Shown: piece after piece, positions 1 to 64,000 of the stretch | Layout of the letters: each line of letters begins with the position of its first letter | Position numbering within the stretch: position 1 is the first letter of the stretch | DNA from: Sphaerisporangium siamense | Lineage (GTDB): Bacteria; Actinomycetota; Actinomycetes; Streptosporangiales; Streptosporangiaceae | Length of the DNA: 64,000 nucleotides | Reading direction: 5' to 3' | Assembly: GCF_014205275.1 (NCBI RefSeq) | Contig: NZ_JACHND010000001.1 | Coordinates: 2,604,001-2,668,000 of the forward strand | The notes under the pieces: generated by a model | What the model saw: only the letters and a program-made list of their open reading frames with translations | Database searches by the model: none | Told to the model about the DNA's origin: nothing | Translations under genes and position numbers: made by a program

Positions 1-224
1 CCGGTGAAGTCGATCCCGACCCGCTTGGGGAAGCCGCGGCTCATGAGGGCGGTGACCGGTCGCAACCTGCCCGTCCGGCCAAGGAGCTCGCCGCCGTTGA
101 CGCTGACGGCGTGCACGCGTACCAGCGCCTCGCCGGGGCCGGGCTCCGGCTTCGGCGCCCTGCCCTCGTAGAGCACCTCAGGGGGGCCGTACCTGTCGAA
201 GAGCGCCGCGCGCATGTCGGTCAT
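1..224 (-). CDS. Medium-chain (zinc-type) alcohol dehydrogenase / quinone oxidoreductase, N-terminal part
   Basis: The reading frame starts at an ATG (224) and runs off the left edge, so only about 74 codons are present. The protein begins MTDMRAALFDRYGPPEVL and continues with a PEPGPGEALVRVHAVSVNGG stretch, the GroES-like opening typical of the MDR superfamily of NAD(P)H-dependent quinone oxidoreductases. It is divergent from a TetR-family regulator, and the shared intergenic region carries a palindromic operator, so the pair probably forms a ligand-induced detoxification unit. The catalytic domain lies outside the window, so substrate and zinc dependence cannot be judged. A second in-frame ATG three codons in (215) is an alternative start. 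Confidence 0.8.
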   Translation of the reverse strand, partial: MTDMRAALFDRYGPPEVLYEGRAPKPEPGPGEALVRVHAVSVNGGELLGRTGRLRPVTALMSRGFPKRVGIDFT

Positions 225-305
225 GGTGTGCCTCATCCGTTGTGGCCGGCCCGCGCCGGCCGTTGGTGTGCCCGTGCCGGGGAACGGCCGGGGGATGGGC
301 CGTCG

Positions 306-370
306 TAAGTGGACGACCCCATCCACTTGTTCGCACGCTAACACGCTAAACGGATGACCCCGTCCACTTA
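306..370. promoter_or_regulatory. Palindromic operator of the TetR/oxidoreductase pair
   Basis: AAGTGGA (307-313) faces TCCACTT (322-328), and TCCACTT recurs at 363-369. The outer arms TAAGTGGACG (306-315) and CGTCCACTTA (361-370) are perfect 10-bp inverted copies. The region lies between the divergent oxidoreductase and TetR genes, so it is the likely binding site of the TetR protein. This assignment is inferred from position and symmetry. Confidence 0.6.
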
Positions 371-386
371 GGCTAAAGTGAGAGGC

Positions 387-1058
387 ATGACCGCCCCGCC
401 GTCTCGGATCCCGCACGTCAAGGGGGCCGCCGGGGGCCTGCGCGCGGACGCCCGGCACAACCGCGAGCGCATCCTCGCCGCGGCCCGCGAGACCTTCGCC
501 GCCCACGGGCTCGACGTGCCGATGGCCGAGATCGCCCGGCGGGCCGGCGTCGGGGTCGCGACCCTCTACCGCCGCTTCCCCACCAAGGAGGCGCTGGTCA
601 CCGAGGCGTTCGCCGAGCAGTTCGCCGCGTGCGTCTCCGTCGTGGACGACGCGCTCGCCGACCCGGACCCGTGGCGCGCCTTCCGCGCGGTCATCGAGAA
701 GGTGTGCGTCATGCAGGCCGCCGACCGGGGCTTCACGGCGGCGTTCCTCACCGCGTTTCCGGACGCGGTCCCCTTCGAACGGGAACGCGCCCGCGCCGAG
801 CGGGGGCTGGCCGAGCTGGTACGGCGGGCCAAGGACGCCGGCCGGTTGCGCGCCGACTTCGTCATGGACGACCTCACCCTGCTGCTCATGGCCATCGGCG
901 GCGTCACGTCCGGGTCGCCGGAGACCGCGGTGGCCGCCTGCCGCCGATTCGTGGCCTACCTCCTGCAGGCGTTCGGCGCCGATCCCGCCGAGAGCCCCGG
1001 CCCCCTGCCTCCGGCCCCGTCCCTGGAACTGCGCCGGCTCTTCCGCCCCGACGCCTGA
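387..1058 (+). CDS. TetR/AcrR family transcriptional regulator
   Basis: A 223-residue protein with an N-terminal TetR helix-turn-helix: the stretch RERILAAARETFAAHG leads into EIARRAGVGVATLYRRF (about residues 25-65), followed by a helical C-terminal ligand/dimer domain. The ATG at 387 is taken as start; an in-frame GTG at 378 would add three residues. No good Shine-Dalgarno sequence precedes either, and TAGGCT (370-375) could be a -10 element for a leaderless transcript. It is divergent from an MDR oxidoreductase and flanked by a palindromic operator, so it probably represses that gene and itself. The ligand is unknown. Confidence 0.9.
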   Translation: MTAPPSRIPHVKGAAGGLRADARHNRERILAAARETFAAHGLDVPMAEIARRAGVGVATLYRRFPTKEALVTEAFAEQFAACVSVVDDALADPDPWRAFRAVIEKVCVMQAADRGFTAAFLTAFPDAVPFERERARAERGLAELVRRAKDAGRLRADFVMDDLTLLLMAIGGVTSGSPETAVAACRRFVAYLLQAFGADPAESPGPLPPAPSLELRRLFRPDA

Positions 1059-1070
1059 GCCGTCCCGGAG

Positions 1071-1445
1071 CTACGCGGGAGGACCGGCGGGGCGGTGGTC
1101 CGGCCGCGCGCGCTGCCAGGGCAGGCGGCCTTCCAGTTCGACGCCGAGGGAGAAGCTGAGGAAGGTCCTGACGGCCACGATGACGGCGAGGACGCCCACG
1201 CTCTGGAAGGTGGGCGAGATGGCGACGGTGCGGATGATGTCCCCGGCGACCAGGAACTCCAGGCCGAGGAGGATCGCCTTGCCGAGGCGCAGGCGGTACT
1301 CGCGGTAGAGGTCGGGCGCGGGGGAGCGGCGGAGTACTCGGGAGACGTACGTCACCGTCGCGGCCAGCGCGCCGACGACGATCACCGCCACACCGGCGAG
1401 GTCGATGGCCTTCCCGGTGCCCTCGACGACTGCCGCGAAGTCCAT
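1071..1445 (-). CDS. DUF1622 family membrane protein
   Basis: A 124-residue protein starting MDFAAVVEGTGKAIDLAGVA at the ATG at 1445, with a G-rich stretch about 7 nt upstream as possible ribosome binding site. Three hydrophobic helices are visible (about residues 13-33, 55-75 and 85-105), separated by short basic loops such as YREYRLRLGK. This arrangement matches the DUF1622 family of small integral membrane proteins of unknown function. It converges on the TetR gene with 12 bp between stops. No partner gene suggests a role. Confidence 0.75.
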   Translation of the reverse strand: MDFAAVVEGTGKAIDLAGVAVIVVGALAATVTYVSRVLRRSPAPDLYREYRLRLGKAILLGLEFLVAGDIIRTVAISPTFQSVGVLAVIVAVRTFLSFSLGVELEGRLPWQRARPDHRPAGPPA

Positions 1446-1738
1446 GCGCGCCCCCGGTGCCTCGCCGTCCGGTCCGCAGGTGCGGTGGTGCCGATCCGTG
1501 CCGATCCATTTCGTCGGCGTGATCCGAATTCTGCCAGGGTGTGGTTCACGGCGAGGGCAAGCCGTTCGCGTGTCCTGGGGAGCCGTCCCGGAGGTGCGGA
1601 TCCGGGCGCGAAGCCGTGGCGGACCTGGGATCATGTGGGAACCGATATCGATCTCGTCCTTATATGAGTATTAGACATAGGTGGATATGTTCTGCTTTGC
1701 TCTCTTTTTCTGGCGGGCGAGTGGCAAGGAAGGGCGCA

Positions 1739-4015
1739 GTGCGGGGTGGTGAGCGGCAGGGGGCCGCGTCGAAGATCGGTCGGCTTCTGGCCATGGGGGT
1801 GGCGGGCGGCGTGCTCGTCGCGGGGGTCGCGTTGCCCGCGGTGGGAGGTGCGGGCTTCGGGCTGGTCTCGGCGGTGGACGAGGTGAACCTCACGCCCGAG
1901 GAGCTCTCCGAGCCACCGCCGGCCGAGGTCTCGGTCGTGCAGGACGCCAAGGGGCACGAGATCGCCCGGTTCTACGAGCAGTACCGCGAGACCGTGAAGC
2001 TCGACGACATCGCGCCGATCATGCGGACGGCGATCGTCTCGATCGAGGACTACCGGTTCTACGAGCACGGCGCGATCGACATCGAGGGCACGGTGCGCGC
2101 GCTGGCCACGAACCTGAAGTCCGGCGGGGTGAGCCAGGGCGGGTCGAGCATCACCCAGCAGTACGTGAAGCAGGTCCTGCTGAACGCGGCCACCACCGAG
2201 AAGGAGAAGAACCAGGCGCTGGAGGCCAGCTACGCCCGCAAGCTCAAGGAGCTGCGGTACGCGATGGGCGTCGAGCAGAAGTACACCAAGGACGAGATCC
2301 TCGCCAAGTACCTCAACATCGCCTACTTCGGGGCGGGCGCGTACGGGGTGGAGGCCGCGGCCAAGCGGTTCTTCGGCGTCGGCGCCAAGGAGTTGACGCT
2401 GCCGCAGGCGGCCACGCTCGCCGGCGCCGTGCAGGACCCGAACGCCACCGACCCCAACCTGGGCAAGAAGCAGCGCCAGCGCCTGCTGGACCGCAGGAAC
2501 GTCGTGCTGGCTCGCATGGCGGAGCTGGGCAAGATCACCCAGGCCGAGGCGACGCGGGCGAAGGCCACCAAGCTCGGCTACAAGGGGACAAAGCTTCCCG
2601 GCGGCTGTGAGAGCAGCAAATATCCGTACTTCTGCATCTACGTCCGCAACGAGATCCTGAGCAACCCCGACTTCGGCGCGACGACCAAGGACCGGGTGGC
2701 CCTCCTCAACCGCGGCGGCCTCACGATCAAGACCACGATCGACCCCGCCATGCAGGCCGCGGCCGAGAAGGCGGTCAGGAAGTGGGTCCGCCCCTCGGAC
2801 AACCCCGTCGCGGCCGAGGCCCTGGTCCGGCCCGGCACCGGAGAGATCAAGGCCATGGCGGCCAGCCGCGAGTACGGCCGCAGCAGGGCCCGCAACGAGA
2901 TCTCCTACAACGTCGTCGCGGACGCGGCGCACGGCGGCGGCGTCGGCTTCCAGGCCGGTTCGACCTTCAAGACGTTCACGCTGCTCACCGCCCTGAAGCA
3001 GGGCTACAAGATCGACGACGGCATCAGCGCGGGCGCCGGGTTCCGCGCCTCCGGCTACTCGGCGTTCAAGAACTGCAAGGGCCAGAGCATCGGCGACCCG
3101 TCGCACACCGTCACCAACGACGAGGGCTCGCCGGGCTGGAAGACGCTCCAGACCGGCACCTGGCAGTCGGTGAACACGTTCTTCATGGAGCTGGAGCAGC
3201 GCGTCGGGCTCTGCAACGTGGTCAAGACCGCCGAGTCGCTCGGCATCCACCGCTCCGACGGCGACAAGCTGCAGGAGTACGAGACGTTCACGCTCGGCAT
3301 CAACGAGATGGACCCGGTGACCGTGGCCAACGCCTACGCCGCGATCGCCGCGCGCGGCCGGTACTGCGCGCCCACGGCCATCACCCAGATCACCGACAGG
3401 AACGGCGAGACCACCGCCTACGACCCCAAGTGCCGCCAGGTGATGGACCCCGAGGTCGCCGACGCCGCGGCCGACGTGCTGTCCGGCGTGTTCACCAAGG
3501 GCACGATGCGGGCCGTGGGCGGCATCGGCCGGGACGCCGCGGGCAAGACCGGCACGACGGACGACTACGCGAGCGCGTGGTTCGCCGGGTTCACCCCCGA
3601 CCTCGCCGCGGCGGTCAGCATCGGCGACCCCCGGGGCTCCCAGCGGCACAAGCTGATCGGCGTCACCATCGGCGGGCGCTACTACGGGTCGGTGTTCGGC
3701 GCGAGCATCCCCGGTCCCATCTGGAAGGAGACGATGCTCGCCGCGCTCAGGAACGTCGAGCCGGCGTCGTTCACGCCGATCGACTCCAGCCGGTTCGGCG
3801 GCTGCGGCCAGAGCTGCCGGCCCGAGAGTTCCGTGGACGAGGAGCCGGACGAGGACACCCCGCGGGGCCGTGGCGGACGTGACGAGCCGGAGGCCCGGAA
3901 CGGCCCGGACACCAGGAACACCAAGAACGACAAACCCGACAAGCCCGGCAAGCCCGAGAGGAAGAACGCGAACGGCAGGGGCGTCGTGGAGAACCCGCGC
4001 GACGGGGACGGCTGA
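1739..4015 (+). CDS. Class A penicillin-binding protein (transglycosylase-transpeptidase)
   Basis: A bifunctional peptidoglycan synthase of 758 residues from the chosen GTG (1739), which follows an AAGGAAGGG ribosome binding site (1726-1734); in-frame starts at 1664 and 1721 are alternatives. One N-terminal membrane helix (about residues 17-45) anchors it. The GT51 glycosyltransferase domain shows EDYRFYEHGAID (E103) and GGSSITQQYVKQ. The transpeptidase domain has the SxxK motif GSTFK (S408), SVN (S477) and KTGT (K603). The last ~70 residues are charged, rich in D, E, R and K, and probably disordered. It acts outside the membrane on lipid II and nascent glycan strands. The nearly 300 bp upstream (1446-1738) hold no convincing gene but include AT-rich promoter-like sequence near 1655-1690. 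Confidence 0.93.
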   Translation: MRGGERQGAASKIGRLLAMGVAGGVLVAGVALPAVGGAGFGLVSAVDEVNLTPEELSEPPPAEVSVVQDAKGHEIARFYEQYRETVKLDDIAPIMRTAIVSIEDYRFYEHGAIDIEGTVRALATNLKSGGVSQGGSSITQQYVKQVLLNAATTEKEKNQALEASYARKLKELRYAMGVEQKYTKDEILAKYLNIAYFGAGAYGVEAAAKRFFGVGAKELTLPQAATLAGAVQDPNATDPNLGKKQRQRLLDRRNVVLARMAELGKITQAEATRAKATKLGYKGTKLPGGCESSKYPYFCIYVRNEILSNPDFGATTKDRVALLNRGGLTIKTTIDPAMQAAAEKAVRKWVRPSDNPVAAEALVRPGTGEIKAMAASREYGRSRARNEISYNVVADAAHGGGVGFQAGSTFKTFTLLTALKQGYKIDDGISAGAGFRASGYSAFKNCKGQSIGDPSHTVTNDEGSPGWKTLQTGTWQSVNTFFMELEQRVGLCNVVKTAESLGIHRSDGDKLQEYETFTLGINEMDPVTVANAYAAIAARGRYCAPTAITQITDRNGETTAYDPKCRQVMDPEVADAAADVLSGVFTKGTMRAVGGIGRDAAGKTGTTDDYASAWFAGFTPDLAAAVSIGDPRGSQRHKLIGVTIGGRYYGSVFGASIPGPIWKETMLAALRNVEPASFTPIDSSRFGGCGQSCRPESSVDEEPDEDTPRGRGGRDEPEARNGPDTRNTKNDKPDKPGKPERKNANGRGVVENPRDGDG

Positions 4016-4680
4016 GGCCCGCTCCGGCGTCCCGGATGCCCTTCTTTCGGGACTTCGGAGCACATTCGGCACATGTGTCACTTCAGTGACGCCGGGTGAG
4101 GTATCCCAGGTGGGACGACGGTGGTGATCCGGACATCCCGACCAAGGGAAGTGGGCGGGTAGTAAGGCGTGGCCGTCAGGTAATCCAGATGCGATCGTTC
4201 GGGCGCGTACTCTCCTCTATTTGGGTCGGTTGTGCGCCCCTGCGAGGGTCGGCGGCCGTTGGTACGGCCGCCTGGCGTCGTCGCGCGCGGGCGGCCCGCT
4301 GGAAGGGAGGTCTGTGCGTGCGGACGTGTCGCAGTCTCGCGACCGATCCTTCCCCCTTCGTTCCCCGCCTCTGTAGTACGCCGCCTTTATGGCGTTTTTG
4401 CGTCTGGTGCGAGCTTTGTCCCTAATGCGAACTTTGTCGCGGAGGTCAGAAGTGGCTCGCGGAGCGGACGGCAGCCCTTGTGTGCTGGGCGAACAGGCGG
4501 TCACCTGCCGGAAAGCGGAGGAAGACCGACTTGGTCTGCTACGGCGATGCCTGCAGCATGGGCGTGGCTTTCCTGGAACAATTGGTGAGACGGCTAAAGT
4601 GAATACTTCACCATGGATAACAGGATCGATAGTAAGACGACAGCGCGCCAGCCGGGGGGATCGGCGCGAGCGGAGGCGTG
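4016..4680. other. Long intergenic region upstream of the secretion cluster
   Basis: About 665 bp without a convincing gene. It holds a palindrome at 4077-4090 (GTCACT, two bases, AGTGAC); a terminator-like hairpin with a T-tract at 4378-4399 (ACGCC loop GGCGT then TTTT); two direct copies of GCGARCTTTGTC at 4409-4420 and 4427-4438; a strong GGAGGT (4441-4446) followed by GTG at 4452; and a dyad GTGAA-TAC-TTCAC at 4599-4611. A frame from GTG 4452 runs to 4775 but overlaps the next gene by 95 bp and loses third-position GC bias; a competing frame stopping at 4602 has better bias but no well-placed start. The region looks like a regulated leader for the downstream cluster. Confidence 0.5.
4378..4399 (+). 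terminator. Intrinsic terminator or attenuator-like hairpin
   Basis: ACGCC (4378-4382) pairs with GGCGT (4391-4395) across an 8-nt loop and is followed at once by a run of T, which is unusual in this GC-rich DNA. It lies about 360 bp after the penicillin-binding protein stop and about 50 bp before the GGAGGT element, so it may end upstream transcription or attenuate the secretion operon. The stem is short. Confidence 0.4.
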
Positions 4681-5697
4681 ATGGCTCGCAGGTCAAACGT
4701 CCAGCACGGTCCGCGGACCGCTGGCGAACCCGAGCATTCGACGTACCCTCCCTCGCCGTACGACCCCGACCCTGAGCGCGTGCCGGTGCGCAGGGGCGCG
4801 GTTCGCCGCGGCGGTTGGTCCGGTGGGGGCGGGCGTTGGCTGGTTTGGACGGGCAGGGTCGTCTTGTGGGCCCTGATCGTCGTCATCGTGGTCAACGGCG
4901 TGCGGGCGCCGATCGAACGGCTCACCGAGAGTGACACGCCCACGGGCACGACGGCGACCCCGACGGGTTCCGGTTTTCCCGAGGCGGCGGCCTCGGCGTT
5001 CGCGAGTCAGTTCGCGGCGGCGTACCTGAACTTCGACGGCGCGAAGCCGGACGAGCGCGCCGACCGGCTGAAGCCGTTCCTTCCCGAGGGCGCCGACCGT
5101 CAAATGGGGTGGAATGGTTTCGGCAGGCTGTCCGCCGGAACTTTCCAGCTATCGGACATCGAGGTGCAGGACGCGCAAAATGCCGTCGTAACGGTATTCG
5201 CGCAATCGGGATCGCAGCGCTGGAGGCTTTCCGTCCCGGTTTATACCGCGGATGGGAAATTCGTGGTTTCCGGCCAGCCGGCCCTGCTGCCCGCCGGCGG
5301 CCCCGCGGGCCTGCCCGCCACCGCCGAGCCGGAGCACGACGACACGGCGGAGGCCGAGCTGCGCCCGCAGCTCGAAAGCTTCTTCAAGGCCTACGCGCAG
5401 GGCGACGCCACACAACTGCAGCGGTACGTCGTCACGGGCGTCACGCTGGAGGGCTTCGGCAACAAGCTCACGCTGGAGGAGCTGAAGAGCGTCAGCGCCC
5501 CGCCCGGAGGGACCAGGCGCGAGGTCACCGCCGTCGTCGTGTGGGGCGTTCCCACGACGGCCACGCCGTCGCCGGTGCCGACCAATCCCGCCGCGCAGTC
5601 GGCGGGCCTGGAGCAGGCCTACCGTCTCACGGTCGAGAAGCAGGGCGACAACTGGTACATCAGGGACATCCGCGGCGCGACCCGGTCCACCGGATGA
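4681..5697 (+). CDS. TcpC/VirB8-like conjugal transfer family protein
   Basis: A 338-residue bitopic membrane protein. The ATG at 4681 sits 4 nt after GGAGG; a GTG three bases earlier is too close to that site. The N-terminus is cytoplasmic, basic and Gly/Pro-rich, one membrane helix spans about residues 54-74, and the rest is extracellular. Two tandem alpha/beta modules of the NTF2-like type (about residues 95-200 and 220-335) match the architecture known for TcpC and Orf13 of Tn916, the VirB8 counterparts of Gram-positive type IV secretion. Family knowledge places it in the membrane-wall part of the translocation channel. It heads a cluster in the order TcpC, TcpD, TcpE, VirB4, VirB6, wall hydrolase. 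Domain borders are estimates. Confidence 0.8.
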   Translation: MARRSNVQHGPRTAGEPEHSTYPPSPYDPDPERVPVRRGAVRRGGWSGGGGRWLVWTGRVVLWALIVVIVVNGVRAPIERLTESDTPTGTTATPTGSGFPEAAASAFASQFAAAYLNFDGAKPDERADRLKPFLPEGADRQMGWNGFGRLSAGTFQLSDIEVQDAQNAVVTVFAQSGSQRWRLSVPVYTADGKFVVSGQPALLPAGGPAGLPATAEPEHDDTAEAELRPQLESFFKAYAQGDATQLQRYVVTGVTLEGFGNKLTLEELKSVSAPPGGTRREVTAVVVWGVPTTATPSPVPTNPAAQSAGLEQAYRLTVEKQGDNWYIRDIRGATRSTG

Positions 5698-5799
5698 GGC
5701 CGGGAGCCGCCATGACGAGCGAGGGAGCCGAGAAGGTAACGCGACGACGCGGGACCCTGGAGCGGCCCGTCGGCGCGACCACAAGCAGGAGGACGGAAG

Positions 5800-6096
5800 T
5801 TGATTCTTAAGGTCATCGTTGAGAACGCGGTCGAGGCCCTGGCGCCCACGGCGCCGGCCACGCCGCCGCCCGCCGGGGTCAACACCGCGGGCCTCGCAGA
5901 CTTCCTGCGGAAGTTCTTCGCCCCGCTGTTCCTGGTCGTGGTGTCAGTCGTGGCGATTTTCTTCCTCTTCACGAGAGAGATCACCAGGTTCGTCCAGTTC
6001 ATCATTCTGGCCGTGGCCATCGGTGTGATCTTCTACGTGCCCAACGTCATCGAGGTGACGGCCAAGGCCATCGCGGGGGCGCTCGGCATCAAGTGA
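5800..6096 (+). CDS. Small two-helix membrane protein, TcpD-like position
   Basis: A 98-residue protein whose start is the rare TTG at 5800, fixed by an AGGAGG ribosome binding site (5787-5792) 7 nt upstream; no ATG or GTG fits. A Pro/Ala-rich N-terminal stretch is followed by two membrane helices (about residues 43-65 and 67-87, including FLVVVSVVAIFFLF and FIILAVAIGVIFYV) and a short tail. Size, topology and position between the TcpC-like and TcpE-like genes agree with TcpD of Clostridium perfringens pCW3-type systems. A VirB2/pilin-like subunit is another possibility that sequence alone cannot settle. Confidence 0.72.
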   Translation: MILKVIVENAVEALAPTAPATPPPAGVNTAGLADFLRKFFAPLFLVVVSVVAIFFLFTREITRFVQFIILAVAIGVIFYVPNVIEVTAKAIAGALGIK

Positions 6097-6134
6097 GCGT
6101 GATCGCGTGGCTGTGACTGGGAGAGGAGGATCGG

Positions 6135-9100
6135 ATGGACCTGCCTACCTATACCAATATCTGGCGAATTGAGAAGCGGCTCTACAAGCTGTACGACCTT
6201 CGGCTGCCGATGCCGCTTCCGATCGTCTGGGTCGGTGTGTTCCTGGGAGTGCTGGTCCCGTGGTCGGTCCTCCTGGCACTCGTCGGGGTCCCCTTCGAGT
6301 CGCCCTGGCACGTCCTCTTCATCGTGCCTCCGGGCATCGTCACCTGGCTGTCCACCCGTCCGGTGATCGAGAGCAAGCGGCTCAACGAGCTGCTCCAGTC
6401 GCAGATCCGCTACCTCGGCGAGCCGAAGACCTGGTGCCGCCTGGCGCCGGCCGAGGAGTCCGACGAGATCGCGTTCACGGCCAAGGTGTGGCGCGCGGCC
6501 CCGGGCACGGCCCGCCGCGCCGCCACGGTCAGCGTCAAGCCGTCCGCCGCCACGGCCGCGTCCGGGGCCGCCAAGTCCCGGCGCGGCACGCGGGCCAAGC
6601 CCAAGCACACCGCTCCCCGGCGCCGGCCCCTGGAGGCGTGGAGCTCCGCCGCCCGTCAGGCCCCGTCGCTGAAGCGGCGCGAGGCTCTGCCCGGCGAGGT
6701 CCGCCCCGCCGTGGCCGCGGTCACCACACTCCCGGTCTCCGAAGCCCCCGCCCTCGTCCCCGGCACCCGCACCCCCGAGCCGGTCAAGGAGCACGCCTCC
6801 GAGGCCGCCCACGAGCACGCCTTCGAGAGCACCCACGAGCACGCCTCCGAGGCCGCTCGGGAGCGCGTGTCCGAGGGCGCCCGCAAGCGTGTGCCCGAGG
6901 GTGTTCGCGAGCGCGCGTTCGAGGGCGCCCGGGAGCGTGTGCCCGAAGGGGCTCGGAGGCGCGGTTCGGAAGGGGCCGCAGGACGTCCGTCCCAGGGAAG
7001 CCGGGCGCGTGCGGGGGAAGGCGCCCGGGTGACTCTGACCGGGACGGCCCTGCCGCCCGGCGCCCAGATTCCAAGCCTGCCCCCCGCGCCGGGCCTGCCC
7101 CCCGCGCCGGGCCAGGTCCCCGCGCCGGGACGCGTGCCGGGGCGGCCGGTGGAAGGCCCCGCGCCGGAACGGCTCCCCGATGTGCTCCGCGGGGACCGTC
7201 TGGTGGCCTCCTCTCCGCCCGCCCTGCGCGAACCCGCCACCGACTCCCCGGCACACACCGGGGAATCCCCCGCCCCCGCTCACCCCGTCACGTCGAAGTC
7301 GGATGCCGAGCCTCCGACCCCGGTCGAGGAACCGCCCTCGGCCGCGGCCCCCGCGTCTACCGCACCCCCCGCGCCGACTGTGGCCTCTTCGGCGTCCGGG
7401 GCCGCTGTGGAGTCCTCACCAGCGGGTCCGACTTCCGAGGCTCAGCCGGAGGCGGGGCCGGTGCGGGAAGCCGGTGCTCCCGCGCCGATCGGGACGGAGG
7501 CGCTTCGCCGGCTGCGCAGGCTCGCGGCCTCCGCGGAGAACCGGGAGACGCTGGAACCGCGCACGGTCCCCAGCGAGTCCGAGCGCCTGGCGTCCCACGA
7601 GTGGCCCGAGCCGGGCCGTACGCTCCCGACGCCGTCCCACGACCGCGCCCTGCCCCCACCGCGGCTCGCCCCGGTCCCTCCCACCACCCCCTCCCAGGCA
7701 CCGGACCCGGCCGCCACTCCGGCACCTGAGTCGATCGCCACGCCCACTCCCGAGCTTGAGCCGGCCCCCGCTCCCGCGCCTGAGCCGGCCGACACTCCCG
7801 TGCCTGCACCGGCTGCCACGCCACCCCGTGTGACGGAGCCGACCACCACGCCGTCTCATGTGGCCGAGCCGACCACCACGCCGTCTCATGTGGCCGAGCC
7901 GACCACCACGCCCTCTCACATGACCGAGCCGGCCGTAACGCCCTCGCACGTGCCGGAGCCGGCGCGGGAGCCGGTTGTGCGGTCGTTGGAGCCGGTGGCC
8001 GAGGCGTCGCCTCGTGCGGCGGAGGTGGCCGCGGACGAGACGCGTGCCGGGGACGCCGCGCAGCGGTCTCCTGCCGAGACCCTCGGTAGCCGATCCGCCG
8101 AGACCCTGGCGGATGTTCCCCCCGAGACCCTTGGGGACGTTCCCGCCGAGACCTTGGGGGACGTGCCCGTCGAGGCGCGGGCGCCGCGTCGGAGCGGTGG
8201 GCTGGCGGTGGACGGGCGGGAGCAGCACCGCAAGGGGCAGCCGCCGCGCGCCGCGACGCCGCGCGAGCGGAGCCGCGAGGTGTTCGCCCCCCGCCCCGTC
8301 TCTCCCGGGCGCGAGGCGCCGCCCCTGTCGATCCGCGCGGTTCCGGCGGCGGGCGCCGGGGCGGACCCGGCGGTGCCGTCCGTGCCCGTGCCCGGTCCCC
8401 GGGCGGGCGGCGAGCCTCGCGTGCGGCGCGTCGAGTCCGTCGTCGGACGTGACCAGACGGGCGGCTGGCGCCGCCTGGCCCAGGTCGTCGTGGGCGGCGG
8501 GGCCCCGAGCCGCAACGACGGCATCGAGGCCGACGAGGCCCGCGCCAGGACCGTGCTCACCGGCAGCCGCCGCGTCGTCGTGCTCGGCTGCACGGGCGGG
8601 GCGGGGCAGACCATGACCACGCTGATGCTGGGCCACACCCTCGCCCGCTACCGCGAGGACCGCGTGCTCGCCGTGGACGCCAACACCGGCGAGAACACGC
8701 TCACCGGCCGTATCGCGGCCGACTCCCCCGAGACGCTGACCTCCCTGATGGCCGGGCTGGACGGCGTGAGCGGCTATCTGAGCATGCGCGCCTACACCAC
8801 CCGCTGCGAATCCGGCCTGGAGGTCGTCGGCGCGGACGCGGACGCCGGCGCCGCGCGCAGGCTCGCCGACCGCCGCCTGTTCTCCGACGAGCGCATCGCC
8901 CGCGCGATGCGGGTGCTCGACCGGCACTACCGGCTGATCCTGGTGGACCCCGCCGCGGCGGTGGCCGCGCGCATGCTGGCGTACGCCGACCAGCTCATCC
9001 TGGTGGCCCCGGCCAGCGAGGACGCCCCGGACGCGGTGGCGATGACCTTCGACTGGCTCGACGGGCAGACCACGGCCGAGCTGAGGCGGCGTTCGATCAT

Positions 9101-9347
9101 GGTGATCAACGGGGTCAGCCGCCGGAGCATGGCGGGTGTCGAGCAGGCGGAGGCGGTGGCCCGCGGCCGGTGCCGCGCGATCGTGCGCATCCCCTGGGAG
9201 GACGAGCTCGCCCCCGGGCGGCCCGGCCCCGCACAGCCGGAGCGGCTGCGGGCGGGAGCGCGCAGGGCGTACGTCGCCCTCGCGGGAGTTGTGGCAAGCG
9301 GCCTGGCGGCGGCGAGCCGCCCGAGCGAGGAGGAAGTGGCTCAGTGA
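6135..9347 (+). CDS. TcpE-like membrane domain fused through a long repeat linker to a MinD/ParA-like domain
   Basis: A 1070-residue fusion starting at the ATG at 6135 after GAGAGGAGGA. Residues 1-100 resemble TcpE: an opening DLPTYTNIWRIEKRLYKLYD, then two membrane helices (about 33-57 and 58-80). Residues ~120-790 form a Pro/Ala/Glu-rich linker containing an 8-residue repeat array (nt 6789-6980) and a 10-residue array (nt 7836-7955). Residues ~810-1060 form a MinD/ParA-type fold with RRVVVLGCTGGAGQTMTTL, AVDANTGENTL and YRLILVDPAAAV. Both lysines expected in the deviant Walker A are absent: T820 replaces the signature lysine and Q825 the P-loop lysine. ATP hydrolysis is therefore doubtful. 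It may tether a cytoplasmic positioning domain to the secretion channel; the fusion is clear, the function is inference. Confidence 0.78.
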   Translation: MDLPTYTNIWRIEKRLYKLYDLRLPMPLPIVWVGVFLGVLVPWSVLLALVGVPFESPWHVLFIVPPGIVTWLSTRPVIESKRLNELLQSQIRYLGEPKTWCRLAPAEESDEIAFTAKVWRAAPGTARRAATVSVKPSAATAASGAAKSRRGTRAKPKHTAPRRRPLEAWSSAARQAPSLKRREALPGEVRPAVAAVTTLPVSEAPALVPGTRTPEPVKEHASEAAHEHAFESTHEHASEAARERVSEGARKRVPEGVRERAFEGARERVPEGARRRGSEGAAGRPSQGSRARAGEGARVTLTGTALPPGAQIPSLPPAPGLPPAPGQVPAPGRVPGRPVEGPAPERLPDVLRGDRLVASSPPALREPATDSPAHTGESPAPAHPVTSKSDAEPPTPVEEPPSAAAPASTAPPAPTVASSASGAAVESSPAGPTSEAQPEAGPVREAGAPAPIGTEALRRLRRLAASAENRETLEPRTVPSESERLASHEWPEPGRTLPTPSHDRALPPPRLAPVPPTTPSQAPDPAATPAPESIATPTPELEPAPAPAPEPADTPVPAPAATPPRVTEPTTTPSHVAEPTTTPSHVAEPTTTPSHMTEPAVTPSHVPEPAREPVVRSLEPVAEASPRAAEVAADETRAGDAAQRSPAETLGSRSAETLADVPPETLGDVPAETLGDVPVEARAPRRSGGLAVDGREQHRKGQPPRAATPRERSREVFAPRPVSPGREAPPLSIRAVPAAGAGADPAVPSVPVPGPRAGGEPRVRRVESVVGRDQTGGWRRLAQVVVGGGAPSRNDGIEADEARARTVLTGSRRVVVLGCTGGAGQTMTTLMLGHTLARYREDRVLAVDANTGENTLTGRIAADSPETLTSLMAGLDGVSGYLSMRAYTTRCESGLEVVGADADAGAARRLADRRLFSDERIARAMRVLDRHYRLILVDPAAAVAARMLAYADQLILVAPASEDAPDAVAMTFDWLDGQTTAELRRRSIMVINGVSRRSMAGVEQAEAVARGRCRAIVRIPWEDELAPGRPGPAQPERLRAGARRAYVALAGVVASGLAAASRPSEEEVAQ
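6789..6980 (+). repeat. Array of eight 24-nt (8-residue) coding repeats
   Basis: Within the TcpE-MinD linker, eight degenerate units occur of the form EHASEAAH, EHAFESTH, EHASEAAR, ERVSEGAR, KRVPEGVR and so on. Early units are His-rich and acidic, later ones Arg-rich. The regular charge pattern suggests an extended helix or a flexible charged spacer. Confidence 0.85.
7836..7955 (+). repeat. Four 30-nt (10-residue) coding repeats
   Basis: Four units with consensus EPTTTPSHVA lie in tandem; the first three are nearly identical in DNA, which points to recent expansion. They form part of the proline-rich linker of the TcpE-MinD fusion. Confidence 0.88.
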
Positions 9348-9394
9348 CCACGCAGCGAGCCGAAGAGGTGGCTCAGTGACCACGCCGGGAGCCG
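9331..9394 (+). repeat. 32-bp tandem duplication at the MinD-VirB4 junction
   Basis: Positions 9331-9362 and 9363-9394 are near-identical, with GTGGCTCAGTGACCACGC at 9336-9353 and 9368-9385. The duplication makes two 11-codon frames, 9344-9379 and 9376-9411, each starting with the GTG of a GTGA overlap. The second ends in a TGATG overlap with the VirB4 start, so every stop from the fusion gene to VirB4 overlaps the next start. Confidence 0.8.
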
Positions 9395-9410
9395 GGGAGC
9401 GGGCGGCCTG

Positions 9411-11894
9411 ATGGGGAGGTCGTCGCGGTCGAGGAGCAGGCTGGCCGTGCGCTACTTCGACGATCGGATCCTTCTCACGGACTCCTCCGCATGGGCGTAT
9501 TTCCGGCTTCCGACGGTGAGCTATGAGTTCGTCACCCCGGAGGAGCGCGAGGCCCTCGCCACCAACATCACCATCGCGCTGGCCGCGATCCGCATGCCGG
9601 ACGCGGAGGTCCACCTGCGGGTCGCGCACCGGGCGTACCCGGCGGCCGAGTGGGCGATGGCGCTGAACGCGACCTCCGACGAGGGGGACGGCTGGCGCGA
9701 GTACCTGGAGGACATGTACCGCCACGTCTGGGCGAAGGACTTCTGGACCAAGGAGGTCTATCTCGGGGTCCGCCTCGGCCCGCGCGGCGCCCAGCTCGGT
9801 ACGGGCGTGCTGGCCCAGCTCTTCGGCCTCTACCAGCGCGGCGAGTCGGCGCTCGGCATGGAGGACGACCAGGTGCCGGCCGGCGAGATCACCAAGTGGA
9901 CCGACCAGGCGGAGCGCCTCGGCCGGGCGCTCGGCTCCAGCGCCCTGTACGCCCGGCACGCCACCTCCGGCGAGCTGGCCTGGCTGTTCCGGCACGCCGC
10001 CTCGGGTTCGCTCGGCGACCCGCCATCGTCGGCCACCCCGTCCAGGCGGTGGGGCAAGGGCGAGGTCGAGTCGCTGGTCGAGGGCCAGATCCACAACGGC
10101 AGGTCGTTCCTGCGCATCGAGCAGCCCACCGGCGACTCCTACGTGGCGCACCTGTCGTTCGCCCGGTTCCCCGACCTGATGCCGTTCCCGGACGGCGAGC
10201 CGTGGCTGCACTTCGTCGACCAGTTACCGTTCCCGGTCGAGGTCAGCTCGCGGATGCGCCTCATCCCGCCGGTGAAGGCGAGCAAGGACGTCGCGCGCAA
10301 GCTGGCCCACGCGCGGGACATGGACATCCACATTCGCGAGGCGGGAGCGGAGGCGCCGATCGCGCTGGCCGAGCAGATCGACGCGGCCCGCATGCTGGAG
10401 CACGGCATCACCAAGGAGCGCCTGCCGTTCGTGTACGGCTGGCACCGGCTGATCGTGGCCGCGCCGACCGAGGAGATGTGCGTGCAGCGGGTCGAGGCGG
10501 TGGTGGAGCACTACCGCGACATGGGCATCGACATCGTCAACTCGACCGGCGACCAGTTCTCGCTGTTCTGCGAGGCCCTGCCGGGCGAGAAGGTGCGGGT
10601 GAACGCCTACGCCCAGCGCCAGCCGCTGCGCACGATCGCGGGCGGCATGGCGACGGCCACCGTGGACCTCGGCGACCGCATCGACGAGAGCGGCGCCGGC
10701 TGGGCGGGGCCGTACATCGGGGAGACGCTGGGCCGTGCCCGGTCGATCGTCCACTTCGACCCGCTGGTGGCGGCGACGCGCAACCGGCCGACGGCCATCG
10801 CGATCACCGGGGAGCCGGGCGGCGGCAAGACGACGCTCGCGCTGCTGCTGATCTACCAGATGGCGCTGCGCGGGGTGACGGTCGCGGTGATCGACCCCAA
10901 GGGGGACGCCGAGTCGCTGGTGCAGCTGCTGCAGAAGCGGGGACGCAAGGCGCGGATCATCCCGCTGGGCTCGGCCGCCCCGGGCCTGCTCGACCCGTTC
11001 TCCTTCGGCGACGACATCGCCGCGAAGAAGACGATGGCCACCGAGACGCTGCGGCTGCTGCTGCCCCGCATGTCGGAGGAACGCGAGTCGGCGATGATCC
11101 AGGCCGTCTCGACGGTGTCCAACGGGGCCGACCCGTCGCTGGGGAAGGTCGTCGACCACCTGGAGCAGTCGGAGGATCCGGCGTCCAAGAACCTGGGCGC
11201 GGTGCTGCGGTCGATGGCCGAGATGCACCTGGCCCGGCTGTGCTTCGACCCCTCCGGCGGCGACCAGATCGACAGCGAGGGCTGGACCACCGTGTTCACC
11301 CTCGGCGGGCTCACCCTGCCCGACGTCGCGACCGCCCGCGACGACTACTCCTACGAGCAGCGGCTGTCGGTGGCCCTGCTGTACCTGGTGTCGCAGTTCG
11401 CGCGGCGCCTGATGAACGGGCTCGACCGCCGCGCCCCGAAGGCGATCTTCCTGGACGAGGCGTGGGCGATCACCTCGACGCCCGAGGGCGCCAAGCTCGT
11501 CCCGGAGGTCTCCCGCATGGGCCGGTCGCGCAACACCGCGCTCGTGCTCGTCTCGCAGAACGCCGGCGACCTGCTCAACGAGCAGGTGACCAACTGTCTC
11601 TCCTCGGTGTTCGCCTTCCGCTCGACCGAGCGGGTCGAGGTCGACAGCGTGATGGCGCTGCTCGGCGTCGAGGCGTCCGAGGAGCACAAGGGGGCGCTGC
11701 GGTCGCTGGGGAACGGCGAGTGCGTCTTCCGCGACCTCGACGGACGTGCGGGGCGCATCGGCGTCGATCTGATCTCGGAGGAGTTGCTGCGTTGGCTGGA
11801 TACCAATCCGACCCACGACAAACCCGACGAGAGCATGCATGATCCTCGTGGGCGAGCGAGTAGGTCGGCGGCTGCGCAGGAGGTGCGGTCATGA
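9411..11894 (+). CDS. VirB4/TcpF-like type IV secretion ATPase
   Basis: An 827-residue ATPase starting at ATG 9411, overlapping a micro-ORF stop by one base. The N-terminal ~400 residues form the variable VirB4/TraC N-domain. The C-terminal RecA-like domain has Walker A GEPGGGKTT (K473), AVIDPKGD shortly after, and Walker B AIFLDEAW (D682, E683), followed by VLVSQNAGDLLN, typical of VirB4/TraG-type motors. Such hexameric ATPases act at the inner face of the membrane and energise channel assembly or substrate movement. It overlaps the next gene by ATGA. All nucleotide-binding residues look intact, unlike those of the upstream MinD-like domain, so this is probably the main motor of the cluster. 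Confidence 0.9.
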   Translation: MGRSSRSRSRLAVRYFDDRILLTDSSAWAYFRLPTVSYEFVTPEEREALATNITIALAAIRMPDAEVHLRVAHRAYPAAEWAMALNATSDEGDGWREYLEDMYRHVWAKDFWTKEVYLGVRLGPRGAQLGTGVLAQLFGLYQRGESALGMEDDQVPAGEITKWTDQAERLGRALGSSALYARHATSGELAWLFRHAASGSLGDPPSSATPSRRWGKGEVESLVEGQIHNGRSFLRIEQPTGDSYVAHLSFARFPDLMPFPDGEPWLHFVDQLPFPVEVSSRMRLIPPVKASKDVARKLAHARDMDIHIREAGAEAPIALAEQIDAARMLEHGITKERLPFVYGWHRLIVAAPTEEMCVQRVEAVVEHYRDMGIDIVNSTGDQFSLFCEALPGEKVRVNAYAQRQPLRTIAGGMATATVDLGDRIDESGAGWAGPYIGETLGRARSIVHFDPLVAATRNRPTAIAITGEPGGGKTTLALLLIYQMALRGVTVAVIDPKGDAESLVQLLQKRGRKARIIPLGSAAPGLLDPFSFGDDIAAKKTMATETLRLLLPRMSEERESAMIQAVSTVSNGADPSLGKVVDHLEQSEDPASKNLGAVLRSMAEMHLARLCFDPSGGDQIDSEGWTTVFTLGGLTLPDVATARDDYSYEQRLSVALLYLVSQFARRLMNGLDRRAPKAIFLDEAWAITSTPEGAKLVPEVSRMGRSRNTALVLVSQNAGDLLNEQVTNCLSSVFAFRSTERVEVDSVMALLGVEASEEHKGALRSLGNGECVFRDLDGRAGRIGVDLISEELLRWLDTNPTHDKPDESMHDPRGRASRSAAAQEVRS

Positions 11895-14479
11895 GACTTC
11901 ATGAGCCGGGCGGGCTAGGCGAGGGACGGTGGTGGTCCGGCGGGGCCACCGCGATGGCCCGGGTGTTCCGGGCGGTGTGCGAAGGGGCGGTGCGGGCCGC
12001 CACGCCGGTGCGTGCGACGGCCGGGCTGGCCGCGCCGGTGAAGGTGCCGAAGCGTGCCACGCGCTCGCGCGGGTCCAGGCTGCGGCGCAGGGTTCTGGTG
12101 GTGTTGGCGCTGCTGGTCGGCGTGATCGTGGTCCCGATCGCCTTCTCGCCGACCGTCGCGGGCGCGGCGGGGCCGTGCGACCTGTCCCCGGACCTGGCTC
12201 CGGAGATGGTCGGCGGCAGCGTGGACGGCCTCGTGAAGCCGCCTCCCGCGGAGATCCCCTCCGTGTCGCCGACCACGGCGCCGAAGCCGCTGCCTCCGGG
12301 CGCGGTGTCCGGCACCACCTCGCAGGGCGTCGTGAACCCCACGACGAACTACGAGCGGTACGGCATGGCCGGCCAGTTCTGGCACACCTACGAGCTGGGC
12401 TGCACCGACGTGGCGGCCGTGCTCGGCAACGCGTGGGCCAACACGGTCTTCCTGTGGGCCAAGGCCATCGACCGGATGACGATCACGACGTACGAGGCGG
12501 CGGCCACCGAAGGACCGCTCCAGTCCATCAAGGACGTCGTCGACGACATCATCACCAACCTGGCCAACGCCATGTACTGGCCGTACCTGCGGGTGATCAT
12601 CCTGCTGGCGGCGGTGTGGCTGGCGTGGTACGGGCTCATCAGGAAGCGGGCCAGCACCACGGCCGAGGGCGTCATCTGGATGATCCTCGCCGTCGTGGCC
12701 GCCGTGTGGTTCTTCAGCCGCCCCGGCGACTTCACCGGGCTCGGCAAGACCGTCACCGACAAGACGGCCGAGGTGGTCAACTCGGCGTTCAGCGGGCTGC
12801 CCGGGTCGGGCGGGGCGTCGTGCCTGCCGGTCAAGGGGCAGACCGGCGCCAAGGCCGCGCCCGGCGGGTACGGCCAGAACGGCACGCCCGGCGTCGCGCA
12901 GAACGCCGACGCGCTGTGGTCCACGCTGGTGTGCAAGCCGTGGCTGATGGGCGAGTTCGGCACCGCGGACGCCAAGTCGCCGATCGTGGCGACCATGGGG
13001 CCGAAGCTGCTCGACATACAAGCCACGGACCTGCAGGAACAGAACTCGGGGGAGAAGTCCACCTCCACCGCCCACCAGGCGCGCTACGAGGAGGAACTCG
13101 CCAAACCCTTGAAGAGCACGCCCATGTTCTTCCTCTTCCAAGGAAAGGACTGGACGAGCAGGCTCGGCATCGCCATCGGCGCGCTGCTGGCCGCCCTGGT
13201 CGCCGGCGTGCTGATCTTCTTGGTGGCGGTCTCGCTCATCGCGCTCAAGATCGGCTTCCTGTTGCTGCTGATCCTCGGCCCGGTGTTCCTGCTGATCGGC
13301 GTCCATCCCGGTTCGGGGCGCATCATCGCCATGCGCTGGGTCGAGATGCTGGTCGGCACGCTGCTGCGGCAGGCCGTGCTGGCCCTCGTGCTGGGCGTAC
13401 TCGTGTACGGCTATTCGCTGATCATCGCGACCGAGCTGCCATGGGGCATGCAGATCATGTTCATCGCGTTGCTGACGATCGCGGTGTTCTTCTACCGGCG
13501 CCCCTTCCAGCACCTTTTCGCCTCCATGGACGGGCACACGCTCACCACGCGCATGCTCGGCGAGGCCGCCTCGGCGCCCACGTTGCAGCGGGCCGCGAAC
13601 GTGCTGCCCCCGGTGGCGGCGGCCCGTATGGGCCGCTGGGGCCTGCGCAAGGCCGAGCCGGTCATGCACGCGGCCGCGATGGCCACGGGCGCGTCCGCGG
13701 CCGTCGCGGCGGCCGGGGGGGTGGCGCAGGGCCGCGTGCGGGGCGAGGACGTCACCCCGGGCGCCGCGCAGCAGACCGGCACCCGGGTGCAGGTGGGCGC
13801 GCAGCCCACTCCGCTGGACCCCGACGGCCAGGCGGGCGTGCGCCGCAAGGCGACCGGGCGCGGCGCGGCGGTCCCGCGGCCGGGCGCGGCCCCGCCGCTC
13901 AACCTCAACGGGCGTCCGGGCGGCGCCGCGGGCACGGCCGGGCGTGCCGGAGCCGGGGCGGCTCCCCGTACGGGCGCGCGGACGGGCACCGGCGGCGCGG
14001 CCGCGGGCGGCTCAGGTTCCACGGGCGGCTGGTTCGGCGGCGGCCCAGGGCGCGGGCCCCGGCCCTCTTCCGGTGGCTCCTCGGGCGGGTCGTCAGGAGG
14101 CGCCTCGGGCGGTTCGGCGCCGCGGGCCCCGCGTTCGACGGCCGGCGGTCCCCGCGGCCTGCTCGGTGGTGGTGGCGGTGGCGGCGGGTCCTCCTCGCGG
14201 GGCTCGGGCGGCTCCTCCCGTGCTTCGGGCGGTTCCGCGCGGAGTTCGGGCGGCGGGTCGTCGCGCGGGTCCTCCGGAGGGTCCTCCCGGTCCGGGAGCG
14301 GCATCTTCGGCAGCTCGAACGGCAACGGCAACGGCTCCCGCGACCGCGGGGCCGGGTGGTTCGGCGGGCGTTCGGGCTCTGACGAGGCGCCGCCGCTGTG
14401 GCTGCCCCCGCGCCAGGACGGCGGACGCTCCGAGGACGCGCCCTTCTGGCTGCGACCCGGCGACGGCGACAAGGACTGA
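11891..14479 (+). CDS. VirB6/TrbL/TcpH-like polytopic channel protein with Gly/Ser-rich tail
   Basis: An 862-residue protein translationally coupled to VirB4 (ATGA overlap, GGAGGTG about 5 nt upstream). A basic N-terminus precedes a hydrophobic segment (about residues 70-95) resembling a signal or first membrane helix that ends in AGAAGPCDL. Several further helices lie at about 230-280 and 430-555, including a long hydrophobic block with LLLLILGPVFLLIGVHPG. That pattern is characteristic of VirB6/TrbL proteins, which form the inner-membrane channel. From about residue 620 the protein is low complexity, becoming extremely rich in Gly, Ser, Ala and Arg from about 680 and ending in an acidic 40-residue tail. 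Long hydrophilic extensions are known for TcpH-type proteins, but this composition is unusual. Confidence 0.85.
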   Translation: MRLHEPGGLGEGRWWSGGATAMARVFRAVCEGAVRAATPVRATAGLAAPVKVPKRATRSRGSRLRRRVLVVLALLVGVIVVPIAFSPTVAGAAGPCDLSPDLAPEMVGGSVDGLVKPPPAEIPSVSPTTAPKPLPPGAVSGTTSQGVVNPTTNYERYGMAGQFWHTYELGCTDVAAVLGNAWANTVFLWAKAIDRMTITTYEAAATEGPLQSIKDVVDDIITNLANAMYWPYLRVIILLAAVWLAWYGLIRKRASTTAEGVIWMILAVVAAVWFFSRPGDFTGLGKTVTDKTAEVVNSAFSGLPGSGGASCLPVKGQTGAKAAPGGYGQNGTPGVAQNADALWSTLVCKPWLMGEFGTADAKSPIVATMGPKLLDIQATDLQEQNSGEKSTSTAHQARYEEELAKPLKSTPMFFLFQGKDWTSRLGIAIGALLAALVAGVLIFLVAVSLIALKIGFLLLLILGPVFLLIGVHPGSGRIIAMRWVEMLVGTLLRQAVLALVLGVLVYGYSLIIATELPWGMQIMFIALLTIAVFFYRRPFQHLFASMDGHTLTTRMLGEAASAPTLQRAANVLPPVAAARMGRWGLRKAEPVMHAAAMATGASAAVAAAGGVAQGRVRGEDVTPGAAQQTGTRVQVGAQPTPLDPDGQAGVRRKATGRGAAVPRPGAAPPLNLNGRPGGAAGTAGRAGAGAAPRTGARTGTGGAAAGGSGSTGGWFGGGPGRGPRPSSGGSSGGSSGGASGGSAPRAPRSTAGGPRGLLGGGGGGGGSSSRGSGGSSRASGGSARSSGGGSSRGSSGGSSRSGSGIFGSSNGNGNGSRDRGAGWFGGRSGSDEAPPLWLPPRQDGGRSEDAPFWLRPGDGDKD

Positions 14480-14481
14480 GG

Positions 14482-15132
14482 GTGGCGCGTATCAGCGACC
14501 GGCGGGGGCTCGTCTTCGCCGGAGTGGTCGTCGCCATCGCGGCCGTCGGCGTCTACCTGTCCGTGCGGTCGGCCTCCGACGGTTCGGAGGAACCCCGCCC
14601 GACCGCCGGGGCCGTGGTCTCCACGGCCCCGGCCGCCCCCTCCTCCGGCGGGCGCACCCCGTCGCCGGTCAAGTCGGGGGCGTTCGACATCTACGCCTAC
14701 CTACCGCTGTCGAAGGACCAGATCGCCCAGGCGGCGGACGCGGCGCAGCGGTTCGCCGTCTCGTACGCGACCTACCGCTGGGACGAGGACCCGGCGTCCT
14801 ACGCCGAGCGGCTGAAGGCGTTCACGACCGCCGAGCTCGGCACCGTGCTCGCCAGGGACGTGACCTCCCCGGCGACCGTGGAGCGCAACCGCGCCGACCA
14901 GGTCGTCTCTGAGGGCTCCTCCCGGTTGAAGGAGATCCGCGACATCGCGGGCGGGTCGGTCGTGTTCGTGGTGACCGCCGTCCAGCGCATCACGGCCAAG
15001 AGCGGCCCGCAGGAACGCGGCACCGACTACGCCGTCACGCTCACCCAGGTGGGCAGCCAGTGGCAGGTGTACGACATGCAGCCCGCGGAGGCCGGCCAGG
15101 ACGGAGACCCGGGCGGGGGGACGGTGGAGTGA
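14482..15132 (+). CDS. Second VirB8/TcpC-like membrane protein
   Basis: A 216-residue protein from the GTG at 14482, 6 nt after AAGGA and two bases past the previous stop. A single membrane helix (about residues 9-28) is followed by a Ser/Pro-rich spacer and an extracellular domain of about 145 residues, starting at FDIYAYLPLSKDQIAQAADA and ending in GTDYAVTLTQVGSQWQVYDM. That ending strand pattern fits the NTF2-like VirB8/TcpC fold with only one module. Its stop overlaps the start of the wall-hydrolase gene (GTGA). Having two VirB8-like proteins suggests a heteromeric periplasm-equivalent collar; this is inferred from fold similarity and context. Confidence 0.72.
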   Translation: MARISDRRGLVFAGVVVAIAAVGVYLSVRSASDGSEEPRPTAGAVVSTAPAAPSSGGRTPSPVKSGAFDIYAYLPLSKDQIAQAADAAQRFAVSYATYRWDEDPASYAERLKAFTTAELGTVLARDVTSPATVERNRADQVVSEGSSRLKEIRDIAGGSVVFVVTAVQRITAKSGPQERGTDYAVTLTQVGSQWQVYDMQPAEAGQDGDPGGGTVE

Positions 15133-16214
15133 CGTCGCGCGTACGCATCGCCCTGCTCATCGGCCTGGCCGGGGTCGTGCTGGTCACGCTGGTGATGGCG
15201 CCGATGCTGATGAGCACGTTCCCCGCCTTCCTCGGCGCGGGCGGCGGGGCCGCCGACTGCGCGGACGACACGTTGAAGGTGACGAACGTCTCCGACACCG
15301 CGCAGTCGGACATCCCCCGCGACTACCTGGAGCTCTACAAGAAGTGGGGCAAGAAGACCGGCGTGCAGTGGACCGTGCTGGCCGCCGTCGGCAAGCGCGA
15401 GACCGACCACGGACGCTCGAACCTGCCCGGCGTGAAGGGCGGGACGAACTACGCGGGCGCCGCGGGCCCGATGCAGTTCCTGATCAGCACGTGGGGCGGC
15501 AAGGCCAAGATCAAGATCCCGTCGAAGTTCAACGGCTACGCCTCCGACGGCGACGAGGACGGCTGGGCCGACGTCTACAACCCGGCGGACGCCATCCTGG
15601 GCGCGGCGAAGATGCTCAAGCGCAACGGCGCCCCCAGCGACCTGACCCGCGCCCTCTTCGTCTACAACCACGCGATGTGGTACGTCGAGCAGGTCCTGCA
15701 GATCGCCCGCCGCTACGCCGTGGACGGCACGCTGGAGGTCCCGCCCGAGGCCGACCCCGCGTGCGACCCGCCGCTTGTCGACGCGGCCCCGACGGACGTC
15801 GTCAAGAAGATCATGGAGTACGCCCTGGCCCAGCGCGGCAAGCCGTACGTCTGGGGCGGGACGGGCCCGCACGGGTACGACTGCTCGGGCATCATCTACA
15901 TGGCCTACCGCGCGGCCGGGCTGTCGATCCCGCGGACCACCTTCGGCCAGTGGCCCTTCGGCATGAAGATCGGCAAGGGCAAGGAGCAGGCGGGCGACCT
16001 GGTGTTCTTCAACGCGGGTCCGGGCACGTCCGCCGACAATCCCGGCCACGTCGGCATGGTGGTCTCGCCGGGCAAGATGATCGAGGCCCGCTGCACGCTC
16101 TGCGGCCCGATCAAGGTGACGACCTACCGCGACCGCCCCAACATCATCGGCTACACGCGTCCCCTCGAAAACCCAACCGTCGTAGAACAGCTCAAGAGGC
16201 TCGGCCTTACGTAG
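15129..16214 (+). CDS. Secreted lytic transglycosylase plus NlpC/P60 endopeptidase
   Basis: A 361-residue bifunctional wall hydrolase, started at the GTG at 15129 that overlaps the upstream stop. An N-terminal membrane helix (about residues 6-28) anchors or exports it. A lysozyme-like transglycosylase domain (about 60-200) has the catalytic glutamate in GKRETDHG (E91) and GPMQFLISTWG. A C-terminal NlpC/P60 domain (about 220-350) has the nucleophile in YDCSG (C252) and the histidine in GHVGMV (H307). It should cleave both glycan and stem peptide. Tn916 Orf14 and TcpG/TcpI have the same job: opening the wall for the secretion channel. It ends the cluster. Confidence 0.9.
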   Translation: MTSRVRIALLIGLAGVVLVTLVMAPMLMSTFPAFLGAGGGAADCADDTLKVTNVSDTAQSDIPRDYLELYKKWGKKTGVQWTVLAAVGKRETDHGRSNLPGVKGGTNYAGAAGPMQFLISTWGGKAKIKIPSKFNGYASDGDEDGWADVYNPADAILGAAKMLKRNGAPSDLTRALFVYNHAMWYVEQVLQIARRYAVDGTLEVPPEADPACDPPLVDAAPTDVVKKIMEYALAQRGKPYVWGGTGPHGYDCSGIIYMAYRAAGLSIPRTTFGQWPFGMKIGKGKEQAGDLVFFNAGPGTSADNPGHVGMVVSPGKMIEARCTLCGPIKVTTYRDRPNIIGYTRPLENPTVVEQLKRLGLT

Positions 16215-16284
16215 ATCGGTTCATTCCGGTCGCTGTCGCGATGCCGGGGCGGCCCTTGCCCCAGACTCCTTAGTCTTTACCCGC

Positions 16285-16674
16285 ATGGAGAAGATTGTTG
16301 TGGCGGCGGTCATCGTCGAGGAGGGCAGGGTTCTCGCGGCCCAGCGGGCCCGGCCCCCGGAGATGGCGGGGGGATGGGAGTTCCCCGGCGGCAAGGTCGA
16401 CCCTGGTGAGAGCGACGAGCAGGCGTTGGTCCGGGAGTGCCGGGAGGAGCTGGGAGTCGCGATCTCCGTGGGGGAGAGGGTCGGCGGGGACTGGCCGCTG
16501 AGCCCGGGGTATGTCCTGCGCGCCTCGTTCGCCCGGCTCGTCTCCGGGGTCCCGCACCCTCACGAGCACTTGGCGCTGCGCTGGCTGCGCCGTGACGAAC
16601 TCTTCGACATCCCTTGGCTTCCCGCCGACCTTCCCATCGTCGAAGCCGTACAAGATCTGATCCCCGAGGGTTGA
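16285..16674 (+). CDS. MutT-like Nudix hydrolase
   Basis: A 129-residue protein starting MEKIVVAAVIVEEGRVLAAQ. The Nudix box begins at G36 (GGKVDPGESDEQALVRE) and is completed by CREELGV at residue 58, so all metal-binding glutamates are present. Size and the WEFPGGK motif match MutT-type 8-oxo-(d)GTP diphosphatases, which clean the nucleotide pool, although other nucleoside triphosphates are possible substrates. A small dyad AGACT-CCTT-AGTCT at 16263-16276 precedes the start, and TAGTCT within it could act as a -10 element for a leaderless mRNA. It is not clearly part of the preceding secretion operon. Confidence 0.88.
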   Translation: MEKIVVAAVIVEEGRVLAAQRARPPEMAGGWEFPGGKVDPGESDEQALVRECREELGVAISVGERVGGDWPLSPGYVLRASFARLVSGVPHPHEHLALRWLRRDELFDIPWLPADLPIVEAVQDLIPEG

Positions 16675-16751
16675 GGCGCGGCACGATGTGAGATAACTGC
16701 TACACAGCGTGATGAGTTTGTCGCGCACCGTATCGGGGAACGGGGGCTGTA

Positions 16752-18851
16752 GTGGCCGGTTGGTGGCAACGTGCCCGGGTGGTGTCCGTGGTCGGCACCG
16801 GAGCGCTGATCCTGGGCGGCGGTGGAACCGCCGTGACGGCGGCCGCGGCCGAACGGGAACCGGCGGGTCCGCCGGATTCCAGCGAGGCGAAGCTCAGCGT
16901 GCGGCTGGTGCCGGAGGCCCACAACAGGCCGCGGACCACGATCCACGCGGGCGATGTCCTGCACTTCCGCGTCCGGCTCGACGGCCCGGCGCGGCGGACG
17001 CGCCTGACGGTGGCCACCACCCCGGCCGACGCGCCGGTCCTGGTGGGCTGCGACGACCGGGTCCCCGAGTCCGGCAGACCCCACTCCGTCCGGCCCCGAA
17101 CCACGAGCCCCGAGTCCGGCAGGCCCCAGGCCACGACGGCCGAGTCCGGGAAGCCGGGCGCGCGTCCGCGCGTCTGCGAGTTCGACCGGCTCACGGGCGG
17201 CAAGACGGTCGACGTGGCCCTGCGGGTGCCCCGCGAGGCCGACGAGGTCGGCGTGGTCGCCGTCGCCGACATGAACGACCCGACCGGCGTGCAGTGGGTC
17301 CGTCGCGAGGCCGACGTCAAGCTCCGCGTCACGCCCGCCGTGGGCGACCCCGAGGCCGATGCCACGATCACGACCGCGACCGCGACGGCCGCGGTGCGGC
17401 CCCGAGCGGCAGGCGGGAAGGGCGACGGGAACGGCGACGACGGCGACGACACCACCAACGGCGCGACGGCGAACGCGGGCGCGGGCGTGCAGGCGGGCCC
17501 GGGGCCGGTGGCCACCACCGGAGACGACACCGGGGACGGCATCGGGGACACCGTGGACGATGGTGTGACGGGCTTGGGGACCGGCTTCGGGAAGGGCATC
17601 CTCGGCACCGACGACGATGACGACGTGGCCGACAACGACGGAGGGTCCATCGGCGCCTGGTTCGACACCGTCAAGTCCGGCGCCGGCCGTGACGCCCACG
17701 GCGCCGTCAAGGCCCCGCGGCCGACGGGCGGGCCGGTGCCCATCGGCGGCGGCACGCCGGCCAAGGACGTCGCTCAGGACATCGCCCAGGGGACGGCCAA
17801 GCCCGCGGCCCCGGGCCGGGACAAGCCGTCCACGCGATCGGACGACGTGACCGACGACCCCGCCGCCATGACCCCGGCCACGCCGTGGTCGCCGTCCGGC
17901 GCGACGTCCGCAGGCCCGTTCCAGGCGCGGCCGGACCAGTTCGGCGTGACGTCCACGGGGCCGTTCCACGCCCGGCCGGACCAGTTCGGCGCGACGTCGG
18001 GAGGTCCGTTCCAGACGCGGCCGGACCAGTTCGGGGTGACCACGGCCAAGGCGGTGAAGGACGGGGACGACATCAGGGCCGTCCACGCGGTCGCCGTCGT
18101 GCCGCCGCCCAAGCCGGTGGCGGCGCCGAAGTCTCCGGCCGGCCGCGGTCCGGCGACCGCCGCGCCCACCGGCAAGCCGGCGGCCAAGGCGGGGACGGCG
18201 TCCAAGGCCAGGCACGCCGGGGCCGTCCCGAACCCGGCTCCCGGCGTTCCCGCCAAACCGCTCGGGGCCCCCGGCAAGCCGCTCGGAGCTACGGCCAAGG
18301 GCAAGCCGCTCGGCGCTCCGGTTCCCGGCAAAGCCGCCAAGCCGGCCAAGCCCGTGAACGCCGTGGGCGCGCTGCCCGTGCCCAACCCGGTGCCGGCGCC
18401 GAACCCGATGCCCGCGCCCGCGCCGCTCCCGCCGGTGGCGCCGCCGCCCGCGGTCCAGGTGCCTCCGGCGCTGCCCGTGGTGCCGCCGGCGCCCGCGCTC
18501 ACCCCGGCGCCCGGCCAGGCCCAGTCGCCCGCCGGCGTGCTCGCGCCCGGCGCGGTCCCGGGCCGGCCCGCCACGCCCGTCCAGGCCGCGGGGCAGGGCG
18601 CGCCGGGCAGGCCGGCCGCGGACGCGCCGCCGCCCGGCCAGGCCCAGGCGGCTGCCGCGCTCGGCGCGCCGCTCCCGCAGGAGGCGCGTCCCGCCGACCA
18701 GGATCTGATGGCCGTGTCCGAGCCCGAGGAGTCCCGGATGGGGGGTGGCCTGCCCGCCGCCGTCGGCGTGGTGGCCTTGCTGCTGGTCGCGCTGGCCGTT
18801 CGGTTGCGGCTGCGGCACCGTAAGGCGGCCAGAACATCAGCCGCTGATTAG
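16752..18851 (+). CDS. Secreted, membrane-anchored Ala/Pro-rich protein
   Basis: A 699-residue protein from the GTG at 16752. Residues 1-33 form a signal peptide (basic start, hydrophobic core, cleavage near TAAAAEREP). A folded-looking segment (about 40-170) includes LSVRLVPEAHNRPRTTIHAG and GDVLHFRVRLDG, perhaps a beta-sandwich. Then comes a long low-complexity region with three 15-residue repeats (nt 17913-18047) and extended Pro/Ala/Lys stretches. A C-terminal helix (about 665-685) with a basic tail anchors it in the membrane; no LPXTG sortase signal was found. It could be a wall-spanning surface protein. Whether it belongs to the adjacent secretion system is unknown. Confidence 0.75.
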   Translation: MAGWWQRARVVSVVGTGALILGGGGTAVTAAAAEREPAGPPDSSEAKLSVRLVPEAHNRPRTTIHAGDVLHFRVRLDGPARRTRLTVATTPADAPVLVGCDDRVPESGRPHSVRPRTTSPESGRPQATTAESGKPGARPRVCEFDRLTGGKTVDVALRVPREADEVGVVAVADMNDPTGVQWVRREADVKLRVTPAVGDPEADATITTATATAAVRPRAAGGKGDGNGDDGDDTTNGATANAGAGVQAGPGPVATTGDDTGDGIGDTVDDGVTGLGTGFGKGILGTDDDDDVADNDGGSIGAWFDTVKSGAGRDAHGAVKAPRPTGGPVPIGGGTPAKDVAQDIAQGTAKPAAPGRDKPSTRSDDVTDDPAAMTPATPWSPSGATSAGPFQARPDQFGVTSTGPFHARPDQFGATSGGPFQTRPDQFGVTTAKAVKDGDDIRAVHAVAVVPPPKPVAAPKSPAGRGPATAAPTGKPAAKAGTASKARHAGAVPNPAPGVPAKPLGAPGKPLGATAKGKPLGAPVPGKAAKPAKPVNAVGALPVPNPVPAPNPMPAPAPLPPVAPPPAVQVPPALPVVPPAPALTPAPGQAQSPAGVLAPGAVPGRPATPVQAAGQGAPGRPAADAPPPGQAQAAAALGAPLPQEARPADQDLMAVSEPEESRMGGGLPAAVGVVALLLVALAVRLRLRHRKAARTSAAD
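17913..18047 (+). repeat. Three 45-nt (15-residue) coding repeats
   Basis: Units GPFQARPDQFGVTST, GPFHARPDQFGATSG and GPFQTRPDQFGVTTA lie in tandem in the secreted Pro-rich protein. The aromatic/RPDQFG core is strictly kept while linker residues vary, so the motif may be functional rather than random low complexity. Confidence 0.88.
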
Positions 18852-18894
18852 GAAGAGTGTTGCTAAACGCCCGTTACTGTTACTTTTGCCAATC

Positions 18895-18900
18895 TAGGAT
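18895..18900 (+). promoter_or_regulatory. Candidate -10 element before the second surface protein
   Basis: TAGGAT fits TAnnnT and lies in an AT-richer stretch (18865-18900), with TTACTG (18874-18879) as a weak -35 and a 15-nt spacer. The downstream gene starts at 18944 after GGAGGG. This is a suggestion based on consensus only. Confidence 0.3.
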
Positions 18901-18943
18901 TGCCTTTGGTGCGGCAGAAGTCGGTTTCAGGCGGAGGGCAACG

Positions 18944-20035
18944 GTGAATGGACGCGCGCGTGTGACGACCGTGTCCGCGGTCGTCGCCTCGTTAGGGTTG
19001 ACGGGCGCCGTGCTTCTCGCGACGGCGCCCTTGACCTCTCCCCGGGCGAACGCGGCGCAGGCGGCCCTGGCCGATCCGACCCAGGTGGTCGAGCCCAGCG
19101 ACCCGACGATCACCGACATCCCGGAGGAGCCGCAGGAGGAGCCGGAGCCCACCGTGACGGTGACGATCACGGAGAGCCCCGACCCGACGGTCACCAAGAC
19201 CCGCACGGTCACCCCGAAGCCGCGCACGACGACCAAGTCCCCGAAGCCCCCCAAGCCGTCGGCGACGAAGACCACGCCGATCGCGCCCCCGCCGACGCAG
19301 GAGCCCCTCCCCACGGCCGCGCCGGTGATCCCCACGAACCAGCCGATCGTGCCGAGCCCCGAGCCGACGCCCGAGGCCTCCACCCCTGACCCCCAGGTGA
19401 TGCTGGAGCTGGCCTCGCCCACGCCGACGCCGACACCGGACGTCTCCGAGCCGGCGAACATGGCCTTCGAGGATCCGACGCCCGACTCGGTGCCCATCGT
19501 GATCCGCAAGGCGTCGCCGGAGTACGACCAGCTCACGCTGAGCAGGAAGCTGGCCATTCCCGGGGTGCTGCTGGCCGTGCTGGTGATGCTCGGCGTGCTG
19601 ATCTTCGAGGGCCGGCTCCGCAGGATGGCGCACGCGGCGGCCGTCCAGAAGGCCGGGCCGCGCGTGCCCGGCCGGCACCGTGGCGACTTCCCGGGGGCCT
19701 ACCCCATGCCGGGCCAGCCCATCTACCACGCGGGCACGACGTACGCGCCGATCATCAGCTTCGTCCCGGTGCACGGCTACCCGGCCGCGCCCTACCAGGA
19801 CCCGTACGCCGGCTTCTATGACCCGGCGACCGGGATGCCGATGACGCCCGGGCAGACGGTCCCGCCCGCGGGCCCGGCCGACCCGTGGCCCCGCGCCGAC
19901 GCGACCGCGACCTTCCCCATGACCGGGCAGACGCCGCCCGTGGCGCCCCAGGGGCAGGTTCCCGGCGAGCAGGCCACCACCGTGCAGGGCCCGCTGCCCA
20001 AGCCCAAGCGCCGCGGCCTGTTCCGCCGCTCCTGA
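18944..20035 (+). CDS. Secreted single-pass membrane protein with Pro/Thr-rich ectodomain and Pro-rich cytoplasmic tail
   Basis: A 363-residue protein; the GTG at 18944 lies 5 nt after GGAGGG and begins VNGRARVTTVSAVVASLGLT. A signal peptide is visible to about residue 38 (RANAAQAA). The ectodomain is rich in Pro, Thr and acidic residues with PEPTVTVTITESPDPTVTKT-like repeats. A membrane helix (about 205-226, IPGVLLAVLVMLGVLIF) is followed by a ~135-residue cytoplasmic tail rich in Pro, Gly and Tyr and ending in basic PKPKRRGLFRRS. It follows a similar surface protein gene by 92 bp. The tail could bind cytoplasmic partners. No known family is recognised. Confidence 0.7.
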   Translation: MNGRARVTTVSAVVASLGLTGAVLLATAPLTSPRANAAQAALADPTQVVEPSDPTITDIPEEPQEEPEPTVTVTITESPDPTVTKTRTVTPKPRTTTKSPKPPKPSATKTTPIAPPPTQEPLPTAAPVIPTNQPIVPSPEPTPEASTPDPQVMLELASPTPTPTPDVSEPANMAFEDPTPDSVPIVIRKASPEYDQLTLSRKLAIPGVLLAVLVMLGVLIFEGRLRRMAHAAAVQKAGPRVPGRHRGDFPGAYPMPGQPIYHAGTTYAPIISFVPVHGYPAAPYQDPYAGFYDPATGMPMTPGQTVPPAGPADPWPRADATATFPMTGQTPPVAPQGQVPGEQATTVQGPLPKPKRRGLFRRS

Positions 20036-20115
20036 AGCCCGCCACCGGCCCCGGGAACACCTGAGCCGCGCTTTGCCCCGTCCCTGAAGACGCGCTGCGA
20101 GCCCTGAGACGCGCT

Positions 20116-20147
20116 ACGGGCCGCCCACCGGTCGGTGGACGGCCCGT
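20116..20147. terminator. Bidirectional terminator hairpin
   Basis: Arms ACGGGCCGCCCACCG (20116-20130) and CGGTGGACGGCCCGT (20133-20147) pair over 15 positions with one mismatch. It lies between the convergent surface-protein gene and sdhB, so it can serve both strands. There is no T-tract, as is usual in actinomycetes. Confidence 0.75.
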
Positions 20148-20159
20148 CGTGGACGTGCG

Positions 20160-20942
20160 CTAGCTCGTCTTGGAGCCCGAGGAGCTCTGCGAGCCCGGCC
20201 GCTTGAAGATCTTGTTGCCGAGCCAGACCAGCGGGTCGTACTTCCGGTCGACGACGCGCTCCTTCATCGGAATCAGCGCGTTGTCAGTGATCTTGATGTG
20301 CTCGGGGCACACCTCGGTGCAGCACTTGGTGATGTTGCAGTACCCGAGGCCGTGCTCCTCCTGCGCGGCGTTCTTGCGGTCCGCCACGTCGTAGGGGTGC
20401 ATGTCCAGCTCGGCGATCCGCATGAGGAAGCGCGGCCCGGCGAAGGCCGGCTTGTTCTCCTCATGGTCGCGGATCACGTGGCAGACGTTGTTGCACATGA
20501 AGCACTCGATGCACTTGCGGAACTCCTGGGACCGCTCGACGTCGATCTGCTGCATGCGGTACTCGCCGGGCTTGACGCTGTCCGGCGGGGTGAAGGACGG
20601 GATCTCGCGCGCCTTCTGGTAGTTGAACGACACATCGGTCACCAGGTCCTTGATGACCGGGAACGTGCGCATCGGCGTGACGGTGATCGTCTCGTCCTCG
20701 GTGAAGGTGGACATGCGCGTCATGCAGCCGAGGCGCGGCTTGCCGTTGATCTCCATGGAGCACGAGCCGCACTTGCCCGCCTTGCAGTTCCACCGGACCG
20801 CGAGGTCGGGCGCCTGGGTGGCCTGCAGGCGGTGGATCACGTCGAGGACGACCTCGCCCTCGTTGACCTCGACGGCGAAGTCCTCCAGCTTGCCCTCGCC
20901 GCCTTCGCCGCGCCAGACGCGGAACTTGGCCTTGTAACCCAT
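20160..20942 (-). CDS. sdhB: Succinate dehydrogenase iron-sulfur subunit (Sdh1-type)
   Basis: A 260-residue electron-transfer subunit. The N-terminal ferredoxin domain has the 2Fe-2S cluster ligands in CKAGKCGSC and GCMTRM; the C-terminal domain has CIECFMCNNVC and CCTEVCPEHI for the 3Fe-4S and 4Fe-4S clusters. Electrons pass from the flavoprotein through these to the membrane subunit and quinone. The ATG overlaps the sdhA stop by one base, so the two are coupled. The last ~25 residues are Ser/Lys-rich and not conserved in the family. The order membrane subunit, flavoprotein, iron-sulfur matches mycobacterial Sdh1 (Rv0249c-Rv0247c). Confidence 0.93.
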   Translation of the reverse strand: MGYKAKFRVWRGEGGEGKLEDFAVEVNEGEVVLDVIHRLQATQAPDLAVRWNCKAGKCGSCSMEINGKPRLGCMTRMSTFTEDETITVTPMRTFPVIKDLVTDVSFNYQKAREIPSFTPPDSVKPGEYRMQQIDVERSQEFRKCIECFMCNNVCHVIRDHEENKPAFAGPRFLMRIAELDMHPYDVADRKNAAQEEHGLGYCNITKCCTEVCPEHIKITDNALIPMKERVVDRKYDPLVWLGNKIFKRPGSQSSSGSKTS

Positions 20943-22849
20943 CAGGACTCCTTCACCAGGGCGTCGAACGCCGTCATCTCGTCGGCGGTCAGGTACTTGC
21001 TCAGCTCCGCCCGGTCGAACAGCGTGATCAGGTCGTCCCGCATGGCGGGCTGCGCCTGTTCCTCCACGGAGACGTCGCCGCCGGCGCCCAGCGCGCACCG
21101 CAGCAGCTTGCGGCGCCAGTCGGCCGACATCGCCGGGTAGTCGTCGCGGGTGTGGCCGCCGCGGCTCTCCTGGCGCAGCAGCGCGGCGCGGGCGACGCAC
21201 TCCGACACCAGCAGCATGTTGCGCAGGTCGATCGCCAGGTGCCAGCCGGGGTTGTAGATGCGCCCGCCCGGCGCGCCCGTGTTGGCCGCGCGCTCCTTGA
21301 GCTTCTCGACGACCCCCAGGGCCTCCTTGATCTCTTCGGCCTTGCGGATGATGCCGACGAGTTCGTTCATGGTGCGCTGGAGCTCGTGGTGGACCTCGTA
21401 GGGGTTCTCGCCGCCGCTCCGCGACAGGGGCGCCAGGGCCTCGGCCCCGGCCTCCTGCAGTGTCTCGTCGGTGATCACCGGACGGGCGGAGAGGCCGTCG
21501 ACGTACTCGGCCGCGCCCGCGCCCGCCCTGCGGCCGAACACCAGCAGGTCGGACAGGGAGTTGCCGCCGAGGCGGTTGGAGCCGTGCATGCCGCCGGACA
21601 CTTCGCCGGCCGCGAACAGGCCGGGGACCGAGGACGCGCCGGTGTCGGCGTCCACCTCGACGCCGCCCATGATGTAGTGGCAGGTCGGGCCGACCTCCAT
21701 GGGCTCGGCCGTGATGTCGACGTCCGCCAGCTCCTTGAACTGGTGGTGCATCGACGGCAGCCGCTTGATGATCTCGGCGGCGGGCAGGCGGCTCGACACG
21801 TCCAGGAAGACGCCGCCGTGCGGGGAGTTGCGGCCCGCCTTCACCTCGGAGTTGATCGCGCGCGCGACCTCGTCACGCGGCAGCAGCTCCGGAGGACGCC
21901 GGTTGTTGGCCTGGTCGTCGTACCAGCGGTCGGCCTCCTCCTCGGTGGTGGCGTACTTGTCCTTGAACACCTCGGGGATGTAGTCGAACATGAACCGCTT
22001 GCCCTCGGAGTTGCGCAGCACCCCGCCGTCGCCGCGGACGGACTCGGTGACGAGGATGCCGCGCACCGACGGCGGCCACACCATGCCGGTCGGGTGGAAC
22101 TGGATGAACTCCATGTTGATCAGCTTGGCCCCGGCCAGCAGCGCCAGCGCGTGGCCGTCCCCGGTGTACTCCCAGGAGTTGGACGTCACCACGTAGGACT
22201 TGCCGATGCCGCCGGTGGCCAGCACGACGGCGGGCGCGTCGAAGCAGATGAGGCGGCCGGTCTCGCGCCAGTAGCCGAACGCGCCGCTGATCGCGGCGTC
22301 CTCGCCGGGGCCGTCCTTCAGCAGCTTGGTGATCGTGCACTCGGCGAAGACCTTGATGTAGGCCTCGGCGTCGCCGTGCAGCTTCTCGTCCTCCTGCTGG
22401 AGGGCCACGACGCGCTGCTGCAGCGTGCGGATCAGCTCCAGGCCGGTGCGGTCGCCGACGTGCGCCAGGCGCGGGTACTCGTGGCCGCCGAAGTTGCGCT
22501 GGCTGATCTTGCCGTCCTTGGTGCGGTCGAACAGCGCGCCCCAGGCCTCCAGCTCCCAGACGCGGTCCGGGGCCTCCTTGGCGTGCAGCTCGGCCATGCG
22601 CCAGTTGTTGAGGAACTTGCCGCCGCGCATGGTGTCACGGAAGTGAACCATCCAGTTGTCGGCGGAGTTGACGTTGCCCATGGCGGCGGCGGCGCCGCCC
22701 TCGGCCATGACGGTGTGCGCCTTGCCGAACAGCGACTTGCAGACGATGGCCGTGCGCTTGCCCTGCTGCCGTGCCTCGATCGCCGCACGGAGCCCGGCGC
22801 CGCCCGCTCCGATGACGACGACGTCGTATTCGTGACGCTCGATTTCCAC
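20942..22849 (-). CDS. sdhA: Succinate dehydrogenase/fumarate reductase flavoprotein subunit (Sdh1-type)
   Basis: A 635-residue flavoprotein beginning at GTG 22849, 7 nt after AAGGA. The FAD-binding Rossmann motif VVIGAGGAGLRAA lies at about residues 10-22, with AHTVMAEGG (about 45-53) holding the histidine position used for covalent FAD in this family. HPTGMVWP and the arginine-rich C-terminal region needed for dicarboxylate binding (ESRGGHTRDDYP) are present. It oxidises succinate to fumarate in the citric acid cycle at the inner face of the membrane. A second flavoprotein gene is present at 29118-31043, so the genome encodes two such complexes. Confidence 0.94.
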   Translation of the reverse strand: MEIERHEYDVVVIGAGGAGLRAAIEARQQGKRTAIVCKSLFGKAHTVMAEGGAAAAMGNVNSADNWMVHFRDTMRGGKFLNNWRMAELHAKEAPDRVWELEAWGALFDRTKDGKISQRNFGGHEYPRLAHVGDRTGLELIRTLQQRVVALQQEDEKLHGDAEAYIKVFAECTITKLLKDGPGEDAAISGAFGYWRETGRLICFDAPAVVLATGGIGKSYVVTSNSWEYTGDGHALALLAGAKLINMEFIQFHPTGMVWPPSVRGILVTESVRGDGGVLRNSEGKRFMFDYIPEVFKDKYATTEEEADRWYDDQANNRRPPELLPRDEVARAINSEVKAGRNSPHGGVFLDVSSRLPAAEIIKRLPSMHHQFKELADVDITAEPMEVGPTCHYIMGGVEVDADTGASSVPGLFAAGEVSGGMHGSNRLGGNSLSDLLVFGRRAGAGAAEYVDGLSARPVITDETLQEAGAEALAPLSRSGGENPYEVHHELQRTMNELVGIIRKAEEIKEALGVVEKLKERAANTGAPGGRIYNPGWHLAIDLRNMLLVSECVARAALLRQESRGGHTRDDYPAMSADWRRKLLRCALGAGGDVSVEEQAQPAMRDDLITLFDRAELSKYLTADEMTAFDALVKES

Positions 22850-22859
22850 TGGATGATCC

Positions 22860-23675
22860 TTAAGCGAGCGGGAAGTTGATGATGCCCTTGGCGACGAGCC
22901 GCACGTACAGGTCCGCGATCATGATCGAGTACATGGACAGCCAGGCGAGCAGCATGTGCCGGCGGTTGAGCTTCGACACGAAGGTCCACATCTTGTAGCG
23001 CAGCGGGTGCTTGGAGAAGTGGTTGAGTCGGCCGGCCGTGATGTGACGGCAGGAGTGGCAGCTCAGGGTGTAGGCCCAGATCAGCGCGGCGTTGATGAAC
23101 AGGATGGCGGTCCCGAGCCCGAAGTGCCCCCACTCGCCGTGCTCGTCGCGCAGTGCCAGCACCGCGTCCCACGTGAGGATCACGGCGAACACGACCGCGA
23201 TGTAGAAGAAGTAGCGGTGGATGTTCTGCAGGATCAGCGGCAGGCGGGTCTCACCGGTGTACTTCTTGTGGGGCTCGGCCACCGCGCACGCCGGCGGCGA
23301 CAGCCAGAACGCGCGGTAGTAGCCCTTGCGGTAGTAGTAACAGGTGAAACGGAACCCGGCGGGGAAGCCGAGGATCAGGATGCCGGGCGGCAGCGCCCAC
23401 CAGTCGCCGAAGGGGGCGAGGCCGAACAACCTGGCGCCTTCGGGACAGGAGGTCGCGAGACAGGGCGACGAGAAGGGGGCGATATAGGGTTCGACGAAGT
23501 AGCTCTTGTCGAATACCGCCCAGAGCCCGTAGGCGAGGAACGACGCCAACGCCGCGAATGTGATGGCCGGAGCCAGCCACCATCGATCCGTGCGCAGGGT
23601 GCGGGCGCCGATCTGCGCCCGTTGCTTCCTTTGCGCCGGTTCGCTGGTCGGCCGACCGGCCGTTGTCTGGGTCAT
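22860..23675 (-). CDS. Succinate dehydrogenase membrane subunit (Sdh1-type, Rv0249c-like)
   Basis: A 271-residue integral membrane protein encoded 10 bp upstream of sdhA. The ATG at 23675 is chosen because GGAGAG precedes it by 7 nt; the upstream in-frame GTG (23690) has no such site. About five hydrophobic helices are visible, with histidines in the helical parts (for example NIHRYFF and SCHSCRHITAGRLNHFSKHP) that could hold heme or shape the quinone site. Length and gene order match the single large anchor of mycobacterial Sdh1 rather than small SdhC/SdhD pairs. Heme content cannot be told from sequence. Confidence 0.85.
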   Translation of the reverse strand: MTQTTAGRPTSEPAQRKQRAQIGARTLRTDRWWLAPAITFAALASFLAYGLWAVFDKSYFVEPYIAPFSSPCLATSCPEGARLFGLAPFGDWWALPPGILILGFPAGFRFTCYYYRKGYYRAFWLSPPACAVAEPHKKYTGETRLPLILQNIHRYFFYIAVVFAVILTWDAVLALRDEHGEWGHFGLGTAILFINAALIWAYTLSCHSCRHITAGRLNHFSKHPLRYKMWTFVSKLNRRHMLLAWLSMYSIMIADLYVRLVAKGIINFPLA

Positions 23676-23676
23676 G

Positions 23677-23688
23677 GGAGAACTCTCC
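23677..23688 (-). promoter_or_regulatory. Short hairpin covering the ribosome binding site of the Sdh1 anchor gene
   Basis: On the minus strand GGAGA pairs with TCTCC across a GT loop immediately before the ATG at 23675. The 5' arm is the presumed Shine-Dalgarno sequence, so the hairpin could reduce translation. It is only 5 bp and may be incidental. Confidence 0.3.
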
Positions 23689-23865
23689 ACCTTCCCCGGC
23701 CCTGGGCGCCGCGTGGGACGGAGGGCCGGGCTTTCACGTTTGGCTGGGTGCCGCGCGCAGTATGCTCCGCGCCGGTCGCAGCCGCGCGCGTGCCGGGTGG
23801 GGCTACGTTACGACGGCTGGAACCCTGCGTGTGGACAGGGTCACTGACTTTTTCGACCGACCTCG

Positions 23866-23881
23866 TGTGATTCCCATCACG
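23866..23881. promoter_or_regulatory. CRP/FNR-type palindrome upstream of the Sdh1 operon
   Basis: TGTGA (23866-23870), six bases, then TCACG (23877-23881) matches the CRP-family consensus TGTGA-N6-TCACA at nine of ten positions. It lies about 190 bp upstream of the Sdh1 anchor start and just beyond the response-regulator stop. GlxR/Crp proteins of actinobacteria are known to control sdh genes, which fits. Confidence 0.5.
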
Positions 23882-23893
23882 TCGTTGTCAGGC

Positions 23894-24343
23894 TCAGGGC
23901 CGCTGCCCACTCCTAGGCAGTTTAACGACTGTCACGAAGAAGTCATCGATCTGGCGTACCACCCTGATGAACTGGTCGAAGTCCACCGGCTTGGCCACGT
24001 AGGCGTTGGCGTGGAGGCGGTAGCTGCGCAGGATGTCCTCCTCGGCCTCGGAGGTCGTCAGCACCACCACGGGGATGCTGCGCAGCTCGGCGTCGGCCTT
24101 GATGTCCTCCAGCACCTCCCTGCCGTCCTTGCGGGGGAGGTTGAGGTCGAGCAGGATCAGGTCCGGCCGCGGCACGTCGGCGTACTGCCCCTCCCGGCGC
24201 AGGAAGGCCATGGCCTGCTCGCCGTCGCTGACGACGTGCAGCTTGTTCTGCACCTTGTTGTGCTCGAAGGCCTCCTGGGTCAGCAGGACGTCTCCGGGGT
24301 CGTCCTCCACGAGCAGGACGTCGATCCAGCGCATGTCATTCAT
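23894..24343 (-). CDS. Single-domain CheY-like response regulator
   Basis: A 149-residue protein consisting only of a receiver domain, with acidic residues in LVEDDPGD, phosphoacceptor D66 in ILLDLNLP, a threonine in VVVLTTSE and a lysine in AYVAKPVDF. There is no output domain. The start ATG (24343) overlaps the upstream kinase gene in an ATGAATGA arrangement, with GGAGA 6 nt before. This family (Rcp1-like) typically receives phosphate from a bacteriophytochrome- or CHASE3-type kinase. Here the partner is clearly the adjacent kinase, and the next gene upstream encodes a REC-PP2C phosphatase, so the three form one pathway. Confidence 0.9.
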
Positions 24344-25910
24344 CCGTGTCTCCAGAAGCGGGCAGTGTCCAGCGGAAGGTGGTCCCCGGACGGCCGGGCG
24401 CCGGGTCGTCGAGCCAGATCTTGCCGCCGTGGTACTCGACGATCTTCCTGCACAGTGCCAGGCCGATGCCGGTGCCGGGATACACGTCACGTGGGTGCAG
24501 GCGCTGAAATATCAGGAAGATTCGGTCAGCGTACTTGCTCTCCACGCCGATGCCGTTGTCGGTGCACGCGAACTCCCACATGTCGTCCCGCGGCTCGGCG
24601 GAGATGTGGACGCGCGGCGGCTCCTCGGAGCGGAACTTCAGCGCGTTGCCGATGAGGTTCTGGAAGAGCTGCGTGAGCAGCACCTGGTTGCCGTGGATCT
24701 CCGGCAGCTCGTCGTGGGTGACGGTCGCGCCGGTGTCCTCGATCTTCGCCGCCAGGTTGGCGAGGGCGACGTCCAGCGCCCGCTGCGTCTTGACCGGCGC
24801 CTTCTCGCCGCCCACGCGGCCCACCCGCGACAGGTCCAGCAGGTCGTTGATCAGGAGCTGCATGCGCTTGGCGCCGTCCACGGCGAAGGCGACGTACTGC
24901 TTGGCGCGGTCGTCGAGCTGGTCGCCGTACCGCTGCTCCAGCATCTGGGTGAAGCTCGCGACCTTGCGCAGCGGCTCCTGCAGGTCGTGGCTGGCCACGT
25001 AGGCGAACTGCTCCAGCTCGGCGTTGGACCTGCGCAGCTCCACGGCCTGGTCGGCGAGCTGCTGCCGGGCCTCGGCGGTACGGCGCCACTCCCGCAGGAT
25101 GCGCCCGCGCATGGCGTCGACGCGGCCGGACAGCTCCGCCAGCTCGGCGGGCCTGTCGACCTGCAGCTCGCGGTCGAACTCGCCGAGGGTGACGGCGCGC
25201 ACCTGGTGGGTGAGCTGGTGGATCGGCCGCAGCACGACGTACCTGACGATCAGCGTGAACATCACGGCGGCGGCCACGAAGACCAGCGCCAGCCCGATCA
25301 GCACGAAGTAGACCGTGCGCCAGCCGTCCTCCAGGCGGGCGCTGCCCTCGTCGTGCATGCGGCCGAGCGTCTGCTGCTGGGCGGCGAGCGCCTCCCGTAC
25401 GGCGGCGAGACGCTGGGTGTTCACCTGGGCGTAGGTGGTGGCGGTCTGGAGCTTGAGCTCGGGGACCTTGGCGATCACGACGTCGGCGTAGTCGCGCCGC
25501 CAGGCGGCGGCGGTCTCGGCCAGGCGCCGCAGGTCGGCGCGGGGCGTCTCACCGCGCATCCTGGCGACCAGGGCGGATAGCTTGGCGAACGCCGCCGTCT
25601 CGGCCTGCTGGGCCGCCCGGTAGTCCTGGAGGTACTGCGTCTCGTTGGTGCGCCCGTAAGTGCGGATCGAGTTCTCCTCCGCCGACAGCGCCGTGGAGAC
25701 CTCCAGCGTGTGCAGGACGGCGGGGTCGATCACGTCGACCAGCGACTCGCGGTCCAGGCGGGTCGCGTTGATCGTCATGACGGTGAGGGCGGCGCCGACG
25801 ACGAAGGCGAGCATCGTCGCCACCCCGGCGACGAGGAACCACCGCCCGAGCGGCAGGCGGCCGAAGCCCTTCGGCGGCGCCGGGGCCGGCAGGGGAGACA
25901 GGTGGGTCAC
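24336..25910 (-). CDS. CHASE3-type membrane sensor histidine kinase
   Basis: A 524-residue kinase starting at GTG 25910, overlapping the phosphatase stop (GTGA). Membrane helices at about 25-48 and 193-215 enclose an extracellular helical domain of the CHASE3 type (about 50-190, with [19 protein letters not shown]). A HAMP-like linker follows ([19 protein letters not shown]), then the HisKA box [14 protein letters not shown] with H308, and an HATPase domain with NLIGNALKF (N box), DNGIGV (G1) and GTGIGLAL (G2). The phosphoacceptor box resembles Cph1-like kinases that pair with single-domain regulators. All catalytic motifs appear intact. Confidence 0.92.
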
Positions 25911-27094
25911 GTCGGCCTCCTGCCGATCAGCACGGCCGCGAGGTCGTCGCTCAGCTCGTCCCTGTGCATGTCCTGGACGGCCGTGATCAGGCGGTCGAGG
26001 TCGATCTCGCCCTGCTCACGGATGAGGCTCATGAGGCCCTCGGTGCCGAGCAGGTCGGGGCCGCCGCCGACCGTGGCCTCGATCAGCCCGTCGGTGTAGA
26101 GGAGCAGCGCCCAGTCGTCGCCGAGCGGCAGCCGGATCGTGGCCCACTCGATGTCGCGGAAGATGCCGAGCGGCGGCCCGGACGGCGCGTCGGGCACGAC
26201 GTCCAGGATGCCCTGGTGGATGTCGCCGCGCAGGAACAGCGGGGGCGGGTGCCCGACGACGTGCAGGTCGGCGTGGCGCAGGCCGGGCTCGATCGTCACC
26301 GTGCACAGGGTGGTGAAGATCTCGGGGGACTTGCGCTCGTTGCGCAGCACGGTCTCCAGGGTGGCCAGCAGGTCGTTGCCCGTGTGGCCCGCCAGGACGA
26401 GCGCGCGCCAGGCGATGCGCAGGGCGACGCCGAGCGCCGCCTCGTCGGGGCCGTGGCCGCACACGTCGCCGATCACGACGTGGACCGCGCCGTCGGGGGT
26501 CTGCACGGTGTCCCAGAAGTCGCCCGCGAGCAGGGCCTGCCGGCGTCCTGGCAGATAGCGCGCGTGGTGCTGGAGCCCCTGGGTGTGGTCGAGCAGGGGG
26601 ACGGGCAGCAGGCCGTGCTCCAGGCGGGTGTTCTCGCGGCTGAAGTGCTGGGCCTCGGCGAGCTTGCGCTGGGTGAGGTCGGCGCGCTTGCGCTCGATGG
26701 CGTAGCTGATGGCCCGGGCGAGCAGGCGCTCGTCGACGTCCTGTTTCACCAGGTAGTCCTGGGCGCCGGCCGCGACGGCCTCGACGCCGACGTGCGCGTC
26801 GTTGAGGCCGGTCAGCACGAGCACGGCCGTGTCGGGCGCCATGGCGATGACCTGCTGCAGCGCCTCCAGGCCCGAGGCGTCGGGCAGCGAGAGGTCCACC
26901 ACCACGCACTGGACCTGGTCGGTGAGCCGGTCGCGGCTCTCGGCCATGCTGCGCGCCCAGATGATCTTGGGGGGCGCAGGAGTGGTCGCCAGCAGCTCCT
27001 CGACCAGGAACGCGTCGCCCGCGTCGTCCTCGATCAAGAGGATCGTCTGCATCTCGGTCGGCGCCGCCGGCGTGCCGGGCGAGAGCGCGGTCAC
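25907..27094 (-). CDS. Response regulator with PP2C-type (SpoIIE/RsbU) phosphatase output
   Basis: A 395-residue protein with a receiver domain at about 17-130 (phosphoacceptor D67 in CVVVDLSLPD), a coiled linker (SYAIERKRADLTQRKLAEAQ) and a PP2C/SpoIIE phosphatase domain (about 170-392) with GDFWDTV, VIGDVCGHGPDEA and LLLYTDGLIEA supplying metal ligands. Such proteins dephosphorylate STAS anti-anti-sigma factors to release alternative sigma factors. It begins a three-gene operon with the kinase and single-domain regulator. A STAS protein is encoded at 63261-63620 in this window, but no link is shown. The GTG at 27094 follows AGAGG. Confidence 0.9.
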   Translation of the reverse strand: MTALSPGTPAAPTEMQTILLIEDDAGDAFLVEELLATTPAPPKIIWARSMAESRDRLTDQVQCVVVDLSLPDASGLEALQQVIAMAPDTAVLVLTGLNDAHVGVEAVAAGAQDYLVKQDVDERLLARAISYAIERKRADLTQRKLAEAQHFSRENTRLEHGLLPVPLLDHTQGLQHHARYLPGRRQALLAGDFWDTVQTPDGAVHVVIGDVCGHGPDEAALGVALRIAWRALVLAGHTGNDLLATLETVLRNERKSPEIFTTLCTVTIEPGLRHADLHVVGHPPPLFLRGDIHQGILDVVPDAPSGPPLGIFRDIEWATIRLPLGDDWALLLYTDGLIEATVGGGPDLLGTEGLMSLIREQGEIDLDRLITAVQDMHRDELSDDLAAVLIGRRPT

Positions 27095-27232
27095 TGGTGC
27101 CTCTTATGAAGTGTGGGTTGACCTTGCCTGTTGACCTGCACCATATAGCGAAAGTCGCCCCGACGCATGAATGTACAAAACCGTGACTTAAGGCATGAAG
27201 CATTCGAAATCGCTGTTGCTGTCGCGCGCATG

Positions 27233-28174
27233 TCACAGCTCTGCGGGAGGAGTGCTCAGCTCGACACCCTGCGGCAGAGACCCCTCCTCGGCTGCCTCGG
27301 ACAGATAGGAGAGCAGCGTAGCGCGGAACGCCAGGGCCGCACGGATGGGCTCGACATCCTTGCGATGGGCGAGCGCGACCGCGCGGCGAAGGCCCGGCGG
27401 GGCCAGCGGGGTGCCCGCCAGGCCGGGCCGCCCGTCCAGCACCATCGACGGCACCACCGCGACCCCGAGCCCGGCCTCGACGAAGCGCAGCACCGCGTCC
27501 ATCTCGCCGCCCTCGACGGCGAAGCGCGGCTCGAAACCGGCCTGGCGGCAGGCGTTCAGCGTCGCCTCGCGCAGGTCGTACCCCCGGCGGAACATCACCA
27601 TCGGCCGGCCGCGCAGCTCCTCGATCCGCACGTACGGCCGGCGCGGACGTGTTCCGGCGGGTGAGGCGACCACCAGGTTCTCGCGCAGGATCTCCTCGGT
27701 CACCAGCGAAGGGTCGCTGCTCTGCAGGGGCAGGATGATCAGTGCCAGGTCGAGCTGGCCGCGCGCCAGGTCGCGGACCAGGTCGCGCGAGCCGCCCTCC
27801 TCCACCAGCAGGTCGATGCCCGGATAGTCGTCGTGGAAGCGGGCCAGCGCCTCGGCCAGCAGCCCCGCGCACAGCGACGGCGTCGCGCCGAGCCGCACCC
27901 GGCCCCGGCCCAGCCCGGCCAGCTCCGCCACCTCGCGGCGCGCGGTCTCGGCGTCCGCCAGAATGCGCCGCGCCAGGGGGAGCAGCAGCTCGCCGGCGGG
28001 GGTGAGCGTCACGTTGCCGCGGGCGCGGCTGAACAGCGGCGCGCCCAGCTCGGCCTCCAGCGCCTTGATCTGCTTGCTCAGGGACGGCTGGGCGAGCCGC
28101 ATCCGCTCGGCGGCGTGCGTGAAGTGTGCGGTCTCCGCCACAGCCACGAACGAGGCCAGTTGCTGTAGCTGCAC
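27233..28174 (-). CDS. LysR-family transcriptional regulator, divergent from the second sdh operon
   Basis: A 313-residue regulator with an N-terminal winged helix-turn-helix (FTHAAERMRLAQPSLSKQIK, about residues 18-37) and a periplasmic-binding-protein-like effector domain (about 90-300). The GTG at 28174 gives the usual family opening (MQLQQLASFVAVAE); no strong Shine-Dalgarno site precedes it. It is divergent from sdhC-sdhA-sdhB with about 180 bp between, and this gap holds two T-N11-A dyads. It therefore most likely regulates the second complex II operon, perhaps responding to a dicarboxylate; the ligand is inference. Confidence 0.9.
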   Translation of the reverse strand: MQLQQLASFVAVAETAHFTHAAERMRLAQPSLSKQIKALEAELGAPLFSRARGNVTLTPAGELLLPLARRILADAETARREVAELAGLGRGRVRLGATPSLCAGLLAEALARFHDDYPGIDLLVEEGGSRDLVRDLARGQLDLALIILPLQSSDPSLVTEEILRENLVVASPAGTRPRRPYVRIEELRGRPMVMFRRGYDLREATLNACRQAGFEPRFAVEGGEMDAVLRFVEAGLGVAVVPSMVLDGRPGLAGTPLAPPGLRRAVALAHRKDVEPIRAALAFRATLLSYLSEAAEEGSLPQGVELSTPPAEL

Positions 28175-28253
28175 GGTCCACAGCGTACGGTGGGCGTCGC
28201 CGCCGCTCGCGGGCGGCATGCGGGTGTGAGATTGCTCGCATCGGCCCGGGGGG

Positions 28254-28302
28254 TCGGAACGTCCGATGACCCGAAGGGCCACGGTGCATAGCCTCCGGCT
28301 AT
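28254..28302. promoter_or_regulatory. Two LysR-type T-N11-A dyads
   Basis: TCGGAACGTCCGA (28254-28266) and ATAGCCTCCGGCTAT (28288-28302) are both inverted repeats containing T-N11-A, the LysR consensus. Their centres are about 35 bp apart, as in recognition/activation site pairs. They sit between lysR and the sdhC start. A possible promoter (TTGGAC 28324-28329, TACTTA 28345-28350) follows, giving a near-leaderless sdhC transcript. Confidence 0.6.
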
Positions 28303-28356
28303 CGACACGAGGCGGCCGATGACTTGGACGCCTTATCCCCGCCTTACTTAGCGTCG

Positions 28357-29117
28357 ATGGATGTGACATCCACCATCGAACGAGGCATGGCCACCGCCGA
28401 GGTCCGCCGCCACCCCGATCCGCCGAGGACGCCGGCGCGGCGCGGGCCGGGCCTGCTGCGCACCTCCAACGGCAGGAAGGCCGTCATGGCGGTCACCGGC
28501 GCCGTGCTGGTGCTCTTCCTCATCGGTCACATGCTGGGCAACCTCAAGATCTTCCTCGGCGCGGAGTCGTTCAACTCCTACGCCGAATGGCTGCGCACCG
28601 TCGGCGAGCCCGCCGTGCCCGGCCGCACGCTGCTGACCCTCACCGAGATCGCGCTGGTCGCCGCGGTCGTGCTGCACATGTGGTCGGCGGTCTCGCTGGC
28701 CCGTCGCGCCGCCAAGGCCCGCCCCGTCAAGTACGCGGCCCGGCGCAAGTCGCAGGCCGGCGGCTACGTCGTCCACACCATGCGCTACGGCGGCGTGATC
28801 ATCCTGCTGTTCGTCGTCTGGCACCTGCTCGACCTGACCTTCGGGACCGTCAACCCCAAGGGCTTCCACGCCTCCCCGTACGACCGCGTCGTCGCCGGGT
28901 TCGACCCCTCCCGGTGGTGGGTGACGGCCTTCTACATCCTGGCCCTCGTGATGGTGGGGCTGCACCTGCGCCACGGCCTGTGGAGCGCCTTCCAGACGCT
29001 CGGGCTGACCCGCGGCCGGGCCCGCGGCCTGCTCAGCGCCGTCGCCGCCGCCGGCTCCGCCGTGCTGATCCTCGGGTTCGTGTCCGTTCCCATCGCCGTG
29101 ATGATCGGAGCTGTGAA

Positions 29118-29121
<4 letters not shown>
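28357..29121 (+). CDS. sdhC: Succinate dehydrogenase cytochrome b subunit (second operon)
   Basis: A 254-residue membrane anchor of the five-helix cytochrome b558 type found in Bacillus/Wolinella-type complex II. Helices include [18 protein letters not shown] (its histidine is a candidate heme ligand), a second with [14 protein letters not shown], a third with [17 protein letters not shown], and a fourth with [19 protein letters not shown]. The repeated helix histidines fit two b hemes. The ATG at 28357 is preferred, but 28387 is possible; neither has a clear ribosome binding site and the mRNA may be leaderless. Its stop overlaps the sdhA GTG. Confidence 0.88.
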
Positions 29122-31039
<1,918 letters not shown>

Positions 31040-31043
<4 letters not shown>

Positions 31044-31777
31044 ACCTGACCCTCAAAGTCTGGCGGCAGAACGGCCCCGGCGACTCGGGGCGCATGGTGA
31101 CCTACCAGGTCACGGACGTGTCCCCGGACATGTCCTTCCTGGAGATGCTCGACGTCCTCAACGAGCGGCTCATCCTCGAAGGGGACGACCCGGTCGCCTT
31201 CGACCACGACTGCCGCGAGGGCATCTGCGGCATGTGCGGCATGGTCATCAACGGCGTCGCGCACGGCGAGCAGCGGGCCACCACGACCTGCCAGCTCCAC
31301 ATGCGCCACTTCGAGGACGGCGCCACCGTCACCATCGAGCCGTGGCGCGCCGCGCCGTTCCCCGTCATCAAGGACCTGGTCGTCGACCGCGGCTCCTTCG
31401 ACCGCATCATCCAGGCCGGCGGCTTCGTCTCCGTCCCCGCCGGCTCGGCCCCCGACGCCCACAGCGTCCCGGTCAAGAAGGAGAACGCCGACGCCGCCTT
31501 CGACGCCGCCACCTGCATCGGCTGCGGCGCCTGCGTCGCCGCCTGCCCCAACGGCTCGGCCTCCCTCTTCACCGGCGCCAAGATCACCCACCTGGGCCTG
31601 CTACCTCAGGGCCAGCCCGAACGCGACTCCCGCGCCCTCGCCATGGTCGAACAGATGGACCTGGAGGGCTTCGGCGGCTGCACCAACACCGGCGAATGCA
31701 CCGCCGTCTGCCCCAAGGGCATCTCCCTCGACGTAATAACCCAAATGAACCGCGACTACCTAAAGGCCGCCAAGTAA
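31040..31777 (+). CDS. sdhB: Succinate dehydrogenase/fumarate reductase iron-sulfur subunit (second operon)
   Basis: A 245-residue subunit coupled to sdhA by a GTGA overlap. The 2Fe-2S ligands are in [11 protein letters not shown] and TTCQL, and the other clusters in [14 protein letters not shown] and [15 protein letters not shown]. It completes a full sdhC-A-B set and is followed by a strong hairpin terminator. With the first operon the window holds two complete complex II sets about 5 kb apart on opposite strands. Confidence 0.93.
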
Positions 31778-31786
31778 CACCCCAAC

Positions 31787-31816
31787 GCCGGGCCCTGGAA
31801 CCACCAGGGGCCCGGC
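31787..31816 (+). terminator. Terminator of the second sdh operon
   Basis: GCCGGGCCCTGG (31787-31798) pairs with CCAGGGGCCCGGC (31804-31816), with one bulged base and a 5-nt loop. It begins 10 bp after the sdhB stop. There is no T-tract. Confidence 0.75.
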
Positions 31817-31818
31817 CT

Positions 31819-32029
31819 TACGTACGCCAGGTCCTCCGCCTTGGGTACGTCAAGCCTCCGGCCTAAAGCACATCAGGCCTCCGGCCTCAAAAAGGTCTTC
31901 GCTCCGCTCAGGCTGTTTTCCCAGGGCCTGCGGCCCAACGGCCCCCGCCTCCGGCTCGGCCTGTGTTCCCCATGCCCTCGCCGCGACCGGCAACGCCGGT
32001 CCTCGCGTCATTGGCCAAGAGAACCGCGG
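31819..32029. other. Non-coding stretch with small GC-rich palindromes
   Basis: About 210 bp between the sdhB terminator and the DUF397 stop. It has two near-copies of the palindrome GGCC-TCC-GGCC (around 31853-31866 and 31878-31891), and no start codon with a ribosome binding site and coding bias. No function is seen. Confidence 0.4.
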
Positions 32030-32257
32030 TCAGGACCCTAAGGACCCGTCCTTGATGGCCCGGAGAAAGTCGTACCACCCTGCGGGGCAGAATGCCAGCA
32101 CGATGTCATCTGGACGCTTGGAATCCCGCACCAAGCGACGTGGGCCGCCGGATCCACCACGGGCGGCGATCGGATTCGATAAGGCCACCTCTACGCAGTT
32201 GCCTCCCTGGCCACTGCTCCGACTGCTCTTCCGCCACTTGATCGCGAAAGCGTCCAT
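32030..32257 (-). CDS. DUF397 protein (WhiJ-trio partner, locus 1)
   Basis: A 75-residue protein with the family core KWRKSSRSSGQGGNCVEVAL, then RRLVRDSKRPDDIVLAF and a C-terminal WYDFLRAIKDG. DUF397 proteins are small partners of XRE-DUF5753 regulators in actinomycetes and are thought to antagonise their DNA binding, in an arrangement likened to toxin-antitoxin pairs. It lies 30 bp downstream of its XRE partner on the same strand. The ATG at 32257 is used; an adjacent GTG (32260) is possible. Confidence 0.88.
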   Translation of the reverse strand: MDAFAIKWRKSSRSSGQGGNCVEVALSNPIAARGGSGGPRRLVRDSKRPDDIVLAFCPAGWYDFLRAIKDGSLGS

Positions 32258-32287
32258 CACGGATCCGATCTGCTCTGCCAGGCGGTG

Positions 32288-33145
32288 TCACCGGAGGTCC
32301 TGGTGAACCTTCGCGATCAGTGCCTGGGATTCGTCAGGGCTGAGCGCACGAGCGCGTAGGTGATCGAACATCAGGTTGTAAGTATCAACCTCTGTCCGGC
32401 CTTCTAGATAGAGGCTCCCTGCGCGGTATTCGACATATACGACGTCCGGATCCATGCTCTCGGGGAAGCCGAGAATGGTGAAGGCGCCGTCCATACCTGG
32501 ATGAGCACCGGCCTCGAACGGCAGGATTTGGAGCGTGACGTTGTGAAGCCGTGACACCTCCATGAGTCGCTCCAGTTGGTCCCGCATCGTCTCCCTGCCA
32601 CCCACCTGCCGGCGCACGGCCGCTTCGTTGAGCACGGCCCAGATCGCAGGTGCCTCGTCACCACTGAGTCTGGCCTGACGCTCCATGCGTACGGCCACCC
32701 GGCGATCGATCTCCTCAGCGCCAGGTACGACCGGTTCCGCAAGGGTCACCGCCCGCATGTACCCGGCTGTCTGGAGCAACCCTGGTACGCACTCCGACTC
32801 GTACGCCCTAATCGTCGCGGCTTCCTCTTCCAAGCTCACGTACGTCTCGAACCAGGTGGGGATCGCGCCGCTGTACGGATGCCACCAACCACGTCTGCGC
32901 GCTTCCTTGGCCATCTTGAGCAGGGCGTCCCGCTGCGCTCCGGTGATCCCGTACAACTCCAGCATGAGTGCCACCTCGCCCACGCGAGGTCCGGAGCGGG
33001 CGATCTCGAAGCGCGTGATGGTGGCCGGTGCGCAGCCGATGACTTCCGCCACCTGCTCCCGAGTCAGTCCCGCCTCCTTTCGCAGGCGCCGAAGCTCGGC
33101 CGCCAGTCGCCTGCGGCGAGCGGTGGGACTGGTGCGAGGACTCAT
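32288..33145 (-). CDS. XRE-family regulator with DUF5753 domain (WhiJ-like, locus 1)
   Basis: A 285-residue regulator from ATG 33145, 4 nt after GGAGGG. An XRE helix-turn-helix (LTREQVAEVIGCAPATITRF, about residues 28-47) precedes the DUF5753 domain (about 105-280) with RAYESECVPGLLQTAGYMRA and VTLQILPFEAGAHPGMDG. Members such as Streptomyces WhiJ control differentiation genes. It is divergent from an RsbW-like ATPase gene and followed by its DUF397 partner, forming the complete trio. The effector is unknown. Confidence 0.9.
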   Translation of the reverse strand: MSPRTSPTARRRRLAAELRRLRKEAGLTREQVAEVIGCAPATITRFEIARSGPRVGEVALMLELYGITGAQRDALLKMAKEARRRGWWHPYSGAIPTWFETYVSLEEEAATIRAYESECVPGLLQTAGYMRAVTLAEPVVPGAEEIDRRVAVRMERQARLSGDEAPAIWAVLNEAAVRRQVGGRETMRDQLERLMEVSRLHNVTLQILPFEAGAHPGMDGAFTILGFPESMDPDVVYVEYRAGSLYLEGRTEVDTYNLMFDHLRARALSPDESQALIAKVHQDLR

Positions 33146-33386
33146 GTTTCCCTCCATCTGTGACCTGGGACGGGTGCCTGTCACGCAGAAAAACTGAACT
33201 AGTTCACTTGGTTTGGCTTCGCGACGCACTAACTCTGTGCACACTAGTGCTTACGTTGAGCGAGCGAATGGGTTTCGGAGACCCACGTCCCCACCTGCCG
33301 CACGCCCGTACGGGGAAGGTCGGAATGCGGCCGGGACATGGTGATCCGCTCGCCGGTCGCGCAACAGGACCACGCCGAGGAGTGTC

Positions 33387-33857
33387 ATGGGAGCAGCGCC
33401 GGACGGTCTGCGTACCGTCTGCTGGGATCTGCCCGACAACCTGCCGATGATCGGGAAGGCTCGCCGTCTGGTAAAGGACGTGATCACCCACTGGGGGGCG
33501 GGAGAGGTCGTGGACGACGTGGTTCTCGTCGTGGGAGAACTGCTCGCGAACGCCGTCACCCATGGCGAGCCGCCGATCCGCCTCTCGCTCTGGTCGACCC
33601 GCCAGGACTTGTGTGTGCGCGTGACCGACCACGGCCGCGAGTTGCCGCGACACCTCAACCTGGCCGTCGAAGCCCTCCATGGCCGAGGCCTGGCCATCGT
33701 CGCCGCCCTCGCCCACGACCATGGCGTCACGCGCCCACCGGACGGCTCCGGTAAGACGGTCTGGGCGCGCTGGCGCCTGTCGTCCGGCGATCACGCCGCC
33801 ACATTCGTGGTGAGCGACATGTACGGCCCATGCCAATGTCCACCACGGAGATCGTGA
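33387..33857 (+). CDS. RsbW/AbaA-like ATP-binding protein (locus 1)
   Basis: A 156-residue protein consisting of a GHKL-type ATPase domain: VGELLANAVTHGEPPI (N box), VRVTDHG (G1) and EALHGRGLAIVAAL (G2). Such short ATPases resemble anti-sigma factor serine kinases of the RsbW/SpoIIAB type and occur in WhiJ/AbaA clusters. The ATG follows GAGGAG at 33377-33382. It is divergent from the XRE gene with about 240 bp between. The last ~20 residues (from about residue 136) are not part of the conserved fold. Confidence 0.85.
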   Translation: MGAAPDGLRTVCWDLPDNLPMIGKARRLVKDVITHWGAGEVVDDVVLVVGELLANAVTHGEPPIRLSLWSTRQDLCVRVTDHGRELPRHLNLAVEALHGRGLAIVAALAHDHGVTRPPDGSGKTVWARWRLSSGDHAATFVVSDMYGPCQCPPRRS

Positions 33858-33976
33858 TGAGGCACTCGGAGCGTCTGTGGCACTAGGCGTACAAGTCCGG
33901 CAGGGGCTCGTCGTTCGGCGGGATGTGGGTGGAGGGCCTGGTCAGGCGGTCGGCGAAGGCGTTGGACGGTTCGCGG

Positions 33977-34354
33977 TCATGACGGGGTCGGTGCTGCGCC
34001 GCGGGATGTCAGGGCCGCCTGCACGATGCGGATCGCCTCTCCCGCGTCGATGCCGACGCCGGCCACTACGGCCGCGTAGTCGGCGGCGGCCCTGCGGACC
34101 CGCTCCCGGCCCTCCTCGCCGGCGGCCGAAACGAACGAGCCCGCCCGTCCGCGTGTCTCGATCAACCCCGCCTCCTCCAGCTCCCGGTAGGCCCGGCCGA
34201 CCGTGTTGACGGCCAGGCCGAGGTCGGCCGCGAGGTGGCGGATGGTCGGCAGCCGGGCGCCCACGGCCAGCGTGCGGTCCTGGATCTGCCGGGCGAGCTG
34301 GGCCCGTAGCTGCTCGAAGGGCGGTACCGGCGAGGCCGCGTCGATTATGATCAT
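33977..34354 (-). CDS. GntR-family (YtrA-type) regulator
   Basis: A 125-residue regulator with the winged helix domain PPFEQLRAQLARQIQDRTLA, then LPTIRHLAADLGLAVNTVGR and YRELEEAGLIETRGRAGSFV, and a short helical C-terminus. The absence of a large effector domain is the YtrA subfamily hallmark; these usually control adjacent membrane or ABC transport genes. Its ATG overlaps the upstream membrane-protein stop (ATGA), so both are one operon. A large inverted repeat before that operon is the likely autoregulatory operator. Confidence 0.9.
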   Translation of the reverse strand: MIIIDAASPVPPFEQLRAQLARQIQDRTLAVGARLPTIRHLAADLGLAVNTVGRAYRELEEAGLIETRGRAGSFVSAAGEEGRERVRRAAADYAAVVAGVGIDAGEAIRIVQAALTSRGAAPTPS

Positions 34355-35163
34355 CGGTTGCTCATCGCCTGCCGGGCCACCGTCGCGCTCGACGGCGTCC
34401 TGGTGTTGAGCGCGATGAAGGCGACCAGGCCCAGGAGCAGGTAGGCGACCGAAGCGGCGCTCCACCAGCCGGGCGCGGTGCCGAAGAGCAGCACCATGGG
34501 CAGTGACCACTGCACGTTCGGCGTGGCGAGGACGCGGGCGTCTTCGACGCGCATGATGACATCGGCGGTCAGCGACTCCTCGTCCTCCGCCACGACCGGG
34601 TGCCTGAGCAGATGGCGTAGCTGCAGGGCGAAGATGGCGGTCGCGCCGAGCATGCCGATCAACAGGACGACGGCCGGCCGCCGCACGGTGGGGTCGGGAA
34701 CGGCCAGGGCGCTCCCGGTCAGCGCCATCGCACCGGCGAAGGTGGCGACCGTGAAGACGGCGTACGGCCGGCCGAGCACGGCCCGCCAGCCGGGCTGGAT
34801 CAGATGGGCGGCCCTGCGGGACAGCGTCGCGCCCGCCCGCTGGTCGACGCGTCGCACCCACCAGTCGAGCAGCGACTGCGCCAGCAGCAGTCCGGCCACG
34901 ACGACGGTCAGGGCCGGTAGCTGCAGCGGGTGCTGCGGCTGAGGTCCGAGGAAGGCGACACTGGCGAGGGCGCTCGCGATGATCAGCACCCCCAGGATGA
35001 CGTGAGCGGCGAGGCGGGCCTGTCTCCGGACCACCAGCCGGCTGGCCAGCAGCGGGGTGGGGCGAGCTCCGGCCAGGTCGTGCCGGGCCAGCCACTCGCC
35101 CGCCAGGCGCAGGTCGGCCGCACGCGTCGGCGGACCGGCGTCCGGTGATGGTTCACGAGTCAT
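34351..35163 (-). CDS. Polytopic membrane protein co-transcribed with the GntR gene
   Basis: A 270-residue protein starting at ATG 35163, 5 nt after GGGAGG. Helices lie at about 55-75, 84-100, 135-155, 164-180 and 225-255. The soluble N-terminus has LAGEWLARHDLAGARPTPLL and a central loop LLRHPVVAEDEESLTADVIM. No characterised family is recognised. Overlap with a YtrA-type GntR gene suggests a membrane stress or export-related role, as is usual for YtrA operons, although no ABC ATPase is adjacent. Confidence 0.78.
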   Translation of the reverse strand: MTREPSPDAGPPTRAADLRLAGEWLARHDLAGARPTPLLASRLVVRRQARLAAHVILGVLIIASALASVAFLGPQPQHPLQLPALTVVVAGLLLAQSLLDWWVRRVDQRAGATLSRRAAHLIQPGWRAVLGRPYAVFTVATFAGAMALTGSALAVPDPTVRRPAVVLLIGMLGATAIFALQLRHLLRHPVVAEDEESLTADVIMRVEDARVLATPNVQWSLPMVLLFGTAPGWWSAASVAYLLLGLVAFIALNTRTPSSATVARQAMSNR

Positions 35164-35183
35164 GGCGCCTCCCTGGTCGCAGG

Positions 35184-35233
35184 CTTTGTCGCAAGCTTTG
35201 TAGCAATATGGTGCGTCAAACTTTGCGACAAAG
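35184..35233. promoter_or_regulatory. GntR operator: long inverted repeat
   Basis: CTTTGTCGCAA (35184-35194) and TTGCGACAAAG (35223-35233) are perfect 11-bp inverted copies about 28 bp apart. Inside, TTTGTCGC (35185-35192) and TTTGTAGC recur directly 12 bp apart. The element lies 20-70 bp upstream of the membrane protein/GntR operon, where an autorepressing YtrA-type regulator would bind. Confidence 0.6.
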
Positions 35234-35297
35234 TCAACGTGCCGCCGCCACGAAGGGGTCGGTGGGGTCGTCGTCGATGCCGCAGTCCGTGAGGCAC

Positions 35298-35328
35298 TTG
35301 ACCCTCACGTGGCGTCAGGCCGCATATT
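35298..35328 (+). promoter_or_regulatory. MerR-type promoter with long spacer and dyad
   Basis: TTGACC (35298-35303) and CATATT (35323-35328) are separated by 19 bp, the lengthened spacer of MerR-controlled promoters. The spacer holds the imperfect dyad CCTCACG-TGG-CGTCAGG. Transcription would begin near the ATG at 35336, giving a leaderless mRNA for the MerR-methyltransferase gene. Confidence 0.6.
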
Positions 35329-35335
35329 CGGTGCC

Positions 35336-36451
35336 ATGGAGGAGCACTGGACCGTGGGACACGTAGCCGAGCTGGCCGGCGTGAGCGTCCGCACGCTGCA
35401 TCACTATGACGAGATCAGGCTCGTCCGGCCGTCGGCGCGGACCGCGGCCGGGTACCGGGCCTATTCGGCGGGCGACGTGGAGCGGCTGCGGGAGGTCCTG
35501 GCCTATCGGCGGTTGGGCTTCGGGTTGCGGGAGGTCGCGGAACTGGTCGGCGACCCGTCCACCGACGCGGTCGCGCACCTGCGCCGACTGCGCGGCCTGC
35601 TGCTGGAGCGGCGTGATCACGCTGACGCCATGGTGGCGGCCATCGACAGGGAACTTGAGGCACGGGCGAAGGGACTGAAGGTGACGCCGAAGGAGCAACT
35701 AGAGATGCTCGGTGCACGGCTGTACGACGCGATCGGCAGCGCTTACACCGCGACACGGCGTACCGAGCCGCGGATCGCCGCGCGGATCTGGGACGCGCTC
35801 GGCGACGCGCGGACGGTGCTGAACGTCGGGGCCGGCACCGGCTCCTACGAGCCTGCTGATCGCGACGTGACCGCGGTGGAGCCATCGGCGGTCATGCGGG
35901 GGCAGCGGCCTGCCGGCGCGGCGCCGTGCGTGGCCGCCGCCGCGGAGAGCCTGCCGTTCGAGGACCGGTCCTTCGACGTCGCGATGGCCGTCTCCACCGT
36001 TCATCACTGGGGGGACCCGATAGCAGGGCTGCGCGAGATGCGGCGCGTGGCCCACCGCGTGGTGGTGCTCACGTTCGACACCGACGAGCCCGGATGGCAG
36101 GACCGGTTCTGGCTTACCCGCGACTATTTGCCCGAGTTCGCGGCCGTCCTCGCGGAATTTCCCTCGCTTACCGGGATGGTCGACGCGATCGGCGCCCGCG
36201 CTGAGCCGGTGCCCATCCCGTGGGACTGCGCTGATGGCCTGTTCGAGGCGTACTGGCGCCGACCGGAGGCGTATCTGGAGGATGACGTGCGCCGTGCGAT
36301 GTCGGTGTGGACGAGGGTCGGGCCGGAGGCCGAGCAGCGGGCGGTGCGAAGCCTCGGCGACGACCTCGACTCCGGCCGGTGGGCCGAGCGCAACAGCGAC
36401 CTCGCCGCCCTCGACGCGGCAGATCTCGGCCTCCGCCTGCTCATCGCTTGA
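35336..36451 (+). CDS. MerR-type HTH regulator fused to a SAM-dependent methyltransferase
   Basis: A 371-residue fusion. Residues 1-75 are a MerR DNA-binding domain (WTVGHVAELAGVSVRTLHHY then RPSARTAAGYRAY). Residues 80-125 form the dimerisation coiled coil. Residues ~130-370 are a class I methyltransferase with motif I VLNVGAGTGSYEP (161-173), acidic DVTAVEPS, ESLPFEDRSFDVAMAVSTVH and HRVVVLTFDTDEPG. MerR effector domains normally bind ligands; here an enzyme replaces it, so the catalytic pocket may double as the sensor, or the protein may modify a toxic compound that induces it. ATG 35336 is chosen over an upstream in-frame GTG (35309). Confidence 0.88.
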   Translation: MEEHWTVGHVAELAGVSVRTLHHYDEIRLVRPSARTAAGYRAYSAGDVERLREVLAYRRLGFGLREVAELVGDPSTDAVAHLRRLRGLLLERRDHADAMVAAIDRELEARAKGLKVTPKEQLEMLGARLYDAIGSAYTATRRTEPRIAARIWDALGDARTVLNVGAGTGSYEPADRDVTAVEPSAVMRGQRPAGAAPCVAAAAESLPFEDRSFDVAMAVSTVHHWGDPIAGLREMRRVAHRVVVLTFDTDEPGWQDRFWLTRDYLPEFAAVLAEFPSLTGMVDAIGARAEPVPIPWDCADGLFEAYWRRPEAYLEDDVRRAMSVWTRVGPEAEQRAVRSLGDDLDSGRWAERNSDLAALDAADLGLRLLIA

Positions 36452-36553
36452 ACCGCGTCCACGCTAGGCGTTCTCTCTCAGTAGTGCATCGGACACGTCA
36501 TGTAGCGGTTATGGTGGCGGGCAGGAGCACGCGCAGTGTCGAAGGGAGGGCGC

Positions 36554-37366
36554 GTGAGCGCCAACGACTACGAACGGCCTGTGCCGCCGGGTGTCGACGC
36601 CGGCCGTCCCACCATCGCCCGCGTGTACGACGCGCTGCTCGGCGGCACCGACAACTTCGCCTCCGACCGGGCCGTCGTCGCGGCGCTGCGCGAGGCGTGC
36701 CCACAGATCTGCGACGTCGCGATCCAGAACAGGCGGGCACTCGGGCGCGGGATCGGGTACCTGGCCGGGACGCTCGGCGTCCGGCAGTTCCTCGACCTGG
36801 GCTCGGGGCTGCCGACGGCCGAGAACACCCACCAGGTCGCGGGCCGTTCGGTCTCCGAGGCCCGGGTGGTCTACGTGGACATCGACCCGATGGTGCGGGC
36901 GCACAGCCGGTCGCTGCTGTCCGGCGACGGCGGCACGGCGGTCGTCGAGGCCGACCTCAGGGACCCGGAGAGCGTGCTCAACGACCCCGCCCTGCGCAAG
37001 GTCATCGACTTCACGCAGCCCGTCGCCCTCGTGCTGGCGGGCATCCTGCACCACCTGCACGACGACGAGAGCCCCAAGGCGATCGTGGACGCCTACCTGA
37101 GCGCCGCCCCCACCGGCAGCCCGCTTTTCATCACTCACTTCTGCTCCTCGGCCCCCGATGCCGCGGCGCTGGAACAGGCGTTCCTGGGCGTGCTCGGCAC
37201 CGGAAGGTTCCGCACCATAGAAGAGATCACGGGCTACTTCGACGGCACCACGCTGCTGACCCCCGGCGTCGTCCACCTCCCCGACTTCCACCCCGACACC
37301 CCATCCGGCCGCCCCCTGACCACAACCGACCGCCTCATCACGGGCGGCATCGGCCTCAAACTCTGA
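36554..37366 (+). CDS. DUF574 family SAM-dependent methyltransferase
   Basis: A 270-residue protein of the actinomycete-specific S-adenosylmethionine methyltransferase family PF04672 (DUF574). Diagnostic stretches are RPTIARVYDALLGGTDNFAS, VRQFLDLGSGLPTAENTHQV, VVYVDIDPMVRAHSRSLL and ALVLAGILHHLHDDESP. Substrates of this family are not established. The GTG at 36554 follows GGGAGGG; an in-frame GTG at 36536 lacks that site. It lies about 100 bp after the MerR fusion gene, probably with its own promoter. Confidence 0.88.
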   Translation: MSANDYERPVPPGVDAGRPTIARVYDALLGGTDNFASDRAVVAALREACPQICDVAIQNRRALGRGIGYLAGTLGVRQFLDLGSGLPTAENTHQVAGRSVSEARVVYVDIDPMVRAHSRSLLSGDGGTAVVEADLRDPESVLNDPALRKVIDFTQPVALVLAGILHHLHDDESPKAIVDAYLSAAPTGSPLFITHFCSSAPDAAALEQAFLGVLGTGRFRTIEEITGYFDGTTLLTPGVVHLPDFHPDTPSGRPLTTTDRLITGGIGLKL

Positions 37367-37451
37367 CAGGCCCCCCAGACAAGGGCACATCCAAACCAGC
37401 CGTGCCGACGGGGGCTAGCGAGGTGCCGCATCCTTACGCGAATGCAAGGCT

Positions 37452-37503
37452 CGTGAAAGGATAAGGCTTATCCTTTCACGCTCGGCCGGTGCGTGAAAGG
37501 ATA
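37452..37503. promoter_or_regulatory. Three-site operator before the fic gene
   Basis: CGTGAAAGGATAAG (37452-37465) and its exact inverse (37467-37480) form a 29-bp dyad around one central base. A third half-site, CGTGAAAGGATA, follows at 37492-37503. The third copy includes the AAAGGA (37496-37501) that is the probable ribosome binding site of fic, so a bound repressor would cover the start region. Confidence 0.65.
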
Positions 37504-37508
37504 CAACC

Positions 37509-38804
37509 GTGGCCGATTACCTAGAGGCATCGTGGCCGGTGGCCTGGGACGCGCCTGGCAAGCGTGACCGGCGTGGGGGTATCTATCGCGCTTATGTCCC
37601 TGATCGGCTCCTCGGACGTCAGGTCGCCATGCCACCCGAGATCGCCGAGGCGGCGGCGGAGGCCGAGCGCCTTGTCCGGCTTTTGATTGCACACCCGGCA
37701 AGTCACGGTGTAGATGGTTTGGCGCGCTTCCTCCTGAGATCGGAGGCGATCGCGTCGTCCCGTATCGAAGGGCTCCAGGTGTCGCCCCAACAGGTGGCGC
37801 TCGCGGAACTCGCCGGTTCGGATGCCGGCGTCTCGCATGGATTCACCGCGACGGCGCGATTGGTCGCCAACAATGTGACCGCGCTGCGTCGGGCTGTCAC
37901 CGACCTTGTCGGCGCCGATGTGCTCTCCGTTGCCCACATCGTGGATCTTCATCGTGTGTTGCTGCCGGACGAGAGGCAACACGGCCTCCGGCAGGTACAG
38001 AACTGGATCGGCGGCGGCCAATGGCATCCCTTGGACGCGGAGTTCGTTCCTCCTCCGCCTGAGCAGGTGGCACCGCTCATGGACGACCTCGTGGCCTTCA
38101 TGAACGGCGCGCACCACGCTCCCATCGTCCAGGCGGCCATCGTGCACGCGCAGTTCGAGACGATCCACCCTTTCACCGATGGAAACGGCAGGGTCGGGCG
38201 GGCCCTCATCCACACGGTGCTCGCGCGACGTGGTTTGACCCCTAATGCCATTCTCCCGATCAGCCTCGTGCTACTTACGCAGTCCGATCGGTACGTCGCC
38301 GGGTTGACGGCGTATCGCTATGTCGGCGCCCCCTCCACTGTCGAAGCTCGCTCGGCGCTCGGCTCCTGGCTGCGGGTCTTCATCGCGGCCGCTACGACAG
38401 CTGTCGAACAGGCGAAGGAGTTCGCCGACGCGTTGACGGAACTGCATGATGAGTGGTGCGAGCGCCATTACGCCTTCCGTAGATCACAAGGGTTGAGAGC
38501 GGTTCCACGTGCGGGTTCCGCCGTCGAACGCCTTCGCGACTTGCTGCCGGCCGTCCCCGTGGTGACGGCGCGCACGGTCGAGCGCCTATTGTCGGTTACT
38601 CATCCGGCGGCGCGTCAGGCGCTGGAAGAGCTCGCGAAGGCGCGCATTCTCCATCCCAAGCAGGTCGAGAGAAACACCACGGGGTACCTGGCACGAGAGA
38701 TCTTCGATCTGCTCACGATGACCGAACGCCGCTTGGCCAGCACGCGCTGGGACACCCGCGACACACCGCCCAACCGGGCGGTCCCAGCGCGCCCACAGAA
38801 GTGA
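37509..38804 (+). CDS. Class II Fic-domain protein (AMP-transferase) with C-terminal winged helix
   Basis: A 431-residue protein. The Fic motif HPFTDGNGRVGR (H220-R231) is complete, so nucleotidyl (usually AMP) transfer to hydroxyl side chains of targets is expected. The N-terminal inhibitory helix carries SSRIEG (83-88) with E87, the autoinhibitory glutamate of class II Fic proteins. An N-terminal DUF4172-like region precedes the Fic core. The C-terminus (about 345-405), including VVTARTVERLLSVTHPAARQ, is a helix-turn-helix likely to bind the triple operator just upstream. It starts at GTG 37509. Targets are unknown, and no separate antitoxin gene is adjacent. Confidence 0.9.
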   Translation: MADYLEASWPVAWDAPGKRDRRGGIYRAYVPDRLLGRQVAMPPEIAEAAAEAERLVRLLIAHPASHGVDGLARFLLRSEAIASSRIEGLQVSPQQVALAELAGSDAGVSHGFTATARLVANNVTALRRAVTDLVGADVLSVAHIVDLHRVLLPDERQHGLRQVQNWIGGGQWHPLDAEFVPPPPEQVAPLMDDLVAFMNGAHHAPIVQAAIVHAQFETIHPFTDGNGRVGRALIHTVLARRGLTPNAILPISLVLLTQSDRYVAGLTAYRYVGAPSTVEARSALGSWLRVFIAAATTAVEQAKEFADALTELHDEWCERHYAFRRSQGLRAVPRAGSAVERLRDLLPAVPVVTARTVERLLSVTHPAARQALEELAKARILHPKQVERNTTGYLAREIFDLLTMTERRLASTRWDTRDTPPNRAVPARPQK

Positions 38805-38981
38805 GTAAGCCTCCGGCTAGATGGTCGTAGGCGATGCCATTGCCGTCTGCCAGGGTGACTTGGTGACTTCCTAGACGTTTTCTCTTCCGGCCGTGCTCCG
38901 AGGGGTTCCGGCGATCATCATGCCGGGCCACAGCAACAAATCCCGGCGACGGCGATGGCAGAGGGGGCGGGAAGGGCGGGC

Positions 38982-39551
38982 TTACGCGAGTTCGGCGCGG
39001 ATTTCGGCGCGTAGGGAGTCGGGTGCGAGGCCGGTGTCGGTGAGGACGCGGGCGGCGAGGCCGTCGGCCTCTCGGAGCAGGCCGAGGAGGATGTGGGCGT
39101 CGCTGATGTGGTTGTGTTTGAGGGCGATGGCCTCGCGCAGGGAGAGTTCCAGCACCTTCTTGGCCCGGCCGCTGAAGGGGATGTGGTCGCCGCCGAGGAA
39201 CCAGGGCTTGCCGCGGCGGGGGCGGCGCTCCCGGTCGAGGGCGCCGGGGCCGAACACGGCCTCGACCTTCTCGCGGACCACGTCGAGGTCGATGCCGATG
39301 GCCTCCAGGGCCTGAGCGTCCAGCCGTTCCGGTGCGGAGGCGTCCAGGAGCCGTGTGATCATGTCGCGCGCCCGGTCGTGGTCGAGCCCGTGCCGCGTCA
39401 GGATCCTGCCGCCGACCGAGTCGGGCTGCCGCAGCAGGGCCAGGAGCAGGTGCTCGGTGCCGATGTGGTCGTGGTCGAACAGCCGGGCCTCTTCCTGGGC
39501 CTGGACGACCACTTGGCGGGCGTTCGCCTGGAACCGCTCGAACATCGTCAT
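38982..39551 (-). CDS. Stand-alone ClpC-type N-domain protein (ClpC2-like)
   Basis: A 189-residue protein made only of two Clp N-terminal repeats: the first with MFERFQANARQVVVQAQEEA and DHIGTEHLLLALLR, the second with FSGRAKKVLELSLREAIALK and DAHILLGLLREADGLAA. There is no AAA+ module. Known ATPase-less relatives such as mycobacterial ClpC2 act as decoys or adaptors and can sequester ClpC1-targeting antibiotics. It is coupled by ATGA overlap to a small HTH gene; an internal ATG at 39545 is an alternative start. A divergent ABC exporter lies beyond the shared operator. Confidence 0.88.
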   Translation of the reverse strand: MTMFERFQANARQVVVQAQEEARLFDHDHIGTEHLLLALLRQPDSVGGRILTRHGLDHDRARDMITRLLDASAPERLDAQALEAIGIDLDVVREKVEAVFGPGALDRERRPRRGKPWFLGGDHIPFSGRAKKVLELSLREAIALKHNHISDAHILLGLLREADGLAARVLTDTGLAPDSLRAEIRAELA

Positions 39552-39781
39552 TTCTCCCGTCTGAGTAGACCGCGGCCGCCCGCGTACTTCTTGTGAACCG
39601 CCTGTCTGCTCACGCCGAGCAGGACCGCGATCTCCTGCCACGACCAGCCCTGGTCGCGGGCGCTCTCGACCTGGAGCGCCTCCAGGCGTTCCACCAGGAC
39701 GCGCAGCGCCCGTACGGCGCGGAGGCCGACGGCGGGGTCGCGGCTGCCGGCGTCGGAGGCCAGCTGTGCCGTATCGCTCAT
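39548..39781 (-). CDS. Small helix-turn-helix regulator of the Clp N-domain operon
   Basis: A 77-residue protein; the C-terminal half is a helix-turn-helix (SWQEIAVLLGVSRQAVHKKY), preceded by a helix with LRVLVERLEALQVESARDQG. ATG 39781 lies directly at a strong promoter with no leader, so translation is probably leaderless. Two GTCAA-TTGAC dyads overlap that promoter, making autorepression likely. It overlaps the ClpC2-like gene by ATGA and faces an ABC exporter, so it may control both directions. Confidence 0.82.
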   Translation of the reverse strand: MSDTAQLASDAGSRDPAVGLRAVRALRVLVERLEALQVESARDQGWSWQEIAVLLGVSRQAVHKKYAGGRGLLRREK

Positions 39782-39785
39782 GGCT

Positions 39786-39829
39786 GTCAATATAGGTTGA
39801 CGCGTGCGTGGCTGTCAACATTGGTTGAC
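39786..39829. promoter_or_regulatory. Two operator dyads overlapping a divergent promoter
   Basis: GTCAATATAGGTTGAC (39786-39801) and GTCAACATTGGTTGAC (39814-39829) are inverted repeats with centres 28 bp apart. On the minus strand they contain TTGACA (-35, 39819-39814) and TATATT (-10, 39794-39789) with a 19-nt spacer, so a bound repressor would cover both boxes of the Clp N-domain operon. The ABC exporter start lies about 125 bp away on the other side. Confidence 0.72.
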
Positions 39830-39953
39830 GAGCGCTGTCGAAGGAAGATCTTCTCCGGGACGGGGGAACCTCCATCTTTTCGCTGCTCACCAGCGTCGGC
39901 AGGCGGAAAATCGATTGCCCGCCGCCGCCGGTCGCTGCGAGCCTGTGGAGGTT

Positions 39954-41645
39954 ATGCGCACGCTTCCCCACGCCGACCCCGGTGTTCCCGATGCCCGCAG
40001 TCCATTCCGATACCTCTGGTGGACGGCGCGCGGCCAGGCGGGGCCGCTGCTCGCCGGCATCGGCTTCGCCGTGCTGTGGTGGCTCGCCCAGGCGCTGGTC
40101 CCCGCGGCGCTCGGCCGCGCCATCGACAGCCTGACGCAGCGGGACACCGAGGGGCTGGTCCGCTGGTCGGCGATCATGCTCGTGCTGGGCGTGACCGCGG
40201 CCTTCGGCGGCGTCATGCGCCACCGCAGGGCCGTCTACAGCTACCTGGCCGCCGCCTACCGCACCGTGCAGGTCACCGCCCGCCAGGCCACCCGCCTCGG
40301 CGCGACGCTGCCGAAGCTGCTCTCCACCGGCGAAGTGATCAGCGTGGGCAACTCCGACATCTCGCACATCGGCAGCGCCCTCGACATCCTCCTGCGCGGC
40401 ACCGGCAGCCTGATCGCCATCGCCGCCGTCACCGTGATCCTGCTCGTCACCTCCCCCGAGCTGGGCCTGACCGTGCTCATCGGCGTACCGCTCATGGCCC
40501 TGGCCGTCGTGCCCCTGCTCCGCCCGCTGCACCGCTGGCAGCACACCCAGCGCGACCTGCAAGGCGAGCTGGCCACCCGCGCCTCCGACATCGTCGCGGG
40601 CCTGCGGGTGCTGCGCGGCATCGGCGGCGAGCAGGTCTTCGCCGACCGCTACCGCGCGCAGTCCCAGCGGGTGCGGACGGCGGGCGTGCGCGTGGCCTCC
40701 GTCAACGCCACCCTGGACGCGGCGCAGGTTCTGCTGCCCGGCCTGCTCATCGCCTTCGTCACCTGGCGCGGCGCCCACCTCGCCCTGGACGGCACGATCA
40801 CCGTCGGCCAGCTCGTCGCGTTCTACGGGTACGCGCTGTTCCTGGTGGGCCCGCTGCGCACGCTCACCGAAATGGCCGACAAGCTCACCAAGGGCCACGT
40901 CGCCGCCCGCAGGGTCGTGCGCATCCTCTCCCTGAACCCGGAGGTCACCGGCAACGCCACCGCCACCGGCACACCCGGTGGCGACCTGGCCGACCCGGCC
41001 TCCGGCGTCACCGTGCCGCACGGCCGGTTCACGGCCCTGGTGAGCACGGTGCCCGAGGACGCCATCGCCGTCGCCGACCGGCTCGGCCTGTACGCCGCCG
41101 CCGACGTCACCCTCGGCGGCGTCCCGCTGGCAGACCTTCCGCTGGAGGAGGTGCGGCGCCGTGTGCTCGTCGCCGACAACGGCGCCAGGCTCTTCAGCGG
41201 GCGGCTGCGCGACCAGCTCGACGTCACCGGCACGGCCTCCGGCGACGACCTGCGCCGCGCGCTGCACACCGCCGGCGCCGAGGACATCGTCGAGGCGCTG
41301 CCCGACGGCCTGGACGCCCACGTCGCCGAGGCCGGCCGCGAGTTCTCCGGAGGCCAGCGGCAGCGGCTGCGACTGGCCCGCGCCCTCGTCGCCGACCCCG
41401 AGGTGCTGATCCTCGTCGAGCCCACCAGCGCCGTGGACGCCCACACCGAGGCGCGGATCGCCGAGCGGCTCGGCCAGGCCAGGGCCGGGCGCACGACGCT
41501 CGTCTGCACCACCAGCCCCCTGGTGCTGGACCACGCCGACCACGTGATCTTCATGGAGGACGGCGTGGCGCGCGCCGAGGGCTCCCACCGCCACCTGCTC
41601 GCCACCCGCCGCGACTACGCCGCGACCGTGACCCGCTCGGAGTGA
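39954..41645 (+). CDS. ABC exporter half-transporter with degenerate nucleotide-binding site
   Basis: A 563-residue protein with six membrane helices (about residues 25-310) and an ATPase domain from about 345. The signature FSGGQRQRLRLARAL (near residue 464) is perfect, but the region where Walker A should be reads HGRFTALVSTVPEDAIAV with no GxxGxGK, and Walker B is VLILVEPTS with valine in place of the aspartate before the glutamate. It cannot form its own ATP site, but its signature can complete the partner's. The ATG at 39954 follows GGAGG closely; GTG 39945 is an alternative. It pairs with the next gene. Confidence 0.88.
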   Translation: MRTLPHADPGVPDARSPFRYLWWTARGQAGPLLAGIGFAVLWWLAQALVPAALGRAIDSLTQRDTEGLVRWSAIMLVLGVTAAFGGVMRHRRAVYSYLAAAYRTVQVTARQATRLGATLPKLLSTGEVISVGNSDISHIGSALDILLRGTGSLIAIAAVTVILLVTSPELGLTVLIGVPLMALAVVPLLRPLHRWQHTQRDLQGELATRASDIVAGLRVLRGIGGEQVFADRYRAQSQRVRTAGVRVASVNATLDAAQVLLPGLLIAFVTWRGAHLALDGTITVGQLVAFYGYALFLVGPLRTLTEMADKLTKGHVAARRVVRILSLNPEVTGNATATGTPGGDLADPASGVTVPHGRFTALVSTVPEDAIAVADRLGLYAAADVTLGGVPLADLPLEEVRRRVLVADNGARLFSGRLRDQLDVTGTASGDDLRRALHTAGAEDIVEALPDGLDAHVAEAGREFSGGQRQRLRLARALVADPEVLILVEPTSAVDAHTEARIAERLGQARAGRTTLVCTTSPLVLDHADHVIFMEDGVARAEGSHRHLLATRRDYAATVTRSE

Positions 41646-41697
41646 CCATCGTGCTGACCGTGAGAACCCGCAGGAAACAGACGAAGGGCGCACGCCC

Positions 41698-43455
41698 GTG
41701 AGCGCCGGACGGACCATCCTGCCCGTCGCCGACCGCGCACAGGTGCGCGCCTACGCGCGGCGGCTGACCCTCAAGTACCCCGGCCGCCTCACCCTGGCCC
41801 TCGGCCTGCACGCTCTGGCCGCCGTGTCCGGCCTGGTCGCGCCCCGCCTGCTCGGCGAGCTGGTCGAAAGCGTGCGGCTCGGCACGGGCGCCGGGGTCGA
41901 CACCGTCGCCCTCACGATCGCCGGGTTCGTCGTCGCGCAGGCCGTGCTGATCAGGTACGCCGTATACGCCTCCGCGGTCCTCGGCGAGAAGATCCTGGCC
42001 GAGCTGCGCGAGGACTTCGTCGACCGCGTGCTCGCCCTCCCGCTGTCCACCGTCGAACGCGCCGGGTCCGGCGACCTCGTCACCCGCACCTCGCGCGACG
42101 TCGACGCGCTCACCCGCACCGTCCGCCATGCCGTGCCCGAGACGTTGATCGCCCTGGTGTCGGGTGCGTTCGTGCTGGGCGCGCTGGCCCTCGCCGGCCC
42201 GTTGCTGCTGCTGCCCTCGCTCATCGCCGTCCCCCTGCTGTGGGTCGCCACCCGGCGGTACCTCAGACGCGCCAGGGACGGCTACCTCCGCGAGAACGCC
42301 GCGTACGCCGAGATGACCGAAGGGCTCGGCGAGACCGTCGAAGGCGCGCGCACGGTCGAGGCGTTCGGCCTGCAGGACCGCCGCCACGCGCGCACCGACG
42401 GCGACATCGCCCGCTCCTGGGCCGCCGAGCGGTACACCCTGCGCCTGCGAACGGCGTGGTTCCCGGCCGTGGAGATGGGCTACGTCATCCCCGTCACCAT
42501 GACCGTGCTGATCGGCGGCCTGTTCTACATCGACGGCCACGTCTCCCTGGCCGCCGTCACCTCGGCCACCCTCTACGCGCAGCAACTCGTCGACCCGCTC
42601 GACCGGCTGCTGTCCTGGGTGGACGAGCTGCAGGTCGGCGGGGCGTCCATGGCCCGGCTGCTCGGCGTGGCCAACGTGCCCGACGACCGCAGCGCGGGCA
42701 CCGGACGCCCGAACGGCGAAGAGATGGTCGCCGACGACGTCCGCTACGCCTACCGCGACGGCCACGACGTGCTGCACGGCGTGTCGCTGCGCGTCGCGCC
42801 GGGGGAGCGGCTGGCGATGGTCGGGCCCTCGGGCGCGGGCAAGTCCACGCTCGGCCGGCTGCTGGCCGGCATCCACGGCCCGCGGACCGGCGCGGTCACC
42901 GTCGGGGACGTCCCCCTCGTCGAACTGCCCCTGGACGAGCTACGCGGCCACGTCGCGCTCGTCACCCAGGAGCACCACGTGTTCCGGGGCACGCTGCGCG
43001 AGAACGTGCTGATCGGCCGCCCGGACGCCGGGGACAGCGAGGTCAAGGAGGCGCTCGCGGCCGTCGACGCCTGGGAGTGGGCCGAGGCCCTGCCCGACGG
43101 CCTGGAGACCGTGGTCGGCTCCGGCGGGCTGGCCCTCTCGCCCGCCCAGGCCCAGCAGACCGCGCTGGCCCGGCTGGTGCTGGCCGACCCGCACACCCTC
43201 GTCCTCGACGAGGCCACCTCGCTGCTCGACCCGCGTGCGGCACGCCACCTGGAACGCTCGCTCGCGGCCGTCCTGCACGGGCGCACGGTGATCGCCATCG
43301 CGCACCGGCTCTACACCGCCCACGACGCCGACCGCGTCGCCGTCATCGAGGACGGCCGCATCAGCGAACTCGGCTCCCACGACGCCCTCGTCGCCGCCGC
43401 CGGCCCCTACGCCGCCCTCTGGCAAACCTGGCACGGCACTTCGCAGAAGACCTGA
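41698..43455 (+). CDS. ABC exporter half-transporter with intact Walker motifs and altered signature
   Basis: A 585-residue partner subunit from GTG 41698, 52 bp downstream. Six helices (about 25-310) precede an ATPase domain with Walker A VGPSGAGKST (near residue 376), Walker B TLVLDEATSLLD with the catalytic glutamate, and the H-loop AIAHRL. The signature, however, reads LALSPAQAQQ (LSPAQ near 480) instead of LSGGQ. Only one composite ATP site is therefore complete: this subunit's Walker A/B with the other's LSGGQ-type loop. Exported substrates are unknown; small hydrophobic toxins or peptides are typical. Confidence 0.9.
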   Translation: MSAGRTILPVADRAQVRAYARRLTLKYPGRLTLALGLHALAAVSGLVAPRLLGELVESVRLGTGAGVDTVALTIAGFVVAQAVLIRYAVYASAVLGEKILAELREDFVDRVLALPLSTVERAGSGDLVTRTSRDVDALTRTVRHAVPETLIALVSGAFVLGALALAGPLLLLPSLIAVPLLWVATRRYLRRARDGYLRENAAYAEMTEGLGETVEGARTVEAFGLQDRRHARTDGDIARSWAAERYTLRLRTAWFPAVEMGYVIPVTMTVLIGGLFYIDGHVSLAAVTSATLYAQQLVDPLDRLLSWVDELQVGGASMARLLGVANVPDDRSAGTGRPNGEEMVADDVRYAYRDGHDVLHGVSLRVAPGERLAMVGPSGAGKSTLGRLLAGIHGPRTGAVTVGDVPLVELPLDELRGHVALVTQEHHVFRGTLRENVLIGRPDAGDSEVKEALAAVDAWEWAEALPDGLETVVGSGGLALSPAQAQQTALARLVLADPHTLVLDEATSLLDPRAARHLERSLAAVLHGRTVIAIAHRLYTAHDADRVAVIEDGRISELGSHDALVAAAGPYAALWQTWHGTSQKT

Positions 43456-43540
43456 CCCGCAGGAAGGGGTTTGCCGCGCCTGCGGCGACGGCAACACCGC
43501 CCTTTGCGGCCTCGTTCTGCGCGGAAGAGAAGAAGGTTCT

Positions 43541-43650
43541 CGGCTGGGGTTGTGTGCCCCCACCCGTGCCGCGCCGTCGTGGTGGCTCACCGCGATCCCA
43601 CCCGAGAACGGACGGCCTGCGGCGGCAGGAGCGACGCTCCCAGCCTGTGG
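43541..43650. repeat. Dispersed intergenic repeat, copy A
   Basis: This 300-bp gap after the ABC exporter holds one copy of a repeat found four more times at 53.9-55.1 kb. The shared core is CCCGTGCCGCGCCGTCGTGG, then GCTCACCGCGATCCCACCC, then GGCCTGCGGC. It is non-coding on both strands and about 90-110 bp long. Confidence 0.75.
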
Positions 43651-43703
43651 CAAAGGCGAAGGCAAAGAACCCCGCTCCCGCCTGCCCGGCTGGAGACGGT
43701 GCA

Positions 43704-43732
43704 TGGTCCGGGGTGCGCGCCACCCCGGACCA
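43704..43732. terminator. Bidirectional terminator between ABC exporter and peptidase
   Basis: TGGTCCGGGGTG (43704-43715) pairs perfectly with CACCCCGGACCA (43721-43732) around a 5-nt loop. It lies between convergent genes. Confidence 0.8.
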
Positions 43733-43751
43733 CAGCCCGCGCGTCAGGGAG

Positions 43752-45815
43752 TCAGAAGGCCAGGGACTTGCGGAGGAAGTCGACCTGTAGGAGGAGGAGG
43801 TTTTCGGCGATGACCTCCTGGGGGGTCATGTGGGTGACGCCGGAGAGGGGGAGGACGGTGTGGGGGCGGCCGGCGGCGACCAGGGCCGAGGAGAGGCGGA
43901 GGGTGTGGGCGGCTACCACGTTGTCGTCGGCGAGGCCGTGGATGAGGAGGAGGGGGCGTTCCAGCTTCTCGGCGTCGGCCATGAGCGACGAGCGGTCGTA
44001 CACCTCGGGGAGTTCGCGGGGGTGGCCGAGGTAGCGCTCGGTGTATGCGGTGTCGTAGAGGCGCCAGTCGGTGACGGGGGCTCCGGCGATGGCGGCGTGG
44101 AAGACGTCGGGGCGGCGCAGGACGGCGAGGGCCGCGAGGAAGCCGCCGAACGACCAGCCCTTGATGGCCACGCGGGAGGTGTCGATGTCGTCGGGATAGA
44201 TCTGGGCGACGGCCTTGAGCGCGTCGACCTGGTCGTCCAGGACGGGGGTCGCCAGGTCGTGCAGGACTTCGCGTTCGAAGGCGGGGCCCCGGCCGGGGGT
44301 GCCGCGGCCGTCGGAGATGATCACGGCGAAGCCCTGGTCGGCGAACCACTGGGGCTCCAGGAACAGGCGCCCGGCTGAGAGCACTCGCTGGGCGTGCGGG
44401 CCGCCGTAGGGGTCCATGAGGACGGGGAGGCGACGGGAGCCGGGGACGTGGTCGCTGGGGAACAGGACGGCGGTGCGGAGGGCGCGCTCGCCGGCGCTGA
44501 GCAGCGAAACCCGTGGCTCCAGCTTGGGGCGCTCGGCGACGGAGGCGATGGACAGCCGCCGCTCGCCCGCCCGGACCTGGACGGTGGTGGCGGGCGAGGC
44601 GAGGGTCTGGCTCGCGATCAGGAGGGTGCCGCCGGCGAGCTGCCCGGAGTGGACGCCCGCCTCTTCGGTGAGGGGGGAGAGCACCCCGGCCGACCACGAC
44701 CACAGGTGGATCTCGGTGGGCTCGGCGCCGGCCCGGAACAGCACCGTGTCGCCGTCCAGGCCGACGACGTCACGGACCTGCAGGCCGGGCGGGGTGACGG
44801 GCGCGTCGCCGATGACGAGCCGCCGCCCGCCCTCGGAATCGGCGACCAACACCAGCGTGCCGTCGGACAGACGGGCGGGGACGCCGCCGATGACCTCGAC
44901 CCAGGCGTCGTCGGTGGTCTCGCGCAGCAGCCGGGTCTCGCCGGTGGCCGGGTCGACGGCGTACACGCGCTGGGCCTTCTGGTCGCGGGGCATCGTGACG
45001 ATCAGCGGGCCCTGCGGACCCCAGCTCGCCGTGACCAGGTACTCGTCGTCGAAGGGGACCTCGACGCGCGAGCCGTCGAGCCCGAGGATCGCCAGGGAGA
45101 CCACCGCGTCGGCCGTTCCGGCGGCGGGGTAGCTCACCGAGACGGGCGGGCGCGCGGGGTTGGCCGGGTCGGCGATGTGCCACCGCTGGACGGGGGACTC
45201 GTCGGCACGCGCGACGAGCAGCGCCGCGCCGTCGGGCGACCACCAGTAGCCGCGGTGGCGGCCGAGCTCTTCGGCGGCGATGAACTCGGCCAGGCCGTAC
45301 GTCACGCCCGGAGCCTCGGGGGAGGCGAGCGCGCGGTCCTCACCGCCGGAGACGGCCTGCACGCGCAGGGCGCCGCCGCTGATGTAGGCGACATGGGCGC
45401 CGTCGGGGGACAGGCGGGGGTCGATCACCGGGCCGTGGGCGTCGAGGGCGCGCACCGCGCCGGTGGCGAGCTCCACCAGGTAGAGGCCGCCGGAGAGCGC
45501 GAAGACGGCGGAGGCGAGCGCGGAGTCGGCGGCGTAGGCCACCACGCCGCCGGCCTGCTCGCGGGCGCGCTCGCGGCGGGCGCGCTCCTCGGCGGGCAGG
45601 TCTTCGTCGGCCGCGCCGAGCCCGGCCGGGTCGAGGACCAGGCGCTCGGCGCCGGAGGGAATGTCGAGCTCCCACAGGCACGTGACCGGATCGGTGCCTG
45701 AGCGGCTGCGCAGGAATGCGACGCGGCCGCCGTCAGGGGCGATCGTGAAGCCGCGGGGAACACCGAGGGTGAACCGGCGGGTCCTTGCGTAAAGGCGCGG
45801 GAAGCTCTCACTCAT
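43752..45815 (-). CDS. S9-family prolyl oligopeptidase (dipeptidyl peptidase IV-like)
   Basis: A 687-residue serine peptidase. The N-terminal ~430 residues form a beta-propeller (DPP-IV N-type) with repeated WSPDG and SPDGAHVAYIS blades. The C-terminal alpha/beta-hydrolase domain has the nucleophile in GWSFGG (S555), aspartate in GLADDNV and histidine in GVTHMTP. VLMDPYGGPHAQRV supplies the oxyanion region. No signal peptide is seen, so it is probably cytoplasmic and trims short peptides. The ATG at 45815 follows GAGG by 5 nt; an upstream ATG (45824) is possible. It is divergent from mshB. Confidence 0.92.
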   Translation of the reverse strand: MSESFPRLYARTRRFTLGVPRGFTIAPDGGRVAFLRSRSGTDPVTCLWELDIPSGAERLVLDPAGLGAADEDLPAEERARRERAREQAGGVVAYAADSALASAVFALSGGLYLVELATGAVRALDAHGPVIDPRLSPDGAHVAYISGGALRVQAVSGGEDRALASPEAPGVTYGLAEFIAAEELGRHRGYWWSPDGAALLVARADESPVQRWHIADPANPARPPVSVSYPAAGTADAVVSLAILGLDGSRVEVPFDDEYLVTASWGPQGPLIVTMPRDQKAQRVYAVDPATGETRLLRETTDDAWVEVIGGVPARLSDGTLVLVADSEGGRRLVIGDAPVTPPGLQVRDVVGLDGDTVLFRAGAEPTEIHLWSWSAGVLSPLTEEAGVHSGQLAGGTLLIASQTLASPATTVQVRAGERRLSIASVAERPKLEPRVSLLSAGERALRTAVLFPSDHVPGSRRLPVLMDPYGGPHAQRVLSAGRLFLEPQWFADQGFAVIISDGRGTPGRGPAFEREVLHDLATPVLDDQVDALKAVAQIYPDDIDTSRVAIKGWSFGGFLAALAVLRRPDVFHAAIAGAPVTDWRLYDTAYTERYLGHPRELPEVYDRSSLMADAEKLERPLLLIHGLADDNVVAAHTLRLSSALVAAGRPHTVLPLSGVTHMTPQEVIAENLLLLQVDFLRKSLAF

Positions 45816-45886
45816 GGCCCTCATCCTGCCAGGCCGGACCGAAACACAGATGACCCGTTCTTGAGGCTGTGGATAACCTCGAACAC

Positions 45887-46795
45887 ATGACTGATCGGCG
45901 TTTGCTGTTCGTGCACGCTCACCCCGACGATGAGAGCAGTGGCACGGGGGCCACTATGGCGAAATATGCCGCGGAAGGCGCTCAGGTCACCCTCGTGACC
46001 TGCACGTTGGGCGAAGAAGGCGAGATCGTGGTGCCCGATCTGGCCCACCTCGCGGCCGACCGCGAGGACCGCCTCGGCGAGCACCGCATAGGCGAGCTGG
46101 AGGCCGCCTGCAAGGCGCTCGGCGTGGTGGACCACCGCTTCCTCGGCGGTCCGGGCCGCTGGCGCGACTCCGGCATGATGGACACCCCCTCCAACGAGAA
46201 CCCGCGCTGTTTCTGGCGCGCCGACCTGGACGAGGCCGCGGGCGAGCTCGTCAAGGTCATCCGTGAGGTCCGGCCGCAGGTGCTGGTCACCTACGACGAG
46301 AACGGCTTCTACGGCCATCCTGACCACATCCAGGCGTACCGCGTGGCCTGGAGGGCCTTCGAGCTCGCCGCGGACGCATCCTTCGGCGAGGGCGAGCCCT
46401 GGAAGATCGCCAAGTTCTACTTCACCACGATGCCGAAGTCCGCGCTGCGGCATCTCGGCGACGTCATGCGTGAGGCGGGCATCGAGGGGTTCCCGGGTGA
46501 CGTCGAGGACCTGCCGTTCGGCGCCCCCGACAAGGCCGTCACGACGGAGATCGACGCCCGGCCGCACGCCCCGGCCAAGCTGGACGCCCTGCGCGCCCAC
46601 CGCTCCCAGGTGGACCTCGCCGACCCGTGGTTCAAGGTCGCCGAGCGCAGGGGTGAGGAGGCCATGGGCGTCGAGTACTACATCCTGGCCGCGGGCGAGC
46701 GCGGACCCGCGGCCGGACGGGGTGTCCCCGCCGGCGCCGGGGGCATCGGCGAGCCCTACGACCGTGAGGACGACCTGTTCGCGGGCATCGGCTAG
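45887..46795 (+). CDS. mshB: Mycothiol biosynthesis deacetylase MshB
   Basis: A 302-residue zinc deacetylase: N-acetyl-glucosaminyl-inositol is deacetylated to GlcN-Ins, the second main step of mycothiol synthesis. [14 protein letters not shown] gives H12 and D15, and GHPDH gives H144 and H147, matching the zinc ligands of mycobacterial Msh[13 protein letters not shown] and GGAGRWRDSG-like [11 protein letters not shown] are family signatures. The related amidase Mca is similar but differs in these stretches. The ATG 45887 has TAACCT (45874-45879) about 8 nt upstream, suggesting a leaderless mRNA. Confidence 0.9.
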
Positions 46796-46806
46796 CCTTG
46801 CGAACC

Positions 46807-47271
46807 ATGGAGGAAGAGCAGGTCGAGGCGCCCCGGCGGCCGCGCGTGCCGTCCGCGATCGTGGACGGCGTCGCGTACGGTCTGCTCTTCCTGTTCGGCG
46901 TCGCGTTCGGCGTCGTGTCGGGCCTGGAACACGCCTGGCCCGTCGCCGGCGCGTTCGCGCCCATCCCGATCGTGCTGTCCGCGGTGCTGTTCGTCGTGCT
47001 GTACGGCTTCGGGCGGCTCATGGGCTCCCGGGTGGGCGCGTTCGTGCCCGGCCTCGGCTGGATGTTCGTGGTGCTGGTCTTCTCGCTGCCGCGCAGGGAG
47101 GGCGACCTGCTGATCGCGGGCAACGTCCAGGGCTACTACTACCTGGCCTGCGGGGCCATCGCCGTGGTGGCCGCCGTGCTGCTCATTCCCTCGTCGGGCT
47201 CGTGGCTGCTGCGCGAGAGGCCCTACGGCAAGACCGGGCGCATGAATATATCGGGTGAAATGTCCGCATAG
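46807..47271 (+). CDS. Four-helix membrane protein downstream of mshB (DUF6113-like)
   Basis: A 154-residue protein with four hydrophobic helices (about 16-40, 48-65, 78-95 and 107-127), short loops and a basic C-terminus (LLRERPYGKTGRM). It follows mshB by 11 bp, so it is probably co-transcribed. Small membrane proteins at this place are common in actinomycetes, but their function is unknown. Confidence 0.72.
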   Translation: MEEEQVEAPRRPRVPSAIVDGVAYGLLFLFGVAFGVVSGLEHAWPVAGAFAPIPIVLSAVLFVVLYGFGRLMGSRVGAFVPGLGWMFVVLVFSLPRREGDLLIAGNVQGYYYLACGAIAVVAAVLLIPSSGSWLLRERPYGKTGRMNISGEMSA

Positions 47272-47280
47272 GCTGGCCGC

Positions 47281-47835
47281 GTGCACCAGTCAGCCGCCGA
47301 ACACCCCGAGGACGCCGAGGAAAACGCGCGCCACGCCGCCCGCATGCCCTCCGATGTGGACGAGGCCACGTTCCGCAAGGTCGTGGGCCGCTTCCCGACC
47401 GGCGTCACCATCGTCACCACCCTGTCCGGCGGCGTGGACCACGCGATGACGGTGAGCTCCTTCGCCTCCCTCTCGCTGGACCCGCTGCTCGTGCTCATCT
47501 GCGTCGAGAAGGTCGCGCGCTTCCACGACGCCGTGCTGGACGCCGGCGTCTTCGGCGTCTCGATCCTGGGCGAGGACGGCGAGGAGGCGTCCCGCGCGTT
47601 CGCCCGGCGCGGGCGCACGCTGGAGGGCCAGCTCGATCGCTGGTCGCACCGCCGGGGCACGCTGGGCCTCGCGCTCTTCGACGCCGCCGTGGCGACGCTG
47701 GAGTGCCGCACCACGGCCGTCCACGACGGGGGCGACCACTCGATCGTGGTGGGAGCCGTGGTGTCGGCCCGCATGCTCAGGGCCGTCCCGCCGCTCGTCT
47801 ACGAGCAGGGCCGTTACCGCCGCATGGCCCCCTGA
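47281..47835 (+). CDS. Flavin reductase-domain protein
   Basis: A 184-residue protein with the flavin reductase/FMN-binding split-barrel signature: FRKVVGRFPTGVTIVTTL, MTVSSFASLSLDPLLVLICV, FGVSILGEDGEE and a closing VVSARMLRAVPPLVYEQGRY. Such proteins supply reduced FMN/FAD to two-component monooxygenases or act as stand-alone oxidoreductases. The GTG at 47281 has TAGGCT (47270-47275) close upstream and may be leaderless; ATG 47344 is an alternative. No oxygenase partner is adjacent. Confidence 0.87.
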   Translation: MHQSAAEHPEDAEENARHAARMPSDVDEATFRKVVGRFPTGVTIVTTLSGGVDHAMTVSSFASLSLDPLLVLICVEKVARFHDAVLDAGVFGVSILGEDGEEASRAFARRGRTLEGQLDRWSHRRGTLGLALFDAAVATLECRTTAVHDGGDHSIVVGAVVSARMLRAVPPLVYEQGRYRRMAP

Positions 47836-48162
47836 CCGCTCGTTTCCGCTCCTCGGGGGACAATCGAGGCATGCGACACATTCGGCTGTGAATAGGGGCC
47901 CCAGTATGCGGGGCTCCATCTGGAGAGTGGGGACGCGCGCGATGGAGGCTTACGGGCGGAAGCGTGCGGCGGCCCAGGACGGAGGCGAGCGCCGCCGGGA
48001 GGTAGGACTCGGCTACGCATCCGGGAGGACGCGAGGATACATCCCAGGGCCGAGGCATGTTTCGCGCTCACGGGGGATCATCACATCAGAGTGGTCAAAG
48101 GTTTCATTGCCACCTCATGGGACCTGACACGCCTCCCACTCGCTCATGAACAGGAGGGTCGA
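47836..48162. other. Intergenic region without a clear gene
   Basis: About 327 bp. A frame from GTG 47888 to 48127 exists but has no ribosome binding site, low coding bias and no family resemblance. The hydrolase ribosome binding site (AGGAGGG, 48152-48158) ends the region. Nothing else is recognised. Confidence 0.4.
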
Positions 48163-49137
48163 ATGTCGCAAACCATCCGCCCTGAGACCACCCCGGCCAC
48201 CCCGCCGCGCGAGCGGACCTGGCCCTCCAGCTTCAAGGACCGCCTGACCTGCCCGTTGCCGGACTTCCGCGAGGTCCTCAGCGTCGCATGGTACGGCGGC
48301 TTCCACGCGGACGCCGGGGACGCCGACCAGATTCCGGTCCTGCGCGCCGGACTGCCACCCGTGGGGCCGCGGGACGCCGGGGTGACCTGGGTGGGCCACG
48401 CGACGTACGTGCTGCGCATCGGCGGCCTGACCGTGCTCACCGACCCCGTCTGGTCGCGCAAGATCCCCGGTGTGCGCGACCGGCTGACCCCGCCGGGCGT
48501 GGCCTGGAGCGACCTGCCGCCCGTGGACGCCGTCGTGATCAGCCACAACCACTATGACCATCTGGACGCCCCGACCCTGCGCCGCCTGCCCCGGCACACG
48601 CCCATGTTCGTGCCCGCCAACCTCGGCGGGTGGTTCGCGAAGAGGGGGTTCACCAACGTCACCGAGCTGGACTGGTGGGAGAGCGCCCGCATCGGCGACG
48701 TGAGCTTCGATTTCGTGCCCGCCCACCACTGGAGCCGCCGGTCGCTGTTCGACACCTGCAAGACGCTCTGGGGCGGCTGGGTGCTGACGTCCGGCGACCA
48801 CCGGATCTACTTCGCCGGCGACACCGCCTACGGGGACCGCTTCAAGCTCATCGGCGCGCGCTACCCCGGCATCGACCTGGCCCTGATGCCCGTGGGCGCC
48901 TACGAGCCGCGCTGGTTCATGCACGTCTCGCACGTCGACCCCGCCGAGGCCGTCCAGGCGTGCGAGGACGTCGGGGCGCGGCGCATGGCCACCATGCACT
49001 GGGGGACGTTCGTGCTGTCGGGGGAGCCGGTGATGGCCCCGGTCCAGGAGGCGCGGGCCGCGTGGACCGCCTCGGGCCGCGACCGCGCCGACCTGTGGGA
49101 CCTCGCCGTGGGGGAGACCCGGGTGCTCACCGCCTGA
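48163..49137 (+). CDS. Metallo-beta-lactamase-fold hydrolase (UlaG/NAPE-PLD-like)
   Basis: A 324-residue protein. The metal-binding motif SHNHYDHLD gives HxHxDH, followed by HWSRRSLFD, the bridging aspartate in FAGDTAYGD and a final histidine in TMHWGTF. GVTWVGHATYVLRIGG is typical of the branch containing N-acyl-phosphatidylethanolamine phospholipase D and UlaG/RomA proteins. It should hydrolyse a phosphodiester or lactone; the substrate is not evident. ATG 48163 is 4 nt after AGGAGGG. Confidence 0.88.
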   Translation: MSQTIRPETTPATPPRERTWPSSFKDRLTCPLPDFREVLSVAWYGGFHADAGDADQIPVLRAGLPPVGPRDAGVTWVGHATYVLRIGGLTVLTDPVWSRKIPGVRDRLTPPGVAWSDLPPVDAVVISHNHYDHLDAPTLRRLPRHTPMFVPANLGGWFAKRGFTNVTELDWWESARIGDVSFDFVPAHHWSRRSLFDTCKTLWGGWVLTSGDHRIYFAGDTAYGDRFKLIGARYPGIDLALMPVGAYEPRWFMHVSHVDPAEAVQACEDVGARRMATMHWGTFVLSGEPVMAPVQEARAAWTASGRDRADLWDLAVGETRVLTA

Positions 49138-49172
49138 CGGGGCGGGTTCTCACCTGCCGGTCAGGCGGCCGA

Positions 49173-49457
49173 TCATCGTCTGACCAGGCCCCGGGCCAGG
49201 CCGTCCAGCGTCGCGGCGAGGCCCGCCAGGGTCTCGGGCACGAGCGAATAGCAGATCGTCGTGCCCTCGCGCCGCGTGGTGACCAGCCCCGCCTCGCGCA
49301 GCACCTTGAGGTGCGCCGAGATCGTGGGCTGGCTCACCTCGAACTCGTCGGTGAAATCGCAGGCGCAGATGTCCGGCTCGGCGGCCAGCCTGCGCACGAT
49401 GCCGAGCCGCACCGGATGGGCCAGCGCCTTGAGAACCTCGATCTCCACGCCGTTCAT
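49173..49457 (-). CDS. ArsR/SmtB-family repressor
   Basis: A 94-residue winged helix regulator: LKALAHPVRLGIVRRLA, then FEVSQPTISAHLKVLREAGL and REGTTICYSL. DICACDF places C31 and C33 as in the CxC metal/metalloid sites of ArsR-type repressors, although redox sensing is also possible. It is divergent from a questin-oxidase-like gene, and the 51-bp gap holds a perfect palindrome. Confidence 0.92.
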   Translation of the reverse strand: MNGVEIEVLKALAHPVRLGIVRRLAAEPDICACDFTDEFEVSQPTISAHLKVLREAGLVTTRREGTTICYSLVPETLAGLAATLDGLARGLVRR

Positions 49458-49469
49458 TATATCGACCTC

Positions 49470-49499
49470 AGACTATATAGTCTTATCTGTATATAGTCT
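49470..49499. promoter_or_regulatory. ArsR operator
   Basis: AGACTATATAGTCT (49470-49483) is a perfect 14-bp palindrome, and its right half TATATAGTCT recurs at 49490-49499, 16 bp away. It is very AT-rich for this genome and occupies the divergent promoter between arsR and the next gene. Confidence 0.72.
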
Positions 49500-49508
49500 G
49501 GAGGCGAT

Positions 49509-50543
49509 ATGGACCACATGGATCACACGGGCCACCTCGACGAGGCCCTAGTCCGGCTCGCGCCCACAGGTCCGGAGTTCGGCGGCGGCCTGTCCAACCA
49601 CGGCCCGATGGTCGCCGAGGCCCTGGTACGGCTCGGCGCCGCCGGAACCGTGCCCGGCTGGGTCACCGGCTACCTGCCGAGCCTCGCCGGACGCCCGCCC
49701 GTGGGCGGCCCCGTCACCGACTGGCGCGCCGCGCTCGGCGACATGCGCAGGCTTGGAGACTGGACCGGCCACTTCGAACGCCTGCTGGCCGAGGGGCCAT
49801 GGCGCGCGGTGCTGGCCGAGTGGTGGCCACGCCTCGTCCCCGGCCTCGCCGCCGGGGCCACCCACGGCGTGATCCGCACCTCGCACGCCGTCCGCGCCCT
49901 CGCCGAGGCCGACACCCCGCCCCGGCGCGCCGAACTGGCGCACGCCCTCGCGTACTGGGCCGCCGCCTACCTGGAACTGCCCGGACGGCCCCTCACCGCC
50001 GGCGCGCGGACCCTGGAGGAGGCCGTCGCGGCGCTGCCGGTGCTGGAACTCGCGCCGACGGGCCTCATCTCCGTCCACCTGGGCAACCTCGCCGGACTGC
50101 CCGAGTTCGCGGGCGTCGTGTCCTCGTTGCGCCCGCCCGCCGACGTCCCCGCCGACCTCGTACGGCTGTCGCGGGCGTTCACCCGCGTGTTCCTCACCCG
50201 GGGCAGGCACGCGCCGATCGCGTTCGTCCACGCCGTCACCACGCCCGTCGCGGTGTCCTCGGTGCTGGGCGACCTGCCGCCCGCCACCTGGCGCGCCACC
50301 TACGACGCCGTGTGGCAGGCCTCCGCCGCCCTGTTCAGCGGGTACGCCTACAACGGGACGGCCGAGCCGCTGCCCGAACGCGACCCGTCGGCCCCCGCCG
50401 ACCTGGCCGGACGCGCGGCCGAGACCGGCGAGGAACACGCGATCAAGCTGACCGAGGCCGCGCTGCGCCAGCACGCCGTCACCGGCGACCCGGTCTTCCT
50501 GCACGCCGCCGAGCGGTACATGGACCTGCTCGGGCCGCGCTGA
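49509..50543 (+). CDS. Questin oxidase-like family protein
   Basis: A 344-residue all-helical-looking protein matching the questin oxidase-like (DUF4243) family by stretches such as LSNHGPMVAEALVRLGAAG, GVIRTSHAVRALAEADTPPR and PIAFVHAVTTPVAV, with many conserved histidines. Fungal members perform Baeyer-Villiger-type oxidation of anthraquinones; bacterial ones are uncharacterised. It opens with a His-rich MDHMDHTGHLDEA. The ATG is 4 nt after GGAGG. Divergence from an ArsR-family gene with cysteine ligands suggests induction by a metal, thiol-reactive compound or quinone. Confidence 0.82.
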   Translation: MDHMDHTGHLDEALVRLAPTGPEFGGGLSNHGPMVAEALVRLGAAGTVPGWVTGYLPSLAGRPPVGGPVTDWRAALGDMRRLGDWTGHFERLLAEGPWRAVLAEWWPRLVPGLAAGATHGVIRTSHAVRALAEADTPPRRAELAHALAYWAAAYLELPGRPLTAGARTLEEAVAALPVLELAPTGLISVHLGNLAGLPEFAGVVSSLRPPADVPADLVRLSRAFTRVFLTRGRHAPIAFVHAVTTPVAVSSVLGDLPPATWRATYDAVWQASAALFSGYAYNGTAEPLPERDPSAPADLAGRAAETGEEHAIKLTEAALRQHAVTGDPVFLHAAERYMDLLGPR

Positions 50544-50550
50544 CCCGGCC

Positions 50551-51969
50551 TCAGGACCAGGTCTGGCCCTCGGGGGTGTCAACGACCTTCACCCCGAGGG
50601 CCGCCAGCTCGTCGCGCAGCCGATCGGAGGCGCCCCAGTCCTTGACCTCACGGGCCCGGGCACGGGCGTCCAGCAGCTCGGCCGCGCCCGGCGGCAGGAC
50701 GGCGACGACCGGCGGCTTGCCGATGTCCGCCGACAGATCCAGGCCCAGCACGTGGTCCAGGTGGAGGAACGTCTCGAAGCGCGACCCCGGCGCCACCGAC
50801 TCGTCGCGCTCCAGCTCGCGCACGATCCGCAGCGCGGCCGGCGTGTCGAGGTCGTCGTCGAAGGCCGCTTGCGCACGGTCGGCGTACTCGCGCGCGATCG
50901 GCCGGCTGGGGGCCTCCGCCCACTCGGCGACCCGCTGCCGCCACCGGCGGACCGTGCGGTCCGCGGCCCTCAGAGAGTCCCAGGTGAGGTTCATCTGCTG
51001 GCGGTAGCGGTGTTCGAGCAGCGCCAGCCGTACGGCCAGCGGGTCCAGGCCCGCCGCCTCGACGTCCGACAGCAGCACGACGTTGCCCGTCGACTTGGCC
51101 ATCTTGCGGCCGTCGAACAGCAAGTGCTCGCCGTGCACCCAGTGCTTGACGACGTCGTGCCCGACCGAGGCGTTGGACTGGGCGCGCTCGTCCTCGTGGT
51201 GCGGGAAGCGGAGGTCCTTGCCGCCGGTGTGGACGTCGATGTGCTCGCCGAGGAAGCGCAGCGACATGGCCGAGCACTCGATGTGCCAGCCGGGGAAGCC
51301 GCGGCCCCACGGGGTCTCCCAGGTCATCTCCTCGTCGGAGCCCTCCCGGTTGAAGCCCTCGCGCTTGGAGCCCTTCCACAGGGCCCAGTCGGCGTGGAAG
51401 CGCTTGCGGGAGTCCACGGCCTCCAGCCGGTACGCGGGCTGCAGCGCGTCCAGCCGGTTCCCGGAGATTTCGCCGTACGTCGGGAAGCTGCGCGCGTCGA
51501 AGTACACCGACCCGTCGTCCAGCACGTACGCGTGGCCCCTCTCGATGAGGCCCTCGATCATCTCGATCATCAGGTCGATCGACTCGGTGGCCCGGGGCAT
51601 GTGCTCCGGCGGGCGCATGTTGAGCTTCGCGGTGTCCCGGCGGAAGGCGTCCTCGTAGAACCGCGCGATCTCCAGCGCCGACCGGCCCTCCCTGCGGGCC
51701 TGCTGCACCACCTTGTCCTCGCCGGACGCGTCCACCTCGCCGTCGTCCACCAGGTGCCCGACGTCGGTGATGTTCTGGCACAGCAACGTGCCGACGCGGT
51801 GCCGCTCCAGCACCCGCCGGATCAGATCGGGCAGCAGGTACGACCGGAGGTTCCCCACATGGGCGTAGCGGTAGACGGTCGGCCCACAGGTGTACACGCG
51901 CAGCACACGCGAACCAGGCGCGACGACGCCTTCGACCTGCCGGGACCGGGTGTCATACAGCCGCAACAT
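50551..51969 (-). CDS. cysS: Cysteinyl-tRNA synthetase
   Basis: A 472-residue class I synthetase. TCGPTVYRYAHVGN (C28, HVGN 37-40) is the HIGH-region signature with the first zinc cysteine; C232 and the HHEDE segment (H257/H258) complete the zinc site that selects cysteine. KMAKSTGN (289-296) is the KMSKS loop. The C-terminal helical anticodon region is present. The related MshC lacks this C-terminal extension, so a true CysRS is favoured. The neighbourhood is not the usual ispF/rlmB one, so this may be a second copy. It converges with the questin-oxidase-like gene, 7 bp apart. Confidence 0.9.
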   Translation of the reverse strand: MLRLYDTRSRQVEGVVAPGSRVLRVYTCGPTVYRYAHVGNLRSYLLPDLIRRVLERHRVGTLLCQNITDVGHLVDDGEVDASGEDKVVQQARREGRSALEIARFYEDAFRRDTAKLNMRPPEHMPRATESIDLMIEMIEGLIERGHAYVLDDGSVYFDARSFPTYGEISGNRLDALQPAYRLEAVDSRKRFHADWALWKGSKREGFNREGSDEEMTWETPWGRGFPGWHIECSAMSLRFLGEHIDVHTGGKDLRFPHHEDERAQSNASVGHDVVKHWVHGEHLLFDGRKMAKSTGNVVLLSDVEAAGLDPLAVRLALLEHRYRQQMNLTWDSLRAADRTVRRWRQRVAEWAEAPSRPIAREYADRAQAAFDDDLDTPAALRIVRELERDESVAPGSRFETFLHLDHVLGLDLSADIGKPPVVAVLPPGAAELLDARARAREVKDWGASDRLRDELAALGVKVVDTPEGQTWS

Positions 51970-52175
51970 ACGACCGAGCCTAGGACATGCACCGCGGAGG
52001 GCCTAGATGCTGTGGGGTCCGGACGGGGGTGCTTCCGGTTAATGGACCCTCATGTTCATCGGCCGGAGGATAGGGCGGCGGCGGGGAATGGGGGGAAGAA
52101 CTCCCGTCGGGGGTACGGGACAATTCTCCGCGCCGCCGCCCGGCTGTGGGGTGGCGTGGTTCTCCAGGACCTCTC

Positions 52176-52685
52176 TTACAGGGGGTCGGCGGATTTTCGT
52201 GGGCGTGGCAGGGGTGGGAGGTCAGGAGCGCATTTCGTGAGGGGAGAGGAGTCCGTCGCGCTTTCCGCGAGGAGAGGATCGGTCGGCGTGTTTTTACGTT
52301 CATAAGTCACGTCGAACCAGACAGTTCGGTCCGTGCTGGTTTTGTGGACGTTCCAGCGATGCGCGAGCGTTTCCAGCAGCAGGAGTCCGCGCCCGCCTTC
52401 GGCGCACGGGTCGTCGGAGGTGCGGGTGATCGTCCCGCCGCCCGCGTCCACCACGTCCACGCGGACGAAATCGTGGAAATCGGCGAGCGCCAGGGTGATC
52501 CTGCCGCCGTTCCTGGAGTCCGAATGGACGACCGCGTTGGTGACCACCTCGGAGACCAGCAGGATCACGTCGTCGAGCGCCGGATGATCGACGCCGAGTT
52601 TCTCCCTGACATACGCCCGTGCGCGGGAGACCGATTCGGGAGTTCCGACCAGCTCGGTGACGCCTAATAGATTTCCTGTCATCAT
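52176..52685 (-). CDS. RsbW/AbaA-like ATP-binding protein (locus 2)
   Basis: A 169-residue GHKL ATPase with LVSEVVTNAVVHSDS (N box), VRVDVVDAGGG (G1) and CAEGGRGLLLLETLA (G2). ATG 52685 is chosen because AAAGG precedes it; an upstream ATG (52742) lacks a site. After about residue 135 the tail (TPTDPLLAESATDSSPLTK) is unstructured. It is divergent from an XRE-DUF5753 gene followed by DUF397 genes: the second WhiJ/AbaA-type trio of the window. Confidence 0.85.
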   Translation of the reverse strand: MMTGNLLGVTELVGTPESVSRARAYVREKLGVDHPALDDVILLVSEVVTNAVVHSDSRNGGRITLALADFHDFVRVDVVDAGGGTITRTSDDPCAEGGRGLLLLETLAHRWNVHKTSTDRTVWFDVTYERKNTPTDPLLAESATDSSPLTKCAPDLPPLPRPRKSADPL

Positions 52686-52844
52686 GCGCTTGCCTTTGTG
52701 CTCCCCGGATGAAAACCGGATGTCTTTCCGACTTCGCATCACCAGAGTGGAGGTGCGCGGCTACGATCGGTAGCGGAATTGAGGCACTCTCGAACCACAG
52801 TTCTTGTCAGGAGAACGGTCAGGTTAATCGGCACCCTCATTTGG

Positions 52845-53684
52845 ATGGGTAGGTGTGATTTGTCCACCGGTAAAGAGATAGACCCTCACGAATCCCCCCG
52901 GGCCCTGTTCGCCTACGAGCTGCGCCGGTTCCGGCAATCGGCGGAGCTCACGCAGAAACAACTCGGCGAGCGCATAGGGTTCTCCGACTCCATGGTCAAC
53001 CTGGTCGAACTGGCCAAACGCCCCCCGTCCCAGCGCTTCGCCGAACTCTGCGACCAGGCCCTCGGCCTCGACGGCACCATGGTCCGCCTCTACACGGCCA
53101 CCCGCTGGAAGCACTCCCCGGAACACTTCCGCCCATGGCTGGAGGAAGAACAGGAGGCCACGGGCCTGTGGTGCTGGGAGCCGACCATCATCCCCGGCCT
53201 GTTCCAGACGGAAGAGTACGCACGGCGGATTCTCGCATCCACGCCTGACATTACCCCTGATGAGGTCGAAGACCGCGTCGTCGCCCGTATGCAGCGCCGG
53301 GCGATGCTCAACCGTGCTAACCCGCCCGCTATCGGCGTCCTCATGGACGAAGCCGTCATCCGTCGGCCCATCGGTGGTGTGGCCGTCATGGGAGAGCAGT
53401 TGAGATTTCTGCTGGAGATGGCTCAGCATCCGCAGGTGACAATCCAGATCGTCCCGTACGCGACCGATGTGCATTGCGGTCTTGTGGGTGGATTCCTCAT
53501 CGCCGAACGGAATGGGTCTACCTACGCTGCGTTCGCGGGAGCACTGCCTTATGGGCGAACCGTCGACGATCAACCGACGCTCAACCGCTTGGCCCGCATG
53601 TATGACACGATCAGAGCAGAAGCCCTACCGTTCAGGCAGTCTCTACGCCTCATAGAGGAAGTGGTGAACCAAAGTGGCTCTTGA
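52845..53684 (+). CDS. XRE-family regulator with DUF5753 domain (WhiJ-like, locus 2)
   Basis: A 279-residue regulator with an XRE helix-turn-helix (AELTQKQLGERIGFSDSMVN) and a DUF5753 domain (EPTIIPGLFQTEEYARRILA; VTIQIVPYATDVHCGLVGGF). The start is uncertain: ATG 52845 is used, but TTG 52860 is better placed relative to an AGG, and longer forms are possible. Its last codons overlap the DUF397 start by 11 bp. That 3' end has been duplicated downstream together with the DUF397 gene. Confidence 0.88.
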   Translation: MGRCDLSTGKEIDPHESPRALFAYELRRFRQSAELTQKQLGERIGFSDSMVNLVELAKRPPSQRFAELCDQALGLDGTMVRLYTATRWKHSPEHFRPWLEEEQEATGLWCWEPTIIPGLFQTEEYARRILASTPDITPDEVEDRVVARMQRRAMLNRANPPAIGVLMDEAVIRRPIGGVAVMGEQLRFLLEMAQHPQVTIQIVPYATDVHCGLVGGFLIAERNGSTYAAFAGALPYGRTVDDQPTLNRLARMYDTIRAEALPFRQSLRLIEEVVNQSGS

Positions 53685-53880
53685 TTTACGGCACGCCCAG
53701 TGGCGGAAGAGCAGCTTTAGCGGGCCAGAGGGGGACAACTGCGTGGAGGTGGCCTCCAACCTCCCCGGCATCCGTGCCGTGCGTGACAGCAAGACCCCTG
53801 CCGGCCCCGCGCTGATCTTCTCCTCCAGCGCATGGACCAGATTCCTGACCTGCATCACAGACGGCACCCTGAACGTCTGA
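53674..53880 (+). CDS. DUF397 protein, first copy (locus 2)
   Basis: A 68-residue protein beginning with the family motif LRHAQWRKSSFSGPEGDNCV and followed by LPGIRAVRDSKTPAGPALIF and SAWTRFLTCITDG. The GTG overlaps the 3' end of the XRE partner gene, so it is translationally coupled to it. A hairpin terminator follows 13 bp after the stop. It is the presumed antagonist of the XRE protein. Confidence 0.9.
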   Translation: MALDLRHAQWRKSSFSGPEGDNCVEVASNLPGIRAVRDSKTPAGPALIFSSSAWTRFLTCITDGTLNV

Positions 53881-53893
53881 CCCGATCGACCTC

Positions 53894-53921
53894 CCCCTTC
53901 CGCTCCCAGGAGCGGAAGGGG
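53894..53921 (+). terminator. Hairpin terminator after the first DUF397 copy
   Basis: CCCCTTCCGCTC (53894-53905) pairs perfectly with GAGCGGAAGGGG (53910-53921). The same hairpin follows the second DUF397 gene. Confidence 0.82.
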
Positions 53922-53945
53922 AACGCTTGGGGAAGAAAAGGCCTT

Positions 53946-54040
53946 GTCCGGTTGAGGTGTGTAGACCCCGCCCGTACCGCGCCGTCGTGGTTGTTCGCCG
54001 CGTTCCCACCCGAGAACTGTCGGCCTGCGGCGGAAGGAAA
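53946..54040. repeat. Dispersed intergenic repeat, copy B
   Basis: Contains CCCGTACCGCGCCGTCGTGG, a degenerate CGCCGCGTTCCCACCCGAGA and GGCCTGCGGC, in the same order as copies A, C and D. It lies inside the first duplicated unit. Confidence 0.78.
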
Positions 54041-54145
54041 GGCGAGCCTGCATGCTGAGGCCGACCGTACGATGCGAAGGGCTGATCCGGCTCGCACGTC
54101 CGTTCCTACAGTCTCTACGCCGCATAGAGGAAGTGGTGAACCAAA

Positions 54146-54349
54146 GTGGCTCTTGATCTTCGGCACGCGCAGTGGCGGAAGAGCACCTTCAGTGGTCCCG
54201 AGGACAACTGCGTCGAGGTGGCCTCCAACCTTCCCGGTATCCGCGCCGTCCGTGACAGCAAGAACCCCACCGGGCCTGCACTGGTCTTCTCCTCCGGCAC
54301 ATGGACCATGTTCCTGGCCGGCATCACAGACGGCGCCCTGAACGCCTGA
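54146..54349 (+). CDS. DUF397 protein, second (duplicated) copy
   Basis: A 67-residue paralogue of the gene 472 bp upstream, with most residues identical; it differs by the loss of one glycine (GPEDNC) and changes such as GTWTMFLAGITDGALNA. Coding integrity and mostly conservative differences suggest it is still under selection or recently duplicated. It has lost its full-length XRE partner: only the last ~18 codons of that gene precede it. Expression would need read-through past the first terminator or a promoter in repeat B. Confidence 0.87.
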   Translation: MALDLRHAQWRKSTFSGPEDNCVEVASNLPGIRAVRDSKNPTGPALVFSSGTWTMFLAGITDGALNA

Positions 54350-54363
54350 CCCGATCGACCTTT

Positions 54364-54389
54364 CCCTTCCGCTCCCAGGAGCGGAAGGG
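54364..54389 (+). terminator. Hairpin terminator after the second DUF397 copy
   Basis: CCCTTCCGCTCC (54364-54375) pairs with GGAGCGGAAGGG (54378-54389), a near-copy of the hairpin at 53894-53921. Confidence 0.8.
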
Positions 54390-54412
54390 GAACACTCGAG
54401 GAATAAGCCTTG

Positions 54413-54503
54413 TCCGGCTGAGCTGTGTGAACCCCACCCGTACCGCGCCGTCGTGGTCGCTCACCGCGATCCCACCCATAACCTTCCGGCCTGCGGCAGC
54501 GGT
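54413..54503. repeat. Dispersed intergenic repeat, copy C
   Basis: Core CCCGTACCGCGCCGTCGTGG followed by CGCTCACCGCGATCCCACCC and GGCCTGCGGC. It lies inside the second duplicated unit and is followed to about 54540 by further degenerate GGCCTGCGG units. Confidence 0.8.
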
Positions 54504-54570
54504 GCGAACAGTCCTCGCGGCCTGCGGTAGTGGGGGCCGTTGTTTGCGGTCTTTGAGGGGAGGGAGATTT

Positions 54571-54720
54571 GTCGGCTGAGGTTGTGGATCCCACCCGTAC
54601 CGCGCCGTCGTGGTCGCTCACCGCGATCCCACCCACAAACCTCCCGGCCTGCGGCAGCGGTGCAAACAGTTCTCCCGGCCTGCGGCAGTGGCGGCAGGGG
54701 AGCAGCCCTCCTGGCCTGCG
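54571..54720. repeat. Dispersed intergenic repeat, copy D with array
   Basis: The same core as copy C is followed by three GGCCTGCGGC units spaced about 32-36 bp. It is the left arm of an approximately 150-bp inverted repeat whose right arm is copy E; between them is a hydrolase gene fragment. Confidence 0.8.
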
Positions 54721-54859
54721 GCGCGCGCTCATCCCCGATGTGCAAGCCGAGCTGTGGCCGGACGCCACCCACTCGATCGCAGGCCAGTACGCCACCGAGG
54801 TCAACGAGCGGGTCCTGCGCTTCATCAACTCGGTCGGCGCCGCCACTCCAACTCCCTGA
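54716..54859 (+). pseudogene. C-terminal fragment of an alpha/beta-hydrolase gene
   Basis: Only about 47 codons remain. They encode RRALIPDVQAELWPDATHSI and AGQYATEVNERVLRFINSV before a stop, which resembles the end of alpha/beta-hydrolases, including the catalytic-histidine segment (ATHSIAGQ). Upstream the frame passes into repeat copy D, so the 5' part has been replaced or lost. It is flanked by inverted repeats D and E. Confidence 0.65.
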
Positions 54860-54892
54860 CCTCCCACTCGGCCCTTCGCCACCTGCCTATGG

Positions 54893-55065
54893 CGCACGCT
54901 TCTGCCGCAGGCCGGAAGGATTGTTCTCCGTCGCCGCTGTCGCAGGCTGGGAGGACTGTTCCCCTGCCGCCACTGCCGCAGGCCGGGAAGGTTGGGGGTG
55001 GGATCGCGGTGAGCGAGCACGACGGCGGGGCACGGGTGGGTTCTACAACCTCAGCCGGTAACGCC
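54893..55065. repeat. Dispersed intergenic repeat, copy E (inverted)
   Basis: Read on the minus strand it gives CCCGTGCCCCGCCGTCGTGC, then CGCTCACCGCGATCCCACCC and three spaced units like GGCCTGCGGC, mirroring copy D. It ends close to the upstream side of the YCII-like gene. Confidence 0.8.
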
Positions 55066-55112
55066 CTTTTCTCCTAGAGCGTGTCTCTTTGATCGTGGGC
55101 TACCCTCCGGTC

Positions 55113-55445
55113 ATGGGTAAGTTTCTCGCTGTCCTGAACGGCGCGGCCGACAACGCTGACAAGGCGAAGTTCACCGAGCAGCAGCAGACTGAGTTCATGA
55201 ATGCGTGGGCGGTGTGGGCTCAGAAGAACGAGCACGCCCTGATCGATCCCGGGGCGCCACTCTTTCGTAAGAAGTTGGTGACGACCCGAGGCGTCGAGGA
55301 CTTCACCGACTCGAAGACCGGATACGCGATCGTGGAGGCCGAGACACATGAAGACGCGGCGCGGCTCTTCAGTGACCACCCTCATATCGCTTTGCTGCCA
55401 GGGAACTCGATCGAGGTCCTTGAGTGCCCGCCTATCCCGTCCTGA
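55113..55445 (+). CDS. YCII-related small protein
   Basis: A 110-residue protein, MGKFLAVLNGAADNADKAKF, with KKLVTTRGVEDF and a closing GYAIVEAETHEDAARLFSDH followed by IEVLECPPIPS. The alternating strand-helix pattern fits the dimeric ferredoxin-like YCII/DGPF family, common in actinomycetes near sigma factors or antibiotic-stress genes. Function is unknown. ATG 55113 is used; no strong ribosome binding site is visible. Confidence 0.7.
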   Translation: MGKFLAVLNGAADNADKAKFTEQQQTEFMNAWAVWAQKNEHALIDPGAPLFRKKLVTTRGVEDFTDSKTGYAIVEAETHEDAARLFSDHPHIALLPGNSIEVLECPPIPS

Positions 55446-55478
55446 GTTCTGCTTCCTTCGCGTACCCGCTCAGATCGG

Positions 55479-56060
55479 TCAAGGGCGCACCCGATAGCGC
55501 AGGTGAAGCACCCGGTCGCCCTGAATCACCACGTCAGGATCCTCCAACAGGTGCTGCGCGTGGACTGCCCCGAAGTAGCGCTTGCCGGACCCGAACACGA
55601 CGGGTACGACGTCCATGCGCACCTCGTCGATCAGGCCCGCGGCGAGCACCTGGCCACCGACGTCGCCGGCGGCGACCTCGACCATGCGGTCACCCGCAAG
55701 CTCCTGCGCCTTGGCCACGGCCGCCTCGACGCCGTCGACGAAGTGAAACGGCGCCTCGGGGTCCCAGCCCTCGGGCATCGGCCGGTGCGACACGACGACC
55801 ACGTGGTCGATGCCGCCCGGCGGCTTGCCGCCCCAGCCGTCCGTCAGGTCGAAGACGTGGCGGCCGACGATCGTGACTCCGATCTGGTCCCAGTACGGCC
55901 GGGTGTAGTCGTAGGAGGTCTGCGACACTTTCAGCGCGCCGCTCTCGTCCAACGGGACGTCACCGCTGGACAACCAGTCGAACAGCGGTCCGGGCTGGTC
56001 GTTCTCGTCCGCGACGAAGCCGTCCACCGACACCGAGCTGTACATGACCACCTTGCCCAC
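55479..56060 (-). CDS. RibD C-terminal / dihydrofolate reductase-like protein
   Basis: A 193-residue protein of the RibD_C/DHFR-like family: VVMYSSVSVDGFVADENDQP, GVTIVGRHVFDLTDGWGG, DHVVVVSHRPMPEGW, GDVGGQVLAAGLIDEVRMDV and VPVVFGSGKRYFG. These bind NADPH and are widespread single-domain reductases of unknown substrate. GTG 56060 follows GAGGAGAG. It converges on the YCII-like gene. It is not a folate-essential DHFR, which has a different active-site pattern. Confidence 0.88.
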   Translation of the reverse strand: MGKVVMYSSVSVDGFVADENDQPGPLFDWLSSGDVPLDESGALKVSQTSYDYTRPYWDQIGVTIVGRHVFDLTDGWGGKPPGGIDHVVVVSHRPMPEGWDPEAPFHFVDGVEAAVAKAQELAGDRMVEVAAGDVGGQVLAAGLIDEVRMDVVPVVFGSGKRYFGAVHAQHLLEDPDVVIQGDRVLHLRYRVRP

Positions 56061-56126
56061 GGGGGCTCTCCTCTGCTTTGGGGTGCCCCAAATTAGCGTG
56101 TCGTGAGCTGTCGCTCTTGTAAGAAA

Positions 56127-56966
56127 TCAATCGGCCGGCAGCGGCCAACCGTCCAGCGCGTGGCCGGGATGTTCGCGCAGGAACCGCCGTCGGACTTCGA
56201 CGTACCGGGTCGGCGTGAGCCCGGTGAACGCCCGGAACTCGTGGCCGAAGTGGGCCTGGTCGAAGTAGCCTGCGCCCCCGGCGAGGTCGCCCCAGTCGAT
56301 CGGTCCGGCGGGGTCGATCGCGAACACGGTGGCGGTGAAGCGGTAGGTGCGGGCCAGCCGCTTCGGCGTGACGCCGATGAGCTCCTTGAACCGCTGTGCC
56401 AGATGAGTGCCGCTGACACCGGCTGCCACGCTCAGGTCGCCGATCGCCACCGCCCCGCTGGTCGCCGCGATGACGCTGCTCGTATGGCGGACCAGCCCCA
56501 GGCCGGCGGTCTCACACAGCCGTCGCATCAGCTCCTCCTCGAGCAGCGTCAGCATCTCGTGCGGTCCGTCCGCCGTGGCCAGCCGGTCTCGCAGCTCAGC
56601 GATGGCGGGCCGGCCCCAAACCTGCTCCACCGTCACCGGCCGGTCACACAGCTCGGCCGCGGGCATCGGCAGGAACGGCGCCGGCCCCCACGGCTTGAAG
56701 TGCACGCCGACGGACCGGGTCTCCGGCGGATAGCCGAACTCGAAGGCGCGGGTGGGCATGGTGACCACGCAGCCGTCGGCGTACTCGGCCGTTTCGATGT
56801 CGGTGCCGGCGCGGATGCGGAACGGCGCCCCGAGGTTGACGATGAGCAACGCCGCCGGCATCGGCGGCAGCGTCAGCCGGGCGTACGGCGACGCACCCTC
56901 CAGGTAGTAAAGGTCGTCGATCAGCCCGTCCAGCGGCGGTCGCGGCACTCTGGACACGTACTCCAC
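56127..56966 (-). CDS. AraC-family transcriptional regulator
   Basis: A 279-residue regulator beginning at GTG 56966 (VEYVSRVPRPPLDGLIDDLY). The N-terminal ~160 residues form a ligand domain with LTLPPMPAALLIVNLGAPFR and FGYPPETRSVGVHFKPWG. The C-terminal AraC helix-turn-helix pair includes SVAAGVSGTHLAQRFKELIG and FDQAHFGHEFRAFTGLTPTR. The start is placed by family resemblance; no strong ribosome binding site is present. It lies 50 bp downstream of a TIGR03086-type gene on the same strand. Confidence 0.85.
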   Translation of the reverse strand: MEYVSRVPRPPLDGLIDDLYYLEGASPYARLTLPPMPAALLIVNLGAPFRIRAGTDIETAEYADGCVVTMPTRAFEFGYPPETRSVGVHFKPWGPAPFLPMPAAELCDRPVTVEQVWGRPAIAELRDRLATADGPHEMLTLLEEELMRRLCETAGLGLVRHTSSVIAATSGAVAIGDLSVAAGVSGTHLAQRFKELIGVTPKRLARTYRFTATVFAIDPAGPIDWGDLAGGAGYFDQAHFGHEFRAFTGLTPTRYVEVRRRFLREHPGHALDGWPLPAD

Positions 56967-57016
56967 GCCGACAGTATCGCCCCACTTGCCGAACTTGATG
57001 TGGTGGACGTCGATCG

Positions 57017-57643
57017 TCAGTGCGGGGCGCGGCCGAGGTAGCGGAGCAGTTCGTCGACGACCGGGGTGGCGGAAGGACTGTCGGCGGCCTCGGCCTCGAC
57101 CACGGGAGCGTAGGCGCCCCACTGGCGCAGGGGTTCGACGGTTCCCCGCGCGGCGGCGAGAAGGTGGCCTGCGAGTTCGTCGTCGAGCGGGGACGGGCGG
57201 CCCGTGGCGATCGCGATGTCCCATGCGTGCACGCCGGCGTCGAGCGCGCACATCACCGCGGCGACCGGAGTGGGCAGGTCACCGTGCGGTAGCGGCGTCG
57301 GAACGGTCTCGGTGTCGTCGGACACCGTCGCCCACGCCAGGGCGGTCCGCTCGATGGCGTCCTTCACCAGCTCTGCCGCAGTGCCGTCGATGGCTCCTGA
57401 AGGCGAGAAGGGGTCGTAGGCCGGACCGTTTCCGATGCCGAGCATCTTCGCGTAGGCGAGCTGGTCGGCCGCGGCGTGCTGGATCACCTGGGTGACCGTC
57501 CATTCCGAGCACGGGGTGGCGTTGTCTCCCTGGCCGTCCCGCACACCGGCGACGCTGTTCTCCAGCACCCGGTACGAGGCGGCCAGCACCTCACGCCAGA
57601 CCGGCTGCAGGGAGGTGACGGCGGCGCTGTCGGTGGTGTTCAT
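57017..57643 (-). CDS. TIGR03086/maleylpyruvate isomerase-type DinB-fold protein
   Basis: A 208-residue protein with CSEWTVTQVIQHAAADQLAY, then ALDAGVHAWDIAIATGRPSP and LAGHLLAAARGTVEPLRQWG, typical of the TIGR03086 branch of mycothiol-dependent maleylpyruvate isomerase-like proteins. The conserved histidines suggest a metal site. It is a plausible mycothiol-dependent detoxification enzyme, fitting the mshB gene nearby. It is divergent from a WYL regulator with a palindromic operator between, so it may be that regulator's target. Confidence 0.82.
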   Translation of the reverse strand: MNTTDSAAVTSLQPVWREVLAASYRVLENSVAGVRDGQGDNATPCSEWTVTQVIQHAAADQLAYAKMLGIGNGPAYDPFSPSGAIDGTAAELVKDAIERTALAWATVSDDTETVPTPLPHGDLPTPVAAVMCALDAGVHAWDIAIATGRPSPLDDELAGHLLAAARGTVEPLRQWGAYAPVVEAEAADSPSATPVVDELLRYLGRAPH

Positions 57644-57690
57644 GATCTCGCCTTTCGATCTCTTCCTTGCCTGTGACACCAACCTAAGGG

Positions 57691-57719
57691 CCTATTAGGC
57701 TACTTTCGTTCCTAATAGG
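57691..57719. promoter_or_regulatory. WYL-regulator operator
   Basis: CCTATTAGG (57691-57699) and CCTAATAGG (57711-57719) are perfect inverted copies with centres 20 bp apart, two DNA turns. They lie between the divergent TIGR03086-type and WYL genes. Confidence 0.7.
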
Positions 57720-57738
57720 TCTCCGGGATGAGAAATCG

Positions 57739-58701
57739 ATGGCTCCGACGACGACCCGAGTGCTGCGCCTGCTGTCCCTGCTGCAGGATCGGTCACACAC
57801 CGGCCGCGAACTCGCCGAGCGCCTCGGCGTCACCGAACGCACACTGCGGCAGGACATCCAGCGGCTCCGTGAACTCGGCTATCCGGTGCACGCCACGCGC
57901 GGCGCGGTGGGCGGGTACCGGATCGGACAGGGCGCGAAGATGCCCCCGCTGCTGCTCGACGACGACGAGGCGGTGGCCGTGGCGCTGGCCGTCGGCCTGG
58001 CAGAGGACGGCTCCACCGGGATCGCGGACATCGACGCCAGCCTCACCCAAGCGCTCGCCAAGCTCCAGCAGATCCTCCCGAAACGCCTGCAGCGCAAGGT
58101 GACCGCCCTGCGGTCGGCCACCGCGGTCGGGCCCGCCACGGTCGGCTCCCGGGAGCCGGACGCCCCGGTGCCCGCCGCCACCCTCACCGTCGTCGCGGGC
58201 GCGATCCGCGACGGCGCGACCCTGTCGGTGACCCGCGCCGACATCGAAACCGAGGTGGAGCCGTACCGCCTGATCAGTTGGCGCCGCCGCTGGTTCCTGG
58301 TCGCCTACGACCTCGGCGCGCACGCCTGGCGGGCGCTGCCCGTCGCCGGCCTGACCCGCGTCCGGTCCGCGTCCCGCCGTTTCGCCGCCCGCTCCCTGCC
58401 CGACGACGACCTCGTCGCCTTCGTTCTGCGCGAAGTAGCCCAGACCGGCTGGAAAGTCCACGCCCGCGTCACCGTCCTCGCCCCCGCCGAGACCGTGATC
58501 GCCCGCATCAACCCCGCCGTCGGCGTCGTCGAAGCCGTCGACTCCCACACCAGCGTCCTCGTCACCGGTGCCGACGCTCTGGAGACCATCGCCATCTACC
58601 TCAGCATGCTGATGATGGACTTCCGCGTCGACGGCCCGCCTGAACTGGTCGCCCACATCCGCACCCTCGCCCGCCGCTACACCCAAGCCCTCGACGATTA
58701 G
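57739..58701 (+). CDS. HTH-WYL (YafY-type) transcriptional regulator
   Basis: A 320-residue regulator: an HTH_11 winged helix (HTGRELAERLGVTERTLRQD, about 20-40; GAVGGYRIGQGAKMPPLLLD) is followed by a WYL domain (about 145-215, with EVEPYRLISWRRRWFLVAYD) and a C-terminal WCX extension. WYL proteins bind nucleic acids or nucleotides as ligands and often control DNA-damage or defence genes. Here it most likely controls the divergent TIGR03086-type gene through the CCTATTAGG dyad. The ATG lies at 57739. Confidence 0.92.
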   Translation: MAPTTTRVLRLLSLLQDRSHTGRELAERLGVTERTLRQDIQRLRELGYPVHATRGAVGGYRIGQGAKMPPLLLDDDEAVAVALAVGLAEDGSTGIADIDASLTQALAKLQQILPKRLQRKVTALRSATAVGPATVGSREPDAPVPAATLTVVAGAIRDGATLSVTRADIETEVEPYRLISWRRRWFLVAYDLGAHAWRALPVAGLTRVRSASRRFAARSLPDDDLVAFVLREVAQTGWKVHARVTVLAPAETVIARINPAVGVVEAVDSHTSVLVTGADALETIAIYLSMLMMDFRVDGPPELVAHIRTLARRYTQALDD

Positions 58702-58854
58702 GTGTACTGACCGCAGGCGACCATTCTTAGAACGCAATCCCGGACAAGGGATCGCCGTATTCGTATTGCGAACCGAATGGGTGCGTACGCGAACTTCACA
58801 TGGTTCTCCTGCGTCTTACCGGTAGAAGCGATCGCCTGTGTTCTGGAGTCGCAG

Positions 58855-59523
58855 ATGCCGAATCATCAAATACGTGCAGGGCTTATCGTGTTCGGACTCG
58901 CGGGGCTGTGCGTGTTGCTCGCGCTGTTCTGGTCGCCGATGTGGATCACATCGGTCGTGCTGTGGGGCGGGGCGGCGGGCTTCACCTGGGTGGGAGCCAG
59001 GACGATGCTGGGCAAGATCAAAGCCGTGCGTGCGCAGGACCCTCAGCAGCCCCCTTTCCCCGGGGCGGCGCGGCCTGGCGCCTCGATCCAGGAACCTGCC
59101 GGACAGTCCTGGCCGCAGGGGACGGTCGCCAACCCTGCGCCTCCCGGACAGTCGCGGCAGCAGTGGACGTTCGCGAAACCGTCACCTCCTCCGCACCCTG
59201 GCGTCGCGCCCATGGACGGCTTACCGCCGAGAACCGAGCCTCACGCGCTACCGGGGCAAGCGGAGCAGGCCGCTTTCGAGGCGGCGGTGCTGGAATCCGC
59301 GAAACGGGTGGCGCACGGTATGCGCCGTGCCCTGATCGTGCTCTCCCTCGTCGTTCTGGTGCCCTTGATTCTGTTACTGGCCGTGGGGGCGGTCGTCTCG
59401 TTCTTCCGGGGCGACTTTTTCACCGGCGCCGGCATGGGCGGGGTCTGCGCGTACGTGGTCTGGTACTGCCGTGGTCCGCTGAGAAAGTGGCGGGAATGGG
59501 CGCCTTTCGTCGAGCGCGACTGA
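58855..59523 (+). CDS. Membrane protein with two helix pairs and Pro-rich linker
   Basis: A 222-residue protein from ATG 58855, 7 nt after GGAG. Two helices at the N-terminus (about 6-25 and 28-45) precede a Pro/Gln-rich loop with two FP/QxW-type repeats, then two more helices (about 160-180 and 185-205) and a basic end (RGPLRKWREWAPFVERD). No known family is recognised. It stands alone between a WYL regulator and an SDR gene. Confidence 0.72.
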   Translation: MPNHQIRAGLIVFGLAGLCVLLALFWSPMWITSVVLWGGAAGFTWVGARTMLGKIKAVRAQDPQQPPFPGAARPGASIQEPAGQSWPQGTVANPAPPGQSRQQWTFAKPSPPPHPGVAPMDGLPPRTEPHALPGQAEQAAFEAAVLESAKRVAHGMRRALIVLSLVVLVPLILLLAVGAVVSFFRGDFFTGAGMGGVCAYVVWYCRGPLRKWREWAPFVERD

Positions 59524-59558
59524 TGATGCCGGCACCCCGACCAGGGAGTACGAGAGGG

Positions 59559-60332
59559 TCACGAGCCGGCGATGACGGCGACCCCTATGCGTCCGCCGTC
59601 CACGTCGACGACGGTCCCGTGCACGAATTCCGCCTCGTCGGAGGCCAGGTACAGAGCGGCGGAGGCGATCGCGTCCGGGTGGCCCGCTCGGCCGGCCGGG
59701 GTGCCGACCATCAAAGCCTCGCCGGGATACTCCGCCTCCGGCGCGAGGTCGGGCGTGCGGATGACCCCGGGAGACACCGCGTTCACCCGGATGCCCATGG
59801 ACGCGAACTCCGAGTCCCATGCCCGCGTCAGGGTCTCCAGCGCTCCCTTGGTCGAGCTGTAGAGAGCCCCCACGGGGATGCCCATCCGCGCCACCCAGCT
59901 TCCCAGGTTGACGATCGTCCCGCCGCCGGCCGCCGCCATCGCGGGCACCACGGACTGGGTGAGGAAGAACGGCGCTTTGACGTTGACCGCGTAGACCCGG
60001 TCGAAGGTCTCGTCGTCGGTGGTCATCGTGGTGGCCGCCGGGAAGATGCCCGCGTTGTTGACGAGGATGTCGATACGGCCGCCGAGTGCGGCGAGCGCGG
60101 CGTCGGCGAGCGCCTTGCTCGCCTGTGGGGTGCCGTCGAGGTCGGCGCGCACGAAGTCGGCCCGGCCGCCGCCGGCGCGAATTCCGGCCACGACCGACTC
60201 TCCTTTGGCCGCGTCGCGTCCGGAGACGATCACGTGCGCGCCTTCCGCCGCGAAGAGGCGGGCCACTGAGCGTCCGATGTTGCTGGTCGAACCGGTGATG
60301 AGGGCGGTCTTGCCGTCCAGTCGCTTGGTCAT
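59559..60332 (-). CDS. Short-chain dehydrogenase/reductase
   Basis: A 257-residue SDR. The cofactor motif is TGSTSNIGRSVARLFA, an unusual TGxxxxIG variant, followed by NNAGIFP. The catalytic tetrad includes S in NLGSWVARMG and YSSTK, and SPGVIRTPDL is also present. ATG 60332 is chosen because the N-terminus MTKRLDGKTALITGS fits the family. It acts in the cytoplasm on an unknown alcohol/ketone. A perfect 10-bp inverted repeat lies 22 bp upstream of the start, and a MarR-type gene follows upstream on the same strand. Confidence 0.9.
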   Translation of the reverse strand: MTKRLDGKTALITGSTSNIGRSVARLFAAEGAHVIVSGRDAAKGESVVAGIRAGGGRADFVRADLDGTPQASKALADAALAALGGRIDILVNNAGIFPAATTMTTDDETFDRVYAVNVKAPFFLTQSVVPAMAAAGGGTIVNLGSWVARMGIPVGALYSSTKGALETLTRAWDSEFASMGIRVNAVSPGVIRTPDLAPEAEYPGEALMVGTPAGRAGHPDAIASAALYLASDEAEFVHGTVVDVDGGRIGVAVIAGS

Positions 60333-60353
60333 GGCAGCGAACGTACGACGCCG

Positions 60354-60377
60354 TTTTTGGACTCGCAAGTCCAAAAA
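60354..60377. promoter_or_regulatory. Inverted repeat before the SDR gene
   Basis: TTTTTGGACT (60354-60363) and AGTCCAAAAA (60368-60377) are perfect inverted copies around CGCA. The element is 22-45 bp upstream of the SDR start and may be an operator; with its A/T-runs, terminator activity for the upstream MarR gene is also conceivable. Confidence 0.6.
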
Positions 60378-60420
60378 ATGAGGCTCGCTGACGGTTCGCC
60401 AGGCGAAAGGCCAGGGTGTG

Positions 60421-61146
60421 TCAATCGCGAGGCGTGCTCCGGGTGGTGTGGATCTGCCGCCACTGCTCCATGGCGTGCCGGTGAGCCTCGCTCACGAGGA
60501 GAAGGAACTCGGCGGAGGACTCGAAGCGGGCGCCCGCCGGGGTCGCGACCCCGAGGATCTCGGCTCCGCGCTGCGAGGCGGCCGCCAGGGCGTCGTTCAT
60601 CCGCAGAGCCGCGGCGAGTGACCGGAGCCAGATCTCGTCATCGACGACATAACGTTCGCGCCTCGCGCCCGGAGGACGCTCCCGCTTGAGCATTCCCTGC
60701 TGTTCGAGGAAGGCGACGGCGTGCGAGACCGAAGCGGGGCTGACGCGAAGCCGCTGGACCAGGTCGGTGGCGGTGAGAGCGCCGGAGTCGGTGATGTACA
60801 GGCAGGCCAGCACCCTGGCCTCCATGCGGGGCAGGCCCTGCTGGACGAGGAGGGCGGTGAAGGACTCCGTGAAGTCCTGCACCGCTTGCGGGTCGCGCCC
60901 ATGGGCACTGTCGGGAATCGGGGGGGCCGGAGGCCGAGCCTGCTTGTGGCGGCGCGCGCGATGCCGTGTGGCCTCGTGTGCCCGGTCGGCCCCGTAATCG
61001 TCGGGCCCGCCGTTGCGGGTGACCTCCCGCATGATGGTCGAGGCGGGCCGGCCCAGACGCCGGCCGATCTCCGCGTATCCGAGTCCCTCGGCGAGTCCGG
61101 CGGCGATGTGCTGACGGTCCTCAGTGGTGAGCCTGCCTCCGGGCAT
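60421..61146 (-). CDS. MarR-type regulator with an N-terminal IS30-like helix-turn-helix
   Basis: A 241-residue protein. Residues ~5-50 (LTTEDRQHIAAGLAEGLGYA then RPASTIMREVTRNGG) match HTH_38, the DNA-binding part of IS30-family transposases; residues ~95-235 are a MarR/GbsR winged helix domain (LTATDLVQRLRVSPASVSHA; QQGMLKRERPPGARRERYVV). Two DNA-binding modules in one regulator could recognise extended operators; the repeated CATTGCA-type sites upstream are candidates. It is divergent from a beta-lactamase-like gene. ATG 61146 is chosen; the upstream extension is not family-like. Confidence 0.85.
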   Translation of the reverse strand: MPGGRLTTEDRQHIAAGLAEGLGYAEIGRRLGRPASTIMREVTRNGGPDDYGADRAHEATRHRARRHKQARPPAPPIPDSAHGRDPQAVQDFTESFTALLVQQGLPRMEARVLACLYITDSGALTATDLVQRLRVSPASVSHAVAFLEQQGMLKRERPPGARRERYVVDDEIWLRSLAAALRMNDALAAASQRGAEILGVATPAGARFESSAEFLLLVSEAHRHAMEQWRQIHTTRSTPRD

Positions 61147-61209
61147 CGGCGCTCGTCTCCTGTCTGTCCACCTGCGCGGAGCTCGGCGCCCGCACACCCG
61201 CTGCACAGT

Positions 61210-61278
61210 ATGCATTCAGTCGGAGACCATTGCAATGCCATCTGATCATTCATTGCATTCAGCTTCACATTCATTGCA
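61210..61278. promoter_or_regulatory. Iterated CATTGCA-type sites upstream of the MarR gene
   Basis: CATTCATTGCA occurs at 61247-61257 and again at 61268-61278, 21 bp apart. ATTGCAAT occurs at 61229-61236 and TGCATTCAG at 61211-61219. AATGCAATG recurs further on near 61347-61355. The spacing of about two helical turns suggests side-by-side binding of the dual-HTH MarR protein. Confidence 0.62.
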
Positions 61279-61451
61279 AAGCTAGGCCGACTTGGGCAGT
61301 GTAACTGGGACTACGGGCTCTCATTGCGTGTTGACTGATTTTTAAATGCAATGTAGCGTCGCAGGAGTTCAGGGATTTCCGAACAATGGCGGATGCCACG
61401 GCGTCCGGCCGGGACGGGTCTCGCACGATCGAAAGCTGTACGAGGGGATTC

Positions 61452-62681
61452 ATGGTGGGACGAGACAGCGGCTTCTCCGAAGCAGGGCTGCGCAGGGTGC
61501 GGGACGTGCTGGCACGGCATGTCGAGTCCGGGAAGATCCCCGGGCTGGTCGCCCTGGTCGGCCGGGGTGACGAGACGCACGTCGAAGCGATCGGGACGAT
61601 GCGCCATGACGGTGGCGCGCCGATGCGCCGGGACACGATCTTCCGGATGGCATCCACGTCCAAGCCGGTCGCGATGGCGGCGGCGATGGTCCTTCTCGAC
61701 GAGTGCAGGCTGCGGCTGGACGACCTGGTGGAGCCGTGGCTGCCGGAACTCGCCGACCGACGGGTGCTGAAGCGGATCGACGGCCCGTTGGACGAGACCG
61801 TGCCGGCGCGGCGGCCGGTCACCGTACGGGACCTGCTGACCTCCACGTTCGGGCTCGGCATGGACATGACGGCGCTCGGCACTCCGATCATGGGCGCGGT
61901 ATTCGAGCAGGGGCTCACCCCCCAGGGGCCGGAGCCGATGCCCGAGCCGGACGAGTGGATGCGCCGCCTTGGCACGCTTCCGCTGATGCACCAGCCCGGA
62001 GAGCGCTGGCAGTACCACATCAGCAACGATCTGCTCGGCGTGCTCGTCGCCAGGGTAACGGGCCGGTCGTTCGAGACGTTCCTGCGTGAACGCGTCTTCG
62101 AACCGCTGGGGATGAAGGACACCGGTTTCCACGTTCCCGCCGACCAGATCGACCGGCTGCCGCCCCTCTACGCCCCGGACCCGCGGACCGGCGAGTTCCT
62201 CGTGTGGGACGAGGCCGAAGGGGGACGCCACAGCGAGCCCCCGGCGTTCCAGGGCGGCGGGGGCGGGCTGGTCTCCACCGCCGACGACTACCACGCCTAC
62301 TTCCGGATGCTGCTGAACCACGGGGCGCACGGGAGCGAGCGGATCCTGTCCCGGCCCGCCGTCGAGCTGATGACGACCAACCGCCTCACGCCCGAGCAGC
62401 AAGCCGCCCGGACCGCCATGGCCACCGAGAACGTCCATGTGTCGTTCGGCCAAGGGCAGCACGGCGGCTGGGGCTTCGGGATGGCGGTGCGCACCTACCG
62501 CGGCGACTACGCGCCCATTGGCCAGTTCGGCTGGGACGGCGGGAGCGGCACCTCGACCTACGCCGACCCGGAGAACCAGGTCGTCGGAATCCTGCTCACC
62601 CAGGTCGGGCTGTCCACCCCGGACGCGGCACGGGTCATGCACGACTTCTGGACCACGCTCTACCAGGCGATCGACGACTGA
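61452..62681 (+). CDS. Serine beta-lactamase-like hydrolase (class C / esterase family)
   Basis: A 409-residue protein with the SxxK motif in MASTSKPVAMAAAMVLLDEC, a tyrosine motif WQYHISNDLLGVLVARVTG, the late HGGWGFG segment in place of KTG, and FEPLGMKDTGFHVP. The family includes EstB-type esterases, D-aminopeptidases and class C beta-lactamases; without a KTG motif an esterase or transacylase is more likely than a drug-inactivating enzyme. No signal peptide is seen, so it is probably cytoplasmic. ATG 61452 follows GAGGGG. It is divergent from the MarR gene. Confidence 0.88.
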   Translation: MVGRDSGFSEAGLRRVRDVLARHVESGKIPGLVALVGRGDETHVEAIGTMRHDGGAPMRRDTIFRMASTSKPVAMAAAMVLLDECRLRLDDLVEPWLPELADRRVLKRIDGPLDETVPARRPVTVRDLLTSTFGLGMDMTALGTPIMGAVFEQGLTPQGPEPMPEPDEWMRRLGTLPLMHQPGERWQYHISNDLLGVLVARVTGRSFETFLRERVFEPLGMKDTGFHVPADQIDRLPPLYAPDPRTGEFLVWDEAEGGRHSEPPAFQGGGGGLVSTADDYHAYFRMLLNHGAHGSERILSRPAVELMTTNRLTPEQQAARTAMATENVHVSFGQGQHGGWGFGMAVRTYRGDYAPIGQFGWDGGSGTSTYADPENQVVGILLTQVGLSTPDAARVMHDFWTTLYQAIDD

Positions 62682-62795
62682 CACCGGGCCCCTTGGTAGA
62701 CCCCCCCTTGAATCCTGCCCGCTGAGCCCTCGACGGTTCCGCGAGGCCTTCCGTTCTCCCTTCGGTTCACGTTCAGAACACATGCAAAGGATCAC

Positions 62796-63209
62796 ATGAC
62801 CATGTCCATCACCCTCACCGACCAGGACAAGCTCACCCTGCGGACCGCCGCCTACGGCGCCGTCTCGCTGCTCGCCGCCGCCGGCGCCGCCGGCTCACCC
62901 CACAAGATCGCGACCGAGGGCTCCATCGCCCTGGCCTCGGCGACCGGCCTGGTCGGGCACGTGCTCGCCGAGAAGTCGAAGATCGCGAACCTCAACGGCA
63001 GGTCCGCGGCCGAACTCGCCGACCACGTGCTGCCGGCCCTGACCGAGGCCATGAACCTGCTCAAGAAGCAGGATCCGGCCGAGGCCGCCAACTTCCGCCA
63101 CACCGTCCTCGTCGCCCTCGACGCGGCCACCCGGACCCGCCAGGGCGAGCCCAGCCCCACCATGGCCGACATGGCCCGCAAGATCACCGCGGCCCTCGAC
63201 GCCTCGTGA
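62796..63209 (+). CDS. Hypothetical helical protein
   Basis: A 137-residue protein with ATG 62796, 5 nt after AAGGA. It looks almost entirely helical, with a hydrophobic stretch AAYGAVSLLAAAGAAGSPHK and a second IALASATGLVGHVLAEKSK, then charged helices (LADHVLPALTEAMNLLKKQD). No family is recognised. It lies 114 bp after the beta-lactamase-like gene and converges on a STAS gene with a terminator between. Confidence 0.7.
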   Translation: MTMSITLTDQDKLTLRTAAYGAVSLLAAAGAAGSPHKIATEGSIALASATGLVGHVLAEKSKIANLNGRSAAELADHVLPALTEAMNLLKKQDPAEAANFRHTVLVALDAATRTRQGEPSPTMADMARKITAALDAS

Positions 63210-63216
63210 TCGGGAT

Positions 63217-63248
63217 GTCCCGGGGTCTTCTCCTCCAGGCCCCGGGAC
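63217..63248. terminator. Bidirectional terminator between convergent genes
   Basis: GTCCCGGGG (63217-63225) pairs perfectly with CCCCGGGAC (63240-63248) around a 14-nt loop, between the hypothetical gene and the STAS gene. Confidence 0.72.
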
Positions 63249-63260
63249 GCGGCGCGTCGA

Positions 63261-63620
63261 TCAAGGCACCTTCCACAGCGGGCGGCCGTCGCACGACACC
63301 GGGGCATCGGTCACCGCGGTGAAGGACGCCACCGCGCCGGTGATGTCCAGGACGCGGCGCAGCAGGCCGTGGACGTTGACCAGGGCCACGGTGCCGTGGA
63401 CCTCGGCCAGGGCGTCACGGGCGCGCAGCAGCGCCTCCACGCCGTGAGAATCGCAGAAGGCGAGGTCGGCGGCGTCCACGACCAGGTGCCGGCAGCCGAC
63501 GCACAGCGCCGCCCGTACGGCGTCGTCGAGGTAGAGGCCTGAGGCGATGTCCAGGTCCCCGCCCAGGGCGACGATCACACGGTCTTGCCGGTGGGTCATC
63601 GAGATCGCCAAAGCGGTCAT
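63261..63620 (-). CDS. STAS-domain anti-anti-sigma factor
   Basis: A 119-residue STAS protein: VIVALGGDLDIASGLYLDDA, then HLVVDAADLAFCDSHGVEAL with S58 at the phosphorylation site, and VNVHGLLRRVLDITG. Such proteins bind RsbW-type kinases when unphosphorylated and release sigma factors. Two RsbW-like ATPases and a PP2C phosphatase are encoded elsewhere in the window, so crosstalk is conceivable but not shown. ATG 63620 gives a normal family start. Confidence 0.9.
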   Translation of the reverse strand: MTALAISMTHRQDRVIVALGGDLDIASGLYLDDAVRAALCVGCRHLVVDAADLAFCDSHGVEALLRARDALAEVHGTVALVNVHGLLRRVLDITGAVASFTAVTDAPVSCDGRPLWKVP

Positions 63621-63791
63621 GATCGGATCCGATCCACGAGCGCCAGGTGTTCGGCGATGCCGCTCGAAGACGAGCGCGCATGTTGCTTCTCGCGACCAGC
63701 GTATGCCACCGCCCAATCGCTCTTGTAAGGACTCAGGCGAAGGCCCAGCCTCGCACGGCGTGGGGGCCGAACGAGTCGTAAGCTGCGGAAC

Positions 63792-64000
63792 ATGGCGTTC
63801 ACGGCCAAGGGGCTCGCGACCCGTCAACGCATCATCGAAGGCGCCGCCGCCCATCTGCGCAGCGACGACCCGGGCGATGTCACGCTCGACGACGTGCGCG
63901 CGACGACCGGTACGAGCAAGAGCCAGCTCTTCCACTACTTCCCCGGCGGGAAGGAAGAACTACTCCTCGAAGTCGCTCGCTTCGAGTCCGGCCGGGTGCT
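63792..64000 (+). CDS. TetR-family regulator, N-terminal part
   Basis: The frame starts at ATG 63792 (MAFTAKGLATRQRIIEGAAA) and runs off the right edge after about 69 codons. DVRATTGTSKSQLFHYFPGG is the TetR recognition helix region. The ligand domain is outside the window, so the target cannot be guessed. Confidence 0.85.
   Translation, partial: MAFTAKGLATRQRIIEGAAAHLRSDDPGDVTLDDVRATTGTSKSQLFHYFPGGKEELLLEVARFESGRV

Follow-up and report, generated by a model that had tools for sequence, protein, structure and literature searches.

In ICEBs1, the genes conB-conG/cwlT follow the same order as seven consecutive genes of a 64,000-nucleotide stretch of the Sphaerisporangium siamense chromosome, which was analysed here as a whole (hereafter the window). 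With ICEBs1, Tn916 and pCW3 (Tcp), this cluster shares TcpC, TcpE, a TcpF-type VirB4, a VirB6-like protein and an SLT + NlpC hydrolase. Unlike these elements, it has no MOBT relaxase, no dedicated TcpA that we could find and no integrase among the scanned window proteins, and it is non-mobile. Two Bacilli plasmids, from Niallia (CP137637) and B. licheniformis (CP035190), show by annotation an identical succession of gene types, and we could confirm TcpC, TcpE, VirB6 and the hydrolase of the Niallia plasmid by Pfam. VirB4 of the cluster is 29% and 32% identical to the VirB4s of these two plasmids. However, the plasmids differ from the cluster by a DUF87 coupling-type ATPase and a Replic_Relax protein encoded just upstream, neither of which was found at the cluster, by an extra gene of ~146 aa between VirB4 and VirB6, and by a short TcpE without MinD where the cluster encodes a TcpE-MinD fusion.

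Nearly all known functions of Gram-positive type IV secretion systems (T4SSs) are in DNA translocation, which section 22 of PMC12857230 calls surprising. MOBless T4SSs, which are chromosomal and devoid of a relaxase, are proposed in the passages of Guglielmini 2011 (PMC3158045) that deal with them to be mostly protein transporters. The cluster shares with the systems described in these passages its chromosomal location and the lack of a relaxase, but stands apart as one family-universal lineage with a MinD-like fusion; the main text of PMC3158045 names none of Streptosporangium, Thermobifida, Thermomonospora and Nocardiopsis. In Streptomyces, deletions in the chromosomal cmdABCDEF genes (SCO4126-4131) disturb branching, septation and chromosome segregation, and sporulation is affected (PMC2782261). 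Like the cluster, cmdABCDEF combines a chromosomal VirB4-like ATPase with membrane partners (PMC2782261); unlike the cluster, it belongs to the SCO6880/SCO6881-type branch of T4SSs, has a short ATPase and is not orthologous. The T4SSs of Patescibacteria resemble the cluster in being monoderm, chromosomal and mostly without relaxase, according to the parts of PMC12102498 and PMC12857230 (section 22) devoted to them, whereas the Southlakia system has VirD4-like and VirB2-like parts (PMC12857230 section 22) and no VirD4-like protein was found for the cluster. A T4SS for which neither relaxase nor VirD4 was detected, and which is present in every family genome searched, offers a tractable case for non-conjugative roles of these machines.

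Composition and layout of the cluster

By using Pfam and NCBIfam models together with the counterparts in the Niallia plasmid, we confirmed the seven-gene T4SS core that a preliminary description had recognized at 4681..16214. The features of the locus and its surroundings are:

4546..4680, + strand: putative promoter/leader with palindrome-like elements, a GGAAC block and a TANNGT (-10-like) box, abutting tcpC
4681..5697, + strand: TcpC/VirB8-like membrane protein (PF12642, E 4.6e-18; one predicted membrane segment)
5800..6096, + strand: TcpD-like protein, 98 aa (two predicted membrane segments; hhalign counterpart in the Niallia plasmid)
6135..9347, + strand: fusion of TcpE and a MinD/ParA-like domain, 1070 aa (PF12648, E 4.9e-19; alignments; AlphaFold2 model)
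9411..11894, + strand: VirB4 ATPase (AAA_10/VirB4, PF12846, E 5.9e-68; Walker A and B intact)
11891..14479, + strand: VirB6-like polytopic protein (seven predicted membrane segments; Gly/Ser-rich low-complexity tail)
14482..15132, + strand: second TcpC/VirB8-like protein, a small membrane protein (weak Pfam TcpC match; Niallia counterpart by position)
15129..16214, + strand: membrane-anchored two-domain wall hydrolase, SLT transglycosylase plus NlpC/P60 endopeptidase (SLT_2, 2.2e-6; NLPC_P60, 2.4e-19)
16285..16674, + strand: NUDIX hydrolase, a neighbour (Pfam)
16752..18851, + strand: Sec1, a fast-evolving secreted or anchored neighbour, not assigned to the machine
18857..20035, + strand: Sec2, a membrane or secreted neighbour, not assigned to the machine

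The ATG at 4681 is the conserved start of tcpC, with the GTG at 4678 as a possible alternative, and TcpC matched PDB 3ub1 weakly (E 0.0027). The VirB4 motifs GGGKTT and FLDEAW were present in all 15 aligned rows, and VirB4 matched the NCBIfam TcpF ATPase with an E of 2.8e-73 and 247 bits, against a curated cut-off of 1100. In an alignment of 92 sequences, some of which share a genome, each of the presumed catalytic residues of the hydrolase (E91, C252 and H307) was conserved in at least 98%.

Three genes gave weaker matches. First, the TcpD-like protein reached the NCBIfam TcpD model at E 0.019 only; it could be aligned with the 73-aa protein at the equivalent position of the Niallia plasmid, with an hhalign probability of 97.5. 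Second, VirB6 remained sub-threshold with both Pfam TrbL/VirB6 (E 3.1e-5, 24.3 bits, cut-off 25.9) and the NCBIfam CD3337/EF1877 membrane protein NF046089 (E 1.8e-22, 79.8 bits, cut-off 120), and matched the VirB6 at the equivalent position of the Niallia plasmid by BLASTP (1e-11). Third, the second TcpC-like protein was sub-threshold with Pfam TcpC (E 0.0024, 18.1 bits, cut-off 27), and 5 of its 24 aligned members matched TcpC at E <= 0.01. This protein paired with the Niallia protein at the equivalent position (hhalign probability 87.9) and not with the Niallia TcpC itself (probability 1.2). We accepted these three genes because of their positional counterparts in the Niallia plasmid.

The genes had been described as mostly coupled by stop-start overlaps, which was overstated: of the six junctions, VirB4/VirB6 and TcpC2/SLT alone are overlaps, both of 4 nt, one is a 2-nt gap, and the genes at the other three lie 102, 38 and 63 nt apart. 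Judged from its sequence, the cluster, which unites an intact VirB4 with TcpC, TcpE, VirB6 and a wall hydrolase, would qualify as a Gram-positive apparatus of the Tcp/Tn916 type (MPF_FA). In a tree built without the curated MPF_FA reference set and with CmdB left out, VirB4 formed its own clade (100/100) next to a poorly supported sister group (76/58), the Bacilli plasmids being a separate clade.

In the 1070-aa product of the TcpE gene, a long Pro/Ala-rich linker connects a TcpE domain (aa 5-102) to a MinD/ParA-like domain (aa ~790-1070); an AlphaFold2 model had a pLDDT of 89.4. All 27 aligned chromosomal copies lack both ATP-binding lysines of the MinD-like domain. This domain had not figured in the earlier reading, made from the sequence only.

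Inheritance in the Streptosporangiaceae

A patchy distribution had been named in the preliminary description as an observation adverse to a resident machine. We looked for it and found VirB4 in 25/25 and 41/41 family genomes, that is in all 61 distinct ones, with 75-100% identity. We infer the family searched to be the Streptosporangiaceae, to which the genera of the 80 relative loci considered below presumably belong. Among the full-length VirB4 matches listed for 353 other genomes of the class, none exceeded 32% identity. The class-wide searches covered 394 genomes, taken in a single even draw, and those for VirB4 and for SCO6880-type proteins scored two or three candidates per genome, the weakest matches being left out.

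All 20 relatives compared first had the seven genes in an identical arrangement. The locus counts that follow rest on the best 80 of 286 relatives, a set that includes the genomes of nine of these 20. Among them, the order was kept in all 63 loci with sufficient sequence (60 by BLAST and three in which the VirB6 frame was read by eye), ychF/rmuC/ispH lay upstream in 54 of 63 loci and sdhA/B downstream in 55 of 64. The housekeeping flank upstream was also found in 10 of 16 loci counted separately from these 80. In agreement with the earlier view of the neighbours as ordinary chromosomal genes, the flanking genes identified are housekeeping genes (ispH, rmuC, ychF, sdhBA and NUDIX). The synteny check that had been proposed thus returned one chromosomal gene order across relatives with recurring housekeeping flanks, and these conserved flanks argue against a recent insertion.

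Over 57 loci, the mean distance was 0.117 for VirB4 versus 0.136 for YchF, and the two sets of distances were correlated (Spearman 0.75; 0 of 999 permutations as high). Neither YchF nor SdhA, both encoded nearby, diverged more slowly than VirB4. In three comparisons, VirB4 had a dN/dS of 0.07-0.13, and no other gene of the machine exceeded 0.50. As reported before, no relaxase, coupling protein or integrase is visible in the window: Pfam revealed none among 39 proteins scanned (38 of the 44 picked ORFs, six being left out, plus TcpD), and the 64-kb window contains no tRNA. The marks of an ICE looked for, an integrase in these proteins and a patchy distribution in the family, were both missing.

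Taken together, sequence comparisons give good support to the view that the cluster is a resident, vertically inherited chromosomal T4SS without a nearby relaxase, of the MOBless or domesticated type. The earlier suggestion of a domesticated system is borne out by family-wide presence, fixed gene order, recurring flanks, divergence that tracks the neighbours, purifying selection and, in the S. siamense genome, the lack of matches over cut-off for VirD4 and the relaxase families searched. Parts of the machine can still move, since Nocardiopsis plasmids carry close relatives of it.

Partners and possible function of the machine

A relaxase or coupling protein encoded outside the window had also been named as adverse evidence. 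In the S. siamense genome, no match over cut-off was obtained for VirD4 (PF02534) or for the MOBT (PF02486), MOBF (PF08751) and MOBP (PF03432) relaxases, and the best Replic_Relax (PF13814) match was sub-threshold (21.7 bits, cut-off 25.3). MOBT PF02486 was found in 0/25 family genomes, and a VirD4 gene and a Replic_Relax gene passed their cut-offs in 3/16 family genomes each. We read the PF01580 matches of S. siamense as FtsK, two EccC-like frames and three FtsK/SpoIIIE-type genes, none of which lies near the cluster. A phage-type integrase is encoded close to each of these last three genes, and a RepSA gene is present at two of their loci, which is why we regard them as AICE-like. Thus, neither a relaxase (four models) nor a VirD4/TcpA protein of the cluster (PF02534, PF01580) was found, although the AICE-like genes could in principle act as coupling proteins.

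We hold it to be reasonably probable that the cluster is a resident, vertically inherited, non-conjugative T4SS of the Tcp/Tn916/ICEBs1 type, with protein export or local wall opening in hyphal growth and sporulation as its most likely job; its residency is well supported, and its function is what we infer. In the ancestor of the Streptosporangiaceae, a conjugation module would have become fixed in the chromosome without relaxase and coupling protein. VirB6, TcpD and TcpE would form its membrane part, VirB4 its power source and the two VirB8-like proteins its wall-crossing part, while the SLT-NlpC/P60 enzyme would open the peptidoglycan locally. The MinD-like domain, deprived of its ATP-binding lysines and membrane-tethered via TcpE, may work as a static adaptor for docking or positioning in the place held by the coupling ATPase in conjugative systems, and the pseudo-MinD fusion hence suggests a specific, testable substitute for the coupling protein. 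As one divergent relative (L049) keeps the machine with no detectable MinD domain, the adaptor would be dispensable in at least one lineage. Protein secretion by the machine is possible, and its timing in hyphal growth and sporulation is suggested by analogy with the non-orthologous Cmd, the closest precedent in terms of function. The family is large, filamentous and mostly spore-forming, and lives freely in soil. A narrower version, in which this family core-genome T4SS uses the TcpE-fused degenerate MinD instead of a coupling ATPase and serves, independently of Cmd, as a developmental wall-opening exporter or conduit at hyphal tips or septa, is tentative and rather doubtful.

The two secreted proteins encoded downstream, once proposed as substrates, proved to be poor candidates, and we rejected them as general substrates. 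Both have two predicted membrane segments and evolve fast (dN/dS of 0.59-0.62 for Sec1 in two comparisons, the third giving no match, and 0.41-0.75 for Sec2). Moreover, among the relatives with the same machine, the eight that diverge most (L042-L049) yielded neither protein within 2.3-3.9 kb 3' of the hydrolase gene. Among the best 80 of 286 relatives, Sec1 was found in 20 of 64 loci and Sec2 in 63 of 64. The NUDIX gene, present in 64 of 64 such loci with sufficient downstream sequence, probably lies outside the machine.

The machine could instead import DNA or exchange it between cells, as do Ced/Ted of archaea or ComB of Helicobacter, likewise devoid of relaxase or VirD4. Ced/Ted are described, in the part of PMC9905601 on them, as domesticated T4SSs with VirB4-, VirB6- and VirB2-like parts and a VirC1/ParA-like gene near Ted, ComB is presented without VirD4 in section 20 of PMC12857230, and the 98-aa TcpD with its two predicted membrane segments would suit such a role. 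However, the cluster is collinear with plasmid modules that are presumed exporters because they bear a relaxase-type gene, and its identified flanking genes are housekeeping ones, so that we find an importer unlikely. We take rmuC to be a DNA recombination gene and the sole neighbour touching DNA.

Conjugation in trans, in which other mobile elements of the cell would supply the substrate through their FtsK/TraB-type or relaxase genes, seems quite improbable to us. The three AICE-like FtsK/SpoIIIE-domain genes, found besides FtsK and the two EccC-like frames, and the VirD4 and Replic_Relax genes of some family genomes would provide partners, but the latter are patchy where the machine is universal, and an evolution as slow as that of YchF is hardly expected of a helper for occasional guests.

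That the cluster is the Streptosporangiaceae ortholog of cmdABCDEF is very improbable. The chromosomal gene set is similar, the cmd deletions have a developmental phenotype (PMC2782261), and mutants of the lytic transglycosylase tgdA overproduce the same pigment, as stated in the relevant part of PMC6585502. Yet the cmdB-like ATPase that we found, presumably from Streptomyces, is distant (475 versus 827 aa, about 24% identical, E 1.5e-4, hhalign probability 30). Its neighbours are of the SCO6880/SCO6881 type and matched neither TcpC nor TcpE in Pfam, and the S. siamense genome gave no SCO6880-type match. With so distant an ATPase and different partners, we rejected simple orthology with Cmd.

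Finally, a decaying integrative conjugative element, to which the missing relaxase and coupling protein might point, is hardly credible and was refuted by universality, synteny and purifying selection, along with intact catalytic motifs and no integrase (scanned proteins) or tRNA in the window.

Putative promoter of the cluster

The 135 nt preceding tcpC are conserved: in 91 of 135 columns, at least 80% of 73 non-redundant upstream regions have the nucleotide of the window, whereas only 17 of 119 columns of the adjoining stretch further upstream reach the same level. Rfam returned no known structured RNA in positions 1-24000 of the window (no match up to E 0.5). The conserved region preceding tcpC may be a promoter or leader, and its combined motif occurs a single time in the 8.5 Mb genome, allowing up to 3 mismatches.

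A resident type IV secretion cluster

By using Pfam and NCBIfam profile searches, we found the seven-gene type IV secretion (T4SS) core present in the window (G000:C1:2604001-2668000 of the 8.5 Mb genome of S. siamense) as the preliminary description had claimed.

4681..16214, + strand: TcpC, TcpD-size protein, TcpE, VirB4, VirB6, small TcpC-like protein and SLT-NlpC/P60 hydrolase, in this order
16752..18851, + strand: Sec1, secreted/membrane neighbour
18857..20035, + strand: Sec2, secreted/membrane neighbour

Two points of that description required correction. The stop-start overlaps ascribed to most of the genes occur at only two of the six junctions, and the tcpE product is a 1070-aa fusion whose C-terminal part is a MinD/ParA-like domain. 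Genome-wide, VirB4 alone exceeded the AAA_10 cut-off; a second, weak match lay within the gene with the best FtsK_SpoIIIE match. TcpD, VirB6 and the second TcpC-like protein scored weakly against their families and have counterparts, by position and sequence, in a Niallia plasmid (CP137637). In the hydrolase, at least 98% of 92 aligned sequences share residues E91, C252 and H307.

The cluster is resident, not mobile, as had been proposed. First, VirB4 was present at 75–100% identity in 25/25 and 41/41 genomes of two Streptosporangiaceae samples (family assignment inferred; 61 distinct genomes, five shared), so that the patchy strain distribution expected of an integrative element was looked for and not seen. 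A genome from a second family of the order has it too, at 82% identity; in the three genomes of a third family, it was absent from one and gave only partial matches, up to 29%, in two. Among the matches listed for 353 class genomes outside the family, with two candidates scored per genome, the best full-length match reached 32%.

Second, the gene order is kept in 20/20 relatives and in all 63 named loci with enough flank (60 by BLAST, three by a VirB6 frame read by eye), nine of the 20 relatives being in both sets. Third, the flanks recur: among the best 80 of 286 named relatives, upstream genes that we take to be ychF, rmuC or ispH (named by eye from sequence, without a family scan) were found in 54 of 63 loci, as in 10 of 16 further loci, and sdhA or sdhB lay downstream in 55 of 64. 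The most divergent relative (L049) has the same flanking genes; the window itself differs upstream, with a penicillin-binding protein and a TetR gene. Fourth, the pairwise distances of VirB4 correlate with those of YchF (Spearman 0.75, 57 loci) and, over 34 loci, with those of SdhA (0.84); in either case 0/999 permutations were as high. VirB4 divergence does not exceed that of YchF (means 0.117 vs 0.136) or SdhA (0.098 vs 0.117). Since the three genes are linked, this agreement reflects common descent of the locus, not of two independent loci. TcpC is far more divergent (mean 0.42–0.43); in three comparisons VirB4 had a dN/dS of 0.07–0.13, and no other machine gene exceeded 0.50.

The 135 nt immediately before tcpC are also conserved, with 91/135 columns at 80% or more across 73 non-redundant loci and only 17 of the preceding 119 columns. 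This region holds a TANNGT box and palindrome-like elements, and the genome has a single copy of the combined motif. Since the loci are related, such conservation shows constraint without pointing to which factor binds.

Around the locus, we noted a CHASE3 histidine kinase adjoining a response regulator-SpoIIE-type phosphatase fusion ~8 kb downstream of the cluster (24336–27094), and a second succinate dehydrogenase/fumarate reductase-type flavoprotein of 818 aa ~6 kb from the sdhBA pair (28587–31043). In Nonomuraea gerenzanensis (L055), the resident cluster lies on an 11.85 Mb replicon (NZ_LT559118) filed as a plasmid, which looks like a chromosome.

Relaxases, coupling proteins and plasmid relatives

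The reported lack of a relaxase and coupling protein extends to the whole genome for the families searched: there was no match to T4SS-DNA_transf (VirD4), Rep_trans/MOBT, TrwC/MOBF or Relaxase/MOBP, and Replic_Relax gave one sub-threshold match (21.7 bits, cut-off 25.3). Ten FtsK_SpoIIIE pieces exceeded the cut-off, in FtsK, a 1439-aa frame (three) and a 1555-aa frame (two), both read as EccC, and three smaller genes (four). The latter sit in AICE-like elements, stretches that also hold a phage-type integrase (3/3), RepSA (2/3) and a GntR-type regulator (2/3). One such row of GntR regulator, FtsK/TraB-type gene, RepSA and phage-type integrase lies at G000:C1:2338000-2354000 (L069). In some relatives, a second, distant VirB4-like match lies ~3 kb or less from a Replic_Relax gene at another locus (G002:C3, G013:C410); such loci are apparently separate, patchy mobile systems.

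The Niallia plasmid and a Bacillus licheniformis plasmid (CP035190) share the gene set and order of the cluster, and both carry a DUF87 ATPase and a Replic_Relax protein ahead of the machine genes. The Niallia DUF87 protein just passed the cut-off for one coupling-protein domain, TrwB (21 bits against 20.5), and stayed below that for TraG. Given this shared order and the counterparts of the weak members, the cluster resembles a module of this kind in which the machine half stands alone and the DNA-loading half is missing. In a 34-row VirB4 tree, the cluster clade was supported (100/100), its sister group was poorly supported and the Bacilli plasmids formed a separate clade, so any assignment of the module to a source is tentative.

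Two Nocardiopsis plasmids, L053 (NZ_CP099838) and L054 (NZ_CP080600), carry VirB4s 71–74% identical to that of the cluster, along with TcpC, TcpE, VirB6, SLT and a MinD gene separate from TcpE. Their VirB4s nest within the chromosomal clade beside three family genomes (100/100), which suggests that they escaped from the chromosome rather than gave rise to its cluster. No relaxase was found among ten scanned proteins of one plasmid (101 annotated features).

The MinD-like domain of TcpE

TcpE and MinD parts share a single frame in 19/19 relatives and in 64 of the 65 named loci having both; L049 keeps the seven-gene order and TcpE, with no MinD-like domain detected. Each of the 27 chromosomal copies in the alignment has Gln in place of the P-loop lysine, and Thr (26) or Ser (1) in place of the signature lysine. 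L048, whose domain aligned only in part, was excluded and has the same kind of motif. The free-standing MinD of both Nocardiopsis plasmids keeps both lysines. The domain is modelled confidently (pLDDT 89.4), and the nearest solved structures by sequence are VpsO, BceF and McdA-type ATPases. We infer that it acts as a scaffold or adaptor and does not cycle ATP.

The open literature yielded no prior description of the family-wide system among the matches listed. Chromosomal T4SSs without a relaxase are an established concept (PMC3158045), and the cluster is thus of a known kind; what appears new in the literature covered is this lineage, its universal presence and the pseudo-MinD fusion.

Candidate substrates and role

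Sec1 and Sec2, put forward as substrate candidates, are unsupported as such: their dN/dS is 0.41–0.75, and neither was detected in the 2.3–3.9 kb searched downstream of the cluster in L042-L049, the eight loci that diverge most. Sec2 adjoins the cluster in 63/64 named loci of nearer genera (among the best 80 of 286).

As an analogy, Streptomyces cmdABCDEF offers the best functional precedent. In PMC2782261, deleting cmd genes is reported to upset branching, septation and chromosome segregation and to leave plasmid transfer unchanged (data not shown there); a type IV-like channel is named by its authors as a possibility to be investigated. A cmdB-like locus, located by the published primer motif, occurs in 11/394 genomes, all of one genus. 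It encodes a short ATPase (~24% identity to the cluster VirB4, hhalign probability 30) alongside SCO6880/SCO6881-type partners; a TraG-like match there stayed sub-threshold. Since this ATPase is short and distant and its partners are others, the cluster and Cmd are analogous at most. SCO6880-type matches were found in 39/39 genomes of that locus's family and 23/41 of Streptosporangiaceae, and none in S. siamense in a profile search of the class-wide sample. Because mobile systems match this model as well, these are not counts of cmd.

Our preferred reading is that the machine would export a protein, or open the wall locally, during hyphal development. Systems without VirD4 are known in two-step protein export or DNA uptake, and pilus elaboration has been proposed (PMC12857230). 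DNA exchange is a rival reading, and the domesticated archaeal Ced/Ted systems transfer DNA (PMC9905601); in-trans mobilisation is another.

Finally, the primer pair printed as CmdB K404 in PMC2782261 spans the P-loop motif, and the labels of the two mutants may be swapped; in a Streptomyces-type relative (L207:5312-6736), the P-loop lies near residue 90.
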